From a virus, in the IMG/VR virus record IMGVR_UViG_3300036045_000012, positions 1-56,277 of that record: DNA of 56,277 nucleotides. One strand, 5' to 3'. The position numbers and the translations under genes were made by a program. Below are positions 1 through 56,277 of this stretch, one piece after another. Below the pieces are notes generated by a model. It had not been told where the DNA came from. It saw only the letters and a list, made by a program, of their open reading frames with translations, and searched no databases. The first letter of the stretch is position 1, and the number at the start of each line of letters is the position of its first letter.

Positions 1-1732
1 ACACGGGCGCGACCTACGCAACGGTAAGACGGACGAGCAAGACCTTATCAGGCGCGGCATGTCCAAGAAGGACGCCAGAGCCATTATCGCGGCTGGCGAC
101 GCGCCGCCGCTGACGGTTGAAGACATTGTCGGTCGCGCCCGTGTCCTTCAAAAACAGGGCGGCGCCATCAATGAAACCATTGCCGAGATCGGCGGCCCCG
201 GCCTTCAGCGTCAGGCGCGCGCGGTCGCGAACGTGCCGGGGCCTGGACAGGGCATCGCCGACCGGACTTTTCAAAGTCGTACTGAAACCTTGACGCCGCG
301 CCTGCTCGAAGAGGCGACGCGGGCGACCAGCGAAGTTCCGCGCGCAATTGATCGCGCCGTTCGGTCGAAGGCTGCTGATGCGCGTCGCGCCGTCATTGCT
401 GAGATGGCGCAGACAAAGCCAGTGGGCTGGCGTCCAAACAAGTCGGACAACCGCGCAATCAACGCTGAGCTTGAGATGCGCGGGCAGTCTCTCGCCCAAC
501 TTCGCAATGAATCGCAGCCCCCACCGCCCCGCGACTTCTATGAGGCGCGGGAGGCGCTTCAGCGTGCGCGAAGCGGTCAAGGCCGCGCGGCCTATCGCGA
601 AGCCTACAGCGAGAAGATCAATCAAGACATTGTGCGGGTTCAGGTGGAGCCTTTGATGCGTAACGGCTCGCCTGAGGCGATCGCGAGCGCAGCGCGTCAG
701 CTTGATACAGAACTCCTGCGGGTGCGCTCTGCGATAGCGGACCAACAGCTTCGAGGGCCAAACGCCAACGAGGAAGAGATAAATCGGCTCGTTGCGGAAC
801 TCGATGACATTCAGATTGCTGGCGCACAACTTCGCGCGATCGCATCAGGAAAAGATGTTGAAGGAGTGAATGTTCGCGCGCTCGACTATTATCAGCGTGG
901 TCTTCGCCAACTCTCTGAGGCGGCGGGCCCCCGCACGCCTGAGGGCTCGGCGTTCAGTCAAGCGCGCGAAACCTTCAACAGCCTTGTCGATCAGGTCGCT
1001 CCGAGGTTCGGAGAGGCGCGCAGGCAGTACGGCGAATCCATGCGCGTGGAGGAAATGATGGAGGCCGGGCGGAAGGTCTTCAACATGCCGGAAGGTGAGC
1101 TTGACCAATTGCTGCGCGGTCCGCGCGGGCAGGGTCTCAGCGCCGATGAGCTGGACGGGTTCATGATCGGCGCGCTCGACGCCATACAGTCGAAGATCAA
1201 CGCAGGTGACACAGCGTTTGTCGCGCGTTTCATGAAAAACAAGAACTGGCAGGCGCAACTCGACCGCGCGCTGGGCGCAAAGAACGCCCAGCGCCTACGC
1301 TCTCGGATCGGTCGTGAGGCAGGAATGCGCCGGTTTGAAAATGATGTGAAGGGGGGATCGCGGACGACTCCATTGGCGGAAGACATCAAGTCCCTCACTA
1401 CGGGCGAAGACGAGTTGAGCTTCATCGCTGAAATCATCCAGGGCGGCGGCAATATCCGTAATCCGGTTTTGCGCCGCTTCGCCGCTGCTTACGACCGTTT
1501 CAATCGCCCCGGCATATACAATCGAAACGTCAATGAGGCGCTGTCAAAATGGCTTTACGAAAGGGCTACGCCGAAAAACCTGCGCCAACTGGAACTCGAA
1601 CTTCAGGCCCTTGAGGCGCGGTCAAGTCTAAATCTTCCTGACGGCCTATCGGGGGCCGCCGGCGTGTTTGGCGCACGTATCATGCCTGACGAGGAGAAAA
1701 AGCTCCTTGTCGAGCGCGGCGCCCCGCAATGA
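1..1732 (+). CDS. internal virion (ejection) protein, C-terminal part
   Basis: This is the 3' portion of a gene that starts at 55481 and crosses the circular junction; joined, the protein is about 798 aa and this piece covers residue ~225 to the end. The text is helical, charged and Ala/Arg/Glu-rich, with no enzymatic motif I recognise. Protein context (after P22 gp7/gp20-like proteins and before a giant polyvalent protein) and the hydrophobic Gly/Ala stretches in its N-terminal part suggest a DNA-ejection protein stored in the capsid. An internal ATG at 59 could be mistaken for a start, but it lies in the middle of the conserved frame. The stop overlaps the next start (ATGA at 1729). Confidence 0.8.
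   Translation, partial: HGRDLRNGKTDEQDLIRRGMSKKDARAIIAAGDAPPLTVEDIVGRARVLQKQGGAINETIAEIGGPGLQRQARAVANVPGPGQGIADRTFQSRTETLTPRLLEEATRATSEVPRAIDRAVRSKAADARRAVIAEMAQTKPVGWRPNKSDNRAINAELEMRGQSLAQLRNESQPPPPRDFYEAREALQRARSGQGRAAYREAYSEKINQDIVRVQVEPLMRNGSPEAIASAARQLDTELLRVRSAIADQQLRGPNANEEEINRLVAELDDIQIAGAQLRAIASGKDVEGVNVRALDYYQRGLRQLSEAAGPRTPEGSAFSQARETFNSLVDQVAPRFGEARRQYGESMRVEEMMEAGRKVFNMPEGELDQLLRGPRGQGLSADELDGFMIGALDAIQSKINAGDTAFVARFMKNKNWQAQLDRALGAKNAQRLRSRIGREAGMRRFENDVKGGSRTTPLAEDIKSLTTGEDELSFIAEIIQGGGNIRNPVLRRFAAAYDRFNRPGIYNRNVNEALSKWLYERATPKNLRQLELELQALEARSSLNLPDGLSGAAGVFGARIMPDEEKKLLVERGAPQ
7..132. repeat. terminal direct repeat, left copy
   Basis: Identical to 56152-56277 over 126 bases. 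Bases 1-6 do not match the sequence before the right copy and are probably an assembly or adapter remnant. The reading frame continues through the repeat, so it marks circular or circularly permuted DNA cut inside a gene rather than a T7-like terminal repeat between genes. Confidence 0.95.
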
Positions 1733-4700
1733 GCTTATCGGACCTTTACCTGAGACTACGCGGCTCAGATGAACAGGAAGTGCGGCAGGAACGGTCAGCG
1801 CCCCCCCGCAACACGCCGTCCCCCATGGACGGCGGCCCAAGATCTAGAAAACGCGCTCCGTCGAAAGTTCAATCAAAGGGCGCGAATCAAGCCTCCCGCA
1901 ACCGCATGGCGTCGATTGCGAGGTCGCGTGCGATCTTGGAGGGGATTGAAGACTTGGGCGGGGCGCTTGCGTCGCCTTTCGTGGCGATGGCGACGACGCC
2001 GCTCGGGAAAAACACGATCCGGGAAATGCGCCGGGAAGCGCCGGAAGAGCCTTTCCTTGCCGGGCCGCGCTCGCCGGTGGACACAGACCCGTTCGCGGCG
2101 AATGTCGCCGATGAGATCGTTGTGACGGCGCAGCGGCTTACGCCGGAGGAGAAGGCAGCACGCACAATCGAACGTGCGGGAGAATTCGGCGAGCGTGTTT
2201 GGCGCGATCCTACGACGCAGGCTGTGGCGACGGCGCCGATCCGCGCCGGACAGTGGGCCGCCAAGGCGCCGTTCGATCCTATGGGCGCGCTTGGCGAAGC
2301 TGGCGGCTTCATGTTCCGGGACGCGCCGCGTGCGCTCGCGGAAAGCCCAGTCGGTCAATTCGCCAAAGCCATCTATGTCTATCCCGTCACTGGCGCGATT
2401 GCGGCTGAGCGCCGCGCGCTTGAGGCAGTTGATGCTGGTGAGTTGGACGGCGCGGTCGATGCCTACAAGGACGCTCACATCAACGAACTCCTTACGCTTG
2501 GCAACGCGGCCTTCGGCGCAGGCGATGCTGTGTTTCTGGCGAATCTCGGAAGAGGAGCGCGGGGCGCCAAAGCAGGCCCGCTGGCGGATGAGGCGTTTGC
2601 GCCGGCGGCTCCGCTGCGCGCGCCTGAGGCGCCAGGAACAGTCGCCGAAGAACTCATGCGCTTGCCCCCACAGAAAGCGGGCGAGCCCCCGGAACTCACG
2701 GCGTATCGCAACGCGCTTATCGAAGAACGCAACGCCGAGATCGCGGCGGAGAACGCAGCAAAGGCCGGGCAGCGCACGGCTGGCTTCGGTCATGCCAATA
2801 CGTTGGCGCAGCGCAGGGCGCTGGAGGAGGCGACGGCGCGCAACGGCGGGGCGTTTTCTCCCGCGCCACGCTATGGCGAGAATGCGCTGTCCGAGCCCGT
2901 CCCGGTCACGCCTGCTCGCGTCGATCCGGTCAACCGGATGCGCTTTAGCGCAAGCGATCCGCCGGACCGGGGGGCGCTCTTTCCGCAAGCCCCTCAAGGC
3001 GCTCTCTCCGATCCGTTCGAGCCGATAGGCAATGCAAGGGGAGGAGCGCCGCAGGCGGGGGTGGGCGCCAGCGCAGCGAATGATCGCGGGCTTGTCGGAG
3101 CGGTGCGCGGCGCGCTCGCCGAAGATGCTGCCGCGTTGCGCAATCGCCCGCGCAATCTGCGGGCGGCATCGACCGTGGAAACCGTGCGGGCTCGGAACAT
3201 GGGCGTGGTGCCTGGGGATGATGGAGTCTATGCGCGCGGCTACCACGGGTCTCCTAACGAGTTCAATCGCTTGGACGAAGGACGCATAGGGACTGGAAAT
3301 AGCCGTGGGGAGGGCGGATACGGATTCTATTTCTTCGACGATGCGGATCTTGCGGCCAGCCGCGGGCATGTCTACGCAGCGGACCTGCCGGATGGCCCCT
3401 ACATTGACTTCGATGCGCCGGTTTCCGAGCAACCGGAAGCCGTCAAGGCTGCACTGAGAGCCCTTGGAATCAATGTTGAGCGCGCCCCTCCTCCGGGGCT
3501 CTCCATACGCAGATCGCCTGACGGGTCAGTGGACCTGCAGATGCCCGGCGAGGACGGCTGGCGGACGTTCAGAAGCGAAGCGGCGGCGAGAGGGTATGCC
3601 GCGCGCGCCTCCGGCGCAGATGTCTATCATGAGCTCGCACGCAAGCTCGGCGGCCAACGCGCAGCGTCGGAAGCGCTTGCGGACGCGGGAATAGCAGGCG
3701 TCCGTTCACCTGGGCGTGCAGGCGGGACAGTGACCAATGTGTTCCCGCGCAACGGCGAAGGGCCTCGGTTGCTCAGTCGGGACGGCCGCCCTCTCCCCGG
3801 CAACCAGCAAAGACTGGCCCCGGATGAACCGGAGGGGGTGTTTGCGCCGGCGCGGGGTCGTCAAGGGGAACAAAGCAATGGTATCGGAAACGAAACGAAC
3901 AGAACATCTACGGAACGTCTCATAAACCCTTGGCGAGAAGAAAAAGCGCCACATGGAACGACTGCAGGGGCTCTCGCCGATTACTCTGACGGACTATCGT
4001 GGGCCGAAGTGGCCCGCCGAAACGGGCACTCCGGCGCAGATTCCGCGAAGCAAAACGTGAACCTCCTGCTACGCCGCGCCCGCCTCCGTATTGCTGACGG
4101 CCATAGCATCGAGAAAGTGGCCGCTGAAAACGGCACGGATGCGAAGACCCTCCAGCGGGCATTGGATGCGGGTCCTCGCCCACCCCGTGTTAAGAGCGAC
4201 GCCAACAAAGAACTGCTTGAGCGAATTGTTCCGCTTTGGAACCGCAGTTCGGTTGGTGCAGACGGAGTCGAAGTTCCTGCGCTTTCCCTGAGGCAGATCG
4301 CCGAGGAGCTCAACCTGCCGTTTGGCAAGGTCGCAGGTGTAATCAGCCGTTCTGACGACACAAGGCTGCGCCCGCGCATCCCGGGATCGCTTCGCGGATG
4401 GAAACCGGGAAGCGGCGGCATTGACCCGTGGTCTAACAACGCGCGCGCCGCACGGTCGGTGAACACCAAAAAGCCTGACGCCGCCAACATCTTCGCCCCT
4501 CTTGGCTATGGCTCTCTTGGCGGAGCGCTAGCGCTTGGGGCGGGGGATGCAGAGGCGCAGGAAGGCGACGAGATTGAAGCCCTGAAACAGCGTATCGCCG
4601 AACTGGAAGAAGACGAACGCCTCGTCAACAATCTCAATGACCCCGCCTCGGTCCGGAAAGTCCAGCGCCGGATCAATGTCAACGACGACGGGGTTATCGG

Positions 4701-5508
4701 CGTGGAGACGAGACAAGCGATTGACGCTTACAGGGAGCGCGTGCGCGGGGATCTGGGCGAAGCGCGCGCGCGCCTTCAGGCCTTTGAAGAGGCGGAGGCC
4801 GAACAATCCACCAGGGCCACGCCGTTCCAGCAAGCGGCGCGCGAGTTTGGTCCCTATGCCGGTCTTGGCGCCGGGCTGCTGTTAGGCCACCTCACCCGTG
4901 GCGGCGCGGTCCGCGGCGCCGATCGTGCGCTGGCGGCGCGCAATGCGCGGGCGGACGCCTTGCTCACGGAAGCGCCCTTGCGCGGCGGCCCGAAGGCGGC
5001 GGCTAAGCGCGTCGGCAATCTCAACGATTTCTGGTGGCGCGGCGGCGCGGGAAATCGCGTGCCGTTCGAGGCGGCGAAAACACCGCGCGGTTTCAAGCCG
5101 CGCAAGGACGCCGCCGCCGCCTCCGAGCTCTTCCAACCACAGGCGACCCTGCTCCGCATCCCCGATTATGGTTTCATGGGACTTGGCGCACTGGACGCAA
5201 CGATTGCAACCGGGTTCCTGAATGAGGCCAAACGCGAGCAGGAAGCGGCGCGGGAAGCAGTGCGGCTTGATCCCAGCGTCGCCAATCGCGTTCGTCTTGA
5301 ACAGGCCAATGACGCAGTGGCTCTCTGGACGTCCGCGCAGCGCTTCGGCATTGGGATGGCGACCGGACGCGGAGGATCAGCGTTCACGCACCGCTACTCG
5401 AACGCGCGCCCGAATGTCGCCTTGGCGGATCGAGAGCGGATTCTTCTCAACCAGTATCTGACAGCCAAGCGCAAGCCGAAACCAAAGCCTAAGAAGGCGA
5501 CCGACTAG
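1729..5508 (+). CDS. giant polyvalent virion protein with ART-like, HTH and peptidoglycan-binding-like regions
   Basis: 1259 aa, starting inside the previous stop codon. Residues ~505-680 resemble the ART-PolyVal family of ADP-ribosyltransferases: YHGSPNEF (His motif), YGFYFF (Tyr motif) and a late segment with ASEALADAGIAGVR. Residues ~750-890 contain repeated helix-turn-helix-like text (WAEVARRNGH, IEKVAAENG, LRQIAEELNLP). Residues ~972-1001 resemble a PG_binding_1 domain (VRKVQRRI...DGVIGVETRQAI). Gly-rich hydrophobic patches lie near 930 and 1045, and the C-terminus is Lys/Pro-rich. It is last in the late virion block, so it is probably packaged and ejected into the host. The third ART catalytic residue is not certain. 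Confidence 0.75.
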   Translation: MSLSDLYLRLRGSDEQEVRQERSAPPRNTPSPMDGGPRSRKRAPSKVQSKGANQASRNRMASIARSRAILEGIEDLGGALASPFVAMATTPLGKNTIREMRREAPEEPFLAGPRSPVDTDPFAANVADEIVVTAQRLTPEEKAARTIERAGEFGERVWRDPTTQAVATAPIRAGQWAAKAPFDPMGALGEAGGFMFRDAPRALAESPVGQFAKAIYVYPVTGAIAAERRALEAVDAGELDGAVDAYKDAHINELLTLGNAAFGAGDAVFLANLGRGARGAKAGPLADEAFAPAAPLRAPEAPGTVAEELMRLPPQKAGEPPELTAYRNALIEERNAEIAAENAAKAGQRTAGFGHANTLAQRRALEEATARNGGAFSPAPRYGENALSEPVPVTPARVDPVNRMRFSASDPPDRGALFPQAPQGALSDPFEPIGNARGGAPQAGVGASAANDRGLVGAVRGALAEDAAALRNRPRNLRAASTVETVRARNMGVVPGDDGVYARGYHGSPNEFNRLDEGRIGTGNSRGEGGYGFYFFDDADLAASRGHVYAADLPDGPYIDFDAPVSEQPEAVKAALRALGINVERAPPPGLSIRRSPDGSVDLQMPGEDGWRTFRSEAAARGYAARASGADVYHELARKLGGQRAASEALADAGIAGVRSPGRAGGTVTNVFPRNGEGPRLLSRDGRPLPGNQQRLAPDEPEGVFAPARGRQGEQSNGIGNETNRTSTERLINPWREEKAPHGTTAGALADYSDGLSWAEVARRNGHSGADSAKQNVNLLLRRARLRIADGHSIEKVAAENGTDAKTLQRALDAGPRPPRVKSDANKELLERIVPLWNRSSVGADGVEVPALSLRQIAEELNLPFGKVAGVISRSDDTRLRPRIPGSLRGWKPGSGGIDPWSNNARAARSVNTKKPDAANIFAPLGYGSLGGALALGAGDAEAQEGDEIEALKQRIAELEEDERLVNNLNDPASVRKVQRRINVNDDGVIGVETRQAIDAYRERVRGDLGEARARLQAFEEAEAEQSTRATPFQQAAREFGPYAGLGAGLLLGHLTRGGAVRGADRALAARNARADALLTEAPLRGGPKAAAKRVGNLNDFWWRGGAGNRVPFEAAKTPRGFKPRKDAAAASELFQPQATLLRIPDYGFMGLGALDATIATGFLNEAKREQEAAREAVRLDPSVANRVRLEQANDAVALWTSAQRFGIGMATGRGGSAFTHRYSNARPNVALADRERILLNQYLTAKRKPKPKPKKATD

Positions 5509-5693
5509 TCGGCGCGCGGGAGCCTCCGGCCTTGCCAATAGACCATCGCACATCCGGCGGCGCCAACGGCGATCATGGTAATCGCCAACCACAAAGGCAG
5601 GATGAAGGTCCGGTCCGAAGGGGAGAGGCGGTCAAGCACGCCGTTCGCTCCAAGAACGCCGTTGAGGAAAAAGAACCACCACGCGCTTTTCAT
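5505..5693 (-). CDS. small two-TM membrane protein
   Basis: 62 aa from the ATG at 5693, with two hydrophobic helices (SAWWFFFLNGVLG and FILPLWLAITMIAVGAAG) and a basic tail (QGRRLPRAD). It is antisense to the late genes and its stop overlaps the end of the giant virion gene by four bases. A GGGAGG lies about 19 nt upstream, which is far for a ribosome site; a TTG at 5732 is an alternative start. With the adjacent lipoprotein it looks like a separately transcribed moron. No family recognised. Confidence 0.6.
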   Translation of the reverse strand: MKSAWWFFFLNGVLGANGVLDRLSPSDRTFILPLWLAITMIAVGAAGCAMVYWQGRRLPRAD

Positions 5694-5754
5694 GTTCCGG
5701 AGTCTGCCACAACCTCCCGAGAAAACCAGCAAAAAGCGAAGGATCGGGCCCTCG

Positions 5755-5770
5755 CATAAGCAATCTTATG
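5755..5770. repeat. inverted repeat CATAAG-CAAT-CTTATG
   Basis: Perfect 6-bp arms with a 4-base centre, in the AT-richer gap between the lipoprotein stop and the small membrane protein gene. It could be an operator or a short hairpin separating the two minus-strand genes. Confidence 0.5.
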
Positions 5771-5783
5771 TAAAATCAGGAGG

Positions 5784-6095
5784 TTAGCACCCTGCCGTCC
5801 TGTAGCCGACCACCCGTTCCACGCCGTCATCGCCCGTCTTTGCGAAAAGGGTGCGGATGCAATCGAAGGGGATAGACGAAGCGGCGATCTGCGTTTCGAC
5901 GGTCGCGCCGGTCGAGGTGCGCTCAATCTCGGAGCGGGCGGTCGAGCCGTCAGGCATTGCGAATTTCGTGCGCGGGACGCCGCGATCGACAAACGCCTCC
6001 TGAATGGGACGGCCCACATAGGAGGCCATCTCCTTTTCCACGCTAGCGCATCCAGCCAGAAGCGTCGCTGCCAAAGCGAAGACCAAACCCCGCAT
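5784..6095 (-). CDS. small lipoprotein
   Basis: 103 aa. The start ATG at 6095 is chosen because GGAGGGG lies directly upstream. Residues 1-18 form a type II signal peptide with lipobox LAGC, followed by a soluble domain (SYVGRPIQEAFVDRGVPRTK) ending in Cys. It is on the opposite strand to the flanking late genes and divergent from the tail spike. Position and export signal suggest a lysogenic-conversion or superinfection-exclusion moron, but the function is inferred from context only. Confidence 0.75.
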   Translation of the reverse strand: MRGLVFALAATLLAGCASVEKEMASYVGRPIQEAFVDRGVPRTKFAMPDGSTARSEIERTSTGATVETQIAASSIPFDCIRTLFAKTGDDGVERVVGYRTAGC

Positions 6096-6160
6096 CATCC
6101 CCTCCGCGTCCATTCCGGACGAACCCGCCATGCCTTGGCGCGCCACGATAATCTGCGCCC

Positions 6161-8524
6161 ATGGGATATCGCCTCGACCTCGGGCAAGCGCATCAGATAA
6201 CGTCCTCCGGCGCGCCACAAACCGGAGCTTTACTCTACGTCTATGCCAACACGACGACAACCCCGGTGGCGTTGTTCTCGGACTTCGACACGCTTGTGTC
6301 TGCGGCGAATCCGGTGGTGGCGGATTCTACGGGCCGCTTCCCGTATCGCTTCACTGCTGCTGAAGGGCCGCATACTTATGTCCTGAAGACAGCGGCGGGC
6401 GTGACCCTCTGGAGCGCCGACGACATCTTCGCCTACCCAGGCGACGTCGTCACGCTCCTCGCCAATGCGGGAGCCGTGTTCGCGACCCGCACTGCGGCGA
6501 TCGCCGCAACGATCCCCTCGACAGTTACCGCCATCGAAGTTCTACAGTACGCGGCAGGAACTTCGTACGCTGGATCACGCGCGCACTACCGGCGCGATAC
6601 CTCCGCTCCCTCCCACGCCGCCTATTTCCAGAGCGCGGACGGGGCCTATTGGGTGATGGACGAGCCCGACGCCTGGCTGAAAATGCTCGGCGCGGTCGAC
6701 GGGACGGGCGTCAATTCCCGCACGGCGGTGCAGAACCTCTTCGCGCTTCTGGCGGCGGAGGGCGCTTCGGTCGGCCGCGGCGAGATCGCACAATACCGGC
6801 TCGACAGCGGCGTCACCGGAACCGCTCCGGTGAAGTTCATCGGCGCGGGATCGGGCTCTGGCGGCGGCACAGCGACGAACGCAAACGCCACTGTCTTCAT
6901 GGTCAACTTCACCAACGGCGATGGGTTTGCGTTCACCACGCCTTACGGTGTCGACCTGTCGGGCTTGCGCATCGAGGACAACACCGGCGCGCGGGCGTCG
7001 GGCGCAGGCCTTGCGATCATCGGCTCGTCCGGCGTCAACGCCAATTCCCGCCTCACGGACGTTTCCACTTCCGGACAATATGACGGCATCCGCCTGCAGG
7101 ACGTGGCCTATCCGATCATCGACGGAGGCTATGACCAGGCATGGAAGCGCAGCGCCATCCGCTGCACCGTCGTCCAGGCGATCGAGAATTCCTTCGGGCA
7201 CATCCGCGACCGCTACTGCTTCGGCGACACGACGGCGGGCACGACGCAGGAAAGCTGCATTCACACCGAAGGGGGTTACCTTCTCGTCTCCGGCGGTCTC
7301 GCGCTTGGCGCACAGTACGGCTTTCGCTGCGTCCTCGGCGCCGGCTACCAGGCCGGCAACATCACAATCCGCGATCACAAGGCGGAAGAGAACGACATTG
7401 CAGGATGGCAATTTCAGGCGGGCGCAGGCGCGGCGCTCGCCATGCTTCTCATTGATGGCGGCGAGTTCGCGAACGACACGACCCACGGCAATTACCGGGC
7501 CGGCGTCCGCTTCGTCGATAACGGCTCCGACTGGCTATCTGTCTTTGTCGTTTCGAACATGCGGGGACGTCCGCGGATCACGCGCAACGACAGCGCCGCG
7601 TTCGAGATCGAGACCGGCGTCGACGGCACGATCTGCGATTCAGAAGTCGAACTCATGTCTGGGTCCAGCACGACGGCCTATGGCTGCCGGGTCGGCGCGC
7701 AGGTCAAGCGGCTCCGCATCCAGAACGTGAAGTTCAAGGGCTTCACTACGCCTTATGTCTTCTCGGGGACAGACAATGTTCTGCTTGAGGATTTCGCGAC
7801 GGGCCTCACGGTTGCGCAGGTGAACGCGCTGGCGACCGGATGCATCGACGGGTCGCGTGTTCTCGTCACGAATGGAAAGAAAGGCTCGGTCCCCCTCACC
7901 GCCGGCAGCGAAACGCTGATCGCGGTCCTGCGCAGCGGGCAATGGGAATGCGAGACCGCCTCCGGCGCCGAGGTCAAGCTGAACTCCGGCACGGTGTCGG
8001 CCGCGGCGACGCTGGACATTCCGTTCCTGGCTTCCGTCTATGGATCTGGGTTCAGGGGGTTCCAGATCGAGCTCGACTCCATGATCCCGGCGACCGACGG
8101 GGCGATCCCGTGGTTGAGGACTTCGACCAATGGCGGGTCTAGCTTCGATGCGGGCGCCAATGACTACGAGTATGCGGCGCATGCAATTCGCAACGACGGC
8201 ACGGTTGCTGCGCAGGTGTATGACGGCGGCTTGGGTGCCGCACAGATCGCGCTCGGCCGTACCGACGGCGGCGGAACCGGGGTCGGCAATGGTAGCGACG
8301 AAGGTTTCAACGCCACGCTGAAGATCATGAACCCGACCTCCTCCGCGCTGAAGGGCCGCGTCACCTATGACTGCGTCTATCTCGACGACAGCGCGGGCGT
8401 CGGCGTGTGGCGCGTCGCCGGCGCAGGCTACCGGGCGACGGCGCAGGACACGGACGCGCTCCGCTTCATGTTCTCGACAGGCAATATCGCCTCGGGTCGC
8501 TGGGCGCTTTACGGGATCCGATAA
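6161..8524 (+). CDS. tail spike / tail fibre with beta-helix
   Basis: 787 aa. Residues ~10-105 match the N-terminal module common in podoviral tail spikes (GALLYVYANTTTTPVALFSD, NPVVADSTGRFPYRF). The middle (~170-600) has pectin-lyase-like repetitive text with many short G/N/D turns (GLRIEDNTGARASG, ITIRDHK) as in right-handed beta-helices. The C-terminal ~180 residues look like a beta-sandwich. It would bind and possibly degrade a host surface polysaccharide. It stands immediately upstream of the lysis genes. No strong ribosome site is visible before the ATG. Confidence 0.85.
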   Translation: MGYRLDLGQAHQITSSGAPQTGALLYVYANTTTTPVALFSDFDTLVSAANPVVADSTGRFPYRFTAAEGPHTYVLKTAAGVTLWSADDIFAYPGDVVTLLANAGAVFATRTAAIAATIPSTVTAIEVLQYAAGTSYAGSRAHYRRDTSAPSHAAYFQSADGAYWVMDEPDAWLKMLGAVDGTGVNSRTAVQNLFALLAAEGASVGRGEIAQYRLDSGVTGTAPVKFIGAGSGSGGGTATNANATVFMVNFTNGDGFAFTTPYGVDLSGLRIEDNTGARASGAGLAIIGSSGVNANSRLTDVSTSGQYDGIRLQDVAYPIIDGGYDQAWKRSAIRCTVVQAIENSFGHIRDRYCFGDTTAGTTQESCIHTEGGYLLVSGGLALGAQYGFRCVLGAGYQAGNITIRDHKAEENDIAGWQFQAGAGAALAMLLIDGGEFANDTTHGNYRAGVRFVDNGSDWLSVFVVSNMRGRPRITRNDSAAFEIETGVDGTICDSEVELMSGSSTTAYGCRVGAQVKRLRIQNVKFKGFTTPYVFSGTDNVLLEDFATGLTVAQVNALATGCIDGSRVLVTNGKKGSVPLTAGSETLIAVLRSGQWECETASGAEVKLNSGTVSAAATLDIPFLASVYGSGFRGFQIELDSMIPATDGAIPWLRTSTNGGSSFDAGANDYEYAAHAIRNDGTVAAQVYDGGLGAAQIALGRTDGGGTGVGNGSDEGFNATLKIMNPTSSALKGRVTYDCVYLDDSAGVGVWRVAGAGYRATAQDTDALRFMFSTGNIASGRWALYGIR

Positions 8525-8561
8525 ACCCGCGCCGCGCTGCGCCGTGGCGATACTGGGCTCC

Positions 8562-8888
8562 ATGAGCGAAGCATCTCCCCCGCGCGGCGGCGTGGTCCCT
8601 CCCTCAAGCCATGATGCTTTCGAGGACTTCATCGGCCGCCGCAAGGACTGGATTGTGATGTTCAACCGCGTCGTGCGTCCGGCGCTGTTCGGCGGGATTT
8701 CCGTGGCCGTCGTGCTGATGGTGCTGATGGTGGGGCTTGCCTTCGGGGTTGCGGCGATGCGCGCGGCATTTGCTCTGCCGGTTGGCGACATGTCGCTCGG
8801 CTTCGCACCGCTCCTGCTCGCCGCGCTTCCGATCATCTTGCATCCGATCACCCGGTCTTTTGACAAGCGCGCACGGGTGGCGGACTGA
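8562..8888 (+). CDS. holin-like two-TM protein
   Basis: 108 aa. A cytoplasmic-looking N-terminus (~35 residues) is followed by two hydrophobic helices (~GGISVAVVLMVLMVGLAFGV and ~LGFAPLLLAALPIIL) and a basic tail (RSFDKRARVAD). It is first in the lysis cassette and translationally coupled to the next gene (TGATG at 8886). A holin role is inferred from topology and position. Confidence 0.65.
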   Translation: MSEASPPRGGVVPPSSHDAFEDFIGRRKDWIVMFNRVVRPALFGGISVAVVLMVLMVGLAFGVAAMRAAFALPVGDMSLGFAPLLLAALPIILHPITRSFDKRARVAD

Positions 8889-9142
8889 TGACCTTCACCG
8901 TATCTGCAGAGTTGATCCTTTCGCTTGCGATCGTGCTCATCGGGCTTGGCGTAGGTTGGGGCCTTTTCCGCGGCGCCATGGCCTCCGTGGTGGAACGGGT
9001 GGACAAGCTGGAAGTCCGACATGACACGCACGTCGAGAAAGTCGACAAGCTCTGCACGGACGTTTCCGCGCTTGTGGCGCGGATCGACATGATCTTCACG
9101 ATGGGGCGGCAGGACGCGGTTCTCCGCAAGGGCGGCGCATGA
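8888..9142 (+). CDS. small TM plus coiled-coil lysis-cassette protein
   Basis: 84 aa: one N-terminal TM helix (AELILSLAIVLIGLGVGWGLF), then a charged amphipathic coiled coil (RVDKLEVRHDTHVEKVDKL). The topology resembles XhlA-type or class III holin-like proteins. It overlaps both neighbours by stop/start codons, so it belongs to the lysis operon. Alternatives are an antiholin or an accessory membrane protein. Confidence 0.6.
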   Translation: MTFTVSAELILSLAIVLIGLGVGWGLFRGAMASVVERVDKLEVRHDTHVEKVDKLCTDVSALVARIDMIFTMGRQDAVLRKGGA

Positions 9143-9384
9143 CGCTCTCCGCCTTCGACGGCCGCACCCAAATCTGGCTCGACCGCATCTCCAAGCAGAC
9201 GATCAAGAAGGACCGCTACGGGGACGAGTTCACCCTGAGCGCGCCGATCGTGCGGTGTCCGCTCTGCGGGCGCGGCATTCGCGGCGAGGGTTCCGAGCTT
9301 GCGGAGAACTGCCCGCACAACCGGATCGGCGGCGCGCTCCCCTGCCCCATGGCGGTTAGCCATGCTGCGGAGGTGCGCGCTTGA
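9139..9384 (+). CDS. small zinc-ribbon-like protein
   Basis: 81 aa with CPLCGRGI ... NCPHNR ... PCPM, a likely Cys/His metal site. It starts with an ATGA overlap and is followed by a TTGA-coupled gene. The family is unknown to me; position inside the lysis cassette does not by itself show a lysis role. Confidence 0.65.
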   Translation: MTLSAFDGRTQIWLDRISKQTIKKDRYGDEFTLSAPIVRCPLCGRGIRGEGSELAENCPHNRIGGALPCPMAVSHAAEVRA

Positions 9385-9476
9385 TCATCCTCGAACCCAA
9401 GGCCTGGGCGATGCTCTTGTGCGGGGCCGCGCTTCTGCTGGCGTGGTGGCTGCTTGAGCAATGCAGGGCGCGGTGA
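9381..9476 (+). CDS. 31-aa single-TM protein (TTG start)
   Basis: The TTG at 9381 overlaps the preceding stop (TTGA), with GGAGGT 8 nt upstream. The product is one hydrophobic helix (WAMLLCGAALLLAWWLLEQ) with a basic end. It lies one base before the i-spanin gene. It is likely a translated mini-membrane protein of the lysis cassette. Confidence 0.55.
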   Translation: MIILEPKAWAMLLCGAALLLAWWLLEQCRAR

Positions 9477-9477
9477 G

Positions 9478-9939
9478 ATGACGACGTTGTTCGCAGGCGC
9501 GGCGGCATGGTGGGCGGGGCTCAATCCCGTGGCGAAGCGGTGGGTCGCGATTGCGGTCATCGCCATCGCCTTCGGCTGGGTCATGTTCTCATGGGGCGGC
9601 GAAGCGGCGCGGGATGAAATCGCCCGCCAGCAACAGGTCGCCGCGAAGCGCGTCGTGAAGATCACGACAAGGGCGCAAGACAACCTGGATGGTGAGACAG
9701 CGCGGATCGGCGCAGAGGCCGAACGCAACGAAGCGCGCGCCGTCCAGATCGTCGAGCGCGTGAAGACAGAGGTGCGCTATGAAATGGCGAAAGAGGCTGA
9801 TCCGCGCGAGCGCCTGCGCATTTGGCGCGATGGCGCTCGCAAGCTGCGCGATGACCTCGCAACTCAACGTGAGTCCCTCCCTGACGGCAAAGATCCCGCC
9901 AAAGGTGCGTCAACGCTGCGCGGGTCCGGCGCACCCTGA
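9478..9939 (+). CDS. i-spanin-like inner-membrane protein (Rz-like)
   Basis: 153 aa. An N-terminal TM helix (WVAIAVIAIAFGWVMFSWGG, ~residues 22-41) is followed by a long charged coiled coil (EAERNEARAVQIVERVKTE). This is the usual topology of the inner-membrane spanin subunit. A lipoprotein gene is embedded in another frame of its 3' half, as in Rz/Rz1 pairs. The start follows the previous stop by one base. Confidence 0.75.
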   Translation: MTTLFAGAAAWWAGLNPVAKRWVAIAVIAIAFGWVMFSWGGEAARDEIARQQQVAAKRVVKITTRAQDNLDGETARIGAEAERNEARAVQIVERVKTEVRYEMAKEADPRERLRIWRDGARKLRDDLATQRESLPDGKDPAKGASTLRGSGAP

Positions 9940-10156
9940 CGATGCACAACTGGCCGCGCTGGCGTCTCAAAGCGCTGCGGACCGGGAGGTCAATTTCTGG
10001 ACGCCGCGGGACTATGACTGGGAACGCGCGCTCGCCGCGTGCAACGGAAAGCGCGCCGCAGCGGTTGAGGTTTCGGACGCGCACAACGAAGCGCTGGAAT
10101 CCTTGAGGGTGAAGTTGGCGCGCCCGCGCGGGCTCCGGGGGTGGCTGGGGCTGTGA
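9779..10156 (+). CDS. o-spanin-like lipoprotein (Rz1-like), embedded
   Basis: 125 aa. The signal peptide (KRLIRASACAFGAMALASC) carries lipobox LASC, and the mature part has few hydrophobic residues. The first 161 bases lie inside the i-spanin gene in a different frame. GAGGTG sits 6 nt before the ATG. It would be the outer-membrane partner that joins the i-spanin across the periplasm to fuse the membranes at lysis. It is longer than lambda Rz1. Confidence 0.75.
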   Translation: MKWRKRLIRASACAFGAMALASCAMTSQLNVSPSLTAKIPPKVRQRCAGPAHPDDAQLAALASQSAADREVNFWTPRDYDWERALAACNGKRAAAVEVSDAHNEALESLRVKLARPRGLRGWLGL

Positions 10157-10226
10157 TGCCCGCTTGATCTTGCGGGGTTGTGGAACGGGGAACTTCCGGA
10201 CCTTTTCCGTAAGGTGGCGTGCTCCT

Positions 10227-10730
10227 TCACCGCCCAAGCATCGTTGCGACCCGCGCAAGGTCTTCATCCGTCACCCCGCGCCGTGAATCTGTCATCACGA
10301 AATGCGGGGCAAGTTCTGGCGCGTGCAGACAGACGTCGTGATCGTCAAGGATGGAGAAGCGCTCGACGCGGTGATCATCGAGCCACCAGCTGATTTCGTG
10401 GTGACGGTTAGAACTCATTTTGAAAGGCGTGCGCCAGTCGCGATGAAAGAGGTCTGGCGCGCTCGCGAGCGGCGGTGTGATAGCGATCGCCGCAGCGAAC
10501 TGCCCCGCACTGTCGAAGACGTTGCGCCAAGAACTTGAGACGACGATCTTAGCGCCACACACCTGAACGCATTGCACGACCGCGCGGACAAGCTCTTCCT
10601 CCACAAGTCCCGTGAAAACACGCGACTGGCCCTTTGGGATGAGGATTGCCTCGTGTACCCCATCTCCCCGCTTCGTACTGTTCCGGTTGAGAACCCCGTC
10701 CACGTCAAGGAAGAGGATCGGGGCGGTCAT
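10227..10730 (-). CDS. HAD-superfamily phosphatase-like protein
   Basis: 167 aa. HAD motif I is FLDVDGVLN at residues 6-14; motif II is VVSSSWR; WFSILDDHD-type text later (FSILDDHDVC) fits the acidic motif. It matches the HAD domain family seen in Swiss-army-knife RNA repair proteins and in phages. The start at 10730 is set by an ATGA overlap with the upstream gene. Possible roles are nucleotide or RNA-end dephosphorylation; the substrate is unknown. Convergent with the spanin genes. Confidence 0.8.
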   Translation of the reverse strand: MTAPILFLDVDGVLNRNSTKRGDGVHEAILIPKGQSRVFTGLVEEELVRAVVQCVQVCGAKIVVSSSWRNVFDSAGQFAAAIAITPPLASAPDLFHRDWRTPFKMSSNRHHEISWWLDDHRVERFSILDDHDVCLHAPELAPHFVMTDSRRGVTDEDLARVATMLGR

Positions 10731-10942
10731 GCGGTTTCTGCGAGCGGCCATCGAACCATTCCGTCTGCGCCCCGGTGGCGATCCGCACACGGCTTCGGGA
10801 TTGTCGAGCGCACACCGCGCCATTCGATTGTCTCGATCGGATGTGCGCCTGGCGGGTCGCCGCCGGGACCGTCGCATTGCGCTCCGTCTGGCGGAAGAGA
10901 GCCGCGACAGTGCTGGCAGATCAAAACCGTGACGATGCTCAC
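10727..10942 (-). CDS. 71-aa Cys/His protein
   Basis: A GTG start at 10942 overlaps the upstream stop (GTGA), and its own stop overlaps the HAD start (ATGA), so it is bracketed by coupling on both sides. It contains LICQHCRGSLPPDG, C-x2-C-like metal ligands, and a Pro/Gly-rich stretch. Function unknown. Confidence 0.65.
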   Translation of the reverse strand: MSIVTVLICQHCRGSLPPDGAQCDGPGGDPPGAHPIETIEWRGVRSTIPKPCADRHRGADGMVRWPLAETA

Positions 10943-12045
10943 GCCGCACTCTCTAAAGGCGTCAGTCTTTTCGCGACGCGATCCGAAAGCGCGGCGCGCG
11001 CGTTGGCGCGTTTGAGCGCGGCCCAGGCCGTGGACTTCGGGACGCCGGTGATTTTTTCTACCTCCCGCCACGGGACGCGCCGGTCCCGGAGGATACGAAT
11101 GTCCGCCAGTTTGTCGTCATTGGTGAGGCCGGCGTCCAGTTCATGGCCAGTGATCTGCTCCACTGTGTCCCGGTGCCCGGGTTCGGTAGGGATCTTGGGG
11201 ACATCAGGCGTTCCGCGCGTTCCGATCATGCCCGCCAAGAAGGTGAGCGCGATGGCGGCGAAAGTGCGCCCTGCCTTCGGAACCGGTAACGGGACAACTG
11301 TTCGGCCTTCTGTCCCGCCTAGGGCGGGCTCGGACGGTGTGTCCGGGATGCGCGTCCGCACGCGCCCGGCGCCGATGGACCAGAACCCCAGCATCTTCAC
11401 CGCCTCGTTCGAGGAGAACAGCAGCAGGGACAGCAGGAAGGCCCATAGCGGCATCAGTTCCGTGGCCTCTTCGGGGATGGCGTCGTGGCGCTTCTGTTCG
11501 GCGAGACGTGTGGCTTCAAGGTCCGCGATCTCCTGACGGCGGTTGGCCCCGCATTCGAGCAGGGCTTTCGGCCCAAGCAGGGCGGGCTCACAGATAGGGA
11601 CGGCGGCGATCCGCTTGTCGATGGCGCCTAGGCGTTCGCTGGAGGCCGTCAGCGAAGCCGCGCGCACTGTCTCCGCCTGTTCGGCCTTCGGGCGCACCAG
11701 GAACTGCTCAAAGGCGTTGTGGGAGCCGTAGGCGTTGAAGATGGCGAAGACGGCGGCGCAGAAGATGTTCGTCCACATGCGGCCCTTGTCGCGGTCATGG
11801 TGCGCGCGTTCCACCTCGATCGCGAGGTTTGCGCCGACGATCTCGCCCGTCGCCGCGCCGGCCATGAACAGAATCGCGATCAGCGGGACTTCGCCCAGCA
11901 CCGGGAGCGCGGCTTTCTCGTCCCACCAATAGATCGCCCAGCCCGCGACGTTCCAGACGGCAAGGATCAGCACCCATGCCGAGAGGCCCAGCCGAGTGAT
12001 CCATTTGCGTTCGGGGGCGGCCCGTTGGCTCAGAAGGGCCACCAC
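10939..12045 (-). CDS. polytopic membrane protein with C-terminal HTH
   Basis: About 368 aa from the GTG at 12045 (GGAG 11 nt upstream; GTG at 12042 also possible). Four N-terminal TM helices (WVLILAVWNVAGWAIYWW; PLIAILFMAGAATGEIVG; IFCAAVFAIFNAYG; LWAFLLSLLLFSS) flank a helical extra-membrane loop, and a fifth hydrophobic segment (FAAIALTFLAGMIG) follows. The last ~60 residues form an HTH (WREVEKITGVPKSTAWAALK). A membrane-anchored sensor or regulator is possible, but no family is recognised. It overlaps both neighbouring genes. Confidence 0.7.
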   Translation of the reverse strand: MVALLSQRAAPERKWITRLGLSAWVLILAVWNVAGWAIYWWDEKAALPVLGEVPLIAILFMAGAATGEIVGANLAIEVERAHHDRDKGRMWTNIFCAAVFAIFNAYGSHNAFEQFLVRPKAEQAETVRAASLTASSERLGAIDKRIAAVPICEPALLGPKALLECGANRRQEIADLEATRLAEQKRHDAIPEEATELMPLWAFLLSLLLFSSNEAVKMLGFWSIGAGRVRTRIPDTPSEPALGGTEGRTVVPLPVPKAGRTFAAIALTFLAGMIGTRGTPDVPKIPTEPGHRDTVEQITGHELDAGLTNDDKLADIRILRDRRVPWREVEKITGVPKSTAWAALKRANARAALSDRVAKRLTPLESAA

Positions 12046-12269
12046 TGCGGGCGGTGCTCCGCGCACCAATCGTCCTCGCCGGTCGTCGGCCAGCAGGGAA
12101 AGGACTCCGCGCGGTTGTCCGCCACAACTGCCGGGCCTGCATCGTCAGCGCGCGTCACATCGAACGAGATTCCAAACGGAACAGGCGCGCGCCGACGGCA
12201 AAGGCCCTCATCGTGCTGATTTTTCTCTGGCCGCCGTCGCCAGAATTTGCAGGTGTCGCAGCGCTTCAT
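12030..12269 (-). CDS. small Cys-rich (zinc-finger-like) protein
   Basis: 79 aa from the ATG at 12269 (GTG at 12278 is an alternative). Pattern CDTCKFW ... GLCRRRAP ... FPCWP ... WCAEH, typical of small metal-binding proteins in phages. First gene of the leftward four-gene operon that ends with the HAD gene; its 3' end overlaps the next start. Confidence 0.75.
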   Translation of the reverse strand: MKRCDTCKFWRRRPEKNQHDEGLCRRRAPVPFGISFDVTRADDAGPAVVADNRAESFPCWPTTGEDDWCAEHRPQWWPF

Positions 12270-12670
12270 CCCCGCCACCTCTGCCCGCTTCGCGTAAACG
12301 CCCCGTTAACCCAACTTCCCCCAGATTCTTCCCCGCCGATGGGCTAGGACCCAACGCAGGGGCTCTGAAAGGGGCTGGCGTCGCCAGTGGGCGGAACACC
12401 GGATCGGCTCCGAGTTTCAGTTTCGTGGAGGCTAAAGGCATAGAAGGGAGAAGGGCGGCGCGACGCCCGCATCCGCATCAAACCGGAGGCCGCTGCAGCG
12501 GACCGTTGATGGGGCGACTAGAGCGGTGAACTCCCGTTCCTTCACGGATTCAATTTGAGAGACAGCGATGACGCGACTGGCGGGGCTCTGAGTATTCCCG
12601 GTCGGTAACTTCTACGACGAACGGACCTCTTCAGGGTGCAAAACCGCCCGTTCGGGAACATTTGCCGGGC

Positions 12671-12690
12671 TATGCACTTGACACAAATGC
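12671..12690 (+). repeat. solo copy resembling the transposon inverted repeat
   Basis: TATGCACTTGAC at 12671-12682 matches 12 consecutive bases of the 25-bp inverted repeat of the element at 15836, with partial similarity after it (ACAAATG versus GAAAGTG). It may be a relic end of a related element or a shared TTGAC promoter box. Confidence 0.4.
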
Positions 12691-12725
12691 GGCTGCATCC
12701 CCGGAGGGAAGGTGGATCGGAACGG

Positions 12726-12738
12726 TGACTCAGAGTCA
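12726..12738. promoter_or_regulatory. 13-bp palindrome TGACTC-A-GAGTCA
   Basis: Perfect dyad directly beside the AT-rich segment with two AATGTTCT repeats 11 bp apart. Candidate operator for a dimeric repressor controlling the leftward genes. Confidence 0.4.
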
Positions 12739-12826
12739 ATGTTCTATTAATGTTCTTTTTTCTTGAAGTCGCAACCAATTCCCTCTACCTTATGATTCAA
12801 ATGGATTGGAGTGAGTCCGGTCGGCG

Positions 12827-12857
12827 GTAGGGGCGTCTCCTTGCGGAGCGCCCCTAC
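12827..12857. terminator. strong hairpin after the DUF3800 remnant
   Basis: Arms GTAGGGGCG / CGCCCCTAC with an inner CTCC-TTGC-GGAG stem. It lies 7 bases past the stop of the minus-strand DUF3800 fragment. The T-rich tail (AGCTTTT) is on the + side, so termination on the minus strand is uncertain; it may act in both directions. Confidence 0.5.
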
Positions 12858-12863
12858 AGCTTT

Positions 12864-13082
12864 TCAGGGGAAGATCTTCAGGCCGTAGCCGAACATCGTC
12901 CTTGAGTATTCGCCGCGACGTATGCGGTGCTGCACAGCCTTCCAGTCGGGTCGCGGCGTGTTTCGGTCCCGCACGAAATGCGAGATCGGATAGGCGGCCA
13001 CGTCCGCAATCTGCAGTCCCGGCGCGTTTGTCTTTTTGTCGGCGAAGACGGCCTCAAAATTAAAGCGCTCCCCCTTGAACAT
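12864..13082 (-). pseudogene. DUF3800 C-terminal fragment
   Basis: 72 aa from the ATG at 13082 (a TTG at 13109 adds nine). The text PGLQIADVAAYPISHFVRD and the end GYGLKIFP match the C-terminus of DUF3800 proteins, which are normally ~200-280 aa with the catalytic-looking acidic residues upstream. The 5' part is missing and is replaced by the terminator of the next gene. Most likely a remnant, possibly a former defence or cargo gene. Confidence 0.7.
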
Positions 13083-13106
13083 TTGATCTCTGCAGAGGTC
13101 CGCACA

Positions 13107-13142
13107 CAAAACCGCCCGCCAGTCTTTTCAACGGGCGGGCGG
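13107..13142 (-). terminator. intrinsic terminator of the 13149-13919 gene
   Basis: On the minus strand a perfect 9-bp GC stem (13134-13142 with 13112-13120), 13-base loop, then TTTTG. It begins 7 bases after the stop codon of the upstream membrane-protein gene. Confidence 0.8.
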
Positions 13143-13148
13143 AGGGGG

Positions 13149-13919
13149 TTAGCGGTTCTGACCGAACCGGAAGGGAAGGACGTCGCCGCCCGCTTTCTCC
13201 CGGCGCTTTTCCGCCCGGCGCTCGCGCGCCCGGCGGTTGCGGTCCTCACGCTTGACGGCTTCGATCTTGGCTTGCGCCTCCATCTGCATCGCCTTGCGTT
13301 CGTGGTGGTTGATCGGCGCCGCGGTCTTCACGCCCGCGCACACCATGACGAGGATGTGCGCGAAAATCGCAAAGGCCCAGTCGGCTCCCTCGGGAAAACC
13401 CTGCGACGGCGCTTCCGCCGTCTTGAGCCGGTCGCGGGCGTCGCCCGATCCCGGTGCAGGCTCTCCGTAGTCGTTCACCCGATCCGCGGCCCTGAGATCC
13501 AGCTTGTAGGCTTCGGAAGCGATATAGGCTTCACGGGCCTTGAGCTGGCGCTCCAGCCCTCCAGCTTGCGCGAGATACCCGATGGGCACGCACAGGCACA
13601 GAAGGGCGGCGATCCGCGCCGTGGAGGCGCGGGCGCGGATGCGGGGACGTTCGTCATCCCTGAGGTCTGCGGCGATCCGCCAGAGCGTAAAGGCCATGAG
13701 ACCGAAGAGAACGGAGGTGGCGGTGTGCTGAAGAGCGGCGCGGGGATATTCGCCCCATGGCGTCATCCAGGTATCCGCGCCGTGCGGGGCCAGCGTGAAC
13801 GCCGCCCAGCCCGCCCGCATTTCCAGTGTGGCGAGGATCAAAAGCCCGATGCCCGCCGCCACCACGTCCAGGCCATGGCGTTTGCCGGCCCGGACGAACT
13901 TCGCTAGATGCTTTTTCAT
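13149..13919 (-). CDS. polytopic membrane protein
   Basis: 256 aa, ATG at 13919 with AGGAACC 8 nt upstream. Four TM helices (LDVVAAGIGLLILATLE; ATSVLFGLMAFTLWRI; IAALLCLCVPIGYLAQAG; FAIFAHILVMVCAGVK) and a highly basic cytoplasmic C-terminus (RRARERRAEKRREK). Its plan, TM pairs around a helical loop, parallels the 368-aa protein at 10939, although that one ends in an HTH. Monocistronic, with its own terminator. Function unknown; a lysogeny-expressed membrane moron is possible. Confidence 0.7.
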   Translation of the reverse strand: MKKHLAKFVRAGKRHGLDVVAAGIGLLILATLEMRAGWAAFTLAPHGADTWMTPWGEYPRAALQHTATSVLFGLMAFTLWRIAADLRDDERPRIRARASTARIAALLCLCVPIGYLAQAGGLERQLKAREAYIASEAYKLDLRAADRVNDYGEPAPGSGDARDRLKTAEAPSQGFPEGADWAFAIFAHILVMVCAGVKTAAPINHHERKAMQMEAQAKIEAVKREDRNRRARERRAEKRREKAGGDVLPFRFGQNR

Positions 13920-13941
13920 GTGTGAGGTTCCTTCACACTGC

Positions 13942-13994
13942 GGCTCTCCGAGACGCGGCTCCGGGGCGTTGACGCGCCCCGGAGCCAGAGAGCC
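13942..13994. promoter_or_regulatory. nested hairpin in intergenic leader
   Basis: A 12-bp perfect inner stem (13957-13968 with 13975-13986) lies inside a 7-bp outer stem (GGCTCTC 13942-13948 with GAGAGCC 13988-13994). It lies 23 bases upstream of the membrane-protein start, in its 5' leader. It could be a leader attenuator or a terminator insulating the divergent RHH genes. Confidence 0.55.
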
Positions 13995-14142
13995 TTCTTG
14001 ATGAGAAAGAGCGGGCCGACGCGCCTGCCGGCCGGGGGATGTAGGGTCCCGGTAGGCGCAAGATAGCGGCCAGACCGCATGACGTCAATACGTGATATGC
14101 GGTACGTACATTAAATTATGCACATGCTTGAAGTGCGACGCG

Positions 14143-14162
14143 GCTTGGCATACCTTCCAAGC
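14143..14162. promoter_or_regulatory. inverted repeat abutting the RHH start
   Basis: GCTTGG (14143-14148) and CCAAGC (14157-14162) end exactly before the ATG at 14163, where no Shine-Dalgarno sequence is visible. This is a plausible autoregulatory operator of the RHH protein, or a hairpin masking the start. An AT-richer promoter-like stretch with GTACGTAC lies at ~14100-14120. Confidence 0.45.
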
Positions 14163-14351
14163 ATGGCAAACCAGAACCCCCTCGAATTCGACCGTCCGTT
14201 CACGATGCGGGCGAACGAAGAATTCCACGACCAACTAGAGGCGATCCGGCGCACGCGAGATCCGATCCCGACGAAGGCGGAGCTGATCCGCGCGCTCGTT
14301 GCGGCGGAGTTCATCCGCGTCTCTGGCAAGGCAGGGAAGGGCAAGCGATGA
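14163..14351 (+). CDS. ribbon-helix-helix-like regulator
   Basis: 62 aa from the ATG at 14163. The order beta strand (FDRPFTMRANEEF), helix (HDQLEAIRRTRD), turn, helix (TKAELIRALVAAEF) fits small MetJ/Arc-type DNA-binding proteins. Coupled by ATGA to the next gene, and likely to regulate this two-gene unit. Confidence 0.65.
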   Translation: MANQNPLEFDRPFTMRANEEFHDQLEAIRRTRDPIPTKAELIRALVAAEFIRVSGKAGKGKR

Positions 14352-14686
14352 GTGCAAGCCGCTACTACATCCTCGAAGCCGGCGAGCCCGTTCCCGTCGC
14401 AGACATGATGACGTGGGCGCTGTGGTTCGAGGAGGCGTCGCGCTCCATGACGCGGCACCTGGGGGATGACACCATCGGCGCAGCGCGCGTGTCCACCGTG
14501 TTCCTCGGGCTGAACCACGCCTGGAACGAGTCAGAGCCTCCGCTAATTTTCGAGACCATGGTTTTCGGCGGCCCGCTGGACGGCGAACAGGAGCGCTGGT
14601 CCACGACCGACCAAGCGATTAACGGGCACGCCGCAATGTGCGAGCGGGTCCGCAAAATGGCGCATCTGGCGCCTCGCGAAGACTGA
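14348..14686 (+). CDS. conserved phage hypothetical protein
   Basis: 112 aa. Contains RVSTVFLGLNHAW and PLIFETMVFGGPLDGE, hallmark text of a widespread phage protein family without known function. Second gene of the RHH pair, followed 171 bases later by a strong intrinsic terminator. Confidence 0.8.
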   Translation: MSASRYYILEAGEPVPVADMMTWALWFEEASRSMTRHLGDDTIGAARVSTVFLGLNHAWNESEPPLIFETMVFGGPLDGEQERWSTTDQAINGHAAMCERVRKMAHLAPRED

Positions 14687-14857
14687 CCTTCACGCCTCGT
14701 TAACCGACGCGAATCAGCGTCACCCAGCGCGAGACCCCCGGATCGCCCCACAAGCCCTGTCGCCAATCTGCCGAAGGGGTGCTTTCTCCAAGGTCTCGCG
14801 CACCTGATTCAGATCCCGTAGCGTCTCCCCCTTAAGCCCAAATGCTGCGGAAGACTG

Positions 14858-14890
14858 GGCCGCCGTGGAGAAATTCACGGCGGCCTTTTT
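14858..14890 (+). terminator. intrinsic terminator
   Basis: Perfect 10-bp stem GGCCGCCGTG / CACGGCGGCC with an 8-base loop, followed by TTTTT. It ends the rightward RHH operon and may also stop leftward transcripts. Confidence 0.9.
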
Positions 14891-14955
14891 CATGCGGCGC
14901 AGACGGCCGCGACGGCCTCATGTTGGCGGAGTGAAGGGGCCAGCCTCATCCTTCG

Positions 14956-15189
14956 TCATGTGTCTGACTCCTGGGGTGGGGAGGGGAGAGGCATCCAGTG
15001 GGTGGGCGAAATAAGGTTCACGTAATTCCAGTAATCATGCTGGTTATACCCGGCGCTTGTGATCCACCCCGGTCCTCCGAGTTCTTGGTTCCACCATCCG
15101 ATTTCAAGTGGGCCCGGCGCTGAGTACAGTAGGATTTGCGCATCCTTCGGCGCGCTCTCTATCGGCAACCACTTTCCTTCGTCTCTCAT
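14956..15189 (-). CDS. DUF551-like protein
   Basis: 77 aa, ATG at 15189 with AGGAAC upstream. KWLPIESAPKDAQILLY then IGWWNQ and THWMPLP are the signature of DUF551-type small phage proteins. It is the last gene of the leftward early operon beyond the transposon and the HerA remnant. Function unknown. Confidence 0.8.
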   Translation of the reverse strand: MRDEGKWLPIESAPKDAQILLYSAPGPLEIGWWNQELGGPGWITSAGYNQHDYWNYVNLISPTHWMPLPSPPQESDT

Positions 15190-15212
15190 GAGAGGGTTCC
15201 TGGTTAGGCGGG

Positions 15213-15798
15213 TCAGGCAGAGACCCACGGTTCGATGGCGACGTGGCCGTCACGTGGGTAGGTGACGAGTCCCAGAGAGCGCAGCGCGCCAAGCGGGTTC
15301 TTGAAGGCGGCTGAGGAAGGTGCGTAGCCGACCGCGCTTGCGAGATCGTCACGCGAGACCGCCGCGCCGGTGGTCGGGAGCGCGTCAAGAATTTTCGCCA
15401 TCGGGCCAGAGAGCACTTTGCCTAATGCGCTGCGAACATTCGTGATTGTGACGTTCGGCGCTTTAGCTTGCCCTTCCGCGGTGAACGCGACGCGCCCGCC
15501 GTCTGGGTAAACGACGAGACCGCCGGTGCGGAGCGCGCCGAGCGGATTCTTGAACGCCGCCGAAGATCGCGACGGGGAACCCGTCAGCGCGCCCGTCAGC
15601 GCTTGACCGCAGGCCCCACCACGCGCCGAGCGGGTCGATGACCACCACGCGCTTTTGCGCCCGCAGCAGCGCCTCCACGAGCCCTTTGGCGGTGTAGGTT
15701 TTCCCTGCGCCCGTCTTTCCGAGCACGGCGATATGTTCTTCCAGCGCTTCCGGCGGCACCGGGTGCGAGCGATCAAGGCTCGATACGGTCGCACTCAT
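15213..15798 (-). pseudogene. decayed HerA-like (DUF87) ATPase
   Basis: From the ATG at 15798 the first ~80 codons encode the N-terminus of a HerA/FtsK-like ATPase: Walker A VLGKTGAGKT, then VVVIDPLGAWWGLRSSADG and FPVAIFGG. At ~15560 the frame is lost; the useful text continues in another frame with AAFKNPLGALRTGG and a second winged-helix copy ending at 15213 (DALPTTGAAVSRDDLASAVG). The ATPase middle with Walker B is absent. The intact family is ~400-450 aa. The break lies at a TTCGGCGGCG sequence that could code for either side, suggesting deletion at microhomology. Confidence 0.75.
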
Positions 15799-15827
15799 CA
15801 CTCTCCTCCATTCCCCACGCGAGGGGA

Positions 15828-15835
15828 TATGCGGT
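15828..15835. repeat. target-site duplication, left
   Basis: TATGCGGT, identical to 18968-18975 at the other end of the transposon. Eight bases is the duplication length expected for IS1595-family elements. Confidence 0.95.
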
Positions 15836-15860
15836 CCTAGTTATGCACTTGACGAAAGTG
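15836..15860 (+). repeat. transposon terminal inverted repeat, left
   Basis: 25 bases beginning CCTAGTTATGCACTTGAC, perfect inverse of 18943-18967. Contains TTGAC, so it could supply an outward or inward -35 box. Confidence 0.95.
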
Positions 15861-15883
15861 ACCCCTAGCCCTAGATAGAGGGC

Positions 15884-16885
15884 ATGACGAACTATGCTGA
15901 CCTCACGAACCCTATCTTCAACAACGACGAAGCGGCCCGCGTGCACTTTGAAAGCCTCCGCTGGGAAGGCGGCGTGCCGGTCTGCTTCCACTGCGGCGTG
16001 AGCGACGATGCGGTTCTGGTGAAGCGCGACGAAACGAAGGCGGCGGCCCAGAAGGCCAAGGGCAAGAAGACGGCCCGCGACGGTCTCTACTACTGCCGTT
16101 CGTGCGGCAAGAACTTCACCGCCACTATGGGCACCGTTTACGAGGACAGCCATATCCCGATGCGAAAATGGCTCCTCGCCACGCACCTCATGGCGGCCAG
16201 CAAGATGGGAATCCCCGCGCTCCAGCTTCAGCGCATGCTCGGTCTGGGCAGCTACCGAACGGCGTGGTTCATGGCGATGCGTATCCGCGAAGCGATGGAG
16301 AGCAACGGCGCCGGCCCGATGGGCGGCGAGGGCTCCATCGTCGAGGCGGACGAAACCTATTACGGCAAGAAGGAAGGCCCGGCGCCGACGAAATCCACGT
16401 CTGGCCGCCCCTTCACGAAGGGCGGACGCTCTGGCCCGTCTCATAAAAACGCGGTTGTCGCGCTCGTCGAGCGTGGCGGCAAAGTCCGCGCCTTCCACGT
16501 CGGCAACGTCACCAAGGAAGTCGTGGCGAAAGTCATCACGGAGAACGTCGCCACGACGGCGCGCCTACACACGGACGAAAGCCGTCTCTACACGGGTGCC
16601 GACGCGCACACGGCGACGCACGAAACGATCAACCACTCCCGCAAGGAGTACGCCCGCGAGGACGTGAACACCAACAGCGTCGAAGGCTTCTTCGGCGGCT
16701 TCAAGCGCTCCATGTCCACCTACACGCACTGCCGCGAGAAGTATCTCGGCCGCTACGTTCGTGAGAGCGAGTTCCGCTACAACACCCGCACAAAGCTCGG
16801 CTTCAACGATAGAGATCGCGCCGCGGCCGCGGTGAAGGGCGCGGTCGGGAAGCGCCTGACTTTGCGACCAGCTCCGGGACGCTAA
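15884..16885 (+). CDS. IS1595-family transposase (ISXO2-like)
   Basis: 333 aa. N-terminal zinc ribbon (CFHCG ... YYCRSCGKNF, residues ~31-80), an HTH-like region, then the ISXO2-like DDE domain: first Asp in IVEADETYYGKK (~150), second in LHTDESRLY (~230), and NTNSVEGFFGGFKRS with the third acidic residue (~265). Length and order match the family, with no frameshift. It begins 24 bases inside the left inverted repeat. Confidence 0.95.
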   Translation: MTNYADLTNPIFNNDEAARVHFESLRWEGGVPVCFHCGVSDDAVLVKRDETKAAAQKAKGKKTARDGLYYCRSCGKNFTATMGTVYEDSHIPMRKWLLATHLMAASKMGIPALQLQRMLGLGSYRTAWFMAMRIREAMESNGAGPMGGEGSIVEADETYYGKKEGPAPTKSTSGRPFTKGGRSGPSHKNAVVALVERGGKVRAFHVGNVTKEVVAKVITENVATTARLHTDESRLYTGADAHTATHETINHSRKEYAREDVNTNSVEGFFGGFKRSMSTYTHCREKYLGRYVRESEFRYNTRTKLGFNDRDRAAAAVKGAVGKRLTLRPAPGR

Positions 16886-16936
16886 AGCACTCCCCGGCCG
16901 CTTGCGCTTCATAGTTCGGCCGGATGGCTGGAATCC

Positions 16937-17092
16937 TTACGAGCCGCGTTTTCCCGGCTTTTGAGAAGACTCCTTCTTGGGCCTCTTCAAATCGCCCTTG
17001 TGGCTTGTCGGTGGAGTGGCGATCATCCTGCGAACCGCTTGGTCGCGCCTAACTGCGATCTCGTCGGCCTCGGATCGCTCATGCTTCTTCAT
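16937..17092 (-). CDS. 51-aa basic protein, third cargo gene
   Basis: ATG at 17092, 7 bases after the Toprim gene stop, same strand. Text MKKHERSEADEIAVRRDQAV then a Lys/Arg-rich tail ending KPGKRGS. It resembles small basic conserved hypotheticals found near mobile genes in alphaproteobacteria. It may be a nucleic-acid-binding accessory or regulator of the two-gene system, or merely hitch-hiking. Confidence 0.6.
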   Translation of the reverse strand: MKKHERSEADEIAVRRDQAVRRMIATPPTSHKGDLKRPKKESSQKPGKRGS

Positions 17093-17099
17093 CGTCGCC

Positions 17100-17768
17100 C
17101 TATAAATTGTTGAGGAAGTCAGAAAGGTATTGCAGCTGGGGATGTGAGACGGGGATCAAGGTCGGCGTGTCGGCCCATAACGCAGAAAGTGGCACATTCG
17201 GATTCCGCGGATGAAGAATAGTCAAAGCCGCTCGAATACGCGCCTTGGATTCCTTTGAGCCGGGCCAAGTGGGAGGGTTAGTCGTGGCCTTCGCGCAAGA
17301 AATCATTCCACTAACGCACGCCATTTCATCGGGATGGAGTGCAGCGAGAACGTCGAGCAAATTGGTTTCTAGGCAGCCCAAGAGACCCGGCCCTGGAGAA
17401 AGTGCAACTGAAACCGTTCTCCCGTTTGCGCTTACCGGCGAGTAGGCCGCAGTCGGCACGGGAAAGTCAGTGGATACTTGCGTGTTGGCTCGCACGAATG
17501 CCGCTTGGATTCTCGTGAACGCGTCGGGGCTGGACAGATCATTGTCAGCGAACACCCCGAGCTTCTGGATGTTCGGAAATCCTGTGATACCCGACAAGCC
17601 GACCAAGTGGTCGGCCAGCGCATCAATGCCGGGCGCGTTTCCGGGGGCACCAACGCAAGTAATCTCGATAGGCGGAATAATGCCTTCGATTTTCATTTGG
17701 CGAACAAGGCCCATTTCCTCTTTGCCTTCGCAAATGAGCAAAGTGCCGAGATTGAATGGACCGATCAT
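17100..17768 (-). CDS. Toprim (DUF3226-like) protein, putative defence effector
   Basis: 222 aa. N-terminal LLICEGKEEMGLVRQM supplies the Toprim acidic residue, and LGVFADNDLS (~residue 70) the DxD motif. Later text (LSPGPGLLGCLETNLLD) resembles the P-x-G-LE segment of DUF3226, and Lys-containing KESKARIRAALT follows. Starts 8 bases after the ATPase stop. ATPase plus Toprim partners form the PARIS, AbiL and OLD-type abortive-infection systems, where the Toprim protein is a nuclease; that role is inferred here. Confidence 0.8.
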   Translation of the reverse strand: MIGPFNLGTLLICEGKEEMGLVRQMKIEGIIPPIEITCVGAPGNAPGIDALADHLVGLSGITGFPNIQKLGVFADNDLSSPDAFTRIQAAFVRANTQVSTDFPVPTAAYSPVSANGRTVSVALSPGPGLLGCLETNLLDVLAALHPDEMACVSGMISCAKATTNPPTWPGSKESKARIRAALTILHPRNPNVPLSALWADTPTLIPVSHPQLQYLSDFLNNL

Positions 17769-17776
17769 GATTGCCT

Positions 17777-18871
17777 TTAACGAACCTCGCCAAGTTCGAC
17801 AGCTCTGTAGAATACAGGGCCAGAGAACTGCTCGAACTGCACCTCGTTGTTCTCAAGACGAGATCTCGCGAAACTGACTTGATCCGCCTTGTCCGGAAGG
17901 GCCCGCGTTAGCGCTCGCAAGCACTCTAAACTATGACTGGTGGCAATTACCTGAGAGTCGGAGTGCTCCGCCAGCTCGAACAATGAGCGCCATATGGACT
18001 CGTATCGATCATGGTACAGGCCGTTTTCAATCTCATCGACGAGCAATACTGACCGCGGGTTCGCGGCCATCCTGACCATCATGCCCGCCAAATGTGCAAC
18101 GCCGCCGGAGATCATCGTAAGCGGCAATTTTCGACCGTTGGCCATTCTGGCGTATAGCGCTGGGGGCCCGATCGGAGCCTCGATTGCAATGTCGTGCAAA
18201 AATTCGAACTCATTTCTGAACGCATCGACGAAGAGCTTCGGATCGCCATCCACGCTCAATCGTGAATAAGCCCGTGCTGTTTCAGCCTCAGAGACGTTCA
18301 TTCTGGCGGGTAAAAAGTGAACTCCAGGCCCGGCCGGCACAGGTTCGAATTTAAGGCCCTGCGGTGAAATTTGAGGCACAACCTCGTTTCGCCCATGAGG
18401 CCCTTCCCAAACGAACGTCATGCCCATGTGAGCAAGCCGGGAATCCCCGTCAGGGCTGAAAATCTGAGCCGAGCGTGTCTTTCGAATTTCGACACTCCGC
18501 ACGTCCCCACTGGTGTCTGTTATGGCGACTCTCGCCTCACCAAGGCTGGGATCCCGGAAGGTGTCGGACCATAGGGCGGCTTGAATGGTATCAAGGTCGC
18601 CTTGGATTTCCCCAAGTTCTCGGCCGCGCCACTGCTTGCTCTTCAGAAGATTTTCGGGGCTGTTGCCGCCCGCTAGGTAGACGGCTTCCAGCAACGCTGT
18701 CTTGCCGGTTCCGTTTGGGCCGACGACAACGTTTATCCGTTTCAGGTTGTCGATTGTTGCGCGCTCGATACCCCGGAAGTTCTCAATCGAGAGTGTTCGG
18801 ATCATCTGATAACCGGTCGATTTCAACCGCGCAGTTTCGCGCGAATCGAAAATGCCATTTTGGTTGGTCAT
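17777..18871 (-). CDS. ABC/AAA-type ATPase, putative defence sensor
   Basis: 364 aa from 18871, but the ATG at 18805 (MIRTLSIENFRGIE) is the more family-like start. Walker A is VVVGPNGTGKTALLEA, the signature-like motif is ISGGVAHLAGMM, Walker B is VLLVDEIENGLYHD, and the switch is VIATSHSLECL. This is the AAA_15/AAA_21 (COG1106) type found with Toprim partners in defence systems. It has no long coiled-coil insertion. First gene of the leftward cargo operon. Confidence 0.9.
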   Translation of the reverse strand: MTNQNGIFDSRETARLKSTGYQMIRTLSIENFRGIERATIDNLKRINVVVGPNGTGKTALLEAVYLAGGNSPENLLKSKQWRGRELGEIQGDLDTIQAALWSDTFRDPSLGEARVAITDTSGDVRSVEIRKTRSAQIFSPDGDSRLAHMGMTFVWEGPHGRNEVVPQISPQGLKFEPVPAGPGVHFLPARMNVSEAETARAYSRLSVDGDPKLFVDAFRNEFEFLHDIAIEAPIGPPALYARMANGRKLPLTMISGGVAHLAGMMVRMAANPRSVLLVDEIENGLYHDRYESIWRSLFELAEHSDSQVIATSHSLECLRALTRALPDKADQVSFARSRLENNEVQFEQFSGPVFYRAVELGEVR

Positions 18872-18880
18872 TGGCCATGA

Positions 18881-18899
18881 CCCCCGCTTTGAGCGGGGG
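18881..18899. promoter_or_regulatory. 7-bp GC hairpin before the ATPase gene
   Basis: CCCCCGC / GCGGGGG with a 5-base centre, 10 bases upstream of the ATG at 18871. If translation starts at 18805 it lies in the leader. It may block read-through from the phage operon or attenuate cargo expression. Confidence 0.5.
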
Positions 18900-18942
18900 G
18901 CTGCGCCGATCTGTCACGCAACATAGGACATACTCCTTGCCG

Positions 18943-18967
18943 CACTTTCGTCAAGTGCATAACTAGG
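18943..18967 (-). repeat. transposon terminal inverted repeat, right
   Basis: Perfect 25-bp inverse of 15836-15860. Confidence 0.95.
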
Positions 18968-18975
18968 TATGCGGT
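18968..18975. repeat. target-site duplication, right
   Basis: TATGCGGT, identical to 15828-15835. Confidence 0.95.
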
Positions 18976-18977
18976 CG

Positions 18978-19592
18978 TCATGCTGCATCCTTCAGCTGGC
19001 GCGCGAGATCGGTGACCTCGGCTTCGACATAGGTCCAGTCCTTGTAAGTCTCCCAGTCGCGCACGATGTCATCTGGGCGATGGTGTCTCGGCAAGAAATC
19101 GCCGCTGTGTGCGCAGTCGAAGCCCAGCCACCACACGTCGTCGGGCTCGCCTTCGCCGGGAATGTGGCAGATGCCAGATGCCGTCGCCCATCGGCAGAAG
19201 GCGTCGAAGTCTTCGAGTTCGACGGCGCGCTCTTTCAGCAAATGCGCGGCGTCGCCCACCGGGTAGCGCTGCGCTTCCGCTCGGCGCGCGTAAGCTCGCT
19301 GGCGCCACGCCTCCCAACGCTCGAGCGTCGGGTGTTCGGCGCAGCCAGATGCGAACGTCAAGCCGCCATGGACCTTCACGTCCACATCGTCGTAGCCTGC
19401 GCCATGCGCGGGGTGTCCGCGCTCGACGCCGACATAGCCGCAGAGGCTGCCGGATGGCCCGCGAACGATCAGGCACGCCAGCCCGGTTGCTTCGTCCTTC
19501 CACTGCTTCTTGTCCGGCTCCTGTTTCCATGGCCCCGGCGGCCACGCCGCCTTATCCACGACATCGCGATATTCGATCGTCTTCAATGCCAT
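18978..19592 (-). CDS. conserved phage hypothetical protein
   Basis: 204 aa from the ATG at 19592, preceded by GGAGGAGGGTG. Contains GLACLIVRGPSGSLCGYVGV, HPAHGAGYDDVDVKVHGGL and VWWLGFDCAHSGDF, diagnostic of a common phage protein family of unknown function. The transposon target site lies 3 bases past its stop. Its ribosome-site leader is nearly identical to that of the HerA remnant. Confidence 0.85.
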   Translation of the reverse strand: MALKTIEYRDVVDKAAWPPGPWKQEPDKKQWKDEATGLACLIVRGPSGSLCGYVGVERGHPAHGAGYDDVDVKVHGGLTFASGCAEHPTLERWEAWRQRAYARRAEAQRYPVGDAAHLLKERAVELEDFDAFCRWATASGICHIPGEGEPDDVWWLGFDCAHSGDFLPRHHRPDDIVRDWETYKDWTYVEAEVTDLARQLKDAA

Positions 19593-19798
19593 CACCCTCC
19601 TCCATTCCCCGCCAGCAAGGGGCGGGGGCTGCGGCTGTCAGACGGGAACGCCCGCCGAACAAATCTCCCGGATATCTCCCGTCTTGATCGGCATGTTCCC
19701 GATTCTTCCTGCAAAGATCGGCAAAGTCTCGATGGTCCCGAAGGGCCGGGGAGGGGCGCTTGCATCCCATGGCGGCCATGCGTAGAAGCGCGCCTTCC
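19593..19798. other. short gap, no supported gene
   Basis: About 200 bases between the conserved gene and the attP-like sequence. It contains a CCCCGC/GCGGGG hairpin just before the GGAGGAG leader. Open frames on both strands here overlap one another and none has a convincing start or composition. Confidence 0.5.
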
Positions 19799-19841
<43 letters not shown>

Positions 19842-19845
19842 CTCT

Positions 19846-20874
19846 TCATCTGCGTTGCGCCTTGCGCGCCAAGGGTTTGACGGCGACTGGCTTTTCCGTG
19901 CTCCCGTATTGCTCCCATCCATGCGCCAGAACCTCCGCGGCGAGGTCGTCCGTACCGGCGTGGACGTAGCGCATGGCCAGATCGGCCGATTTCCACCCGC
20001 ATTGCTGCATCAGGAAGGTCAGGTCGCGCTTCACGGCATAGGCCCAGGTGGCGCGCGTGTGTCGGAGCACGTGCAGGTGAATGTGGGGCAGGGCGTGGCG
20101 AGCGCAGACCTTGCCGAGCTGAAGGTTCACGGCGTCGTAGCCGTGCCACGGCTCACCGCGGCTGTTCAGGAACACGAAGTCGTCCGGCGCCGTGCGCTGG
20201 GGCAGGGCGGCGCGCACGCGCTCCCCAAGATCGACGTGGCGCGCGTAATCGCCCTTCGTCTCCCAGAAGGTGATGCGCTGTGCGGCGGGGCTCACATCTC
20301 GCCAGCGCAGGTCGATCAGCTCGCTCGCTCGCGCGCCGGTCCCGGCATAGACGGTAAGGATGGGCACGAGATGATCTGCGACGGCGAGCAACGCTTCGAT
20401 CTCTGCGGGCGTTCGCCAGTCGATGCGGCCTGCCGGCTGTGACGGGCGCCGGATACGGCGGCGATAGCTTTCGCCCCATGAATCTGCGGCCCAGTTCAGC
20501 ACCGCCGAGATCGGCGTATAGACCTTGCGAACCCGCGTGGAGGACTTCGCGTGCGGGAAGAGGCGCACGGCGATCTCGTCGATCACGTCCTGCGTGACCT
20601 TCGTCAGCGGCCGGTCGCCGATCTCAAGCAGGATCGCGCTCAAGTGTTCTCGCTCTCCGCCGCCGCGCATGTAACCAGTCGCGGCTTCGGCGAAGGTCCT
20701 TTCCGGCGCCTTGCCGAGGACTTCCTCGTCGAAGATCCTGCGTTCCGTCGCTTCGAGGACTTTTTCGGCGTCGGCTCTGACGCGAGTGCGAGCGCTTGCG
20801 TCAACGCTGCGCCCGTGGTGCGTACCGCGGATGCGGAAGATGCCGTTGGCGTACAATTCGAGCCGGAGGGGCAT
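19846..20874 (-). CDS. int: tyrosine-recombinase integrase
   Basis: 342 aa from the ATG at 20874 (TGGAG ~10 nt upstream). Catalytic residues are visible: Arg in GTGARASELIDLRWRDV, HxxR in HVLRHTRATW, a Trp/Gly box (QQCGWKS) and Tyr in LAMRYVHAG. The N-terminal ~60 residues resemble an arm-binding strand domain. It ends beside the tRNA-Thr fragment, so it probably recombines that attP with the host tRNA gene. It lies in the leftward operon and its 5' part overlaps the excisionase-like frame. Confidence 0.95.
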   Translation of the reverse strand: MPLRLELYANGIFRIRGTHHGRSVDASARTRVRADAEKVLEATERRIFDEEVLGKAPERTFAEAATGYMRGGGEREHLSAILLEIGDRPLTKVTQDVIDEIAVRLFPHAKSSTRVRKVYTPISAVLNWAADSWGESYRRRIRRPSQPAGRIDWRTPAEIEALLAVADHLVPILTVYAGTGARASELIDLRWRDVSPAAQRITFWETKGDYARHVDLGERVRAALPQRTAPDDFVFLNSRGEPWHGYDAVNLQLGKVCARHALPHIHLHVLRHTRATWAYAVKRDLTFLMQQCGWKSADLAMRYVHAGTDDLAAEVLAHGWEQYGSTEKPVAVKPLARKAQRR

Positions 20875-21044
20875 GGGCGAGGCTCCAGGACGGCTTCCAG
20901 CGCCGCGATATGTTTCGGGAAGAGCCTGCGGCGATTCCCCAGCCGTACACACAAGCCCGTCTCGTCCAGCTTGACGCGGAACGCCCGCAGGGAAAAGCCG
21001 AACCTTTCGGCGGCCTCGTGGTCGGTGATCGCCCGATCAGCCAT
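20640..21044 (-). CDS. excisionase-like HTH protein
   Basis: 134 aa. Residues 1-55 look like a winged-helix/MerR-like excisionase (TDHEAAERFGFSLRAFRVKL ... LGNRRRLFPKHIAAL). Residues ~58-134 are Ser/Arg/Lys-rich and are read from the integrase gene in another frame, so the unusually long 235-base overlap may be only an absent stop. The start overlaps the HNH gene stop (ATGGCTGA). Position before int supports a recombination directionality role. Confidence 0.65.
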   Translation of the reverse strand: MADRAITDHEAAERFGFSLRAFRVKLDETGLCVRLGNRRRLFPKHIAALEAVLEPRPCPSGSNCTPTASSASAVRTTGAALTQALALASEPTPKKSSKRRNAGSSTRKSSARRRKGPSPKPRLVTCAAAESENT

Positions 21045-21615
21045 CCCAGCGCGCGCCCTTGCGGAGGTTGTCGGCCGCCCAGAGCGGCTGAAGGTTTTCG
21101 AGCGCCCACGCCGCCTTGAACTCGGGGCAGTCAGGGCCGGTGATCGCGAACGAGCTGAGAGGGCGGACGTGATCGACGTGCCAAGAACCGGCGTTCTCCC
21201 AGCTCATGCCCTCGGTGAAGCGGGCTTCGAGGTGGGCACGGAGGTCTTCAAGCGTGTAGCCGACCAGCGTCTGCCACTTGCGCCGTTCCCGGCCGCCGAT
21301 CGCATCCCATATCTGTTTGCTGATGCGGCGATTGAGACGGAACACCGGGTCCTCAGCCTCTCGATCTCTGAACCACTGGTTGCGATAGGCCCTTTTGGCG
21401 GCGCGTTTTTCGTCCGCATGGACGCGCTCGCGTTCCTGCAAGCTTGCAACGGATTCACGGAACGCCGACGCGAGATAATCGACCGAGGCATCTTCCGGCC
21501 ACTCGAAGTCTACACCGGGCTTGCGGTATTCCCATGCCCAGTGAAATTCCGCCTTCACGGCCATGCGGACGTCCGAGGCTTTCACGGGGACGGCCCTCTC
21601 GCGCATCTCAGGCAT
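21037..21615 (-). CDS. HNH-type endonuclease
   Basis: 192 aa from the ATG at 21615. The HNH motif reads WHVDHVRPLSSF ... CPEFKAAWALENLQPLWAADNLRKG near the C-terminus; a basic helical region (DEKRAAKRAYRNQWFRDRE) precedes it. The start overlaps the stop of the methyltransferase gene, so the two are coupled. A homing-type or phage-encoded nicking role is possible. Confidence 0.8.
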   Translation of the reverse strand: MPEMRERAVPVKASDVRMAVKAEFHWAWEYRKPGVDFEWPEDASVDYLASAFRESVASLQERERVHADEKRAAKRAYRNQWFRDREAEDPVFRLNRRISKQIWDAIGGRERRKWQTLVGYTLEDLRAHLEARFTEGMSWENAGSWHVDHVRPLSSFAITGPDCPEFKAAWALENLQPLWAADNLRKGARWDG

Positions 21616-22255
21616 GGGAAACCCCGAAAAGATCAGGATGAACGGACGCAATGCGCTGCTGCGCCAACGCGACGTAGGCAGGCTCAATCTCAATCCCGAC
21701 GAAGGCGCGGGACAGCTTTGCACACGCAACCCCCGTCGAGCCCGACCCCATGAACGGATCGCAGACGATCTCGCCGGGATCGCTCGCCCAATCGACAAGC
21801 CAATCCATGTGACGTTGCGCGCGTGAACACGGATGGCCGTTCGGCGGGCGGTCACCGGGCTGCGCCATCGGCGCGCGACCGGGAATGACGCGCCGCCCCG
21901 GCGCTGAGGCAATCGGTTCGCCGAACCAATAGGCAAGCTCGGCGCCGCCGAGCTTGCGCCCAATGTATCCGGGCATCGCATAGTCCATCGTGATCGCACG
22001 GAAGAAGCGCAGGCGCTCCGGCACATGCCGCAGGAAACGAGGATCGCTGTCGCCGCGCAGGATGACGACAAGGCGCTTCACATCGGGAAGCACGGCCATC
22101 GCCTCCCGCCACAAGCCGTCGGGGTCTTCGCTTCCCTGCAGCAATCCCGCCGGGCAGTTCGGCCATACTGGATCGGTGATGATTGCATCGCACCGGACTC
22201 CCAGAAGGATTTCGCGTGCGTCGCCCTCGATGATTGTGGCGCGCATCTCAGGCAT
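21608..22255 (-). CDS. site-specific DNA methyltransferase
   Basis: 215 aa. Catalytic motif IV reads AIITDPVWPNCP, the variant (DPVW) seen in phage adenine/cytosine-N4 methylases. The SAM-binding motif DPFMGSGSTGVACAKL followed by FVGIEIEPAYVALAQQRI is C-terminal, the beta-class order. It would modify phage or host DNA, possibly against restriction. It precedes a coupled HNH nuclease; there is no evidence they form a restriction system. Confidence 0.9.
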   Translation of the reverse strand: MPEMRATIIEGDAREILLGVRCDAIITDPVWPNCPAGLLQGSEDPDGLWREAMAVLPDVKRLVVILRGDSDPRFLRHVPERLRFFRAITMDYAMPGYIGRKLGGAELAYWFGEPIASAPGRRVIPGRAPMAQPGDRPPNGHPCSRAQRHMDWLVDWASDPGEIVCDPFMGSGSTGVACAKLSRAFVGIEIEPAYVALAQQRIASVHPDLFGVSHA

Positions 22256-22282
22256 GTTCCGCTCCTGCGGGAAGAGGGGCGC

Positions 22283-22522
22283 TCATGGGAGCGCCGCCCT
22301 TACGCCAGCGTCCTTCGCTTCCAGAAGCTTGCGGAGCGCGACCGTGCGTTCGGCGTTGCGCGGGGTGGTGTCGATGATGTGCCGGGCGAGATCGCAGAAC
22401 GGCTTGGAGCGCGTTTGCAAGCCGGGCGGCAGGTGCGCATAGTGGAAGAAGCGCAGGATCGCGTCGGCTGCGATTTCGTCAGCCGTGAACTCTTGCGGCG
22501 CGGGGTGGATTTCGTTGGTCAT
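22283..22522 (-). CDS. Acb2-like anti-CBASS candidate
   Basis: 79 aa. The text ILRFFHYAHLPPGLQ, then LARHIIDTTPRNAERTVALRKLLEAKDAGVRAAL follows the pattern of the Acb2/Tad1-related family of small helical proteins (F-x-YH-x-PP, LA-x2-I, P-x2-ER-x2-AL-x-KL-x2-A). Known Acb2 binds and sequesters cyclic oligonucleotide signals as a hexamer. The match is from memory of the family pattern, not a search. It directly abuts the preceding gene in the early operon, suitable for early expression. Confidence 0.65.
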   Translation of the reverse strand: MTNEIHPAPQEFTADEIAADAILRFFHYAHLPPGLQTRSKPFCDLARHIIDTTPRNAERTVALRKLLEAKDAGVRAALP

Positions 22523-22840
22523 CTATGCGTTTCCTTCTGCTTGCAGACGCGCGGACAGCCGCGCCTCGATTTCGCGCAACATCGCGCGGACGTCGGCTTT
22601 CTCGGTGTTGGAGATGTAGTTGAAGCGACCCGGCGCAGGGCCTTCGTGCTCCATGTCGTAGATCGCGAGGAAGAAGCCGACACGCTCGCCTCTTTCGCGC
22701 GCTTTCGCTCCGCCTTCGCCGTTCAAAATCTCGTCTAAAGAGACGGCGAGCGCCTTCATCTCTGCGCGATACTTCTCCTGTATCGGCCCCGGTTGCGCGC
22801 TGAGGTCGTCCATTATCTTGCGGCGCTTAGCTTCGCCCAT
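22523..22840 (-). CDS. conserved phage hypothetical (MGEAKRRK family)
   Basis: 105 aa. Starts MGEAKRRK, a common opening of small phage proteins, and continues with FLAIYDMEHEGPAPGRFNYI and SNTEKADVRAMLREIEARL, a recurrent phage domain of unknown function. Its stop is adjacent to the Acb2-like start. Confidence 0.8.
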   Translation of the reverse strand: MGEAKRRKIMDDLSAQPGPIQEKYRAEMKALAVSLDEILNGEGGAKARERGERVGFFLAIYDMEHEGPAPGRFNYISNTEKADVRAMLREIEARLSARLQAEGNA

Positions 22841-22933
22841 TGTTCGTCTCCATAATTGCTCCTGCGGGAAGAGGGGCCCTCACCGGCGCCGCCCCTTCGC
22901 GGAGTGTCTTTCCTTGAGGGGCAGGCCCGCCGT

Positions 22934-23236
22934 TCATTCCTGAATCCCTTTCAGGTGATGGGCGACGGAACGGCCGAGAGGGGTGAGTTCGAAACGCATG
23001 CGGTCGCGGGGGCCAGACGCAGAGCCGTCAGCGAAAAAGCCTCGAAGCAACCCCTGTCGTGTCAGCGCCCGCTGCGTGGCCACGCCAGCGTGCACATGGA
23101 CTTCCGTCGACGCGAGCCAATCGTCGGAATACCGTCCGAAATGGTCAGCAAGGCCGCAAACCGCTTTGCGTTGAGTGGCCGAAAGCCTCCGCACAATCTC
23201 TTCCACCCTGAGCTTTTCGGACGTGGGGTCAGTCAT
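22934..23236 (-). CDS. winged-helix-like hypothetical
   Basis: 100 aa. Helical text VRRLSATQRKAVCGLADHFG and STEVHVHAGVATQRALTRQG with the ending FELTPLGRSVAHHL resembles a small winged-helix domain. Coupled to the upstream gene (ATGACTGA). Function unknown. Confidence 0.7.
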   Translation of the reverse strand: MTDPTSEKLRVEEIVRRLSATQRKAVCGLADHFGRYSDDWLASTEVHVHAGVATQRALTRQGLLRGFFADGSASGPRDRMRFELTPLGRSVAHHLKGIQE

Positions 23237-23717
23237 GTTCGGACTCCTGGCGGGGGAGGGCGCGGTCGAGAAATGCGTCGAGCGCCTTTCCAGCGTGTGC
23301 GGCGCGGTCGCGATCTTCGTTCGCGCGGAAGAGAAGTTCTCTCTGCGGGTCGCCCGCCTTTATCGCGAGGACGAGTAATTCCTGCCCGCCTTCGATGAGG
23401 CCGAGCGCAGAGCGCGCGCTGTTCATCAGCAACAGCGCCTCTTCCTCGCACACCTTCGCCGCCTGTTCCCGAAGGTCGGACGTCGCAGGCGCCACCCGCA
23501 TTCCCGCCTTTTCCAGTGCGGAGAGGTGGGCGGTGATGGCGGCGCGGGCGTGCTGATGCGCGCGCAGGCGATGATCGCCAGAGCGAGGGTCGTCGTACGG
23601 AATGATCTCTACGTTGATCGGCTTGCCAGCCTCGGTGTGCGCCCACTCGAATGCGGGCGCTTGCGCATAGATCGCCCGCGCGACTTCTTCCTCTACCTGG
23701 TTGGGGGTGTCAGGCAT
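23229..23717 (-). CDS. hypothetical early protein
   Basis: 162 aa, ATG at 23717 inside the upstream stop (ATGCCTGA). N-terminal VEEEVARAIYAQAP is a common phage opening; the rest is Ala/Glu-rich helical. No recognised domain. Confidence 0.75.
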   Translation of the reverse strand: MPDTPNQVEEEVARAIYAQAPAFEWAHTEAGKPINVEIIPYDDPRSGDHRLRAHQHARAAITAHLSALEKAGMRVAPATSDLREQAAKVCEEEALLLMNSARSALGLIEGGQELLVLAIKAGDPQRELLFRANEDRDRAAHAGKALDAFLDRALPRQESEHD

Positions 23718-24201
23718 TGGGGGCGTCCTTGCGCTCGGAGGCATGCGGAAATTCAGGCTTGCCGAACTGGAACCACGTCTCAAACGGCACTGGCGCGGCA
23801 AGGCTGATTGCGCCGCCGAACGTGCTCATGAGGTCGTGCAGTTGCCACTCCGACCAGCCTTCGGCGTCTTCCTTCGGCGGCGTGTAATCGAAGAGCCCTA
23901 TATATCGCTCGTCATACAAACGCCGGTGATACGCGCGGCCTTCTTTGGTGAGCTTCACGCGCACCTTGTCGTTCGCGTTGAACCACGTCCAATCGCTCGC
24001 CGCCTTCCCCTCACTCTCTTCGAGAGCGGCGGCGAGGCGGGTGAGCGCGCTGGCGGCTTCCGCGTATTCAAGGAGACGAAGGTCTTCCTCCATCGTGTCG
24101 GCGACGCCGCCGCGCGACAGTTGCGCAGACAGCGCGCGGTGACGCGCCATCCATGCGCTGGCGATCGTGCGCGCCTCCGCAATCAGTTCCTTCTCAGTCA
24201 T
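23710..24201 (-). CDS. hypothetical early protein
   Basis: 163 aa, ATG at 24201 overlapping the preceding stop. A helical N-terminus is followed by text (MSTFGGAISLAAPVPFETWF) seen in other phage hypotheticals. Function unknown. Confidence 0.75.
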   Translation of the reverse strand: MTEKELIAEARTIASAWMARHRALSAQLSRGGVADTMEEDLRLLEYAEAASALTRLAAALEESEGKAASDWTWFNANDKVRVKLTKEGRAYHRRLYDERYIGLFDYTPPKEDAEGWSEWQLHDLMSTFGGAISLAAPVPFETWFQFGKPEFPHASERKDAPNA

Positions 24202-24550
24202 CGGTCTTCCCCGGGGAAAGGGCGGCGCGGGCCGCAAGCATTCGCGCATCGCACTCGGATACACTCATGCCGTCGCCGTCCACGCAGGCGTTGGTCATTT
24301 CGACAAGACTTGCCAGCGCCTCCCGCATCCGCGCGTTGTCGGCTTGAAGGGCTTGCTTCGCGCGCACGGTCGCACACTCGAATATCTCGGCGACCAAGCA
24401 CGCCAGTTCGTCCTTGCTCATTCGTGTTGCTGCCGCTGGCGCTCCGCCATGACCGATCCTGCCGGCGAACCACTTCTCAGCAAACGCAAAGCCGAACTGC
24501 GTCGCTTCCTCCCACACCCGCTTGGCTTCTGAAAGAGGGGAGCTAGGCAT
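24194..24550 (-). CDS. hypothetical early protein
   Basis: 118 aa, mostly helical (FAFAEKWFAGRIGHG, VRAKQALQADNARMREAL). Coupled at both ends by overlaps. No recognised domain. Confidence 0.7.
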   Translation of the reverse strand: MPSSPLSEAKRVWEEATQFGFAFAEKWFAGRIGHGGAPAAATRMSKDELACLVAEIFECATVRAKQALQADNARMREALASLVEMTNACVDGDGMSVSECDARMLAARAALSPGKTDD

Positions 24551-24776
24551 TGTTGCTCTCCGTTAAAAGAAGACCGGTAAATGGATGGAGGCGGACAATC
24601 TCAGGCGAGAGGCCGGTCTCCATCAAAAGCGAAAGCGGTACATCGCATTCAATGGCCGTGGCGCGCACGACGCAGCCGCCGGATCGAAGCGTTTGCCAGG
24701 TCTGCTCGCGGACCTGGGCCAGCTTCTGCACCACAGCCGCTTCAATCTCTTCTTCGGTCGGGATGGGGCTAGGCAT
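24543..24776 (-). CDS. hypothetical early protein
   Basis: 77 aa with an amphipathic N-terminal helix (EEEIEAAVVQKLAQVREQ). The stop overlaps the next start (ATGCCTAG). Function unknown. Confidence 0.7.
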   Translation of the reverse strand: MPSPIPTEEEIEAAVVQKLAQVREQTWQTLRSGGCVVRATAIECDVPLSLLMETGLSPEIVRLHPFTGLLLTESNNA

Positions 24777-24779
24777 TGG

Positions 24780-25037
24780 TCACAGCCACTTCGTTTTGTG
24801 AGAGAATGCGCGATGCACGGGACGCTTCCCGGCGGCGACGTTCTTGCGGCAAAGTGAGCAATCACCTTCGGTGCCGGGCGGTCCTCGAAAAATCGAAAAG
24901 CGGGCGGCGTTACTGCGGTTCCAACCGTAGTCGCACATTGGCCAGAGAAATCCCGCCACGGTCTCGGCGTAGGTGTGCGACTGGGCGTGCTTGTCATTGC
25001 GACATTGGCCGCAGCGATAAAAGGCAACCCGGCTCAT
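24780..25037 (-). CDS. Cys-rich, zinc-binding-like protein
   Basis: 85 aa from the ATG at 25037 (ATGA overlap). Metal-ligand pairs YRCGQCRND ... CDYGWN ... CSLCRKN suggest a zinc-binding fold. Early operon member; function unknown. Confidence 0.7.
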   Translation of the reverse strand: MSRVAFYRCGQCRNDKHAQSHTYAETVAGFLWPMCDYGWNRSNAARFSIFRGPPGTEGDCSLCRKNVAAGKRPVHRAFSHKTKWL

Positions 25038-25402
25038 CCCACTTCCCCCAGCACAGCAGGCCAATTTGCATCTCCATAGCGGAGATAGTTGTCGATGGCG
25101 TCAGCGGCTTGAGCGGGGGTGATGGAGGCGTAATCGAACCGCATCGGCGGATAGTAGAGTCCGGCGAGGTCGGGACGAGCGCTGGGGCGCTCGCCGTCAT
25201 ATGCGTGATAGCCGAGCTCTTCGACCCACCCGGCAATGCACGCAGCAGAGCCGCACCCTTGGCCGGTGAGATCGTCGGTCTCTTCGGGATAGCGAAACTC
25301 CATATTAAAGCCGAGGTCTTCTTCGCCCTCGATCCTCAACGGTTCTCCCGCTCTCAGGATATCCCGCACCTTTTCCAGGCATTTTCTCGTGGGGGTGGTC
25401 AT
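25034..25402 (-). CDS. conserved phage hypothetical
   Basis: 122 aa. CGSAACIAGWVEELG in the middle is a recognisable segment of a phage protein family (CGTxxCIAGW type). Overlaps both neighbours by ATGA. Function unknown. Confidence 0.75.
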   Translation of the reverse strand: MTTPTRKCLEKVRDILRAGEPLRIEGEEDLGFNMEFRYPEETDDLTGQGCGSAACIAGWVEELGYHAYDGERPSARPDLAGLYYPPMRFDYASITPAQAADAIDNYLRYGDANWPAVLGEVG

Positions 25403-25671
25403 GGGGCCACCGGAAGAAAAACGTGGAAGACGAGGCCGCGATGATCGATGCGGTTCAGGAAGCGAACCGGCGCGTCGGGAAATCCGTGGCCCGTGCCGAT
25501 GATATGGAACTCGTGGCGTTGAAATGGCGCTCGCGGGTCAACCACGGCCCAAGCACGCATCACGTTGTCCTGCATCTGAACGCTGACGATCTCGGCTCCC
25601 GCCGGCGCTTCAATCATTGCGCCAAAGCTGTCGTTCATCCGCACATCGTACTTGTAGATCGTCTTCGCCAT
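25399..25671 (-). CDS. DUF7352-like protein
   Basis: 90 aa from the ATG at 25671 (25683 is an alternative start lying directly on an AGAAGG). Text YKYDVRMNDSFGAMIEAPAG, then WAVVDP and IIGTGHGF, VFHVFLP, matches a small phage family with beta-rich fold. Function unknown. Confidence 0.75.
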   Translation of the reverse strand: MAKTIYKYDVRMNDSFGAMIEAPAGAEIVSVQMQDNVMRAWAVVDPRAPFQRHEFHIIGTGHGFPDAPVRFLNRIDHRGLVFHVFLPVAP

Positions 25672-25682
25672 GTCCGTTTCCA

Positions 25683-25708
25683 TCCTTCTATTTTAGCGAG
25701 CGGGCGCG
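25683..25708. repeat. 26-bp gene-boundary repeat, copy 1
   Basis: TCCTTCTATTT then TAGCGAGCGGGCGCG, two mismatches from 26771-26796. It spans the ribosome-site region before the 25671 gene and duplicates the 3' coding end of the 73-aa gene. Confidence 0.7.
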
Positions 25709-25722
25709 AGAGAGGGCGGCGC

Positions 25723-26247
25723 TCACGACGGCGTGCGTTCGATCACGGTCGCCGCAGAGCGTCCGTTCAACGCAAGCGGTTGGTCGCTGTAGAGATAGTC
25801 GCCGGACCACTGCACGTACTGGCCGGTGGAGGTCCAGAAATAGACGTAGCGGTCGGAGTCGCCGTAGGTGCCGTCATATGATGGCGCGACCCGGCCCATG
25901 TCGCAGGTTCCGAATTCGCCGCCGCAGTCGCCACTCAAATAGGGGTTCTCAAGGCGCTTTCCGCTCGACGTCACCTTGCCCTTGATCGTGTAGTAGGCGA
26001 CGGGCTGGCCGAAATTCAGCAGCACGATGTAGCCGAGCAGATCGGGCTGGGCGACGAGGTTGGAGCGCTTGACGATGTTCTCGCGCTCGGCGTTGCCGCC
26101 ACTGAAATCCACCGACTGCGCGGCTTTTGCCGCTTCGCGCGCCTGTTGCTCGCGGACGGGGACGTCGGGCGAGCCGACGCCCTCTGGCCCGCACGCGGCG
26201 AGCATGGCGACGACCGAGACGGCGATGACGAGTTTCTTCATGTGCAT
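25723..26247 (-). CDS. lipoprotein
   Basis: 174 aa from the ATG at 26247 (GGAG 6 nt upstream). The signal peptide (KKLVIAVSVVAMLAACG) carries lipobox LAAC. The mature part includes IVKRSNLVAQPDLLGYIVLL and a Tyr/Ser-rich C-terminus. It is encoded in the early operon beside a second envelope protein, so both may alter the host envelope early. Confidence 0.75.
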   Translation of the reverse strand: MHMKKLVIAVSVVAMLAACGPEGVGSPDVPVREQQAREAAKAAQSVDFSGGNAERENIVKRSNLVAQPDLLGYIVLLNFGQPVAYYTIKGKVTSSGKRLENPYLSGDCGGEFGTCDMGRVAPSYDGTYGDSDRYVYFWTSTGQYVQWSGDYLYSDQPLALNGRSAATVIERTPS

Positions 26248-26263
26248 GCTCTCCGTGCGGCCG

Positions 26264-26761
26264 TCAGCGATTGCAGGCGGCGGGGTCGAGATTTTCGGGA
26301 AGACGCTGGTCGCGGAACCACGATGAGGTAAGCATTTCCGCCGAGGCGTTGTAGCGCTCCGCCAGGTCGATGCAGACCGAGCGCATGGCGAGGATGTTCT
26401 GCGCGAGCATGCGCTTGTGCGCCGGGTCGGTCTCGGCTTCCGCCGTGGCCGACCAGTTCTTGATGTCGGCAAGCCGCGCCCGGTAGCGCTGGTTGAAGCC
26501 GTAGAACTGCTTGTAGGAGGTGAGCACGTTCTCGGTCTTCACGACCTCATTGACCACGCGTCCCGGCGTGGAGGCGACGTTGCCCGCCGTACCGATGGCG
26601 CCGGTCAGCAAGCCAACGCCACAACTGACCATGGACAACGCCAACACGCCGCCCGCGAGCCAGCGGCCCCAGCGCCAGCCTTCATGCGATGCTTCCTCGC
26701 GAAGCCTGCGCATGTCTCGTCTGTCGCGATCACGCCGCACGAGATAATCGTCGTCTGACAT
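26264..26761 (-). CDS. single-TM envelope protein
   Basis: 165 aa. Charged N-terminus (DDDYLVRRDRDRRDMRRLRE), one TM helix (WLAGGVLALSMVSCGVGLL), then a helical extracytoplasmic domain with two Cys. GAAGGAG lies upstream. Paired with the adjacent lipoprotein. Function unknown. Confidence 0.7.
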   Translation of the reverse strand: MSDDDYLVRRDRDRRDMRRLREEASHEGWRWGRWLAGGVLALSMVSCGVGLLTGAIGTAGNVASTPGRVVNEVVKTENVLTSYKQFYGFNQRYRARLADIKNWSATAEAETDPAHKRMLAQNILAMRSVCIDLAERYNASAEMLTSSWFRDQRLPENLDPAACNR

Positions 26762-26770
26762 TCACTTCAC

Positions 26771-26796
26771 TCCTTCTATTTCAGAGAGCGGGCGCG
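26771..26796. repeat. 26-bp gene-boundary repeat, copy 2
   Basis: Partner of 25683-25708. It covers the last codons of the 73-aa gene and the ribosome site of the 165-aa gene. Confidence 0.7.
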
Positions 26797-26997
26797 TTTC
26801 AGCGCCGTGCGGATGCGCGCTACATCCTGCGCGCCGGCCTCCGTGAACAGCGCCGCCGGACCGTCTCGCCCTGGGTTGCGCGCGTCGTCGAGCAGGAAAA
26901 GCGCCAGCGCCAGCGCTTCGGCCGTGTCCATCTCCGGCGCATCCGGCGGATTTCTCCGACCGCCGATGCCGAGTTCGGTGAGGGGGGGCTTGGTCAT
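26776..26997 (-). CDS. hypothetical early protein
   Basis: 73 aa, helical (TAEALALALFLLDDARNPG). Coupled to the upstream HNH gene by ATGA. Function unknown. Confidence 0.7.
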   Translation of the reverse strand: MTKPPLTELGIGGRRNPPDAPEMDTAEALALALFLLDDARNPGRDGPAALFTEAGAQDVARIRTALKRARSLK

Positions 26998-27347
26998 GGC
27001 TTGGCTCCGAGAATCTCTTCACGGGTCTTGGGCTTGCGAAATCCGGCCCCGCGGAGGAGGGGAGGCCAGCCTTCGGCCTTGCGCTCCTTGCGGCGCGACC
27101 ATTGCGAGCGGGTCTCGCCAGAGAGGCGTTTCGCCCGCGCGATCTCGCGCTTGTCCCGGCGGGTCTTTTGCTTGTGGTGCTTCACGCACATGATCTGGTC
27201 GGGCTTTCCGGAGACGAAGGCGACCGGCGTGGAGTGTTCCGCCTCGAACGGCCCGTCGCTTGTGCAGCCTTTCACGCAGCACCGCTCGCCCTGGGCCTCG
27301 AACATCTCGCGCCATTCGCGATCGGTGAGGTAGCCGCGCGCGCTCAT
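26994..27347 (-). CDS. HNH-family endonuclease
   Basis: 117 aa. CCVKGCTSDGPFEAEHSTP, then IMCVKHHKQKTRRDK, gives Cys pairs plus E-x2-H and HH typical of small phage HNH nucleases; a basic tail follows. ATGA-coupled on both sides. May act in recombination or packaging, or be selfish. Confidence 0.75.
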   Translation of the reverse strand: MSARGYLTDREWREMFEAQGERCCVKGCTSDGPFEAEHSTPVAFVSGKPDQIMCVKHHKQKTRRDKREIARAKRLSGETRSQWSRRKERKAEGWPPLLRGAGFRKPKTREEILGAKP

Positions 27348-27661
27348 GCCTTGCTCCTGTCCCCGCCGGCGCGGTCTTCGTCGTTGGTCGGGTGAAAGTT
27401 GCTGACGGCGGCAAGCGGACCATCCGCGCGCACGCGTCTGGCCGGCGCGATCACGGCCTGCTTCGGCTTCTTCGGCGCAAGCGTGCTTGCGGCGGCCTCG
27501 ATGCGCTCGGCCTCCTTCACGCGCGCCACGGCGCGCTTGTCGTGAACGTCGGCCCGGCGCATGTGCAGCTCGACGCGGCCCCGGTGGAAGCCGACGAAAA
27601 GCCGATGCCAGGCTGCAGCGATCCAGCCGAGCACGCCGATGGCGGTGGAGAGAACTTTCAC
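27344..27661 (-). CDS. membrane-associated hypothetical (GTG start)
   Basis: 105 aa from the GTG at 27661 (GTGA overlap, GGGAG 8 nt upstream). One N-terminal hydrophobic segment (STAIGVLGWIAAAWHRLFVG) and a charged helical remainder. Function unknown. Confidence 0.65.
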   Translation of the reverse strand: MKVLSTAIGVLGWIAAAWHRLFVGFHRGRVELHMRRADVHDKRAVARVKEAERIEAAASTLAPKKPKQAVIAPARRVRADGPLAAVSNFHPTNDEDRAGGDRSKA

Positions 27662-27978
27662 GTTGCGCTCTCCCGGCTGTCTTTGCATCGGGGATCGCCC
27701 CGATGCGTGCGGCGCTGCATGATGGGGTCGAAGCCCTCGCAGGCGTCGATCGCGAGCGGGTCGAACGAGGTCGGGAAGTCGAAGCCGCGAAGGCTCGCGA
27801 GGACGTTGAGCTTCAGCGCGAGCGGGCCGGCCGCATCCTCGCCGGCGAGCCGCGAGCCCAGCGCGTGCGATTCCGCGTCACCGCCAGGATGCAGACAGCG
27901 CGTGCGATCATCGCCAGCGTTCCCGCCGTACCGGCATTGTGTGCAGCCGTAGCATTTGGAAGAGGCGAAGGTGGTCAC
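27658..27978 (-). CDS. Cys-rich hypothetical (GTG start)
   Basis: 106 aa from the GTG at 27978 overlapping the upstream stop. Starts with a CYGCTQCRYGG metal-site-like segment; the C-terminus carries FDPLAIDACEGFDPI. Function unknown. Confidence 0.7.
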   Translation of the reverse strand: MTTFASSKCYGCTQCRYGGNAGDDRTRCLHPGGDAESHALGSRLAGEDAAGPLALKLNVLASLRGFDFPTSFDPLAIDACEGFDPIMQRRTHRGDPRCKDSRESAT

Positions 27979-28193
27979 GGCAGAACTACCGGCATTTCCG
28001 GCAGCGCGTTGAACGCCGCAAGTAAGCCGTTGATGCGTTCGCGACGCACGTTCTGACGGCGGTTCTCCTCGAACCAGTCGCCGTCGAGGCCGGAAAAGCC
28101 TTCGAGGTTCTTGCGTCGACGCGCGCGCTCTCGCCTCTTGCGCTCGTCGGTCAGGTCGAACAGTTGCGCCATGCCATCGGTCAAAAATTCCAT
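27975..28193 (-). CDS. basic hypothetical protein
   Basis: 72 aa with a strongly basic helix (DERKRRERARRRKN). AAAGG precedes the ATG. The following 118 bases up to the exonuclease stop contain no gene. Possible nucleic-acid binder. Confidence 0.7.
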   Translation of the reverse strand: MEFLTDGMAQLFDLTDERKRRERARRRKNLEGFSGLDGDWFEENRRQNVRRERINGLLAAFNALPEMPVVLP

Positions 28194-28311
28194 CAGCCTT
28201 TCCCTTCCAAAATCCGCCGGAAACGAAGCGCATCAGCCCGCCCGCGCTCCGCTTCCGGCTACCGCCTCTCCAAGGCTATGGGTGGGGGACGCAATGGAGA
28301 GGCGGGTGCTG

Positions 28312-28944
28312 TTAGTCGGCGATCCTGTCGTCGCCGTATTGAGCGGAGAGCAAAAGCATCCGCGCTTCGATCTCGGCGAGAAATTGCGTCACGTCGCGCT
28401 CAAGACTTGCAATCAGTTCCGCGTCGCGATGAATGCGGGTGCAGAAAAAACGCAGATGTTCCGGCAGGCGCGGATCGAACGAGACGAAGTCGCACCATTC
28501 GCGATCGGTGCAGGCCATCTGCCACTGCATCTGCGTCACATATTTCGCGTCTGGTTTGCACCCGAGAAGGGTGTCCAGGTGGGTCGCCGTGTTCGGGCAC
28601 TTGATCTCGACGAGGCCGTCCTCTCCGACAAAACCATCGGGAGAGGCGCCTGCGCAGGCGATGGAGGGGTGAGGCACAAACGGCGCGAGATCGACAGTCA
28701 CGTCATGCCGCAACTCGTAGGCGGCGCGCGCGTGTGGCTCGGTGTCGGCGCCCCACTGCATCGCTGCGTTGGAGAAGCGCTCAGTGGGCGCACCTGTCAG
28801 GCGCTCCACGAGAAGCTCGGCCGCGTAGTTGGCGCGGGACGCGCCCCACCCGGTCTTCGTTTTCGCGATCACGTCCGCAATGCGCGAGGCCGTGGCGCAG
28901 CCCAGCCGGGCTTGATGCCATTCCGGCGTGCCTTGAAGCATCAT
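28312..28944 (-). CDS. YqaJ/lambda-type recombination exonuclease
   Basis: 210 aa. LQGTPEWHQARLGCATASRI is the YqaJ opening; the PD-(D/E)xK core is ASPDGFVGEDGLVEIKCPN, then YVTQMQWQMACT. This is a 5'-3' dsDNA exonuclease acting with the adjacent ERF annealing protein in phage recombination. ATGATG overlap with the erf gene indicates coupled expression. Confidence 0.92.
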   Translation of the reverse strand: MMLQGTPEWHQARLGCATASRIADVIAKTKTGWGASRANYAAELLVERLTGAPTERFSNAAMQWGADTEPHARAAYELRHDVTVDLAPFVPHPSIACAGASPDGFVGEDGLVEIKCPNTATHLDTLLGCKPDAKYVTQMQWQMACTDREWCDFVSFDPRLPEHLRFFCTRIHRDAELIASLERDVTQFLAEIEARMLLLSAQYGDDRIAD

Positions 28945-29720
28945 GCGCCACCGCCAGACTTGGCGCGGCGGGTCCTCGCCACTTCGTCGAGCGACGCCAT
29001 CGCGTTCTTGAAGTCCTTCGCGCGGAGGTCCGGCACGGCCTCGATTCTCCAGTACCGGCAGAAGCGCTCGATGTCGGCGCCCGTGTCGTCGATCTTGGCC
29101 CGCAGCGCGGCGAACTGCTCGTCGGTGATCGCTTCGCTCCCGCCAGCCGCTTGCCCGTCGTCGTCGCTTTCCGCAGCAAGGCCGAGCGCCGCCTTCAGCG
29201 TGTAGCGCTGCAGGTAGGTGACGGTCGATCCGATCGCCTGAATGCTGTTCTTGTTGCCGCTGTTGTCGGGCGGGCCGGGAAGAGTGTTCTCCTCGCTATA
29301 TCCGAGCCGGTGCGAGATGATGCACGTTACGCTCACCGGATGGTTAGGCTCGTAGTGGGTGCGGAATCGGTACGACAGGCCGTGATTGGAGAGGATCGGC
29401 GTCACGACGCGCGCGATTTCCGCCATGTCTTCGTGCGCATAGTCCGTGCGCGCGCCGCCGTTCTTCGAGTCGAAGCCGACGCGGCGGTTTTTCTTGATGA
29501 TCGGGATTTCCGCCTTCGCCGCCGCAAGCGCCTCATCGAAGGCCTTCCGCGCCATTGATTTCTCATGCCGCTCCTGAAGGTCCATGAGCTTTTCAAGGAC
29601 GGTCAGGTCCGCGCCGCGCTCCAGCGCGCGCGCGAGCATTTCCATCGGCGTCGCCGCGATGGGCGCCGGGGCAGGGGCATCCGCCGCCGGCGCGACGATT
29701 TCTTGGCCTGTGTCGCCCAT
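28941..29720 (-). CDS. erf: ERF-family single-strand annealing protein
   Basis: 259 aa from the ATG at 29720 (TGATG overlap; 29735 possible). Core text FDEALAAAKAEIPIIKKNR, YAHEDMAEIARVVTPILSNHGLS and GSTVTYLQRYTLKAALGLA is typical of ERF proteins. Anneals ssDNA produced by the neighbouring YqaJ exonuclease. The Pro/Ala-rich N-terminus is a linker. Confidence 0.93.
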   Translation of the reverse strand: MGDTGQEIVAPAADAPAPAPIAATPMEMLARALERGADLTVLEKLMDLQERHEKSMARKAFDEALAAAKAEIPIIKKNRRVGFDSKNGGARTDYAHEDMAEIARVVTPILSNHGLSYRFRTHYEPNHPVSVTCIISHRLGYSEENTLPGPPDNSGNKNSIQAIGSTVTYLQRYTLKAALGLAAESDDDGQAAGGSEAITDEQFAALRAKIDDTGADIERFCRYWRIEAVPDLRAKDFKNAMASLDEVARTRRAKSGGGA

Positions 29721-29935
29721 CACCGCTTCCCCCATTCCTTCGGATACCCGTCCACCATGTCGGAGCGGACGTCATGACGAGAGGTCCGCATCTGCGGGAC
29801 ATAGACCTCGCGGGGGAGAGTGACGGCGACGGAAAAGCCTTTCTCGGCCCAGTAGGCCTCGATCCGCTCCTTGAGCTTGCGCGCGCCCTCGGCGTCGCAA
29901 AGCTCCGGCGGCTCCGCAGGATAGAGGCGCCCCAT
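29720..29935 (-). CDS. hypothetical early protein
   Basis: 71 aa from the ATG at 29935 (TGATG overlap). Contains RIEAYWAEKGFSV and RTSRHDVRSDMVDGYPK, the latter a recurrent phage motif. Function unknown. Confidence 0.75.
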   Translation of the reverse strand: MGRLYPAEPPELCDAEGARKLKERIEAYWAEKGFSVAVTLPREVYVPQMRTSRHDVRSDMVDGYPKEWGKR

Positions 29936-30243
29936 CAGTCCCTCTCCCTCAAGAGCCGCCCGGTCCTTTCGTCGAGCATGTCGATCAGCGTGTCTTCCAC
30001 CATCTCGGCGGCGCGGGTTTCCGCTTCCGCGCGGGTGAGCTGGCGGCCGGATGCCGTGGTGAGATCCAGCCGTCCGACGCCGGCCAGCCATTGCGCGTGA
30101 GCGCGGACCATGGCGAGGATCGCGTTTTGTCGGCTGACGGCCTCGCGAAGCTCTTCGGCCTGCGCCTGCGCGTAGCAGCCGTCGAACCGCGTCTTGTCCT
30201 TGAAGTCCTCAAGCCGCTCACGGGTGAGATAGGGGTCGGGCAT
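29935..30243 (-). CDS. hypothetical early protein
   Basis: 102 aa, all-helical appearance (YAQAQAEELREAVSRQN). Overlap-coupled on both sides. Function unknown. Confidence 0.7.
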   Translation of the reverse strand: MPDPYLTRERLEDFKDKTRFDGCYAQAQAEELREAVSRQNAILAMVRAHAQWLAGVGRLDLTTASGRQLTRAEAETRAAEMVEDTLIDMLDERTGRLLRERD

Positions 30244-30515
30244 CAGGGGGCCTCCACGGGGAAGGCGCCGAGGTATTCGATGTGCGCGGCGCGAGGGCTA
30301 CCGCAATTGAAGCACCCCGCGAGAAATTCCTGCGCGACGGTTTCAGCGATATCCTTTGACAGAAACACCGTGTTCCCGTCGAAGATTTCACCCGGCGCGC
30401 GCCGTGGCTCGGAGCCCATGCGATATCCGAGCGCGCCGTTGCGATACCGGTTCCTCCACCTTCCCGGCGGCTTCGTGATCGGCTTTTCGCGGTGGAGCTT
30501 TTCGAGATCGGACAT
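30243..30515 (-). CDS. hypothetical early protein
   Basis: 90 aa from the ATG at 30515 (TGATG). Basic N-terminus (HREKPITKPPGRWRNRYRNG), a Cys pair (GCFNCGSP). Function unknown. Confidence 0.7.
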   Translation of the reverse strand: MSDLEKLHREKPITKPPGRWRNRYRNGALGYRMGSEPRRAPGEIFDGNTVFLSKDIAETVAQEFLAGCFNCGSPRAAHIEYLGAFPVEAP

Positions 30516-30763
30516 CAGCCTTGCTCCCGCAGCGCATCCGCCCATTCCGTCAGTTCTTCCGCGACGATGTAGGTGTCATAGCGGTTGACGGTGGCGATGA
30601 GGCGGGCGCGGTCCTGGGGCTCCGCGCGGGTGAGAAGCGCCGCGAAGAGTTCGTCGAAGCGCGTCGCCGCTTGCGCCGCCCGCGCGAGATCGTCGGCGAA
30701 CAGGGACCGCGCAAGCGCCCGGCGTTCTTCGCGTTCCGCAGCCGCATCGTAATGGTCGGTCAT
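30515..30763 (-). CDS. hypothetical early protein
   Basis: 82 aa, acidic/basic helical. ATGA overlap with the 45-aa gene upstream. Function unknown. Confidence 0.7.
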   Translation of the reverse strand: MTDHYDAAAEREERRALARSLFADDLARAAQAATRFDELFAALLTRAEPQDRARLIATVNRYDTYIVAEELTEWADALREQG

Positions 30764-30897
30764 GCGAATTCCTCCTCGTCTTCTTCCGCGGGGAGTTCGT
30801 CGCCCGGTGTGTCCGGGAGGTCCTCGTCGAGGTCCGGTTGCGGGAGGCTCGCGACGATGCGCGCGGCGATCGCGCCGAAGGGCTGGAAGCCGGTCAT
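30760..30897 (-). CDS. 45-aa acidic protein
   Basis: ATG at 30897 overlaps the upstream stop, and the stop overlaps the next start (both ATGA). The sequence begins MTGFQPFGAIAARIVASLP and ends in an acidic run (PAEEDEEEFA). Supported by coupling on both sides. Acidic mini-proteins like this may mimic DNA or act as small inhibitors. Confidence 0.65.
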   Translation of the reverse strand: MTGFQPFGAIAARIVASLPQPDLDEDLPDTPGDELPAEEDEEEFA

Positions 30898-31157
30898 TGG
30901 TCGGCGATCCGCGCTTCGATCACCGCGGAGATGATCGAGAGCCGGTCAGCGATCGCGCGGAGTTCGGCGACCTCCTCGGCAGTGATGACGAGCCCCGAAA
31001 AGGGCAGGTGATCTGTAAGCGTGTGGCGCAGCGAGCTTTCGGCAAGCTCAAAGCCCGCGAACGCCGCGTCGGCCTTGGCTTCATCGACCCGGCGACCGCG
31101 CAGCGGGCGGCTGACCGCCCCGGCCTCAACCAGTTTCAGATACGCAGGGCTGGACAC
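30894..31157 (-). CDS. first gene of leftward early operon
   Basis: 87 aa from the GTG at 31157 (GAGAG 8 nt upstream). Helical, with LVITAEEVAELRAIADRLSI. Its promoter region carries two repressor-operator-like dyads (31206-31247), so it should be repressed in the lysogen. Function unknown. Confidence 0.7.
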   Translation of the reverse strand: MSSPAYLKLVEAGAVSRPLRGRRVDEAKADAAFAGFELAESSLRHTLTDHLPFSGLVITAEEVAELRAIADRLSIISAVIEARIADQ

Positions 31158-31205
31158 TGTCGTCTCTCCCGGTCCCGGCGAGTGATTCGCCTGTCGTGGA
31201 GAGAG

Positions 31206-31247
31206 CAATACGCTTGGTATCGCTTCAAGTCAATACAAATTGTATCG
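31206..31247. promoter_or_regulatory. left operators, two CAATAC-N5-GTATCG dyads
   Basis: CAATAC-GCTTG-GTATCG at 31206-31222 and CAATAC-AAATT-GTATCG at 31231-31247, centres 25 bp apart. They share the half-site of the right operators and sit directly upstream of the leftward operon, as expected for OL. Confidence 0.8.
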
Positions 31248-31286
31248 CTTTTTTGCGCGGGCTATCCACATTGTGAGTAAGGGGGC

Positions 31287-31610
31287 CTAGCCCTTGTCGC
31301 CCTTGGCGCGGAAGGTTCTCATCACTTCCAGGGCGTGCGGTCGGTCGCGTTCCGGGATGTGGTCGAAGATGTCTATGATGTCGGCGCCCTTGTCGCCTGG
31401 GCCGCGACCGCGCCCGAGAATGATCCAATCGGTGCTTACTGCATACGCTTTCGAGTAGAGGGCGATCTGGCGTGCGCTCGGCGGGCGGGTGCCATTCTCG
31501 TGGTGGCGAATCGCGCCCACGGTGATCTCTAGGCGCTCAGCCATGGTCGCCACGCTCAGGCCCTTGGCCTTCCGCGCCGCGCGCAATCGATGCCCGATCT
31601 CCTCCGCCAT
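31287..31610 (-). CDS. CI-like repressor (XRE HTH)
   Basis: 107 aa from the ATG at 31610 (31628 also possible). XRE helix-turn-helix at residues ~3-60: GHRLRAARKAKGLSVATMAE, ITVGAIRHHENGTRPPSA. The short C-terminus (IFDHIPERDRPHALEVMRTF) has no LexA-type autoprotease, so induction must use another route, such as an antirepressor. It is divergent from the Cro-like gene across three operator-like dyads. Confidence 0.9.
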   Translation of the reverse strand: MAEEIGHRLRAARKAKGLSVATMAERLEITVGAIRHHENGTRPPSARQIALYSKAYAVSTDWIILGRGRGPGDKGADIIDIFDHIPERDRPHALEVMRTFRAKGDKG

Positions 31611-31675
31611 AGATACATGGCGTATCATCCGGCGAGGCACAGTGGGTATTGCCCTTTTCGATACTCGTGGTATCG
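31611..31675. promoter_or_regulatory. right operators between cI-like and cro-like genes
   Basis: GATAC-ATGGC-GTATC at 31612-31626 and CGATAC-TCGTG-GTATCG at 31659-31675. A weaker site with one good half (GTATTG) lies at 31635-31651. The three centres (31619, 31643, 31667) are exactly 24 bp apart, as in lambdoid OR1-3. Confidence 0.8.
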
Positions 31676-31685
31676 TACCCAGCAA

Positions 31686-31958
31686 ATGACTACGATTCTG
31701 TCAACGCCGAAGGACTTCCGAGAGGTCATCGACCTCTGGGGAAAGCGCAGCGCTTTGGGCCGGGAAATTCGGGCCCCGCGCGGCACTGTTCAGCAGTGGC
31801 ACACACGCAACTCCATCCCGCCGATCTGGATTCCGAAAGTGGCTGCGGCCGCAAAAATTCGCGGCTTACCCGTGCGCGAAGACGATCTGTGGATTCTGGC
31901 AAACCAGGTGCACGGGCATACAGACAGTTCTAGCGATAGTGAGAGCGCTGACAGATGA
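31686..31958 (+). CDS. Cro-like regulator
   Basis: 90 aa. DFREVIDLWGKRSALGREI then RGTVQQWHTRNSIPPIWIPK matches small Cro/YdaS-like DNA-binding proteins of phages. It is the first rightward gene, divergent from the repressor, with an operator overlapping its promoter zone. No Shine-Dalgarno is seen before the ATG, so it may be leaderless. Confidence 0.85.
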   Translation: MTTILSTPKDFREVIDLWGKRSALGREIRAPRGTVQQWHTRNSIPPIWIPKVAAAAKIRGLPVREDDLWILANQVHGHTDSSSDSESADR

Positions 31959-31960
31959 CG

Positions 31961-32170
31961 TTACATCCTCCGCTTCTCCGGAAACGGCACCACGGCCGCA
32001 TAGGTGGTGAGCGCCTTCAGCGCGCGGCTCACCGTTTTTCCCGAGAGTTCCAGCGGCACCGCATATTTCCGGATCTTGCCGCCGGCGGTGATGGTGAGAC
32101 GAAGAAGACCGCCGCGGACCACGACCTCTTCAACGGTCTCGACAAGTCGGTAGCCTGTGTCGTGCTTCAT
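31961..32170 (-). CDS. small basic protein
   Basis: 69 aa from the ATG at 32170 (GAGAGGTG upstream). Beta-rich text TVEEVVVRGGLLRLTITAGG then a helix (SRALKALTTYAAVV). Convergent with the Cro-like gene, their stops 2 bases apart. Function unknown; possibly a regulator. Confidence 0.6.
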   Translation of the reverse strand: MKHDTGYRLVETVEEVVVRGGLLRLTITAGGKIRKYAVPLELSGKTVSRALKALTTYAAVVPFPEKRRM

Positions 32171-32382
32171 TACGCGCACCTCTCTGCGTCCCGTACGGAG
32201 ACAGTAGGCGCCCCACGATGGGCGCATCAAGGCGCAAGGTTGCGCCGCCGCGAGTATTACAGAAACGTGATGACCGACACCTCGTAGCCGCACGGCGCAC
32301 GTCCGCCCGACGACAAGGCGAACGGGGCCGCGTCGGGGTTTCTCCAAGGGGCAAATCGGGCTGATGGAATGGAGGCGCGGGG

Positions 32383-32955
32383 ATGCGCTCTACGAACTTT
32401 CGCGTGCTTGAGGCCGCAGACATTGCGGCGTTGCCGGAAGGCATGCGGCTGGCGCTGGAGGCGTTCGCGCTCGGCGCAGCGCCGGAGCCGCTGCGAGACA
32501 GCGCGGTGGTCATCGCGTTCAGTCATGGCAACCAAAAGCCCGAAGTTTCCGAGGCCGTTCGTCTGGTCGCCGAAGAAGGGATGAGCCCGAAAGAGGCGGC
32601 GCAGAAAGCGGGGGTCCGGCCCAACACGCTTCACCAACGACTGCGCGGAATGCAGAGACGCGCCGCCATCCCGCCGGGGATCTACGACGCCGCCGCGCAT
32701 AGCGCGCGCCTCTCTGCCGCCAAGCGCAAGCCCGACTCGGATCGGGCCGTGGCGAAACCCCCTGTGAAGCCCGCGAAGGAAACGCCGCCGGCGCCGCGCG
32801 CCGCGCCCGAACCCGCGCCTTCCGTCGGCGATCTGACCTTCGCCCGCGATCTCATCGCCATGACGAAAATCCCCGATCGCAAGATCGCCCGCATGTGTCG
32901 CCTCACGGAAGCCGAAGTCACGGCCATGCGCGCAACCGTCGTGGCGCACTCATGA
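32383..32955 (+). CDS. HTH protein with Pro-rich linker
   Basis: 190 aa, GGAGG upstream. An HTH at ~65-95 (SPKEAAQKAGVRPNTLHQRL), then a Lys/Pro/Ala linker, then a second short HTH-like unit (PDRKIARMCRLTEAEVTAM). First gene of the second rightward transcript; likely transcriptional or replication regulator. Confidence 0.7.
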   Translation: MRSTNFRVLEAADIAALPEGMRLALEAFALGAAPEPLRDSAVVIAFSHGNQKPEVSEAVRLVAEEGMSPKEAAQKAGVRPNTLHQRLRGMQRRAAIPPGIYDAAAHSARLSAAKRKPDSDRAVAKPPVKPAKETPPAPRAAPEPAPSVGDLTFARDLIAMTKIPDRKIARMCRLTEAEVTAMRATVVAHS

Positions 32956-33155
32956 TGCGCCTCCTTTCCGGCCTTCTCTCCATCCTCGCCATGGCGGGGG
33001 TGGCGACCGCGTTCAAGGCGGCTGAACTCCTGTCCCGCAAGAACGCCACCGTCCTCGACGCCGCGACCTTCTTCGGCGCGGTGGTGATCGCCCTGCTTGT
33101 CGGCGCGCTCGTCTGGGAGGCGAGCCGCGTCTTCGCCCCGGAGAAACGCACATGA
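32952..33155 (+). CDS. small two-TM protein
   Basis: 67 aa starting in an ATGATG overlap. Two hydrophobic helices (LSGLLSILAMAGVATAF; TFFGAVVIALLVGALVW). Function unknown. Confidence 0.65.
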   Translation: MMRLLSGLLSILAMAGVATAFKAAELLSRKNATVLDAATFFGAVVIALLVGALVWEASRVFAPEKRT

Positions 33156-33373
33156 TGGAAGCCCTCGCCGAAGACGAGCTGGAATGGGTTCGCGAGCGCT
33201 TCGCCGACGGCGAAAGCCTGCACGACATTCACGCCAGCCTCGTCGCAGATCATCCAGGACTGGCGCTCGTGACCGTCGCGAAAGCTGTCGGGAAGGCGGA
33301 GAAAAACGGCCGCATCCTGTCGTTTTCCCGCAAGCCCTGGGACCCTGCAAGGCACGGGAAGGGCGTCTCATGA
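33152..33373 (+). CDS. small HTH-like hypothetical
   Basis: 73 aa, ATGATG overlap. Helical text LEWVRERFADGESLHDIHAS and LVTVAKAVGKAEKNG suggests an HTH-like fold. Function unknown. Confidence 0.65.
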   Translation: MMEALAEDELEWVRERFADGESLHDIHASLVADHPGLALVTVAKAVGKAEKNGRILSFSRKPWDPARHGKGVS

Positions 33374-33450
33374 AGCTCGCCCTGCGCGCCGCGATCTTTT
33401 CCCTCGGCGCCGTGACGGCGCTCATCCTCTGGCTGCTCTGGCCATGGTGA
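33370..33450 (+). CDS. 26-aa single-TM micropeptide
   Basis: ATG overlaps the previous stop (ATGA). KLALRAAIFSLGAVTALILW is one TM helix with basic N-end. The next gene starts inside it, so it is coupled on both sides. Confidence 0.5.
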   Translation: MKLALRAAIFSLGAVTALILWLLWPW

Positions 33451-33575
33451 AAGCCTTCAAACCCAAGCGCGGCAAACGCCCCGCAGCCCGCGTCGCCGAT
33501 CGCGTCACAGGAAAAGAGGCGAGGGGCCTCGCAAGGAAAATCGCTGCGGCGATCAAGAAGGAGAAGAAGACGTGA
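33444..33575 (+). CDS. 43-aa Lys/Arg-rich protein
   Basis: ATG at 33444 within the previous gene's last codons; stop overlaps the next GTG start (GTGA). Text MVKAFKPKRGKRPAARVADR and an end in KKEKKT suggest nucleic-acid binding. Function unknown. Confidence 0.6.
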   Translation: MVKAFKPKRGKRPAARVADRVTGKEARGLARKIAAAIKKEKKT

Positions 33576-33913
33576 CCGTCCACGAGTTTCCCAAAAAGCC
33601 GGACGAACCGCCGCCGCTACTCGTCGGCCCGTTCGAGGAGTATCGCGTAGTCATCGACGGACGACGAATCCCAAAGCTCACCGGGCGTAAAGACTCGGAT
33701 GGCCGCGTTCATCTCACCGTCGATCACCGCTTTGGCGCAGAATTTCCTAACGAGGAAACGGCACATCAAGCGGCGTGGCTGATCGCGCAAGCAATGGCTA
33801 TTGGCGCCGGATATCCGCACCTCGGAGCAGAAACGAAGGAGCAACCCTTCGCGCCGCTCTGCGTGCGTCTCAGCTCCGTCGAAACGGAAAGCCCGCAACC
33901 CTCTTCCACCTGA
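33572..33913 (+). CDS. hypothetical early protein (GTG start)
   Basis: 113 aa, GTGA coupling. Contains FEEYRVVIDGRRIPKLTGR and AAWLIAQAMAIGAGYPHLG, a text typical of phage early conserved hypotheticals. Function unknown. Confidence 0.75.
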   Translation: MTVHEFPKKPDEPPPLLVGPFEEYRVVIDGRRIPKLTGRKDSDGRVHLTVDHRFGAEFPNEETAHQAAWLIAQAMAIGAGYPHLGAETKEQPFAPLCVRLSSVETESPQPSST

Positions 33914-33925
33914 CCCCAAAACAAA

Positions 33926-33959
33926 AGCGCCGCCCGGTCTTCGACCCCCGGACGGCGCT
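33926..33959. promoter_or_regulatory. hairpin before the initiator gene
   Basis: 12-bp arms with one mismatch (AGCGCCGCCCGG / CCGGACGGCGCT), 10-base loop, no T run. It lies 23 bases before the TTG start of the replication initiator and could tune its expression. Confidence 0.55.
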
Positions 33960-33982
33960 CGAACTCACAAAGGAGAACGTAC

Positions 33983-34954
33983 TTGAACGCCACCCATATA
34001 CGCGCTTCGGCGCGCCCGCACAAGATGCGGGATTCAATCACAGGCGATCCACAGCAGGACGGTTCGGGAAAGCCGCGTTCCGAAGAGCGACCCTATCCTG
34101 ACGGGATGCAACAAGCCGAGTTCATCCGCGCCGCGACGATCCTGTTCGCGGCGATGCCCGATCGCCGCCTCTCCCATCTTGACCGCACGATCCTGGGATT
34201 GCTTCTCCGCACGGAGGGGCCGCCGCTGCGCCGTGCGGACATCGCCGAGATCGCCGACTGTCACCCGAACAGCGTTTCGCGGTCGGCGAAGAAGCTCGCC
34301 GATCTCGGCTATCTGGCGCGCGAAACCCGCCGCGAGGAAGGCAACCGGCCGACCCGCTACGCTCTCCCGGAGGTTACAACCCCTTGTAACCCGGAGGTTA
34401 CGAGCAACACCGGTGTTACAAGCCTTGTAACCGCTGAGATACGACCCAACCGGGAGGTCGTAACCGGCGACAGGGACACAATATCTAGTCGTAACCCGGA
34501 GGTTACAAGCCTTGTAACTTCGTCCCCCCACACCCCCCTTAATAATACAAACTCCAATCTTGGAGATTCATCCTCCACCACCGAGCTTGAATTGACAGGG
34601 GGTGTGGGGGACGGGCCGGATCGCGCGCCGCGCAAGAAGCGCGAAAACCGCAAGCGGGAAGCCGTCTACGTCGCGACCGAGGCGGGCTTTCCCGTCGAGC
34701 CCTCCGCGCTCTGGTGCGAGATGGCCGCCGCCGCCGGGATGATCAACGGGACCGTGACCCACGAATGGTCGCGCTACCGCAATTGGCATCTCGACCACGG
34801 CAAGTCCGTCATCTCGCCGCGCGTGTCGATCGGCAACTGGCTGACACGTTGGGCGCAGGGCGGCGCGCAGCAGCACCACGAGCTGAAGTCGCGCACGTTC
34901 ATCGACGCGCAAGGCCGCCGCTGCCGCAACGCGAAACACAACCCGATCTACTGA
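33983..34954 (+). CDS. replication initiator, lambda O-like organisation
   Basis: 323 aa from a TTG at 33983 with AAGGAG 8 nt upstream. Residues ~45-130 form a winged-helix (LSHLDRTILGLLLRTEGPPL, IAEIADCHPNSVSRSAKKLA). The middle (~131-180) encodes PEVTS-like repeats because the DNA carries iterons. The C-terminus (HEWSRYRNWHLDHGKSVISP, IGNWLTRWAQGG) resembles phage replication proteins that recruit helicase. A primase-helicase follows directly. Confidence 0.8.
   Translation: MNATHIRASARPHKMRDSITGDPQQDGSGKPRSEERPYPDGMQQAEFIRAATILFAAMPDRRLSHLDRTILGLLLRTEGPPLRRADIAEIADCHPNSVSRSAKKLADLGYLARETRREEGNRPTRYALPEVTTPCNPEVTSNTGVTSLVTAEIRPNREVVTGDRDTISSRNPEVTSLVTSSPHTPLNNTNSNLGDSSSTTELELTGGVGDGPDRAPRKKRENRKREAVYVATEAGFPVEPSALWCEMAAAAGMINGTVTHEWSRYRNWHLDHGKSVISPRVSIGNWLTRWAQGGAQQHHELKSRTFIDAQGRRCRNAKHNPIY
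34373..34518. other. putative replication origin: iterons inside the initiator gene
   Basis: Three inverted repeats GTTACAA-N3/4-TTGTAAC at 34373-34390, 34415-34431 and 34502-34518; the last two are the identical 17-mer GTTACAAGCCTTGTAAC. Extra half-sites (GGAGGTTAC at 34393, GTCGTAACC at 34458, GTCGTAACCC at 34488) share the CCGGAGGTTAC context. An AT-rich tract (AATAATACAAACTCCAAT) follows at 34540. This mirrors lambda ori inside gene O. Confidence 0.75.
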
Positions 34955-34963
34955 TGGGGCCCC

Positions 34964-35317
34964 ATGTCCACGCTCCGCGAACTGGGCATCTCGCCGCGCG
35001 GCTCCGGCCGCCGCTGGACGCAGACCTGCCCGCAGTGCTCGCACACCCGCAAGAAATCCACGGACCCGTGTCTCAGCGTGGTGAGCGGGCCTGCAACCCT
35101 CAGCGACGGGCAGGCGCTCGACGCGGGTTTCGCCGTCTATCGCTGCCATCACTGCGGCTGGCGGGGCATCGCCGATGACCGCGACGCCGATCAACGCGAA
35201 CGCGACCGGAAGTCTTTCGGCGCGCGCAAGGGACTGGCTCGCGGGAAGGGCGCTGGACGCGGACCTGTGCGAACAGCTCGGGATCGCAAGCCGCCCCGCT
35301 CGCGATGGGAAATCTGA
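34964..35317 (+). CDS. primase zinc-binding domain protein
   Basis: 117 aa. CPQCSHTRKKSTDPC ... YRCHHCGWRG is the four-Cys zinc ribbon of T7 gp4-type primases. Beyond residue ~70 the text is Arg/Lys-rich and overlaps the primase-helicase gene in another frame, so the useful domain ends about where that gene starts. It probably acts in trans with the Toprim-helicase, or is joined to it by frameshifting. Confidence 0.8.
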   Translation: MSTLRELGISPRGSGRRWTQTCPQCSHTRKKSTDPCLSVVSGPATLSDGQALDAGFAVYRCHHCGWRGIADDRDADQRERDRKSFGARKGLARGKGAGRGPVRTARDRKPPRSRWEI

Positions 35318-36740
35318 CGTGCTGATTTTCCCGTTCGAGCGGGAAGGGCGCATCGTCAACCGCAAGTACCGCGACACCGCCGGCAAGAAGTTTGCGCAGG
35401 ACAAGGGCGGCGAGCAAATCTTGTGGCGCCATGACGTGATTGCAGACGAGGGACTCGCCTCCGAACCGCTCGTCATCACCGAAGGCGAACTCGACGCGGT
35501 GGTGGCGGTCCAGGCGGGCTACTGGCGCACTGTGGCGTTCGCCGCCGGCGCGCCGGAGAAGCCCACAGAGGAGGGCAAGGACAGCGCGAAGTACGCTTGT
35601 CTCGACGCCGCCCGCGAGGCGCTCGACGGGGCGACCGAGATCATTCTCGCCGTCGACGGGGACCAGGCAGGCGTTGCGCTGCTGACGGACCTGCAGGCCC
35701 GGCTTGGCCCGGCGCGCTGCAAGTTCGTGACCTATCCGCGGGGCTGCAAGGATCTGAACGACGTGCTCCTCGCGCAGGGCATCGAGGGCGTGAGGAATTG
35801 CCTTGCGGGCGCAAAGTGGGTGCGTGCGCGCGGCGTGTTCAGGCTCTCCGAACTTCCGCCGCTCCCGCCGCTGAAAATCTGGAAGCCCGATCTCCACAAG
35901 GCGTCCGGCCTTGACGACCTCCTCACAATCTGTCCGGGGCAGGTGAGCGTCTGGACGGGCTATGCCGGGGAGGGAAAATCCACGCTCCTCAACGCCGCCA
36001 CATGGTCGATCGCCAGGCGGGAGGACTTCGCGCTCGCCGTGGGCACGTTCGAGGCGACGCCGCAGCGCGAGTACCTGAACGACGCGATCGCCTTCCTGGC
36101 GGGCAAGCCGCTCGATCTCGTCACCGAGGAAGAGCGCGAGCGCGCGACGCAATGGGTGGAGGATCACTGCATCTTCCTCAACGGCGACGGCTACGGAAAG
36201 CCCGGTTCAGAGGAATGGATCGACCAGACCTTCGACTGGTTCATCGACAGCGCCCGCGCAGCCATCGTCCGCTATGGCGCGCGCATCGCGATCCTCGACC
36301 CGTGGAGCCAGATCGACCACGACTACGACAGCCGGGAACGGGAAGACCTCTATGTCCGGCGCACGCTGAAACGGGCGAAGATGTTCGCGCGGTCCTTTGA
36401 CGTGCATCTCGCCATCGTCGCGCACCCGAAGAACCCGATTCGTAACCGCGACGGCTCCTACGACGTGCCGGACGGTTACAGCGTTTCCGGCGGCGCCCAC
36501 TGGAAGAACGCCCCGGACTTCGGCGTCACCGCGTTCCGCGACCCGCCCATGATCGAAATCGACGGCGAATACGAGCGCGACCCGAACTCCTCGCGCACGC
36601 TCATCCGCGTCTGGAAGAAGAAGAACCACCGCCTCATGGGCAAGCCCGGCGAGTGCTACGTCCAGCTCGACTGCAACACCGGGCGCTACCACTCCGCAGA
36701 GACCTTCGAGCGCACGAACACGAAGGGAAGGGGCGGCTGA
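35175..36740 (+). CDS. Toprim-DnaB primase-helicase
   Basis: 521 aa. Toprim motifs EGELDAVVA (~102) and DGDQAG (~160); RecA-like helicase with Walker A GYAGEGKSTLL (~262), Walker B ILDPWSQID (~372), and a SGGAHW segment near 435. It matches T7 gp4-like primase-helicases except that the zinc-binding N-terminus is encoded separately by the overlapping upstream frame. It unwinds and primes phage DNA with the initiator at the nearby ori. Confidence 0.93.
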   Translation: MTATPINANATGSLSARARDWLAGRALDADLCEQLGIASRPARDGKSDVLIFPFEREGRIVNRKYRDTAGKKFAQDKGGEQILWRHDVIADEGLASEPLVITEGELDAVVAVQAGYWRTVAFAAGAPEKPTEEGKDSAKYACLDAAREALDGATEIILAVDGDQAGVALLTDLQARLGPARCKFVTYPRGCKDLNDVLLAQGIEGVRNCLAGAKWVRARGVFRLSELPPLPPLKIWKPDLHKASGLDDLLTICPGQVSVWTGYAGEGKSTLLNAATWSIARREDFALAVGTFEATPQREYLNDAIAFLAGKPLDLVTEEERERATQWVEDHCIFLNGDGYGKPGSEEWIDQTFDWFIDSARAAIVRYGARIAILDPWSQIDHDYDSREREDLYVRRTLKRAKMFARSFDVHLAIVAHPKNPIRNRDGSYDVPDGYSVSGGAHWKNAPDFGVTAFRDPPMIEIDGEYERDPNSSRTLIRVWKKKNHRLMGKPGECYVQLDCNTGRYHSAETFERTNTKGRGG

Positions 36741-36913
36741 TGAGCGAGCGCCTTCGCCGCCTTCTCGACGAGACCGTCGAGGCCGCCGAAGAGGCGCGCA
36801 ACCCCAACGAGCGTGAACGCTTGCGTGACGCCGCCGCACGCATCGCTGAAGCGCTCACGATTTCCGAAGGCTGGACCGACGGCGAAGACGACCGCTGGCT
36901 TTCGCCACACTGA
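36740..36913 (+). CDS. 57-aa hypothetical
   Basis: ATG at 36740 in a TGATG overlap with the helicase stop. Helical charged text (RLRRLLDETVEAAEEARNPN). Function unknown. Confidence 0.65.
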   Translation: MSERLRRLLDETVEAAEEARNPNERERLRDAAARIAEALTISEGWTDGEDDRWLSPH

Positions 36914-36927
36914 GAGGAGCAAGCCGC

Positions 36928-37323
36928 ATGACCCCCCACGCCTCAAAGCGCGCCCTCACCCGGTACGGCATGGAAATGACGATCGCGGATCTTCAAGCGC
37001 TTGCGGACGCCTGCAGGGAAGGGCGGGGCAAACGTCTGCAACGAAACAACGACGCTGACATCTGGGCCGTCTATTGGGAGCGCGCCGACCGCACCGTTCC
37101 CGTGGTCTATCACCGCAAGGCTGGGCGCGTGATCACGGTTCTCCCGAAGCGCCACCTAAACGGCCGGCGCTACCACGAACCCGACACCGACTGGGTAGAC
37201 GTCGCAGAAGACGACGCCTTCAACGCCGAAGCTCTGACAGACGTTCACTTCGATGTTCTGCGTGGAGAAGTCCCCAATGAAGTGATGGCGGTGAAATTGC
37301 GGGAAGCGGGAGTAGTGCGGTGA
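36928..37323 (+). CDS. hypothetical protein
   Basis: 131 aa, GAGGAG upstream. A helical N-terminus (IADLQALADACREGRGKRLQ), then a beta-rich part (VPVVYHRKAGRVITVLPK) reminiscent of small toxin/nuclease folds, but without firm identification. Last gene of the early rightward operon. Confidence 0.65.
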   Translation: MTPHASKRALTRYGMEMTIADLQALADACREGRGKRLQRNNDADIWAVYWERADRTVPVVYHRKAGRVITVLPKRHLNGRRYHEPDTDWVDVAEDDAFNAEALTDVHFDVLRGEVPNEVMAVKLREAGVVR

Positions 37324-37366
37324 ACGCAGGCTTCCGTTAACCATGACCGTCGTCTAGATTCCATGC

Positions 37367-38164
37367 ATGAGCACCTGGGCGATTTCGCAGAACCATCCGT
37401 TTTCCCAAGACCCGCGTTTCGCCGATGACGTGCGGTTCGCTTGGCGCAGTCTGATGATGTTGTGCGCGCAATTCGGCGTCGATCCTTTCCTCGCCGCAGG
37501 ACGTCGCCGCAAGGACGACGCCATCAAGGTTCGCAAGCTCTGGTTCAATCTCACCCGCCCCTTCATCACGGGCACGATGCTGTCGAAGATCACGGGCTTC
37601 AACCGCTCGACGATCGAGGACGACACCGCGGAGGTCGAGCGCTGGCGGCGCGCGAACCCCAATATCGACGAGGCTCTCGACAAGCTCACCGACCAGATGG
37701 AGTCCGCGCGCTCCGTGATCGAGACGGCGGACGACGTGCTCTTCTGGATCGAGAGGGAACGCGAATACGAGCGTGCGCCCGACGCGCGGCCGGCGCCGCT
37801 TCTTGAGGCCGCCGCAAAGCCGCAGGCAGCCCACCCCTACGTGTCCATAATCGCGAAATACGCCCCTCTGACCCGCATCCTCGGACCCATCGCCAGTGGC
37901 AAGGAACGCCCCGAAGGCGCAATGGCGTGGGCCTCAGTCGCCGATTCCGTCGGCGCCGAGATCATCCATCTGGACTGGGCGGGCCACCGCGATCTTCTTC
38001 GCGATGCGCTCCCGCACGCAGAAGAAGCGTTGCGCCGCGCCGGCAAGCGCGTTTCGATGGCGATCGACGTGACCCATCCCACGCTCAAGATGAAGTATCG
38101 GGGCCTCATCACCATCGGCTCTTCGCTTGGAAACGTGCGCGGGGCGGGGAGCACCACGCGCTAA
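37367..38164 (+). CDS. hypothetical regulator-like protein before the late operon
   Basis: 265 aa. An HTH-like segment (TGTMLSKITGFNRSTIEDDT, ~65-85) is followed by helical linkers and a conserved-looking C-terminal half (VSIIAKYAPLTRILGPIASG). Its position between early and late genes would suit a late-gene regulator; inference only. Confidence 0.6.
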   Translation: MSTWAISQNHPFSQDPRFADDVRFAWRSLMMLCAQFGVDPFLAAGRRRKDDAIKVRKLWFNLTRPFITGTMLSKITGFNRSTIEDDTAEVERWRRANPNIDEALDKLTDQMESARSVIETADDVLFWIEREREYERAPDARPAPLLEAAAKPQAAHPYVSIIAKYAPLTRILGPIASGKERPEGAMAWASVADSVGAEIIHLDWAGHRDLLRDALPHAEEALRRAGKRVSMAIDVTHPTLKMKYRGLITIGSSLGNVRGAGSTTR

Positions 38165-38200
38165 CGCCACACGCAGGCCCGACGCCGCCATACTTATCCC

Positions 38201-38545
38201 ATGGCGACAAACATCCAGGCTCTCGAACGCGGTGGCTACAGCGCATACGGACAGGCATGGACCGACGACCGCTGCCGCATCGTCTATCTCCAGACCGAAG
38301 AGGATGAGGCGCACCCGATTACGGTGACGTTTCCCTCTGCGATTTCCACCGTCACAGAAGCGGAAGGCGGTGCGATGTCCTCGACGCCAGCCATCTCCGA
38401 GTCGTCCTTCACCGCCACGCTCACCGGTCTCTCTGACGGCTATCGTCTCGAATATCTCGTGACGCTCACAAGCGGGGAGGCTCGCCGCCTCCGCATCATG
38501 GGAGCCCCGAGATACGACGTGGAAAGTAGGGACTACGCGGGATGA
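38201..38545 (+). CDS. hypothetical protein upstream of terS
   Basis: 114 aa, beta-rich (CRIVYLQTEEDEAHPITVTF, YRLEYLVTLTSGEARRLRIM). Possibly a small virion or head-assembly component from its position. Not recognised. Confidence 0.6.
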   Translation: MATNIQALERGGYSAYGQAWTDDRCRIVYLQTEEDEAHPITVTFPSAISTVTEAEGGAMSSTPAISESSFTATLTGLSDGYRLEYLVTLTSGEARRLRIMGAPRYDVESRDYAG

Positions 38546-38560
38546 TAACCCCGCGCCTTT

Positions 38561-38607
38561 GAATTCGCTGCGTATCCTTGCCGAATTCAAACGGACGGAA
38601 TTCAAAC
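38561..38607. repeat. GAATTC repeats before terS (possible pac/cos region)
   Basis: GAATTC at 38561, 38583 and 38598; the last two belong to the direct repeat GAATTCAAAC spaced 15 bp. They end one base before the terS ATG. Iterated sites near terS are common recognition sequences for the small terminase. Confidence 0.5.
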
Positions 38608-38608
38608 C

Positions 38609-39073
38609 ATGGCGAGAGGCGGAGCCCGGCCAGGAGCAGGACGAAAACCCAAAGGCGTTGCGCCAAAGCGCAAACCGCCGAAGCGCAAGTTCGTTCCGAG
38701 CGAGACGCCGAAGCCTGCGCCTCAGAGCCGGACCCAGAGCGGCACTTTCACGACCGGCGCTTCGGCAAACCCCGGAGGACGCCCCAAAGGCTTCTCCGAT
38801 CTTCGCAAGGCCGCGCGGGAATACACCAACGACGCACTCGACACGCTCGTCATGTGGATGCGGAGCGACAACGCCAAGGCTGCGGTGTCTGCGGCGAACG
38901 CCATTCTCGACCGTGGCTGGGGCAAGCCGCAGCAGAACATCAGCGCGACCATCCGAGACATGCGGGCGATGACCGATGCAGAACTCTATGGCTTCCTTGC
39001 CGGAGACGATGAGCAGGGCGGGCGCGGCGAGGGAACTGCTCCGGCGCCGGGCGATACGGGCCTCCCCAATTGA
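38609..39073 (+). CDS. terS: terminase small subunit (DUF5681-like)
   Basis: 154 aa. It starts RGGARPGAGRKPKG with a basic Lys/Arg/Pro arm; the core NPGGRPKGFSDLRKAAREYT with ILDRGWGKPQ is the DUF5681-type small terminase. It recognises the packaging site. Its 3' end overlaps the terL start region. Confidence 0.8.
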   Translation: MARGGARPGAGRKPKGVAPKRKPPKRKFVPSETPKPAPQSRTQSGTFTTGASANPGGRPKGFSDLRKAAREYTNDALDTLVMWMRSDNAKAAVSAANAILDRGWGKPQQNISATIRDMRAMTDAELYGFLAGDDEQGGRGEGTAPAPGDTGLPN

Positions 39074-40466
39074 GTGGGCGCGCCACAAGGGCTTCCAGCC
39101 GGCGGCGCACCACGCCTTCATCCTGGACCAGATTGTTGAGTTCCTCGACAGCGAGGACGAGGTGCTCTTGCTCTTCGCGCCGCCGGGGTCGGCGAAGAGC
39201 ACCTATCTTTCGCACCTGTTTCCGGCCTGGTATCTGAGCCGCTATCCGGGAAACTCCATCCTCGCGGCGACGCACAACATCGAATTCGCCGAGCGATGGG
39301 GCAGGCGGGTCCGCAATGACATTGCCTCTGACGGGCACATTCTCGGCATCGCGCTGGCCGAAGACAACACCGCCGCCGCTCGTTGGGGTCTGCAGTCCGG
39401 CGGCGAGTATTACGGCGTTGGCGCCGGCGTCGGCATCTCGGGCTTTCGCGCCGACCTCGGACTGGGAGACGACTTCTTCGGGAGCCGGGAAGACGCATTT
39501 TCCGCGACGGTGCGGCGCAAGCGTTGGGACTGGTATGTCGACGACTTCAGCTCTCGCCTGAAGCCCAGGGCCAAGCGCGTTCTCATGAACACCCGCTGGC
39601 ATGAGGAGGACGTGGCGGGGAGGGCGCTGGGGCAGATTGAACGAGGCGATGTGAAGGGTCGCGTGATCTCGATCCCCGCCATTGCGGAGGAGGGCGACAT
39701 TCTCGGCCGCGCGCCCGGAGAATATCTCTGGGCCAATGACCCGGCCTACGATTATCCGGCGTTCCTGCGCGCCCGCCAGCGCGAGACGAGCGCCATGATG
39801 TGGGCCGCGCTCTATCAGCAGCGCCCGGCGCCGGAAGAGGGCGACTATTTCCAGCGTGGCTGGTTCAAGCGCTACGGGACGGACGAGCTTCCCAAGTCGC
39901 TCAACATCTTCGGGACAAGCGACTACGGCACGAAGGAGGGCAGCGGCGACTTCACCGTCCATCGGGTCTGGGGCATCGACCATGCGTCGCATATCTGGCT
40001 CCTCGGAGGCTGGCGCGGACAGGCGACGACGGATGTGTGGATCGACAAGCAACTCGATCTCATCGCCAAGTACCGCCCCACGGCATGGTTTGGGGAAGCG
40101 GGCGTCATCAAGAACGCGATTGATCCGTTCCTTCAGCGCCGGTCGCAGGAGCGGAACATCTATACATGGTTCGACTGGCTGCCCTCGATATCGGACAAGA
40201 GCACCCATGCTCGCGGCTTTCAGGCCCGCGCGGCGATGGGCATGGTGCATGTCCCCGAGGGCCATGACGGCGACGAGTGGATTGAGCAGATGATCTCGTT
40301 CCCGACAGGCAAGCACGACGACGAAGTGGACGCCGCGGGCAAGATGGGGCGCGCGCTCGACGAAGCCCATCCCGCGACGAAGGGCGTGCAGTCGCCAGCG
40401 TCGCCGCGACCAGGCGACTACGGCTTCGGCCGCTCCCGTTCCTCCAATGACTGGAAAACCGCCTAA
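39009..40466 (+). CDS. terL: terminase large subunit
   Basis: ~485 aa from the ATG at 39009 (CGGAG just upstream; 38976 is an alternative giving 496 aa). ATPase with APPGSAKSTYLSHLF (Walker A), AATHNIEFAERWGRRV, GLGDDFFGS (Walker B region) and the coupling motif; RNase H-like nuclease with GTSDYGT, FGEAGVIKN and HDDEVDAAGKM. Motor and nuclease for headful-style packaging. Overlaps terS. Confidence 0.95.
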   Translation: MSRAGAARELLRRRAIRASPIEWARHKGFQPAAHHAFILDQIVEFLDSEDEVLLLFAPPGSAKSTYLSHLFPAWYLSRYPGNSILAATHNIEFAERWGRRVRNDIASDGHILGIALAEDNTAAARWGLQSGGEYYGVGAGVGISGFRADLGLGDDFFGSREDAFSATVRRKRWDWYVDDFSSRLKPRAKRVLMNTRWHEEDVAGRALGQIERGDVKGRVISIPAIAEEGDILGRAPGEYLWANDPAYDYPAFLRARQRETSAMMWAALYQQRPAPEEGDYFQRGWFKRYGTDELPKSLNIFGTSDYGTKEGSGDFTVHRVWGIDHASHIWLLGGWRGQATTDVWIDKQLDLIAKYRPTAWFGEAGVIKNAIDPFLQRRSQERNIYTWFDWLPSISDKSTHARGFQARAAMGMVHVPEGHDGDEWIEQMISFPTGKHDDEVDAAGKMGRALDEAHPATKGVQSPASPRPGDYGFGRSRSSNDWKTA

Positions 40467-40502
40467 CCCCGCGCCAGCGCCCCGCGATCCGATACTCCCG
40501 CC

Positions 40503-42686
40503 ATGTATGATGGCGCTTCCATGTCCCCCGAAGATGGGGAAGAGTACGACGGTCTCGGCATCGAGACCTACAAGCGGTACTGGCAGGAATACGTCTCCGA
40601 CAGCGCAGAGCCGCGCCGGCAGAGCTTCATCGACCAAGACTATTACGACGGCGACGTGACCGGAACGGGGCTCGGTCACTACACGCAAGGCGAACTGGAC
40701 AAGTTCGCGCTCCGCAACCAGCCGCCGACTGTCTTCAACCTGATTCAGCGCCAGGTGGATTCGATCTCGGGCGTGGAGCAGCGAGCGCGCTCCGAGCCTC
40801 GCGCCAAGCCCCGCACGCCGAAAGACCAGAAGGGCTCCGAAGTCGGCACCGACGTGCTCCGCTTCGTGAAGGACCAGAGCCGCTTGTCAATGATCAAGGC
40901 GAATGCGTTTCTCGACGCGCTGAAAAGCGGAACTGCTGCGGTCGAGATCGGCTCCGGTTCGCGCACTGTGCCGATCTCGCAGATCGAAAGCCGCGACTTC
41001 TTCTACGACCCGCGCTCGCGTCGCTACGACTTCTCGGACGCCCGGTTTCTCGGATCGGCCAAGTGGCTGGACGAAGACGTGGCGCTCTCCATCTATCTTC
41101 CGCCGCGCCCGCAAGAGCCGCCGCCGATTCCGGAACAGCCGGCGATCCCCGAGCCGCCGGAAGATCCATACCTCTATGCACAGTGGGAGCCGCTCGCGAT
41201 GCAGGCGGTGGCGCTCTGGCGTCAGCAAGCCGCCGCCGTCGAAGCCGCTCAGCAGCAATATGAACGTGACGTCGCCGAGTACGAGCGGATCAAGACAGCG
41301 ATTCAATCGACGATGGCCGGCTCTCCCGCGGGCGAACTCGCCGACAGCGGCTGGGATGATCTGCCGAACAGTTCCATGCTGGGCGACACCACGCGCCGCC
41401 GCGTCTTCGTCATCGATATGTGGCACCGCGATCCGAAGAAGGGATGGTTTCGCTGCGTGTTCACGGGCGGGGGCAAGCTCTTCACCGAGGCCGCGACCGT
41501 GCTCGACGACATGGGCCGCCCGACGCATCCCATCGTGGCGTTCTCGCTCTATGTGTCGCGCCGGAACTGGCGCTACGGCGTCATCCGCAACATGCGCTCG
41601 CCGCAGGACGAGACGAACAAGCGCCGGTCTAAGTCGCTTCACCTCCTGACGACGAACCAGATCATCATGGAGCAAGGCGCGTCGGTCGACGGCAATGACG
41701 AAAACCTCCGCGCGGAAGCTGCGCGCCCTGACGGCAAGATGGTGGTCCGTCCCAACGCGCGGTTTGAACTCGTGAAGAATCTCGACCTCGCACAGGGCCA
41801 GAAGGCGATGGGCGATGAGGCGAAGTTCTTCCTCGAAAATCTCGGCCCGAACCCGCAACTCCGCGGCGAACAGGGCCAAGCCTCATCGGGCCGCGCAATC
41901 CTCGCCTTGCAACAGGCGGGTCTGGGCGCGCTCGGTCCCGTCTTCGACCGCTTCTACGACTGGGAGTTGCGCGTCTATCGGGCGATCTGGTCGCGCATCA
42001 AGCAGTTCTGGAACGAGGAGATGTATGTCCGCATCACCGACGACGAAGGCCAGGAGCAGTTCGTCGGCGTGAACGGTGCGCGCGCGCCGCGCAATCCGCG
42101 CAATCCCCCGCAGGCGGGCGCCGCGCCTGTCATGCCAGGCGGTCCCGGAGCCATGCCGCCGACGGGCGCGATGGCGCAGCCGATGATGGGCCACAATGGC
42201 GGCCCGATGATGGAAGCCGAAGACATGGGCGAGCCGGGCCCTATGCTCGGCGAACTCGACTTCGACATCGTCATCGACCGCTCGCCGGAAGCTGCGACCC
42301 TGCAGGCGGAGCAGTTCGAGACGCTCGGACAACTTGCGGCATCAGGCATGCCGATCCCGCCTGACGTGATCATCGAGGCTTCGTCCCTCCCGAACAAGCA
42401 GATGCTTCTCGACAAGCTCAAGAAGGCCGGGGAGGGGCCGAACCCGCAGCAGCAGGCGCAGATGGAAGAGGTGCGCGCCAAGCTCGCCGAGGTGGTCGCC
42501 TCTGTCGAGAAGATGAAGAGCGAGACGCGCAAGAACGACGCGCAGACGGCGCAGATCATCGCCGAAACCCGCAACACAAACGCCGATACTACACTCTCCG
42601 GCATGGAGCGAACCGCTGCGTTGATGCGGCCGCAAGCTCCCTCAGCGCCGCCGGCTGCAACGGGCGACTTCGGGCCGCCGCTGTAA
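40503..42686 (+). CDS. portal protein, P22-like
   Basis: 727 aa, the large size typical of P22-type portals. Core text NLIQRQVDSISGVEQRARSE, IESRDFFYDPRSRRYDFSDA and SPQDETNKRRSKSLHLLTT, with a long helical, Ala/Glu-rich C-terminal region (NNKQ...KLKKAGEGPNPQQQ) as for the portal barrel. Twelve copies would form the vertex for packaging and tail attachment. Confidence 0.9.
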   Translation: MYDGASMSPEDGEEYDGLGIETYKRYWQEYVSDSAEPRRQSFIDQDYYDGDVTGTGLGHYTQGELDKFALRNQPPTVFNLIQRQVDSISGVEQRARSEPRAKPRTPKDQKGSEVGTDVLRFVKDQSRLSMIKANAFLDALKSGTAAVEIGSGSRTVPISQIESRDFFYDPRSRRYDFSDARFLGSAKWLDEDVALSIYLPPRPQEPPPIPEQPAIPEPPEDPYLYAQWEPLAMQAVALWRQQAAAVEAAQQQYERDVAEYERIKTAIQSTMAGSPAGELADSGWDDLPNSSMLGDTTRRRVFVIDMWHRDPKKGWFRCVFTGGGKLFTEAATVLDDMGRPTHPIVAFSLYVSRRNWRYGVIRNMRSPQDETNKRRSKSLHLLTTNQIIMEQGASVDGNDENLRAEAARPDGKMVVRPNARFELVKNLDLAQGQKAMGDEAKFFLENLGPNPQLRGEQGQASSGRAILALQQAGLGALGPVFDRFYDWELRVYRAIWSRIKQFWNEEMYVRITDDEGQEQFVGVNGARAPRNPRNPPQAGAAPVMPGGPGAMPPTGAMAQPMMGHNGGPMMEAEDMGEPGPMLGELDFDIVIDRSPEAATLQAEQFETLGQLAASGMPIPPDVIIEASSLPNKQMLLDKLKKAGEGPNPQQQAQMEEVRAKLAEVVASVEKMKSETRKNDAQTAQIIAETRNTNADTTLSGMERTAALMRPQAPSAPPAATGDFGPPL

Positions 42687-42731
42687 CGGGCGTCTTCGTC
42701 TGGTCCACGCACGGACTGAGGGCAGTGTAGG

Positions 42732-43604
42732 ATGAGCGGATACGACGCGTTGATGGGCAAAGGCCCGGCGGCGACGGACGAGCAGATCGGGCAACCGCAC
42801 GCGGCGGCCCCTGAAGTTCAGCCATCGGAAACGCCGACGCCAGCGCCAACGGGCGAACCAGTTTCAGCGACCCCGCCGGCAAGCGAGCACGTCTCGCCGC
42901 CCGCGCCCGTCGCACAAGAGGCAGCGCCGCCGGCTGCAGAGCGTCATGACGGCTACGTCCCGATCAATGTCCTCCTGAGAACGCGCGAGGAGTTGGGCGG
43001 AAAGGTGCGGCAGTTCGAGGCGAGAGCCGCCGATCTGCAACGCCAGCTCGACGACATCAAACGTCGCGAAGAGGAGGCGGTTCTTCCGCAGCCAGACCCG
43101 CTTCTCGATCCCGACGCCTTCCGGGCGCACTTCGAGGATGTGGTCCAGCAGCGCACGGACGATCTCCGCAGGGAGTACGAGTCGAACCTCGCGCGTCTGC
43201 GTGAGCAAGGCTCGGCCCGTCACTGGAGCGCGCAGCTCGGCGCGGAAGAATGGGTTCAGTTCAATAGCTGGCTCGGCACGCTTCCCGCAGACGCCCGCAA
43301 GGATCTTCTCCGGTGCGACGACCCCTACGGGACGGCGTATCCGAAGTTCCGGAAGTTCCGGACGTTTGAAACGCTCGGCGGAAGGACGCCGCAGGAATGG
43401 ATGGACGAGCAGTTCGAGGCGATCGCCGCGCAGCGCGGCTACACGCTTCAGGCCGCAACGCCGTCGACGCCAGCGCCCGTCGCAACGCCTGCACCTCCGC
43501 AGACTCAGCCTCGCCGATCGGCGCCGTCTCTCTCTGAAGTCGTGGGCGTCACGACCTCGAAGGACGCGCCGGTCTCCGGATACGACGCTTTGTTCAAGAG
43601 GTAA
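42732..43604 (+). CDS. scaffolding protein
   Basis: 290 aa between portal and capsid, the usual place. Disordered Pro/Ala N-terminus, central coiled coil (VRQFEARAADLQRQLDDIKR), Pro-rich C-terminus. Notably SGYDAL occurs at residues 2-7 and again near the end (SGYDALFKR), perhaps a capsid-binding tag. Confidence 0.75.
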   Translation: MSGYDALMGKGPAATDEQIGQPHAAAPEVQPSETPTPAPTGEPVSATPPASEHVSPPAPVAQEAAPPAAERHDGYVPINVLLRTREELGGKVRQFEARAADLQRQLDDIKRREEEAVLPQPDPLLDPDAFRAHFEDVVQQRTDDLRREYESNLARLREQGSARHWSAQLGAEEWVQFNSWLGTLPADARKDLLRCDDPYGTAYPKFRKFRTFETLGGRTPQEWMDEQFEAIAAQRGYTLQAATPSTPAPVATPAPPQTQPRRSAPSLSEVVGVTTSKDAPVSGYDALFKR

Positions 43605-43610
43605 CAGGCC

Positions 43611-44780
43611 ATGGCCGAAACGACTCTCAACTCAGCCCACTACGTTCAGAAGTGGTCGGCTGAAACCTTCATGGAATTTCAGCGCGAAAGCGGCTTCCTC
43701 GGCTACACCGGCGAAGGCGCCAACAACATCATCGTCTCCCGCAAGGAGCTTGTCGGCGGCGGTCAGACCATCAACATCCCGTTCTTCCCCGACCTCACCG
43801 GCGATGGCGTTTCCGGCGCTGACGTGCTGGAGGGCAACGAGGAAGCGGCGAGCGCATCCAACGAACAGGTCACGGTGCGCTTCCTGCGCCACGCGACGAA
43901 GTTCACGAAGAACGACACCTCGTTCGTCGGCTTCGACCTGCTGAGGGCGTCCAAGACGCTGGTCAAGAACTGGGGCAAGAACAAGGTTCGCGCCCGCATC
44001 ATCGACCAGTTTCTCTCTGTGCGTCCGTCCGGCACGGGCGACAACATCTATTACGGCAAGGTCACCTCGTCTTCGAACGGCCCGGTCATCACGACCGCCA
44101 ACTCGATCGGCGCAGTCGTCTCCATCGACGGCCGCTCGGTCACGACCGCGACGGAAGCCAACAAGGACACCTGGATCACGAACAACGCCGACCGCGTTGT
44201 GGCGGGCATCGCGCTCTCCAATGTGACCACGGACCACTCCGCGACGCTGGCGAACTGCGACACGACGAACGACACGCCCCGCGCGTCGATCATCGACCTC
44301 GCACGCTCCAAGGCCAAGCTCTCGAACCCGAAGATCACCCCCTTCATGGTCGATGGCGACGCGAACGAATGGTACGTCCTGTTCTGCGGCACCCGCGTGT
44401 TCCGCTATTTCGAGCAGGACGCGACGATCCTCGCGGCTGACCGTGAATCGCGTGCGCGTGATGCAGGCGCCCTCAAGAACAACCCGATGTTCACGGGCGG
44501 CGAACTGCTCTATCGCGGCGTCATCATCAAGGAAATCCCGGAGATTCCGGTGCTTTCGGGCGTCGGCAATTCCGGCGCCGACGTCGGCGTTGCTTTTCTG
44601 TGCGGTCGCCAAGCGCTCGCATGGGCCGTCGGCCAGGAGATGCGTTCCATCGAGGACATGTCGGACTATGAGTTCCGCCGCGGCCTCGGGATCGAGATGC
44701 TCGACGCCTACAAGAAGATCCACTTCGGCGCGAGCCCGGTCCAGCACGGCGTCGTCACCGTGTACATGGCCGTCGCCTAA
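43611..44780 (+). CDS. major capsid protein, N4-gp56 family
   Basis: 389 aa. Opening KWSAETFMEFQRESGFLGYT and HATKFTKNDTSFVGFDLLRA, with late segments YVLFCGTRVFRYFEQDA and LLYRGVIIKEIPEI, match the N4-gp56 family of HK97-fold capsid proteins. A short gap with a ribosome site follows the scaffold gene. Confidence 0.93.
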   Translation: MAETTLNSAHYVQKWSAETFMEFQRESGFLGYTGEGANNIIVSRKELVGGGQTINIPFFPDLTGDGVSGADVLEGNEEAASASNEQVTVRFLRHATKFTKNDTSFVGFDLLRASKTLVKNWGKNKVRARIIDQFLSVRPSGTGDNIYYGKVTSSSNGPVITTANSIGAVVSIDGRSVTTATEANKDTWITNNADRVVAGIALSNVTTDHSATLANCDTTNDTPRASIIDLARSKAKLSNPKITPFMVDGDANEWYVLFCGTRVFRYFEQDATILAADRESRARDAGALKNNPMFTGGELLYRGVIIKEIPEIPVLSGVGNSGADVGVAFLCGRQALAWAVGQEMRSIEDMSDYEFRRGLGIEMLDAYKKIHFGASPVQHGVVTVYMAVA

Positions 44781-44798
44781 GCCAGAGGAGAAGAGACA

Positions 44799-45308
44799 AT
44801 GGCAACCTTCACTGGCCCGCGCGGCTATTCTTCCATTCCTCCGGTCGATCTCAACGTGGGCTTCGCCACGTTCGGCATCCCCGGCTGGATCGACATCGCG
44901 GCGAACCCGACCGCAAACGACGTGTATCAGCTCTGCTACGTGCCGGCGGGTTTCGTCGTCACGGGCGGCATGATGTATGTCGCTGACCTCGACACGGGCA
45001 CCGAAACGCTCGACATGGATCTGGGCTGGGCCGCCAATGGCGGTTCCGGAACCTATGACGCGATCGACGCCGATGGCCTCGGCAATTTCGGCGTCCTGAC
45101 AGGCGATGCGTTCGCGAACCCGTCCATCTCGCCGACGGCAGGCAACGTCATCCCGTTCGCGGGCATCCTTTCCACCGGCATCTTCCCGTTCTTCACGAAG
45201 AAGACGCTGATCCAGGCGACCTGTGTGGCGACGGCGGCGACCTTCGCCGCCGGTCGTCTGTCGGTCGAAGTCCGCGGTTACGTCAACCCGTCCCTCGTGG
45301 TCGGCTAA
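44799..45308 (+). CDS. capsid accessory/decoration-like protein
   Basis: 169 aa, beta-rich, with PAGFVVTGGMMYVADLDTG and LIQATCVATAATFAAGRLSV. It lies directly after the major capsid gene (18-base gap). A role in decoration or head stability is inferred from position and size. Confidence 0.7.
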   Translation: MATFTGPRGYSSIPPVDLNVGFATFGIPGWIDIAANPTANDVYQLCYVPAGFVVTGGMMYVADLDTGTETLDMDLGWAANGGSGTYDAIDADGLGNFGVLTGDAFANPSISPTAGNVIPFAGILSTGIFPFFTKKTLIQATCVATAATFAAGRLSVEVRGYVNPSLVVG

Positions 45309-45315
45309 CAGGGGA

Positions 45316-45341
45316 GGGGCTGCGTCGCGAGGCGCAGCCCC
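45316..45341. promoter_or_regulatory. hairpin between capsid accessory and downstream genes
   Basis: Perfect 9-bp arms GGGGCTGCG / CGCAGCCCC with 8-base loop, no T tract. It may slow transcription or protect the abundant capsid transcript. Confidence 0.65.
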
Positions 45342-45363
45342 AACCTTACTTCAAGAGGACAAC

Positions 45364-45624
45364 ATGCGCGTCATCTTCACCGGCGATCCCGCAGAACTCG
45401 AACGCAACGAGGGCCTGTCTCGCCTTCATACCGAAATGTTCGGCGTGCGCTTCCCCATGAGCGCGGAAGTGGACATCTCGCATCTTCCCGAAGGCGCGCA
45501 GAAGAAGATTCTCGGCAACCCGCACTTCCGGGCTGCGGGCGTGGATGCGCTGGCTGCGACGACGCTGGTGGTTCCGGCGAGCGTGAAGAAGGCCAAGTCC
45601 GCCGCGACTGTGGCGGAGGATTGA
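45364..45624 (+). CDS. small head-region protein
   Basis: 86 aa, ATG after AGAGGA. Text VIFTGDPAELERNEGLSRLH; Lys/Ala tail. Not recognised; probably a head-assembly accessory. Confidence 0.65.
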   Translation: MRVIFTGDPAELERNEGLSRLHTEMFGVRFPMSAEVDISHLPEGAQKKILGNPHFRAAGVDALAATTLVVPASVKKAKSAATVAED

Positions 45625-45627
45625 TCC

Positions 45628-45996
45628 ATGGCGACGGTCAATCCCACGCTGACGACGTTGCCGGGCGACACGACCATCAACGCGGCTGAAGCGATTCTCT
45701 ATACGTGGACTCTGACAGCAGCGGACAACGTAGGCGCGGCCATCGAGGCGCACGAATTCGGCGACCGCACCATGCAGGTCACCGGCACCTTCGATAGCGC
45801 GACGATCGTCATGGAGGGCGCCAATGTCGCGACCTATACGACCCTGACAGATCCTCAAGGAAACGCACTTTCAAAGACGGCCGCCGCCATCGAGGCAATC
45901 CTTGAAGTGCCGCGTTACACGCGGCCAAGTTCGTCTGGCGGCGCGGGCTCGCAAAGCGTTGTCGTCACCATGCTTTGCCGGAGGACCCGTCGATGA
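45628..45996 (+). CDS. small beta-rich virion-region protein
   Basis: 122 aa with TMQVTGTFDSATIVMEGANV and a Gly/Ser tail. The stop overlaps the next start (ATGA at 45993). Possibly a head-tail joining component. Confidence 0.6.
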   Translation: MATVNPTLTTLPGDTTINAAEAILYTWTLTAADNVGAAIEAHEFGDRTMQVTGTFDSATIVMEGANVATYTTLTDPQGNALSKTAAAIEAILEVPRYTRPSSSGGAGSQSVVVTMLCRRTRR

Positions 45997-46511
45997 GCGA
46001 GATGAGCCTGCAAGAACTGGCCGGGGCAATGAAGCCCCTGATGCCGGTCCTGAAGCGCCTTGCTTCTCTGGACGACGTGCTCGCGACGCTCGCTGGCGCC
46101 GACCAGAAGAAGTCCGAATGCCTTGCGGCTGCCGATGATGCCCTTGAAAGGGCGCGCCTGGCGGACGCCGAGGCGGCAGAAAAGCGCATCGCATTCGAGC
46201 GGGAAATGGCGGATGTCAACGTTCGGTTGGCAGAAGCCCAAGCCGAGGCGCAGAACGCCGAAAGTCGCGCGCAAGAGTTTCTCGCACAGGCGTCGACGCG
46301 CGCCAGCGTCATCATCGCGCAGGCGCAGAGAGATGCGAAGGCAATCGAAGAGGCGGCGAAGCAAGCCGCGGCGGCGAGCGGGAAGCAAGCTGAAGAGGCG
46401 GTCGCCGTGCGAAACGCGGTGCTGAAGGAAACGGAGGCGTGCCGCTCCGAGCTGGAGTCCGCCAGAGCCGCGCTCAATGAGTTCCGCGCAAAAATGGCGG
46501 CTGTGCAATGA
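45993..46511 (+). CDS. coiled-coil virion-region protein
   Basis: 172 aa from the ATG at 45993 with GGAGG 9 nt upstream. Residues ~40-170 are an almost continuous coiled coil (AEAQAEAQNAESRAQEFLAQ). Possibly an internal scaffold/bridging protein. ATGA overlap with the next gene. Confidence 0.7.
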   Translation: MSEMSLQELAGAMKPLMPVLKRLASLDDVLATLAGADQKKSECLAAADDALERARLADAEAAEKRIAFEREMADVNVRLAEAQAEAQNAESRAQEFLAQASTRASVIIAQAQRDAKAIEEAAKQAAAASGKQAEEAVAVRNAVLKETEACRSELESARAALNEFRAKMAAVQ

Positions 46512-46948
46512 GCAAGGGCAATACCTTCGAGAGCGATCTGCTCGCACTCATCTTCAACAACACAGACGCGGCGCTGGTCGGCGATGCTACAGGCCTGCGC
46601 GGCTCGTCAACCGCCGGCTCCCTCTATGTGTCGCTGCACACCGGCGATCCGGGGGAGGGCGGCAACCAGACCACCAGCGAGGCGGCTTATACCTCGTATG
46701 CGCGCGTCGCCGTCGCCCGATCTGGCGCGGGCTGGACAGTCAGCGGAAACGCGGTATCGAACGCCGCGCTTGTCCAGTTTCCGCAATGCACGGGCGGATC
46801 CGAGACGCTGACACACTTTGCCGTTGGAACCGCATCCAGCGGCGCAGGCAAGGTGCTCTACAAGGGCGCTCTCAGCGCGTCTCTGGCCGTCTCGTCAGGC
46901 ATTCAACCGCAATTCGGCGCAGGCGATCTCGACATCACCGAGGACTAA
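46508..46948 (+). CDS. phage virion protein (LYVSLHTGDPGEGG family)
   Basis: 146 aa. SLYVSLHTGDPGEGG and SYARVAVARSGAGWTV are landmarks of a common phage protein usually annotated as tail or neck protein; LTHFAVGTASSGAGKVLYKG follows. Coupled to the coiled-coil gene. Confidence 0.75.
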   Translation: MSKGNTFESDLLALIFNNTDAALVGDATGLRGSSTAGSLYVSLHTGDPGEGGNQTTSEAAYTSYARVAVARSGAGWTVSGNAVSNAALVQFPQCTGGSETLTHFAVGTASSGAGKVLYKGALSASLAVSSGIQPQFGAGDLDITED

Positions 46949-46960
46949 GGGTGGGCGCGC

Positions 46961-47080
46961 ATGATGTATCGGTGCCGCCACTGCCTGCGAGACCTTGCGC
47001 CCGATCCGGTAACGCGCGAGACCACGCCTTGTACTGATCATCCGGAAGGCGATGCCAATCCCGTCGAGGATGAGGCATGA
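46961..47080 (+). CDS. 39-aa Cys/His protein
   Basis: ATGATG at 46961; stop overlaps the next ATG (ATGA at 47077). MMYRCRHCLRDLAPDP and CTDHPEGD give a CxxC plus C-x2-H metal-site pattern. Short but supported by the coupling. Confidence 0.6.
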   Translation: MMYRCRHCLRDLAPDPVTRETTPCTDHPEGDANPVEDEA

Positions 47081-47943
47081 GCTTTCGGCGCATTGTGGAT
47101 TTCGCCACGGCGGCCGGCGACGACGGGCGCAACTGGACATCGTTCATCCACAAGACAAGTTCGCCCGTTCTGGGCTTTGCCGCAAACTGGGCGGACGGCT
47201 CGGTCGGGGCCGGCATTCCGCGCTATAACGCTTACGTCGGCGTGCAAGGCGAGTTCACGCCCATGTCTGGTTCGGGGAACTTCGGCCTCTACACCGGGCC
47301 GGAGCCCGCGATCGGACAGGACAAGCTCATCGTCGATGCGTCGCTGCAATGTTCGACCGCGACCATGGCGCCGAGCTATTACATGCTCTGCGATTATCTC
47401 GGCCATTATCCGTTGATCGACATGGACTCAACGGACCTGCAGGCCCTTGACAACACTGCAAGCCTTCCCCGTTACACGAGCGGAGCAGGGGTGCAGATGA
47501 TGGCGGTCTGCACAGTTCCACAGACCGCGAGTGCGACGGCCACGGTTGTCTATACGAACTCGGATGGAACTGCGAGCCGCACGGCGACCTTCCACGTTAA
47601 CGCTGCGAACATCGGGACCATCAACTGCGCCGCCAACGCGACGGCCGGCGCGGCGCAACGCACGCCGTTCGTGCCGCTTGCCGACAATGATGGCGGGGTC
47701 CGGTCAGTGCAGTCGGTCACGCTCAACGCTTCGGCGGGCGGGTTCATCTCGCTCGTGCTAGTCAAGCCGCTGATGCAGCAGATCATGCGCGAGGTCTCCA
47801 TTGTGACAGAGAAGACGCCTTACATCCACGACGCCAGAGCGCCGAGGGTGCTCCCCGGCGCGTGCCTCAATCACATCTTCACGTCCGGAGGATCGGCGGT
47901 GTCGTCGGTGGTTCGCGGGCACGTAACCTTTGCATGGGGCTGA
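47077..47943 (+). CDS. virion structural protein, paralogue A
   Basis: 288 aa. Contains YPLIDMDSTDLQALDNTASL, YTSGAGVQMMAV and VPLADNDGGVRSVQSVTLNA. The same block order recurs in the next gene, so the two are tandem paralogues. Beta-rich; position suggests a decorative or adhesion head/tail protein. Confidence 0.75.
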   Translation: MSFRRIVDFATAAGDDGRNWTSFIHKTSSPVLGFAANWADGSVGAGIPRYNAYVGVQGEFTPMSGSGNFGLYTGPEPAIGQDKLIVDASLQCSTATMAPSYYMLCDYLGHYPLIDMDSTDLQALDNTASLPRYTSGAGVQMMAVCTVPQTASATATVVYTNSDGTASRTATFHVNAANIGTINCAANATAGAAQRTPFVPLADNDGGVRSVQSVTLNASAGGFISLVLVKPLMQQIMREVSIVTEKTPYIHDARAPRVLPGACLNHIFTSGGSAVSSVVRGHVTFAWG

Positions 47944-47946
47944 ACA

Positions 47947-48840
47947 ATGGGCTGGTCTTCGCACGACGACTTCATCACGGAAGTCACCACCAACGGCAAG
48001 TTCTGGCGCAACGACTGGAACAAGATCACGGGCGGCGCCGCATACACCGCGGGCCGCTGGTACGACATGAGCGCTCTTGGCGGGCATCCGGTCGCGAACG
48101 CATGGCCGGGCACGGCTTTGACCTATGTCGCGTGCAGTGAAAGCGCCGGCAACGGGACGCAGATTTTCGGGTTGCGTCACGGCGGAAACGTCTCGACGGA
48201 CACCAAGCACGTTCTCAACGTCGCGGCGGTCACGGGCGTGGCGACGGGGGTTCCGTCCGTACTCATGCTCGTCGATATGTGCGGTTACTGGAACGGCGTC
48301 TCTCTGAACTCGGCCGTGGCGCAGAACCTTTCCGGCACGCCATCGCTGCGCTACACCAACGGCGTTGGTGTGCGCGCCTATATGGTCCCGTACTCCGGCA
48401 CGGTCGGCGCCACGGCGCACAACATCAACATCAGCTATACCGACCAGGACGGCAACACCGGCAACACGCTTCCCGTTACGGTAGCCTGTACGGCGTCGGC
48501 CATCACGCCGCACATCACGCATTCAGGCACGGCGGCGAACAACTACGGGCCTTTCCTCCCGCTGGCGAATGGCGACTATGGCATCCGCAACGTGGCCTCC
48601 GTCACCATGTCGGCGTCATCGGCGGGCACGTCTCCGCTCGCGGCGCTCGTGCTGGCGCGTCCGATCCTCACGCTCCCTCTGACGACGGTTTCTGTGGGCG
48701 CGGAGCGGGACATGATGAACCAACTTCCGAGCTTGCCGAAGATCCCGGATGACGCCTGCCTGACGTGGCTCCTGTTCTCCGGCGCGGCGGTCGCGGCCTC
48801 ATCCAACTTCTATGGCAGCGTAGAGTTCGGCTGGGGCTGA
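47947..48840 (+). CDS. virion structural protein, paralogue B
   Basis: 297 aa. Shares with paralogue A: MLVDMCGYWNGVSL, LRYTNGVGVRAYMV, TDQDGNTGNT, LANGDYGIRNVASVTM and a final EFGWG (FAWG in A). Begins 3 bases after gene A ends. Divergence is substantial, so the duplication is old. Confidence 0.75.
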   Translation: MGWSSHDDFITEVTTNGKFWRNDWNKITGGAAYTAGRWYDMSALGGHPVANAWPGTALTYVACSESAGNGTQIFGLRHGGNVSTDTKHVLNVAAVTGVATGVPSVLMLVDMCGYWNGVSLNSAVAQNLSGTPSLRYTNGVGVRAYMVPYSGTVGATAHNINISYTDQDGNTGNTLPVTVACTASAITPHITHSGTAANNYGPFLPLANGDYGIRNVASVTMSASSAGTSPLAALVLARPILTLPLTTVSVGAERDMMNQLPSLPKIPDDACLTWLLFSGAAVAASSNFYGSVEFGWG

Positions 48841-49607
48841 TGGCGCTCCTGCAGAACCAGACCATCAACGCGCAGTACCCACGCCGCCTCATGGGCGGCG
48901 TGAACGGGCGCGAGCGCGCGATGTTCGGGCGGGCCGAACGGCGCAACGTGTTCTTTGCGGAGGGATGGTCGCAGAAGTCGGGCGTTCCGAGCGGGCATCT
49001 CGCGCCGTCGAGCTGGACCCTCCCGCAAAAGCCGGGAGGCATGTCGAGCCACAACAGCGCCGCCGGTGTTGCGACTGCAACCGGCTCAATCGCTGCGGGC
49101 CGCAATATCGCGGGTGCGGCTTCGGGCGCCGCGACGGCATCGGCTACGGGGCAGCTTGTCGTCTCCGGCGTCGGCTCTGCCGCGGGCGTAGCCACGGTTT
49201 CGGGCAATGTCACGGCGGCTCTGGGTGCGATCGGAGCGGCGGCGGGAAGCGCGACGGCGACGGGAGCGCTTACAGCCAAGGGCAACATCGCCGGAGCATC
49301 CGCAGGTGTCGCTACCGCTTCGGCAATCCGCTACGCAACCGGCGCTCTCTCCGGGTCGATCGCGCCTGCTATCACTCTGGAGGCGTCCGCCTTCTCTGCC
49401 TACTTGCTCGATGAGGAAGACGTGGAGACCGGCATGACGCTCCGCCAGGCGCTCCGCCTCATTGCGGCGGCCACGGCGGGCAAGGTGTCGGGGGCAGGGA
49501 CTTCCACCATCACGATCCGTAATGCGGTGGCGGACGGCGCAAATCGCATAGTTGCGACCGTTGACAGCAACGGCAACCGAACCGCCATCAGCTACACGCT
49601 CGACTGA
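48840..49607 (+). CDS. virion protein with Gly/Ala/Thr repeats
   Basis: 255 aa from the ATG at 48840 (TGATG). Residues ~70-190 carry about six imperfect repeats of the type AAGVATATGSIAAG / AAGVATVSGNVTAA, a likely beta-solenoid or collagen-like stalk; a C-terminal part (FSAYLLDEEDVETGMTLRQA) follows. Likely a fibre or tail adaptor. Confidence 0.7.
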   Translation: MALLQNQTINAQYPRRLMGGVNGRERAMFGRAERRNVFFAEGWSQKSGVPSGHLAPSSWTLPQKPGGMSSHNSAAGVATATGSIAAGRNIAGAASGAATASATGQLVVSGVGSAAGVATVSGNVTAALGAIGAAAGSATATGALTAKGNIAGASAGVATASAIRYATGALSGSIAPAITLEASAFSAYLLDEEDVETGMTLRQALRLIAAATAGKVSGAGTSTITIRNAVADGANRIVATVDSNGNRTAISYTLD

Positions 49608-49735
49608 TGTTCCCTGGATCATACTTCGCGCCGACCTATTGGGCGGCCGGTTTCTGGAGCGGGACCGGCGAGGCGGAGATCGTCGCCGCCATCGCGGTCT
49701 ATTTCCACTACCGCAACCGTCGCTCCAGGCGCTAA
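49607..49735 (+). CDS. 42-aa aromatic/TM-like protein
   Basis: TGATG overlap at 49605-49609. MFPGSYFAPTYWAAGFWSG resembles tiny phage late proteins with YFAPxYW; basic tail RNRRSRR. Function unknown. Confidence 0.6.
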   Translation: MFPGSYFAPTYWAAGFWSGTGEAEIVAAIAVYFHYRNRRSRR

Positions 49736-49770
49736 TCCGCGTCGGCATAAGGCACGGGGATAATCCTCTT

Positions 49771-50109
49771 ATGGCCCTGACAAATGCAGAACTCCGCGAG
49801 CGGATCGCCGACCATCTCCGCATCTCGGCGGTGGACCGTGCGCTTTCAGCGGAACGCGCCCAGAAGATCGACAATGCGATCGAAGACTGCTTCGCCACGC
49901 TGCGGGAAAAGAAGCTCCTGTGGTGGGCCGACAACGCGATCCCGCAGTCGTGCGTCAACGCCTTGAAGATGTATGTCGCCGCACATGCCTGCGCTTCCGT
50001 CGGCAAGGCGGGGCAGGGCTATGAGGGGGGTGAGGACTTCGCCCTGAAAGAACTGTCCGCGCTGAAGACGACCGGCACGACCGAGACCGTTCGGGCGGAC
50101 TATTTCTGA
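49771..50109 (+). CDS. P22 gp4-like connector/tail accessory protein
   Basis: 112 aa, helical. ISAVDRALSAERAQKIDNAI and NALKMYVAAHACASVGKAG fit the small head-closure/tail-accessory proteins found before gp10-like genes in P22-type phages. The identification rests on position and helical pattern. Confidence 0.65.
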   Translation: MALTNAELRERIADHLRISAVDRALSAERAQKIDNAIEDCFATLREKKLLWWADNAIPQSCVNALKMYVAAHACASVGKAGQGYEGGEDFALKELSALKTTGTTETVRADYF

Positions 50110-51497
50110 TGCCGCGCGTTCCGTTGCCGATGCCGTCTCGCGCCGGCGAGATGAAGTCAAAGTTCGTCTCGGCGCAGACGCTCATCAACTGCTTCGTGGA
50201 GATGCATCCGCAGACCGGCCCGGCGATCTATGGCTGGCCCGGCCTAACCCTCTTTGCGACCTGCGGCGACGGCCCTATCCGGGGCATGATCGACTTTTCC
50301 GGCGCCCTTGTCGTGGTCTCCGGTTCGACGCTCTACTCGGTTTCGAGAACGGGCGCTGTCTCTCCTGTCGGAACGATCTCCGGCACGACCGCCGTGATCA
50401 TGGCCCACAACGGCTTTCAGGTCGTCATTGTCGCGGAGGACGTGGACACCTCCTATGTCTATGACGGTGTCACGGTTGCAGAGATCACCGACGCTGATTT
50501 TCTAGGGGGATCGAGCGTCGACTTCATCGACCAGTATTTCGTCTTCACCCGCAAGGACAGCCAGCAATTCTTCGTCTCCGCGCTTGCGGACGGGGCGTCC
50601 TACGATGCGACCGACGTGGCCTCCGCAGAGGCCAAGCCTGATAATCTCCTGCGCGTGATCGTCGACAATCGCGAAGTCATGCTCTTCGGGACCAAGAGCG
50701 TTGAGGGCTGGTACAATGCGGGCGACGCGGACTTTCCGCTCGCGCGCTCCACGACCTTTGTGGAATACGGCCTCGCGGGCCGCAACGCCGTAGCTAAAGC
50801 CGACAACACGGTGTTCTGGCTGGCGCCGGACAATACGGTGCGCGCGCTGCGCGGGGGGACGCCGCAAATCATCTCCGACCATGCCGTCTCCAACCTCATC
50901 GAGGCGTGGTCCGATCCATCCGCCACGTCGGCGTTTGTGGTGAGCTTCCGCGGTCACACCTTTTTCGTGCTGCGCAATCCGGATGGATGCGTGGCGATAG
51001 ACGCCGCAACCGGCCTTCCCTTCGAACTCGTCTCCTATGAGATGGACACATGGCGGGTCGGCTGCGCCGAGTTCGTCTGGAACGGCACGGTCCTCGGAGA
51101 CGCCGAGAACGGCGCTATCTACAGGCTTGACCCTGACGCCTTCGACGAGAACGGGGAGCCCCATGTTCGGGAATGGGTCTCGTCCACGATGAATCCGTCT
51201 GGAAGCCCTTTCACGCTGGACGAGGTGGAGATCGATATCGAGGTCGGCGTCGGTCTTGTCAGCGGGCAGGGGAGCAACCCCGTCGTCTGGATGAAGGCGT
51301 CGCGCGATAGCGGCGAGAGCTGGGGCGCGCGCATGGAGCGCGAGATCGGCGCGCGTGGCGATCGCGAACTTCGTGTGGTGTGGGAGGACTTCGGGCAGTT
51401 CCCCACGCATGGCGGCGCGATCAGCATGGGGATTTCAGATCCCGTGCGCTTCGTGGTGACGCGAGGATGGGCGACGTTCACGGAGGACAGGCCGTGA
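50109..51497 (+). CDS. packaged DNA stabilisation protein, P22 gp10-like
   Basis: 462 aa. Typical opening SAQTLINCFVEMHPQTGPAI, then WPGLTLFATCGDGPIRGM; beta-propeller-like text throughout, with FIDQYFVFTRKDSQQFFVS and VFWLAPDNTVRAL. In P22 gp10 forms a plug ring that closes the portal. Starts on the stop of the gp4-like gene (TGATG). Confidence 0.88.
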   Translation: MPRVPLPMPSRAGEMKSKFVSAQTLINCFVEMHPQTGPAIYGWPGLTLFATCGDGPIRGMIDFSGALVVVSGSTLYSVSRTGAVSPVGTISGTTAVIMAHNGFQVVIVAEDVDTSYVYDGVTVAEITDADFLGGSSVDFIDQYFVFTRKDSQQFFVSALADGASYDATDVASAEAKPDNLLRVIVDNREVMLFGTKSVEGWYNAGDADFPLARSTTFVEYGLAGRNAVAKADNTVFWLAPDNTVRALRGGTPQIISDHAVSNLIEAWSDPSATSAFVVSFRGHTFFVLRNPDGCVAIDAATGLPFELVSYEMDTWRVGCAEFVWNGTVLGDAENGAIYRLDPDAFDENGEPHVREWVSSTMNPSGSPFTLDEVEIDIEVGVGLVSGQGSNPVVWMKASRDSGESWGARMEREIGARGDRELRVVWEDFGQFPTHGGAISMGISDPVRFVVTRGWATFTEDRP

Positions 51498-52024
51498 GCG
51501 TCGTTGTCGATGGTGCGCCGTTGCGCCTGCCGGAACTGCGGAATCTCGACGAACAGTCCCGCCGGGAAATACAAACCTGGATGAAGGCGATCACCCAGCG
51601 CGTTACGCAGTTGCGGGAGCGGACGGGCGGGGCGGGCGATGCGGTCGCGGCTGCACAATCGGCGGCGCAATCGGCGGCGGCTGACACGACCGCCATTGCG
51701 TCCGGCGCCGACACGGCGACGCTCGATCCGGCCAACCCGCTCTCCTATAGCCCCGCCGGGGCGGACGCCGCCACCATCAACGTCCTTGACCACACCCGCT
51801 CCGGCGCAGGGGCCCCGCTTGTCGGCGCCGAAGTCTTCGACACGGTGGCCCGCGATGCGACGCACTATGTCTATTACGACGACGCCGGGAACGCCGGCGG
51901 CGTGCAGGCCTATCTCACCACGACCGACAACACGGTCCTGAGCGCCGCGGGCCGTCGCTACATCGGCTCGATCTACATCCCGCCGTCCTCTTACGGCGAT
52001 CGGGTATTTAGTTCGGGGATTTAG
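51494..52024 (+). CDS. virion-region protein, possible tail-needle/adaptor
   Basis: 176 aa from a GTG at 51494 (GTGA overlap). Helical N-terminus (EQSRREIQTWMKAITQRVTQ), Ala/Thr-rich middle, beta C-terminus (YVYYDDAGNAGGVQAYLTTT). Location after gp10 suggests a tail component such as a needle or spike adaptor. Confidence 0.6.
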   Translation: MSVVVDGAPLRLPELRNLDEQSRREIQTWMKAITQRVTQLRERTGGAGDAVAAAQSAAQSAAADTTAIASGADTATLDPANPLSYSPAGADAATINVLDHTRSGAGAPLVGAEVFDTVARDATHYVYYDDAGNAGGVQAYLTTTDNTVLSAAGRRYIGSIYIPPSSYGDRVFSSGI

Positions 52025-52045
52025 GCTAGCGAAGGAGAGACGGGC

Positions 52046-52603
52046 GTGCGCAATTTCGATAGGATCATGGATGGGGTGAATGTGGGGCCTTTGGCCCACG
52101 CGGTTTCTCGGAGTTTCCATCTCTGGAACGAGAACAAGTTCCGGACGACGTTCCCGAACACGCCACATGTCGATGTGGACGACATCTGGCTTCGTTTTTC
52201 CGATCCTGAGAAATGCACGACCACGACCAAGGTCATCGGCGACGTCAAGCCGGTCTGGTTTCCGGCGGCGCAGGAGCTTTACGAAGCCAAGCCTTTGATC
52301 ACGGGACTCATGGCCCAGGTCGGCGCTTACGAACTCGGCCGCGTACTGATCACGCGTATCAGGCCTGGCGGAGTGATTCTTCCGCACGCCGACAACGACG
52401 GCGAATACGTTCTGACTCCTGATATCGCCCGCTATCATATCGTTCTGCAGGGACTTCCTGGGTCCCTTTTTCACTGCGGCGGCGAAACGGCGTGCATGAG
52501 AACCGGCGAGGTCTGGTGGTTCAATGCGCACGAAATGCACAGCGTCGAGAACCACTCCGCCGACGATCGCATTCATCTTCTTGTGGACGTGCGCACATGG
52601 TGA
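52046..52603 (+). CDS. 2OG-Fe(II) oxygenase-like (Asp/Asn hydroxylase-type)
   Basis: 185 aa, GTG at 52046 with AAGGAG upstream. Metal motif HADNDGEY (H-x-D) with RIRPGGVILP before it, the distal His in EMHSVENHS and an Arg in DRIHLLVDVR: the double-stranded beta-helix layout of aspartyl/asparaginyl-hydroxylase-like enzymes. It sits among virion genes and is coupled to a GNAT gene; a virion protein or a host target may be hydroxylated. Confidence 0.75.
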   Translation: MRNFDRIMDGVNVGPLAHAVSRSFHLWNENKFRTTFPNTPHVDVDDIWLRFSDPEKCTTTTKVIGDVKPVWFPAAQELYEAKPLITGLMAQVGAYELGRVLITRIRPGGVILPHADNDGEYVLTPDIARYHIVLQGLPGSLFHCGGETACMRTGEVWWFNAHEMHSVENHSADDRIHLLVDVRTW

Positions 52604-53055
52604 TGAGCGCACAGGTGGAAAACCTCACCGAAAATCTTGAAGCTCTGAAGAAGTTCTTCCCGGAACACTGGGCCGAACTGGCTCTGAACAAGGACAAGGT
52701 TCCCCTCGACCCTCAATACGACATCTATCTCCAGCGCGACGCTGCGGGACAGGTTATGTACGTAGCCCTGAGGGAGGCTGGGGCGCTCATCGGCTACTTC
52801 GTCGGCTTCGTCGCCCCGGGGCTTCACTATCGGACCTGCCTCACCTTGACGATGGATATCTTCTGGGTTTGCCCCGAACGCCGCAAGGGGCGAGCGGGGA
52901 TTATACTCTTCAAGGAGGTGGAGCGCGAAGCAAAACGGCGCGGGGTCCACCGCATGTTCATGGGCTCCAAGCTCCACAAGGATTCAGGCGCCCTTTTCGA
53001 ATACCTGAAGTACGAGCCGGTCGAGACGTACTTCACGAAATGGATCGGAGACTGA
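52597..53055 (+). CDS. GNAT-family acetyltransferase
   Basis: 152 aa. IGYFVGFVAPGLHYRTCLTL, FWVCPERRKGRAGIILFKEV (acetyl-CoA-binding loop) and GSKLHKDSGALFEYLKYEPV match GNAT proteins common in phage late regions. ATGGTGA overlap with the oxygenase gene indicates co-translation. Confidence 0.85.
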   Translation: MVMSAQVENLTENLEALKKFFPEHWAELALNKDKVPLDPQYDIYLQRDAAGQVMYVALREAGALIGYFVGFVAPGLHYRTCLTLTMDIFWVCPERRKGRAGIILFKEVEREAKRRGVHRMFMGSKLHKDSGALFEYLKYEPVETYFTKWIGD

Positions 53056-53059
53056 GTGC

Positions 53060-54028
53060 ATGGTGGCGGCGGCGATCATCGGGAGTACGGTCGCTTCTGT
53101 CGGCGCCAGCGCTATCAGCGCTGGCGTGCAGTCGAGCGCGGCGCGAAGAGCGGCGGGCGCACAAGCGGCCTCCGCCGACGCCGCGACCAATCTTCAGCGC
53201 GAGATTTACAACGATCAGAGATCGCTGTCGGCGCCGAGCGCGAGACTGGGGTCCGCCGCCGCCGCCGCACAGGCCGTCATGGCAGGACTTCCTGTCGGCC
53301 TGGCGCGTGAAATGTATGGCGACGTCCGCAAGGCGCTCGGCGCCACTGCGGGTGCGGCAGGGGCCTTCGGTCTCGGCGCTCCGGAGGGAAAGATGCCGGA
53401 CTGGTCCGGCTATTGGTCTTCGATAGAACCGACAACGAGAAACAATCCGACGTCCCCTTGGCACGGAATCGCAGCCGGAACTGACGGTTCGCCAGAAGCA
53501 CTAGGGCAGGCTTACTACCAGTGGACCGGCGGCGGCTATGCTGCGCCGAACTTCATCGACGATCCCAACTACGTTGCGCCGACAAACACCGCAACGGACG
53601 ATGACGATTTTCTTGGTGGGTTCACATCCGAGGGCTGGGCTTCTTCCGATCCTGGTTACCAGTTCCGTCTCAATGAGGGGACGAAAGCCCTTGAGCGCAG
53701 CGCTGCGGCGCGCGGCATGCTTTTTTCCGGCGCAACCGGGAAGGGTCTCACCAGATACGCTCAGGATTACGCATCGAACGAGTACGACAAGAGCTTCAAC
53801 AGGCTTGGCGTCCTGTCTGGTTCCGGGCAGGTCGCCACACGCGACATCAATTCTGCATCGGGCGCGTTTGGCGCGAACGCGGCCAACAACATCATGGCCT
53901 CCGGCCGGGATCGTGCGAGCGCTTATGAAACGTCGGGGAAAGCGTGGGGGAAGGTTGCTGAAGACGCCGGCGACGCCGTGGGCTGGGGCGTGGGCGCCTA
54001 TGGCGGTTACAAGGGCTGGTGGGGCTGA
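53060..54028 (+). CDS. DNA-transfer/ejection protein (P22 gp7/gp20-like position)
   Basis: 322 aa. An N-terminal hydrophobic, Ala/Gly-rich segment (AAAIIGSTVASVGASAIS) is followed by the block DPGYQFRLNEGTKALERSAA, ARGMLFSGATGKGL, DYASNEYDKSFNR, common to podoviral internal proteins. It ends with GVGAYGGYKGWWG. Presumably ejected to form a trans-envelope channel. Confidence 0.8.
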   Translation: MVAAAIIGSTVASVGASAISAGVQSSAARRAAGAQAASADAATNLQREIYNDQRSLSAPSARLGSAAAAAQAVMAGLPVGLAREMYGDVRKALGATAGAAGAFGLGAPEGKMPDWSGYWSSIEPTTRNNPTSPWHGIAAGTDGSPEALGQAYYQWTGGGYAAPNFIDDPNYVAPTNTATDDDDFLGGFTSEGWASSDPGYQFRLNEGTKALERSAAARGMLFSGATGKGLTRYAQDYASNEYDKSFNRLGVLSGSGQVATRDINSASGAFGANAANNIMASGRDRASAYETSGKAWGKVAEDAGDAVGWGVGAYGGYKGWWG

Positions 54029-54756
54029 TGTCATTTGAATCGTTCATTCGCGCCTCCGAGGCCGGGCGGCGCATGGGGCGGGATTGGCGTTCGGCGCGAA
54101 TTAATCGCGAAGCCGGTCAAGCGTTTGCAGACGCCGGCGGCGGGGAGAGCGGATGGGGCGCTGTCGGCGCTCTGGCCGCCAAGGAGGGCGATCTGGACCT
54201 TGCGCGCAGCGCAGAGGATCGTGTCTATCAGACGCAGGAGCGCGGGGCGCAGACCGAACAGCGCGAGCGGGCGGCCTGGGAGCGTCGGCAGATCGTTTTC
54301 AACAACGTTCTCACGAGCCTGCGAAGCATTCCGTACGAACAGCGCAAGGCGCGCATTGCGCACATTGCGCCACGCCTTCAGCGAGAGGGCTTCACGCCTG
54401 AAATGATCGCGGCCTACGACCCGACAGATGAGAAAATCGCCGCCGACCTCGCCGCCTCTGGGCAATTTTCTCAGTATGCCGAGATGAAGCAGGACGTGGC
54501 GGGGCGCTGGATCGGCGTCACGCGGGATGGACGGATCGTGCCGATCGAGGGCGCGCCGCCGCCGCCGCAAGTCCGAACGCTTGCGCCGGATGAGGTAAGA
54601 GACGCCGGCTTTCGTCCCGGCTCAGTCGTGCAGCAGGGCTTCGACGGGGCTTACGATGTCGTACAGGCTCCGCCGGTGTTCAATCCCTATAGCGCTGGCG
54701 CGCGCGAGGTGAACGCTCCGCCGCTTCCGCCGGGATATCTCCGGGATCCAGAGTGA
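54028..54756 (+). CDS. internal virion protein
   Basis: 242 aa from the ATG at 54028 (TGATG). Helical, Arg/Glu/Gln-rich (RVYQTQERGAQTEQRERAAW), then a Pro-rich C-terminus. Probably an ejection protein from its place in the operon. Confidence 0.7.
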   Translation: MSFESFIRASEAGRRMGRDWRSARINREAGQAFADAGGGESGWGAVGALAAKEGDLDLARSAEDRVYQTQERGAQTEQRERAAWERRQIVFNNVLTSLRSIPYEQRKARIAHIAPRLQREGFTPEMIAAYDPTDEKIAADLAASGQFSQYAEMKQDVAGRWIGVTRDGRIVPIEGAPPPPQVRTLAPDEVRDAGFRPGSVVQQGFDGAYDVVQAPPVFNPYSAGAREVNAPPLPPGYLRDPE

Positions 54757-55481
54757 TGGCGGAAATTACTGCGACCAACCCGACGACGGGTCACCGGATC
54801 GTTCTGAGAAACGGGCGATGGGAGCCTATGTCTCCAGATAAGGAAGGGCCGAGCTGGACGCCGCAGGATCGAGAACAGCTCGCCGCTGAGAGGGGAAAAC
54901 TTCAAACGGCGACCCGCGTAAGTGAGGCCGCAGACAGATTCCTTCAACACAATTACGAACGCGGCACAGGTGGCCCAGGATCAGATTTCATGATCCCACG
55001 ATGGTGGCAACCGAACCGACAAGCGATGGAGGGGCTTTCCGCTGAAATGGTGCGAGCCAACATTCAGCCTGGTACGTCCAGCACGATGAACTCGAACGCC
55101 GAGCAAGACTTGGCCCGTTCGCAGTATCTGAGTGTTCAAAATGCCGGCCCACTCAATCGAAAACGGGCAGAGGAACTTTCGAGAGAAAGATTTCGTCAGA
55201 CCGAGCGGTTCAACGCTATGGATCAGTGGCTGAAAGAACGCGGCTCCCTTACTGGGTTTGAACAGGCGTGGATGGCTCACGAGCCGCAGATCATGGCGAA
55301 ATTTCGTTATGTTCAGCCACCGACTTTTTCCCAACAAGCACAACAGCAGCAACAGCAACGGACGCAGCGCGCGACTCTCCCCCCTGTCGATCAACGCCAA
55401 GTCGGCCAAGTTTACCAAATGGCGAACGGTAGGGGCGGTCGATGGCTTGGTCCCGGCCGTGGCTTTGAGCCGGTGGACTGA
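54756..55481 (+). CDS. internal virion protein
   Basis: ~241 aa from the ATG at 54756 (a GTG at 54753 adds one residue). TNPTTGHRIVLRNGRWEPM is a short beta motif common at the start of phage internal proteins; a Gln-rich stretch near 205 (QQAQQQQQQR) precedes GRWLGPGRGFEPVD. Its stop overlaps the next start (TGATG). Confidence 0.7.
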   Translation: MAEITATNPTTGHRIVLRNGRWEPMSPDKEGPSWTPQDREQLAAERGKLQTATRVSEAADRFLQHNYERGTGGPGSDFMIPRWWQPNRQAMEGLSAEMVRANIQPGTSSTMNSNAEQDLARSQYLSVQNAGPLNRKRAEELSRERFRQTERFNAMDQWLKERGSLTGFEQAWMAHEPQIMAKFRYVQPPTFSQQAQQQQQQRTQRATLPPVDQRQVGQVYQMANGRGGRWLGPGRGFEPVD

Positions 55482-56277
55482 TGGCCGAAGCCTACGACGA
55501 TGACGGAAACCCGATTGAGAAGCCTTTACACCGTGGCGTGCGCTACGACGACAATGGCAATCTCATCGGCGATACGCGCGGCCGCTACAACGACGTGCAC
55601 GGCTTCGGCGCGTCGCTCCGTCAGGGTTTCACCATCGGCCTTTCGGATGAGGCGGCCGGCGCTGGCGCGGGCGTCGGCAGGGCTATTCGCGGCCTGATCG
55701 AAGACGTTGGGTCAGGCAAGGTCAGAAATCTGAGTGATGCGGGAAGTTCTGTCGTCCGAAACTACGGCGAGGGCTATGCTGCCGGCGCCGGCGAGGAGCG
55801 CGCTTTTCTTGACGAGTTCCGCCGGCGTAAGCCCGGCGCTGCCCTGACGACAGAGATCGTGTCAGGGCTTGGCAGCGTGGGTGCGGCGGCGCCCGGAAGA
55901 GGTTTCGCGCAGAACTTCGCCACAAAGCGCCCTCTCGCGGCGGCGGCGGCCACCGGCGCGGGATTTGGCGTCGCTCATCGTGCGGCCACTGAGGTCGCGC
56001 CGGAAGATCGTTTTGACCCGGGCAATCTGGCCGAGAGCGGCGCCACTGGCGCTACTCTCGGCGCGGCGCTACACATGGGCGTCGGCGGCCTTCGCGATGT
56101 GCTTTCCCGTTTCGGTCTTAGCGCTGATGAGCGCGCCCTGCGCATGCTCGCGCGCGACCTACGCAACGGTAAGACGGACGAGCAAGACCTTATCAGGCGC
56201 GGCATGTCCAAGAAGGACGCCAGAGCCATTATCGCGGCTGGCGACGCGCCGCCGCTGACGGTTGAAGACATTGTCGG
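55481..56277 (+). CDS. internal virion (ejection) protein, N-terminal part
   Basis: 5' portion of the ~798-aa gene that continues at window position 1. The first 265 codons include FGASLRQGFTIGLSDEAAGA, a Gly/Ala-rich hydrophobic region (LAAAAATGAGFGVAHRAATE, GATGATLGAALHMGVGG) and a helical part. The ATG at 56204 corresponds to window position 59 and is in frame, 241 codons in. Confidence 0.8.
   Translation, partial: MAEAYDDDGNPIEKPLHRGVRYDDNGNLIGDTRGRYNDVHGFGASLRQGFTIGLSDEAAGAGAGVGRAIRGLIEDVGSGKVRNLSDAGSSVVRNYGEGYAAGAGEERAFLDEFRRRKPGAALTTEIVSGLGSVGAAAPGRGFAQNFATKRPLAAAAATGAGFGVAHRAATEVAPEDRFDPGNLAESGATGATLGAALHMGVGGLRDVLSRFGLSADERALRMLARDLRNGKTDEQDLIRRGMSKKDARAIIAAGDAPPLTVEDIV
56152..56277. 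repeat. terminal direct repeat, right copy
   Basis: Identical to 7-132 over 126 bases; see the left copy. Confidence 0.95.

What the first reader, a model, noticed from the sequence alone, without database searches (positions are those of the whole stretch)
1729..5508. ADP-ribosyltransferase-like domain inside an ejected virion protein, with HTH and peptidoglycan-binding-like parts
YHGSPNEF and YGFYFF with downstream ASEALADAGIAGVR look like ART-PolyVal. The same chain has HTH repeats and a PGBD-like unit. It may enter the cell with the DNA and modify a host target, like T4 Alt, while also helping cross the wall.
Basis: partly seen in the sequence, partly recalled or inferred. Interest (0 to 1): 0.8.

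Follow-up and report, generated by a model that had tools for sequence, protein, structure and literature searches.

The report
Eroded ADP-ribosyltransferase-like domain in phage protein
A short-tailed phage encodes, next to the proteins it probably injects with its DNA, a 1259-residue protein carrying a worn-down copy of an ADP-ribosyltransferase domain common in phages; it keeps the fold and two of three catalytic positions but has lost the third and most of the residues its relatives share, so it may no longer be an enzyme.

Summary
The ORF and the quoted motifs are real. Residues ~500-680 are homologous to a sub-class of phage ART-PolyVal domains: a profile built from 65 viral relatives without this sequence scores it 59 bits, against 5.6 for the best of 1000 shuffles. 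An AlphaFold model (pLDDT 78) matches ART folds best: a domain of the cyanophage A4 pre-ejectosome, diphtheria toxin, AcrIF11, MbcT. The gene is the last before the tail spike in a P22-like structural module. It overlaps by four bases (ATGA) the stop of the last ejection-protein-like gene, so packaging and ejection are plausible but inferred.

The T4 Alt-like host-modification reading is weakened. His506 and Tyr534 are kept, but the third catalytic position is Thr669 (Asp in the family's founders, Asn in 66/66 close relatives). The GTGEG glutamate, the helix tyrosine, the YLD motif and the SR arginine, each conserved in 70-73 of 73 relatives, are lost or deleted. HTH-like units are plausible but sub-threshold; the peptidoglycan-binding match is weak. 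Most likely this is an ejected polyvalent-type protein with a degenerate, probably non-catalytic ART-fold module: a new variant of a known kind (Iyer et al. 2017).

The parts
1729..5508 (+). 1259-aa ORF (P0001) that carries the ART-like domain; ATG overlaps the TGA stop of the upstream ORF (ATGA)
   Evidence: coding potential in frame (which prefers the later start at 1825)
3226..3774 (+). ART-PolyVal-like domain, residues ~500-682
   Evidence: viral-ART profile 59.4 bits, two blocks 503-543 and 543-659; AF2 model pLDDT 78.4, pTM 0.68 with ART-fold matches
3244..3246 (+). His506, first triad position (YHGSP); His in 73/73 relatives
3328..3330 (+). Tyr534, second triad position (GFYFF); Tyr in 73/73 relatives
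3727..3741 (+). residues 667-671 TVTNV, model strand at the place of the third triad residue; no Asp/Glu/Gln/Asn at the aligned column (Thr669; Asn in 66/66 relatives)
3961..4368 (+). HTH-like region, residues ~745-880 (HTH_23 match at residues 787-813)
   Evidence: sub-threshold
4567..4722 (+). weak PG_binding_1-like stretch, residues 947-998
   Evidence: 14.6 bits against a cut-off of 23
2..1732 (+). 3' part of the upstream 798-aa ejection-protein-like ORF, which continues across the record ends from 55481
   Evidence: 126-base terminal overlap; E 2.7e-4 match to the last large ORF before the spike-like ORF in a Porphyrobacter prophage, L102
55481..56277 (+). 5' part of the same 798-aa ORF
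53060..54028 (+). P22 gp7-like DNA-ejection protein
   Evidence: phrog_598 E 1.2e-31; homologues just downstream of gp10-like genes in most relatives
54028..54756 (+). ejection-cassette ORF
   Evidence: position; match to L089 E 2.3e-8
54753..55481 (+). ejection-cassette ORF
   Evidence: match to Pan3_13, annotated ejection protein, E 6.9e-5
50109..51497 (+). gp10-like head closure / DNA stabilisation protein
   Evidence: phrog_578 E 4.9e-94
40503..42686 (+). portal protein
   Evidence: phrog_156 E 1.5e-81
6161..8524 (+). tail-spike-like protein just downstream
   Evidence: phrog_14820 and phrog_26190 matches (families of unknown function); matches to ORFs of relatives, including one annotated as pectate lyase and one as tail spike in L002

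Best explanation
P0001 is an extra, polyvalent-type protein of the ejection cassette of a P22-like podovirus. It is probably made late with the E-proteins, packaged, and passed into the cell with or ahead of the DNA (inferred). It carries one ART-PolyVal-derived domain (shown by sequence) that still folds as an ART (model) but has lost the third catalytic position and most of its sub-class's conserved polar residues (shown by alignment). That domain therefore most likely works as a non-catalytic module, binding a partner or ligand, or as a structural piece of the ejected complex, rather than by ADP-ribosylating a host protein. The HTH-like repeats could bind DNA or give further protein contacts (inferred).
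For: Homology: profile without this sequence 59.4 bits against 5.6 for shuffles; three colinear motif blocks against the seed L120. Fold: AF2 pLDDT 78.4; most of the best VIA-align rows are ART proteins: 9k3a_B (A4 pre-ejectosome, Z 6.3), 1ddt 6.2, 9qe9 6.2, 6kyf 5.3, 6fkg 4.2, 6hxs 3.5 (6KYF is AcrIF11, PMC12421852); viral library hits named ART-PolyVal. Erosion: GTGEG Glu (73/73) is Asn524; Gln (71/73) is Gly527; helix Tyr (73/73) deleted; YLD Tyr and Asp (73/73, 70/73) deleted; SR Arg (73/73) is Pro661; NYV Asn (66/66) is Thr669; profile match ends at residue 659; no hidden motif in other frames. Context: gp10-like, gp7-like, E-like ORFs, P0001, spike; ATGA overlap; a stand-alone ART of this class lies between gp10-like and gp7-like genes in another P22-like contig; the giant polyvalent protein of JC1, a relative by portal, is in the virion by mass spectrometry (PMC9144972).
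Against: No virion proteomics for this phage. The ORF itself has no detectable relative in the collections searched. The AF2 alignment consists of canonical ARTs, so the fold is not independent of the homology. ART catalysis can use acids in variable loops (AcrIF11 D115 or D146/E147); Glu677 in the loop after the model strand cannot be excluded. The 73 relatives were chosen by pattern and by closeness to L120, so the true family may tolerate more variation.
Confidence: 0.6

Rival explanations
1. Active, T4 Alt-like injected enzyme: the domain is a divergent but working ART that modifies a host protein on entry, with another residue (such as Glu677) in place of the usual third triad residue.
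For: H506 and Y534 and the IGTG, DxD and SEQ motifs are kept; ARTs are the commonest protein modifiers in polyvalent proteins and are thought to be injected (PMC5512222); the acid is not at a fixed place in AcrIF11 homologues.
Against: Third position Thr669; loss of six further near-invariant residues and of the conserved helix after strand 2.
Confidence: 0.2
2. Plain structural ejection protein: P0001 forms part of the trans-envelope conduit like P22 E-proteins, and the ART-like domain is a passive spacer or remnant.
For: Position next to the last E-protein-like ORF; a solved cyanophage A4 pre-ejectosome chain has an ART-like domain with YHGT and GTYF motifs; P22 E-proteins form a conduit (PMC8402733).
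Against: Relatives do without it: an ORF of this kind was not found in about 105 gp10-anchored relatives, so it is not core machinery.
Confidence: 0.3
3. Late-operon cargo or lysogeny gene that is not packaged, placed by chance between the ejection genes and the spike.
For: P22 itself carries non-virion genes between gene 16 and the tail spike (own knowledge); no homologue of proven virion location.
Against: ATGA overlap with the E-like ORF, same strand as the late genes, size and composition like polyvalent proteins, and the parallel G785 contig.
Confidence: 0.15

Closest known systems
ART-PolyVal (PF18760) domains of polyvalent proteins (Iyer et al. 2017), in particular the sub-class with KIGTGEGAQAYGHGLYF ... 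LDWDKPLSEQ ... GIPGIKYLD.SR ... NYVVFDD
   Same: Order of motif blocks, His and Tyr of the triad, IGTG, DxD, SEQ, GADVY, AS..L..AGI.G; ART fold in the model; in a large protein encoded near virion genes
   Different: Third triad position, GTGEG Glu, helix Tyr, YLD, SR and NYV residues lost; below the Pfam cut-off (17.6 against 31.2 bits)
Giant DarB-like polyvalent proteins of Lessievirus JC1, Parlo and LASTA
   Same: Large ORF at the end of the structural module of phages with a related portal; JC1 gp69 is virion-associated by MS; LASTA carries a divergent ART-like motif set
   Different: P0001 is 1259 aa, not ~4000; no helicase, methyltransferase or LPD domain found
Cyanophage A4 pre-ejectosome protein (A4L gp27, 9k3a chain B)
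   Same: ART-like domain in an ejectosome protein of a podovirus; best VIA-align match, Z 6.3 over 134 residues
   Different: No sequence match to the viral ART profile; different phage family
AcrIF11 (6KYF), phage ART that modifies Csy1
   Same: ART fold, top Foldseek PDB row (E 0.19, probability 0.60)
   Different: Stand-alone 137-aa chain in 6KYF; active enzyme with an acidic residue in the catalytic loop
T4 Alt
   Same: Concept of an ART packaged and injected with DNA
   Different: R-S-E clade, not H-Y-D (PMC5512222); no sequence relation tested

Membership tests
ART superfamily, H-Y-E/D class | split beta-sandwich ART fold | tested here: met
   AF2 pLDDT 78.4; seven of the nine best VIA-align rows are diphtheria-toxin, SAIP, MbcT or PARP16 entries, the others AcrIF11 and the A4 ejectosome; Z 3.5-6.3. 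Moderate strength; the alignment came from ART relatives
ART superfamily, H-Y-E/D class | His in strand 1 | tested here: met
   H506, 73/73 His
ART superfamily, H-Y-E/D class | Tyr in strand 2 | tested here: met
   Y534, 73/73 Tyr
ART superfamily, H-Y-E/D class | Glu/Asp/Gln at the strand-5 catalytic position | tested here: not met
   Thr669 (neighbours V668, N670); relatives Asn 66/66; founders Asp
ART superfamily, H-Y-E/D class | NAD binding and transferase activity | not testable with these tools
   needs biochemistry
ART-PolyVal (PF18760) | score over Pfam's gathering cut-off (31.2 bits) | tested here: not met
   17.6 bits for the domain alone; the canonical relatives L120 and L137 also miss it (24.3, 22.9), L215 passes with 31.9
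ART-PolyVal sub-class (relatives of L120) | significant match to a profile of members that excludes this sequence | tested here: met
   59.4 bits against 5.6 for the best of 1000 shuffles
Polyvalent proteins (Iyer 2017) | two or more disparate recognised domains in one chain | tested here: inconclusive
   ART-like domain solid; HTH sub-threshold (21.7 against 24.6 bits), PG_binding_1 weak
Polyvalent proteins (Iyer 2017) | encoded among virion genes | tested here: met
P22-like ejection proteins | sequence similarity to gp7, gp16 or gp20 families | tested here: not met
   no PHROG or phmmer match for P0001, while its neighbour at 53060 matches phrog_598
P22-like ejection proteins | present in the virion and ejected | not testable with these tools
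   needs proteomics
T4 Alt family | R-S-E active site | tested here: not met
   the conserved set kept here is H-Y
PG_binding_1 | score over the cut-off of 23 bits | tested here: not met
   14.6 bits

The most novel reading that the evidence does not exclude
ART folds have been taken up more than once as non-catalytic building or docking modules of podovirus ejection proteins (this protein; perhaps the ART-like domain seen in the A4 pre-ejectosome), a class of injected pseudo-ADP-ribosyltransferases.
Probability: 0.25. Interest if true: 0.6.

Novelty: new variant of a known kind. Interest (0 to 1): 0.38.

Why it matters
Phage-injected ART domains are widely predicted to rewire hosts like T4 Alt, but domain hits are rarely checked for catalytic residues. 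This case shows a member that keeps the fold and appears to have lost the chemistry, and it points, with the solved A4 pre-ejectosome, to ART-fold domains as recurrent parts of ejection proteins whose role (enzyme or structure) can be tested directly.

Tried and rejected
Whole-protein relatives: none in phages, viral contigs, genome contigs or 385 genomes of an alphaproteobacterial prophage's class. Two ART-seeded scans with degenerate plasmid copies found nothing until a canonical seed (L120) was found. Single-sequence AF2 was useless (pLDDT 37). Profile search of solved structures gave only chance matches to designed gp41 helical constructs and the like. Frameshift or assembly error as the cause of the lost C-terminal motif: the other frames show no hidden YLD or NYVVFD, nor the YRD helix. 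ART of this class in gp10-anchored relatives: none in 1.08 million residues of ORFs. An LPD23 domain, as in the plasmid ART protein, was not found above its cut-off in the seed genome. PADLOC gives no match for P0001. The paper on the A4 pre-ejectosome structure is not in the library, so whether its authors named the ART-like domain is unknown.

Full report
What is there. The window is a virus record whose ends overlap by 126 bases, so the genome is probably complete and circular or circularly permuted, about 56.15 kb; the first and last ORFs are one 798-aa ORF. The + strand carries a P22-like module: large terminase, portal (phrog_156, E 1.5e-81), major head protein (phrog_334), gp10-like closure protein (phrog_578, E 4.9e-94), gp7-like DNA-ejection protein (phrog_598, E 1.2e-31), two ORFs of about 242 aa, the 798-aa ORF, the 1259-aa ORF in question, then a spike-like ORF. 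The 798-aa ORF matches, weakly, the last large ORF before the spike-like ORF of a Porphyrobacter prophage (E 2.7e-4), and 54753-55481 matches an annotated ejection protein of cyanophage Pan3 (E 6.9e-5). The 1259-aa ORF starts inside the stop of the 798-aa ORF (ATGA).

Is the ART-like domain real? Pfam's ART-PolyVal gives only 13.6 bits (E 0.12) over residues 503-544. A weak plasmid hit in a protein with five ART-PolyVal matches and then a genome search led to a canonical seed, L120, with the motif series of a phage ART sub-class. A scan of viral contigs with it returned at least 574 relatives, 80 of them kept. A profile of 65 of these, without the window's sequence, scores P0001 at 59.4 bits; the best of 1000 shuffles scores 5.6 and the best other window ORF about 2. 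The match is colinear in two blocks, 503-543 and 543-659, skips model positions 45-125 and stops at 213 of 243.

Fold. Without an alignment AF2 fails (pLDDT 37); with 65 relatives it gives pLDDT 78.4, pTM 0.68. VIA-align's rows with Z of 5 or more are the cyanophage A4 pre-ejectosome (9k3a_B, residues 1418-1602), diphtheria toxin entries, an insecticidal-protein catalytic domain and AcrIF11; MbcT (4.2) and PARP16 (3.5) follow, then unrelated small domains. These Z values are moderate; the consistency of ART proteins is the evidence. A4 gp27 near residue 1425 reads YHGT...GSGTYFS, which supports the reading that its matched region is ART-like.

Active site. Against 73 relatives: kept are H506 (73/73), G507, P509 (73/73), the IGTG run, G530, G532, Y534 (73/73), F535, D560, D562, P564, S566-E567-Q568, G629, Y633, A646, S647, L650, G654, I655, G657. 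Lost are the GTGEG Glu (73/73, N524) and Gly (S525), Gln (71/73, G527), Tyr (72/73, G529), the tyrosine of the helix after strand 2 (73/73, deleted), Tyr and Asp of YLD (73/73, 70/73, deleted), Arg of SR (73/73, P661) and Asn of NYV (66/66, T669). Iyer et al. give the triad of these ARTs as His, Tyr and Asp in strand 5 (PMC5512222); in the model that strand is residues 667-671, TVTNV. No reading frame hides the missing motifs. Glu677 is the only acid close behind the strand. The relatives were chosen by pattern and closeness to L120, so counts near the patterns are biased upward.

Other parts. The region 745-880 holds HTH-like units (HTH_23 21.7 bits, cut-off 24.6); residues 947-998 give PG_binding_1 14.6 bits, cut-off 23. 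The N-terminal 480 residues have no match.

How it most likely works. Gene order, the ATGA overlap and parallels make packaging likely: a stand-alone ART of this sub-class lies between the gp10-like and gp7-like genes of contig G785; 12 of 38 ART-bearing contigs have a match to the same portal family, four of them strong; and in Burkholderia phage JC1, whose portal is related, the giant protein at the end of the module is in the virion with 51 unique peptides (PMC9144972). P22 E-proteins leave before the DNA and form a conduit (PMC8402733). Packaging and ejection of P0001 itself are inferred. Given the residues lost, I think the ART-fold unit is non-catalytic, either a docking module or a structural piece; an active, remodelled enzyme is less likely but open.

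Comparison. It works within the known theme of polyvalent, virion-carried ART proteins. It belongs to the ART-PolyVal lineage by sequence, but fails the active-site criterion and the Pfam cut-off. It is not a T4 Alt relative. Among about 105 gp10-anchored relatives, no ORF matches the ART profile, so the domain looks like an accessory gain in this phage (many of those loci are short, so this is a lower bound). Verdict: new variant of a known kind, interest 0.38.

Noticed in passing
window 7-132 and 56152-56277: 126-base exact overlap of the record's ends, missed by the 'linear' class because of six odd leading bases: the genome is probably complete and circular or circularly permuted.
   Followed up: yes
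window 17103-18871 (-): AAA_15/AAA_21 ATPase beside a DUF3226 protein, with low coding score against the rest of the genome; best PADLOC matches AbiLi, PDC-M38A and AriA (PARIS), possibly a defence-like cargo pair.
   Followed up: partly
window 15884-16885 (+): IS1595/ISXO2-like transposase inside the phage genome, close to the defence-like pair.
   Followed up: no
window 52046-53055 (+): Aspartyl/asparaginyl hydroxylase-like and GNAT acetyltransferase genes between the gp10-like and gp7-like genes; JC1, Parlo and LASTA have an acetyltransferase in a similar place.
   Followed up: partly
window 2098-2136 (+), residues 124-136 of P0001: Motif NVADEIVVTAQR resembles the start of TonB-receptor plugs (own knowledge); no such motif in the relatives' ORFs searched.
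   Followed up: partly
L101 (NZ_CP142123.1): Stutzerimonas plasmid protein with five ART-PolyVal matches; the unit nearest to the window's domain is itself degenerate (Ser for His, Arg at the third position).
   Followed up: partly
L219, A4L gp27 residues ~1420-1600: The region that corresponds to the solved A4 pre-ejectosome match carries ART-like motifs (YHGT, GTYF), although the gene is annotated 'tail protein'.
   Followed up: partly
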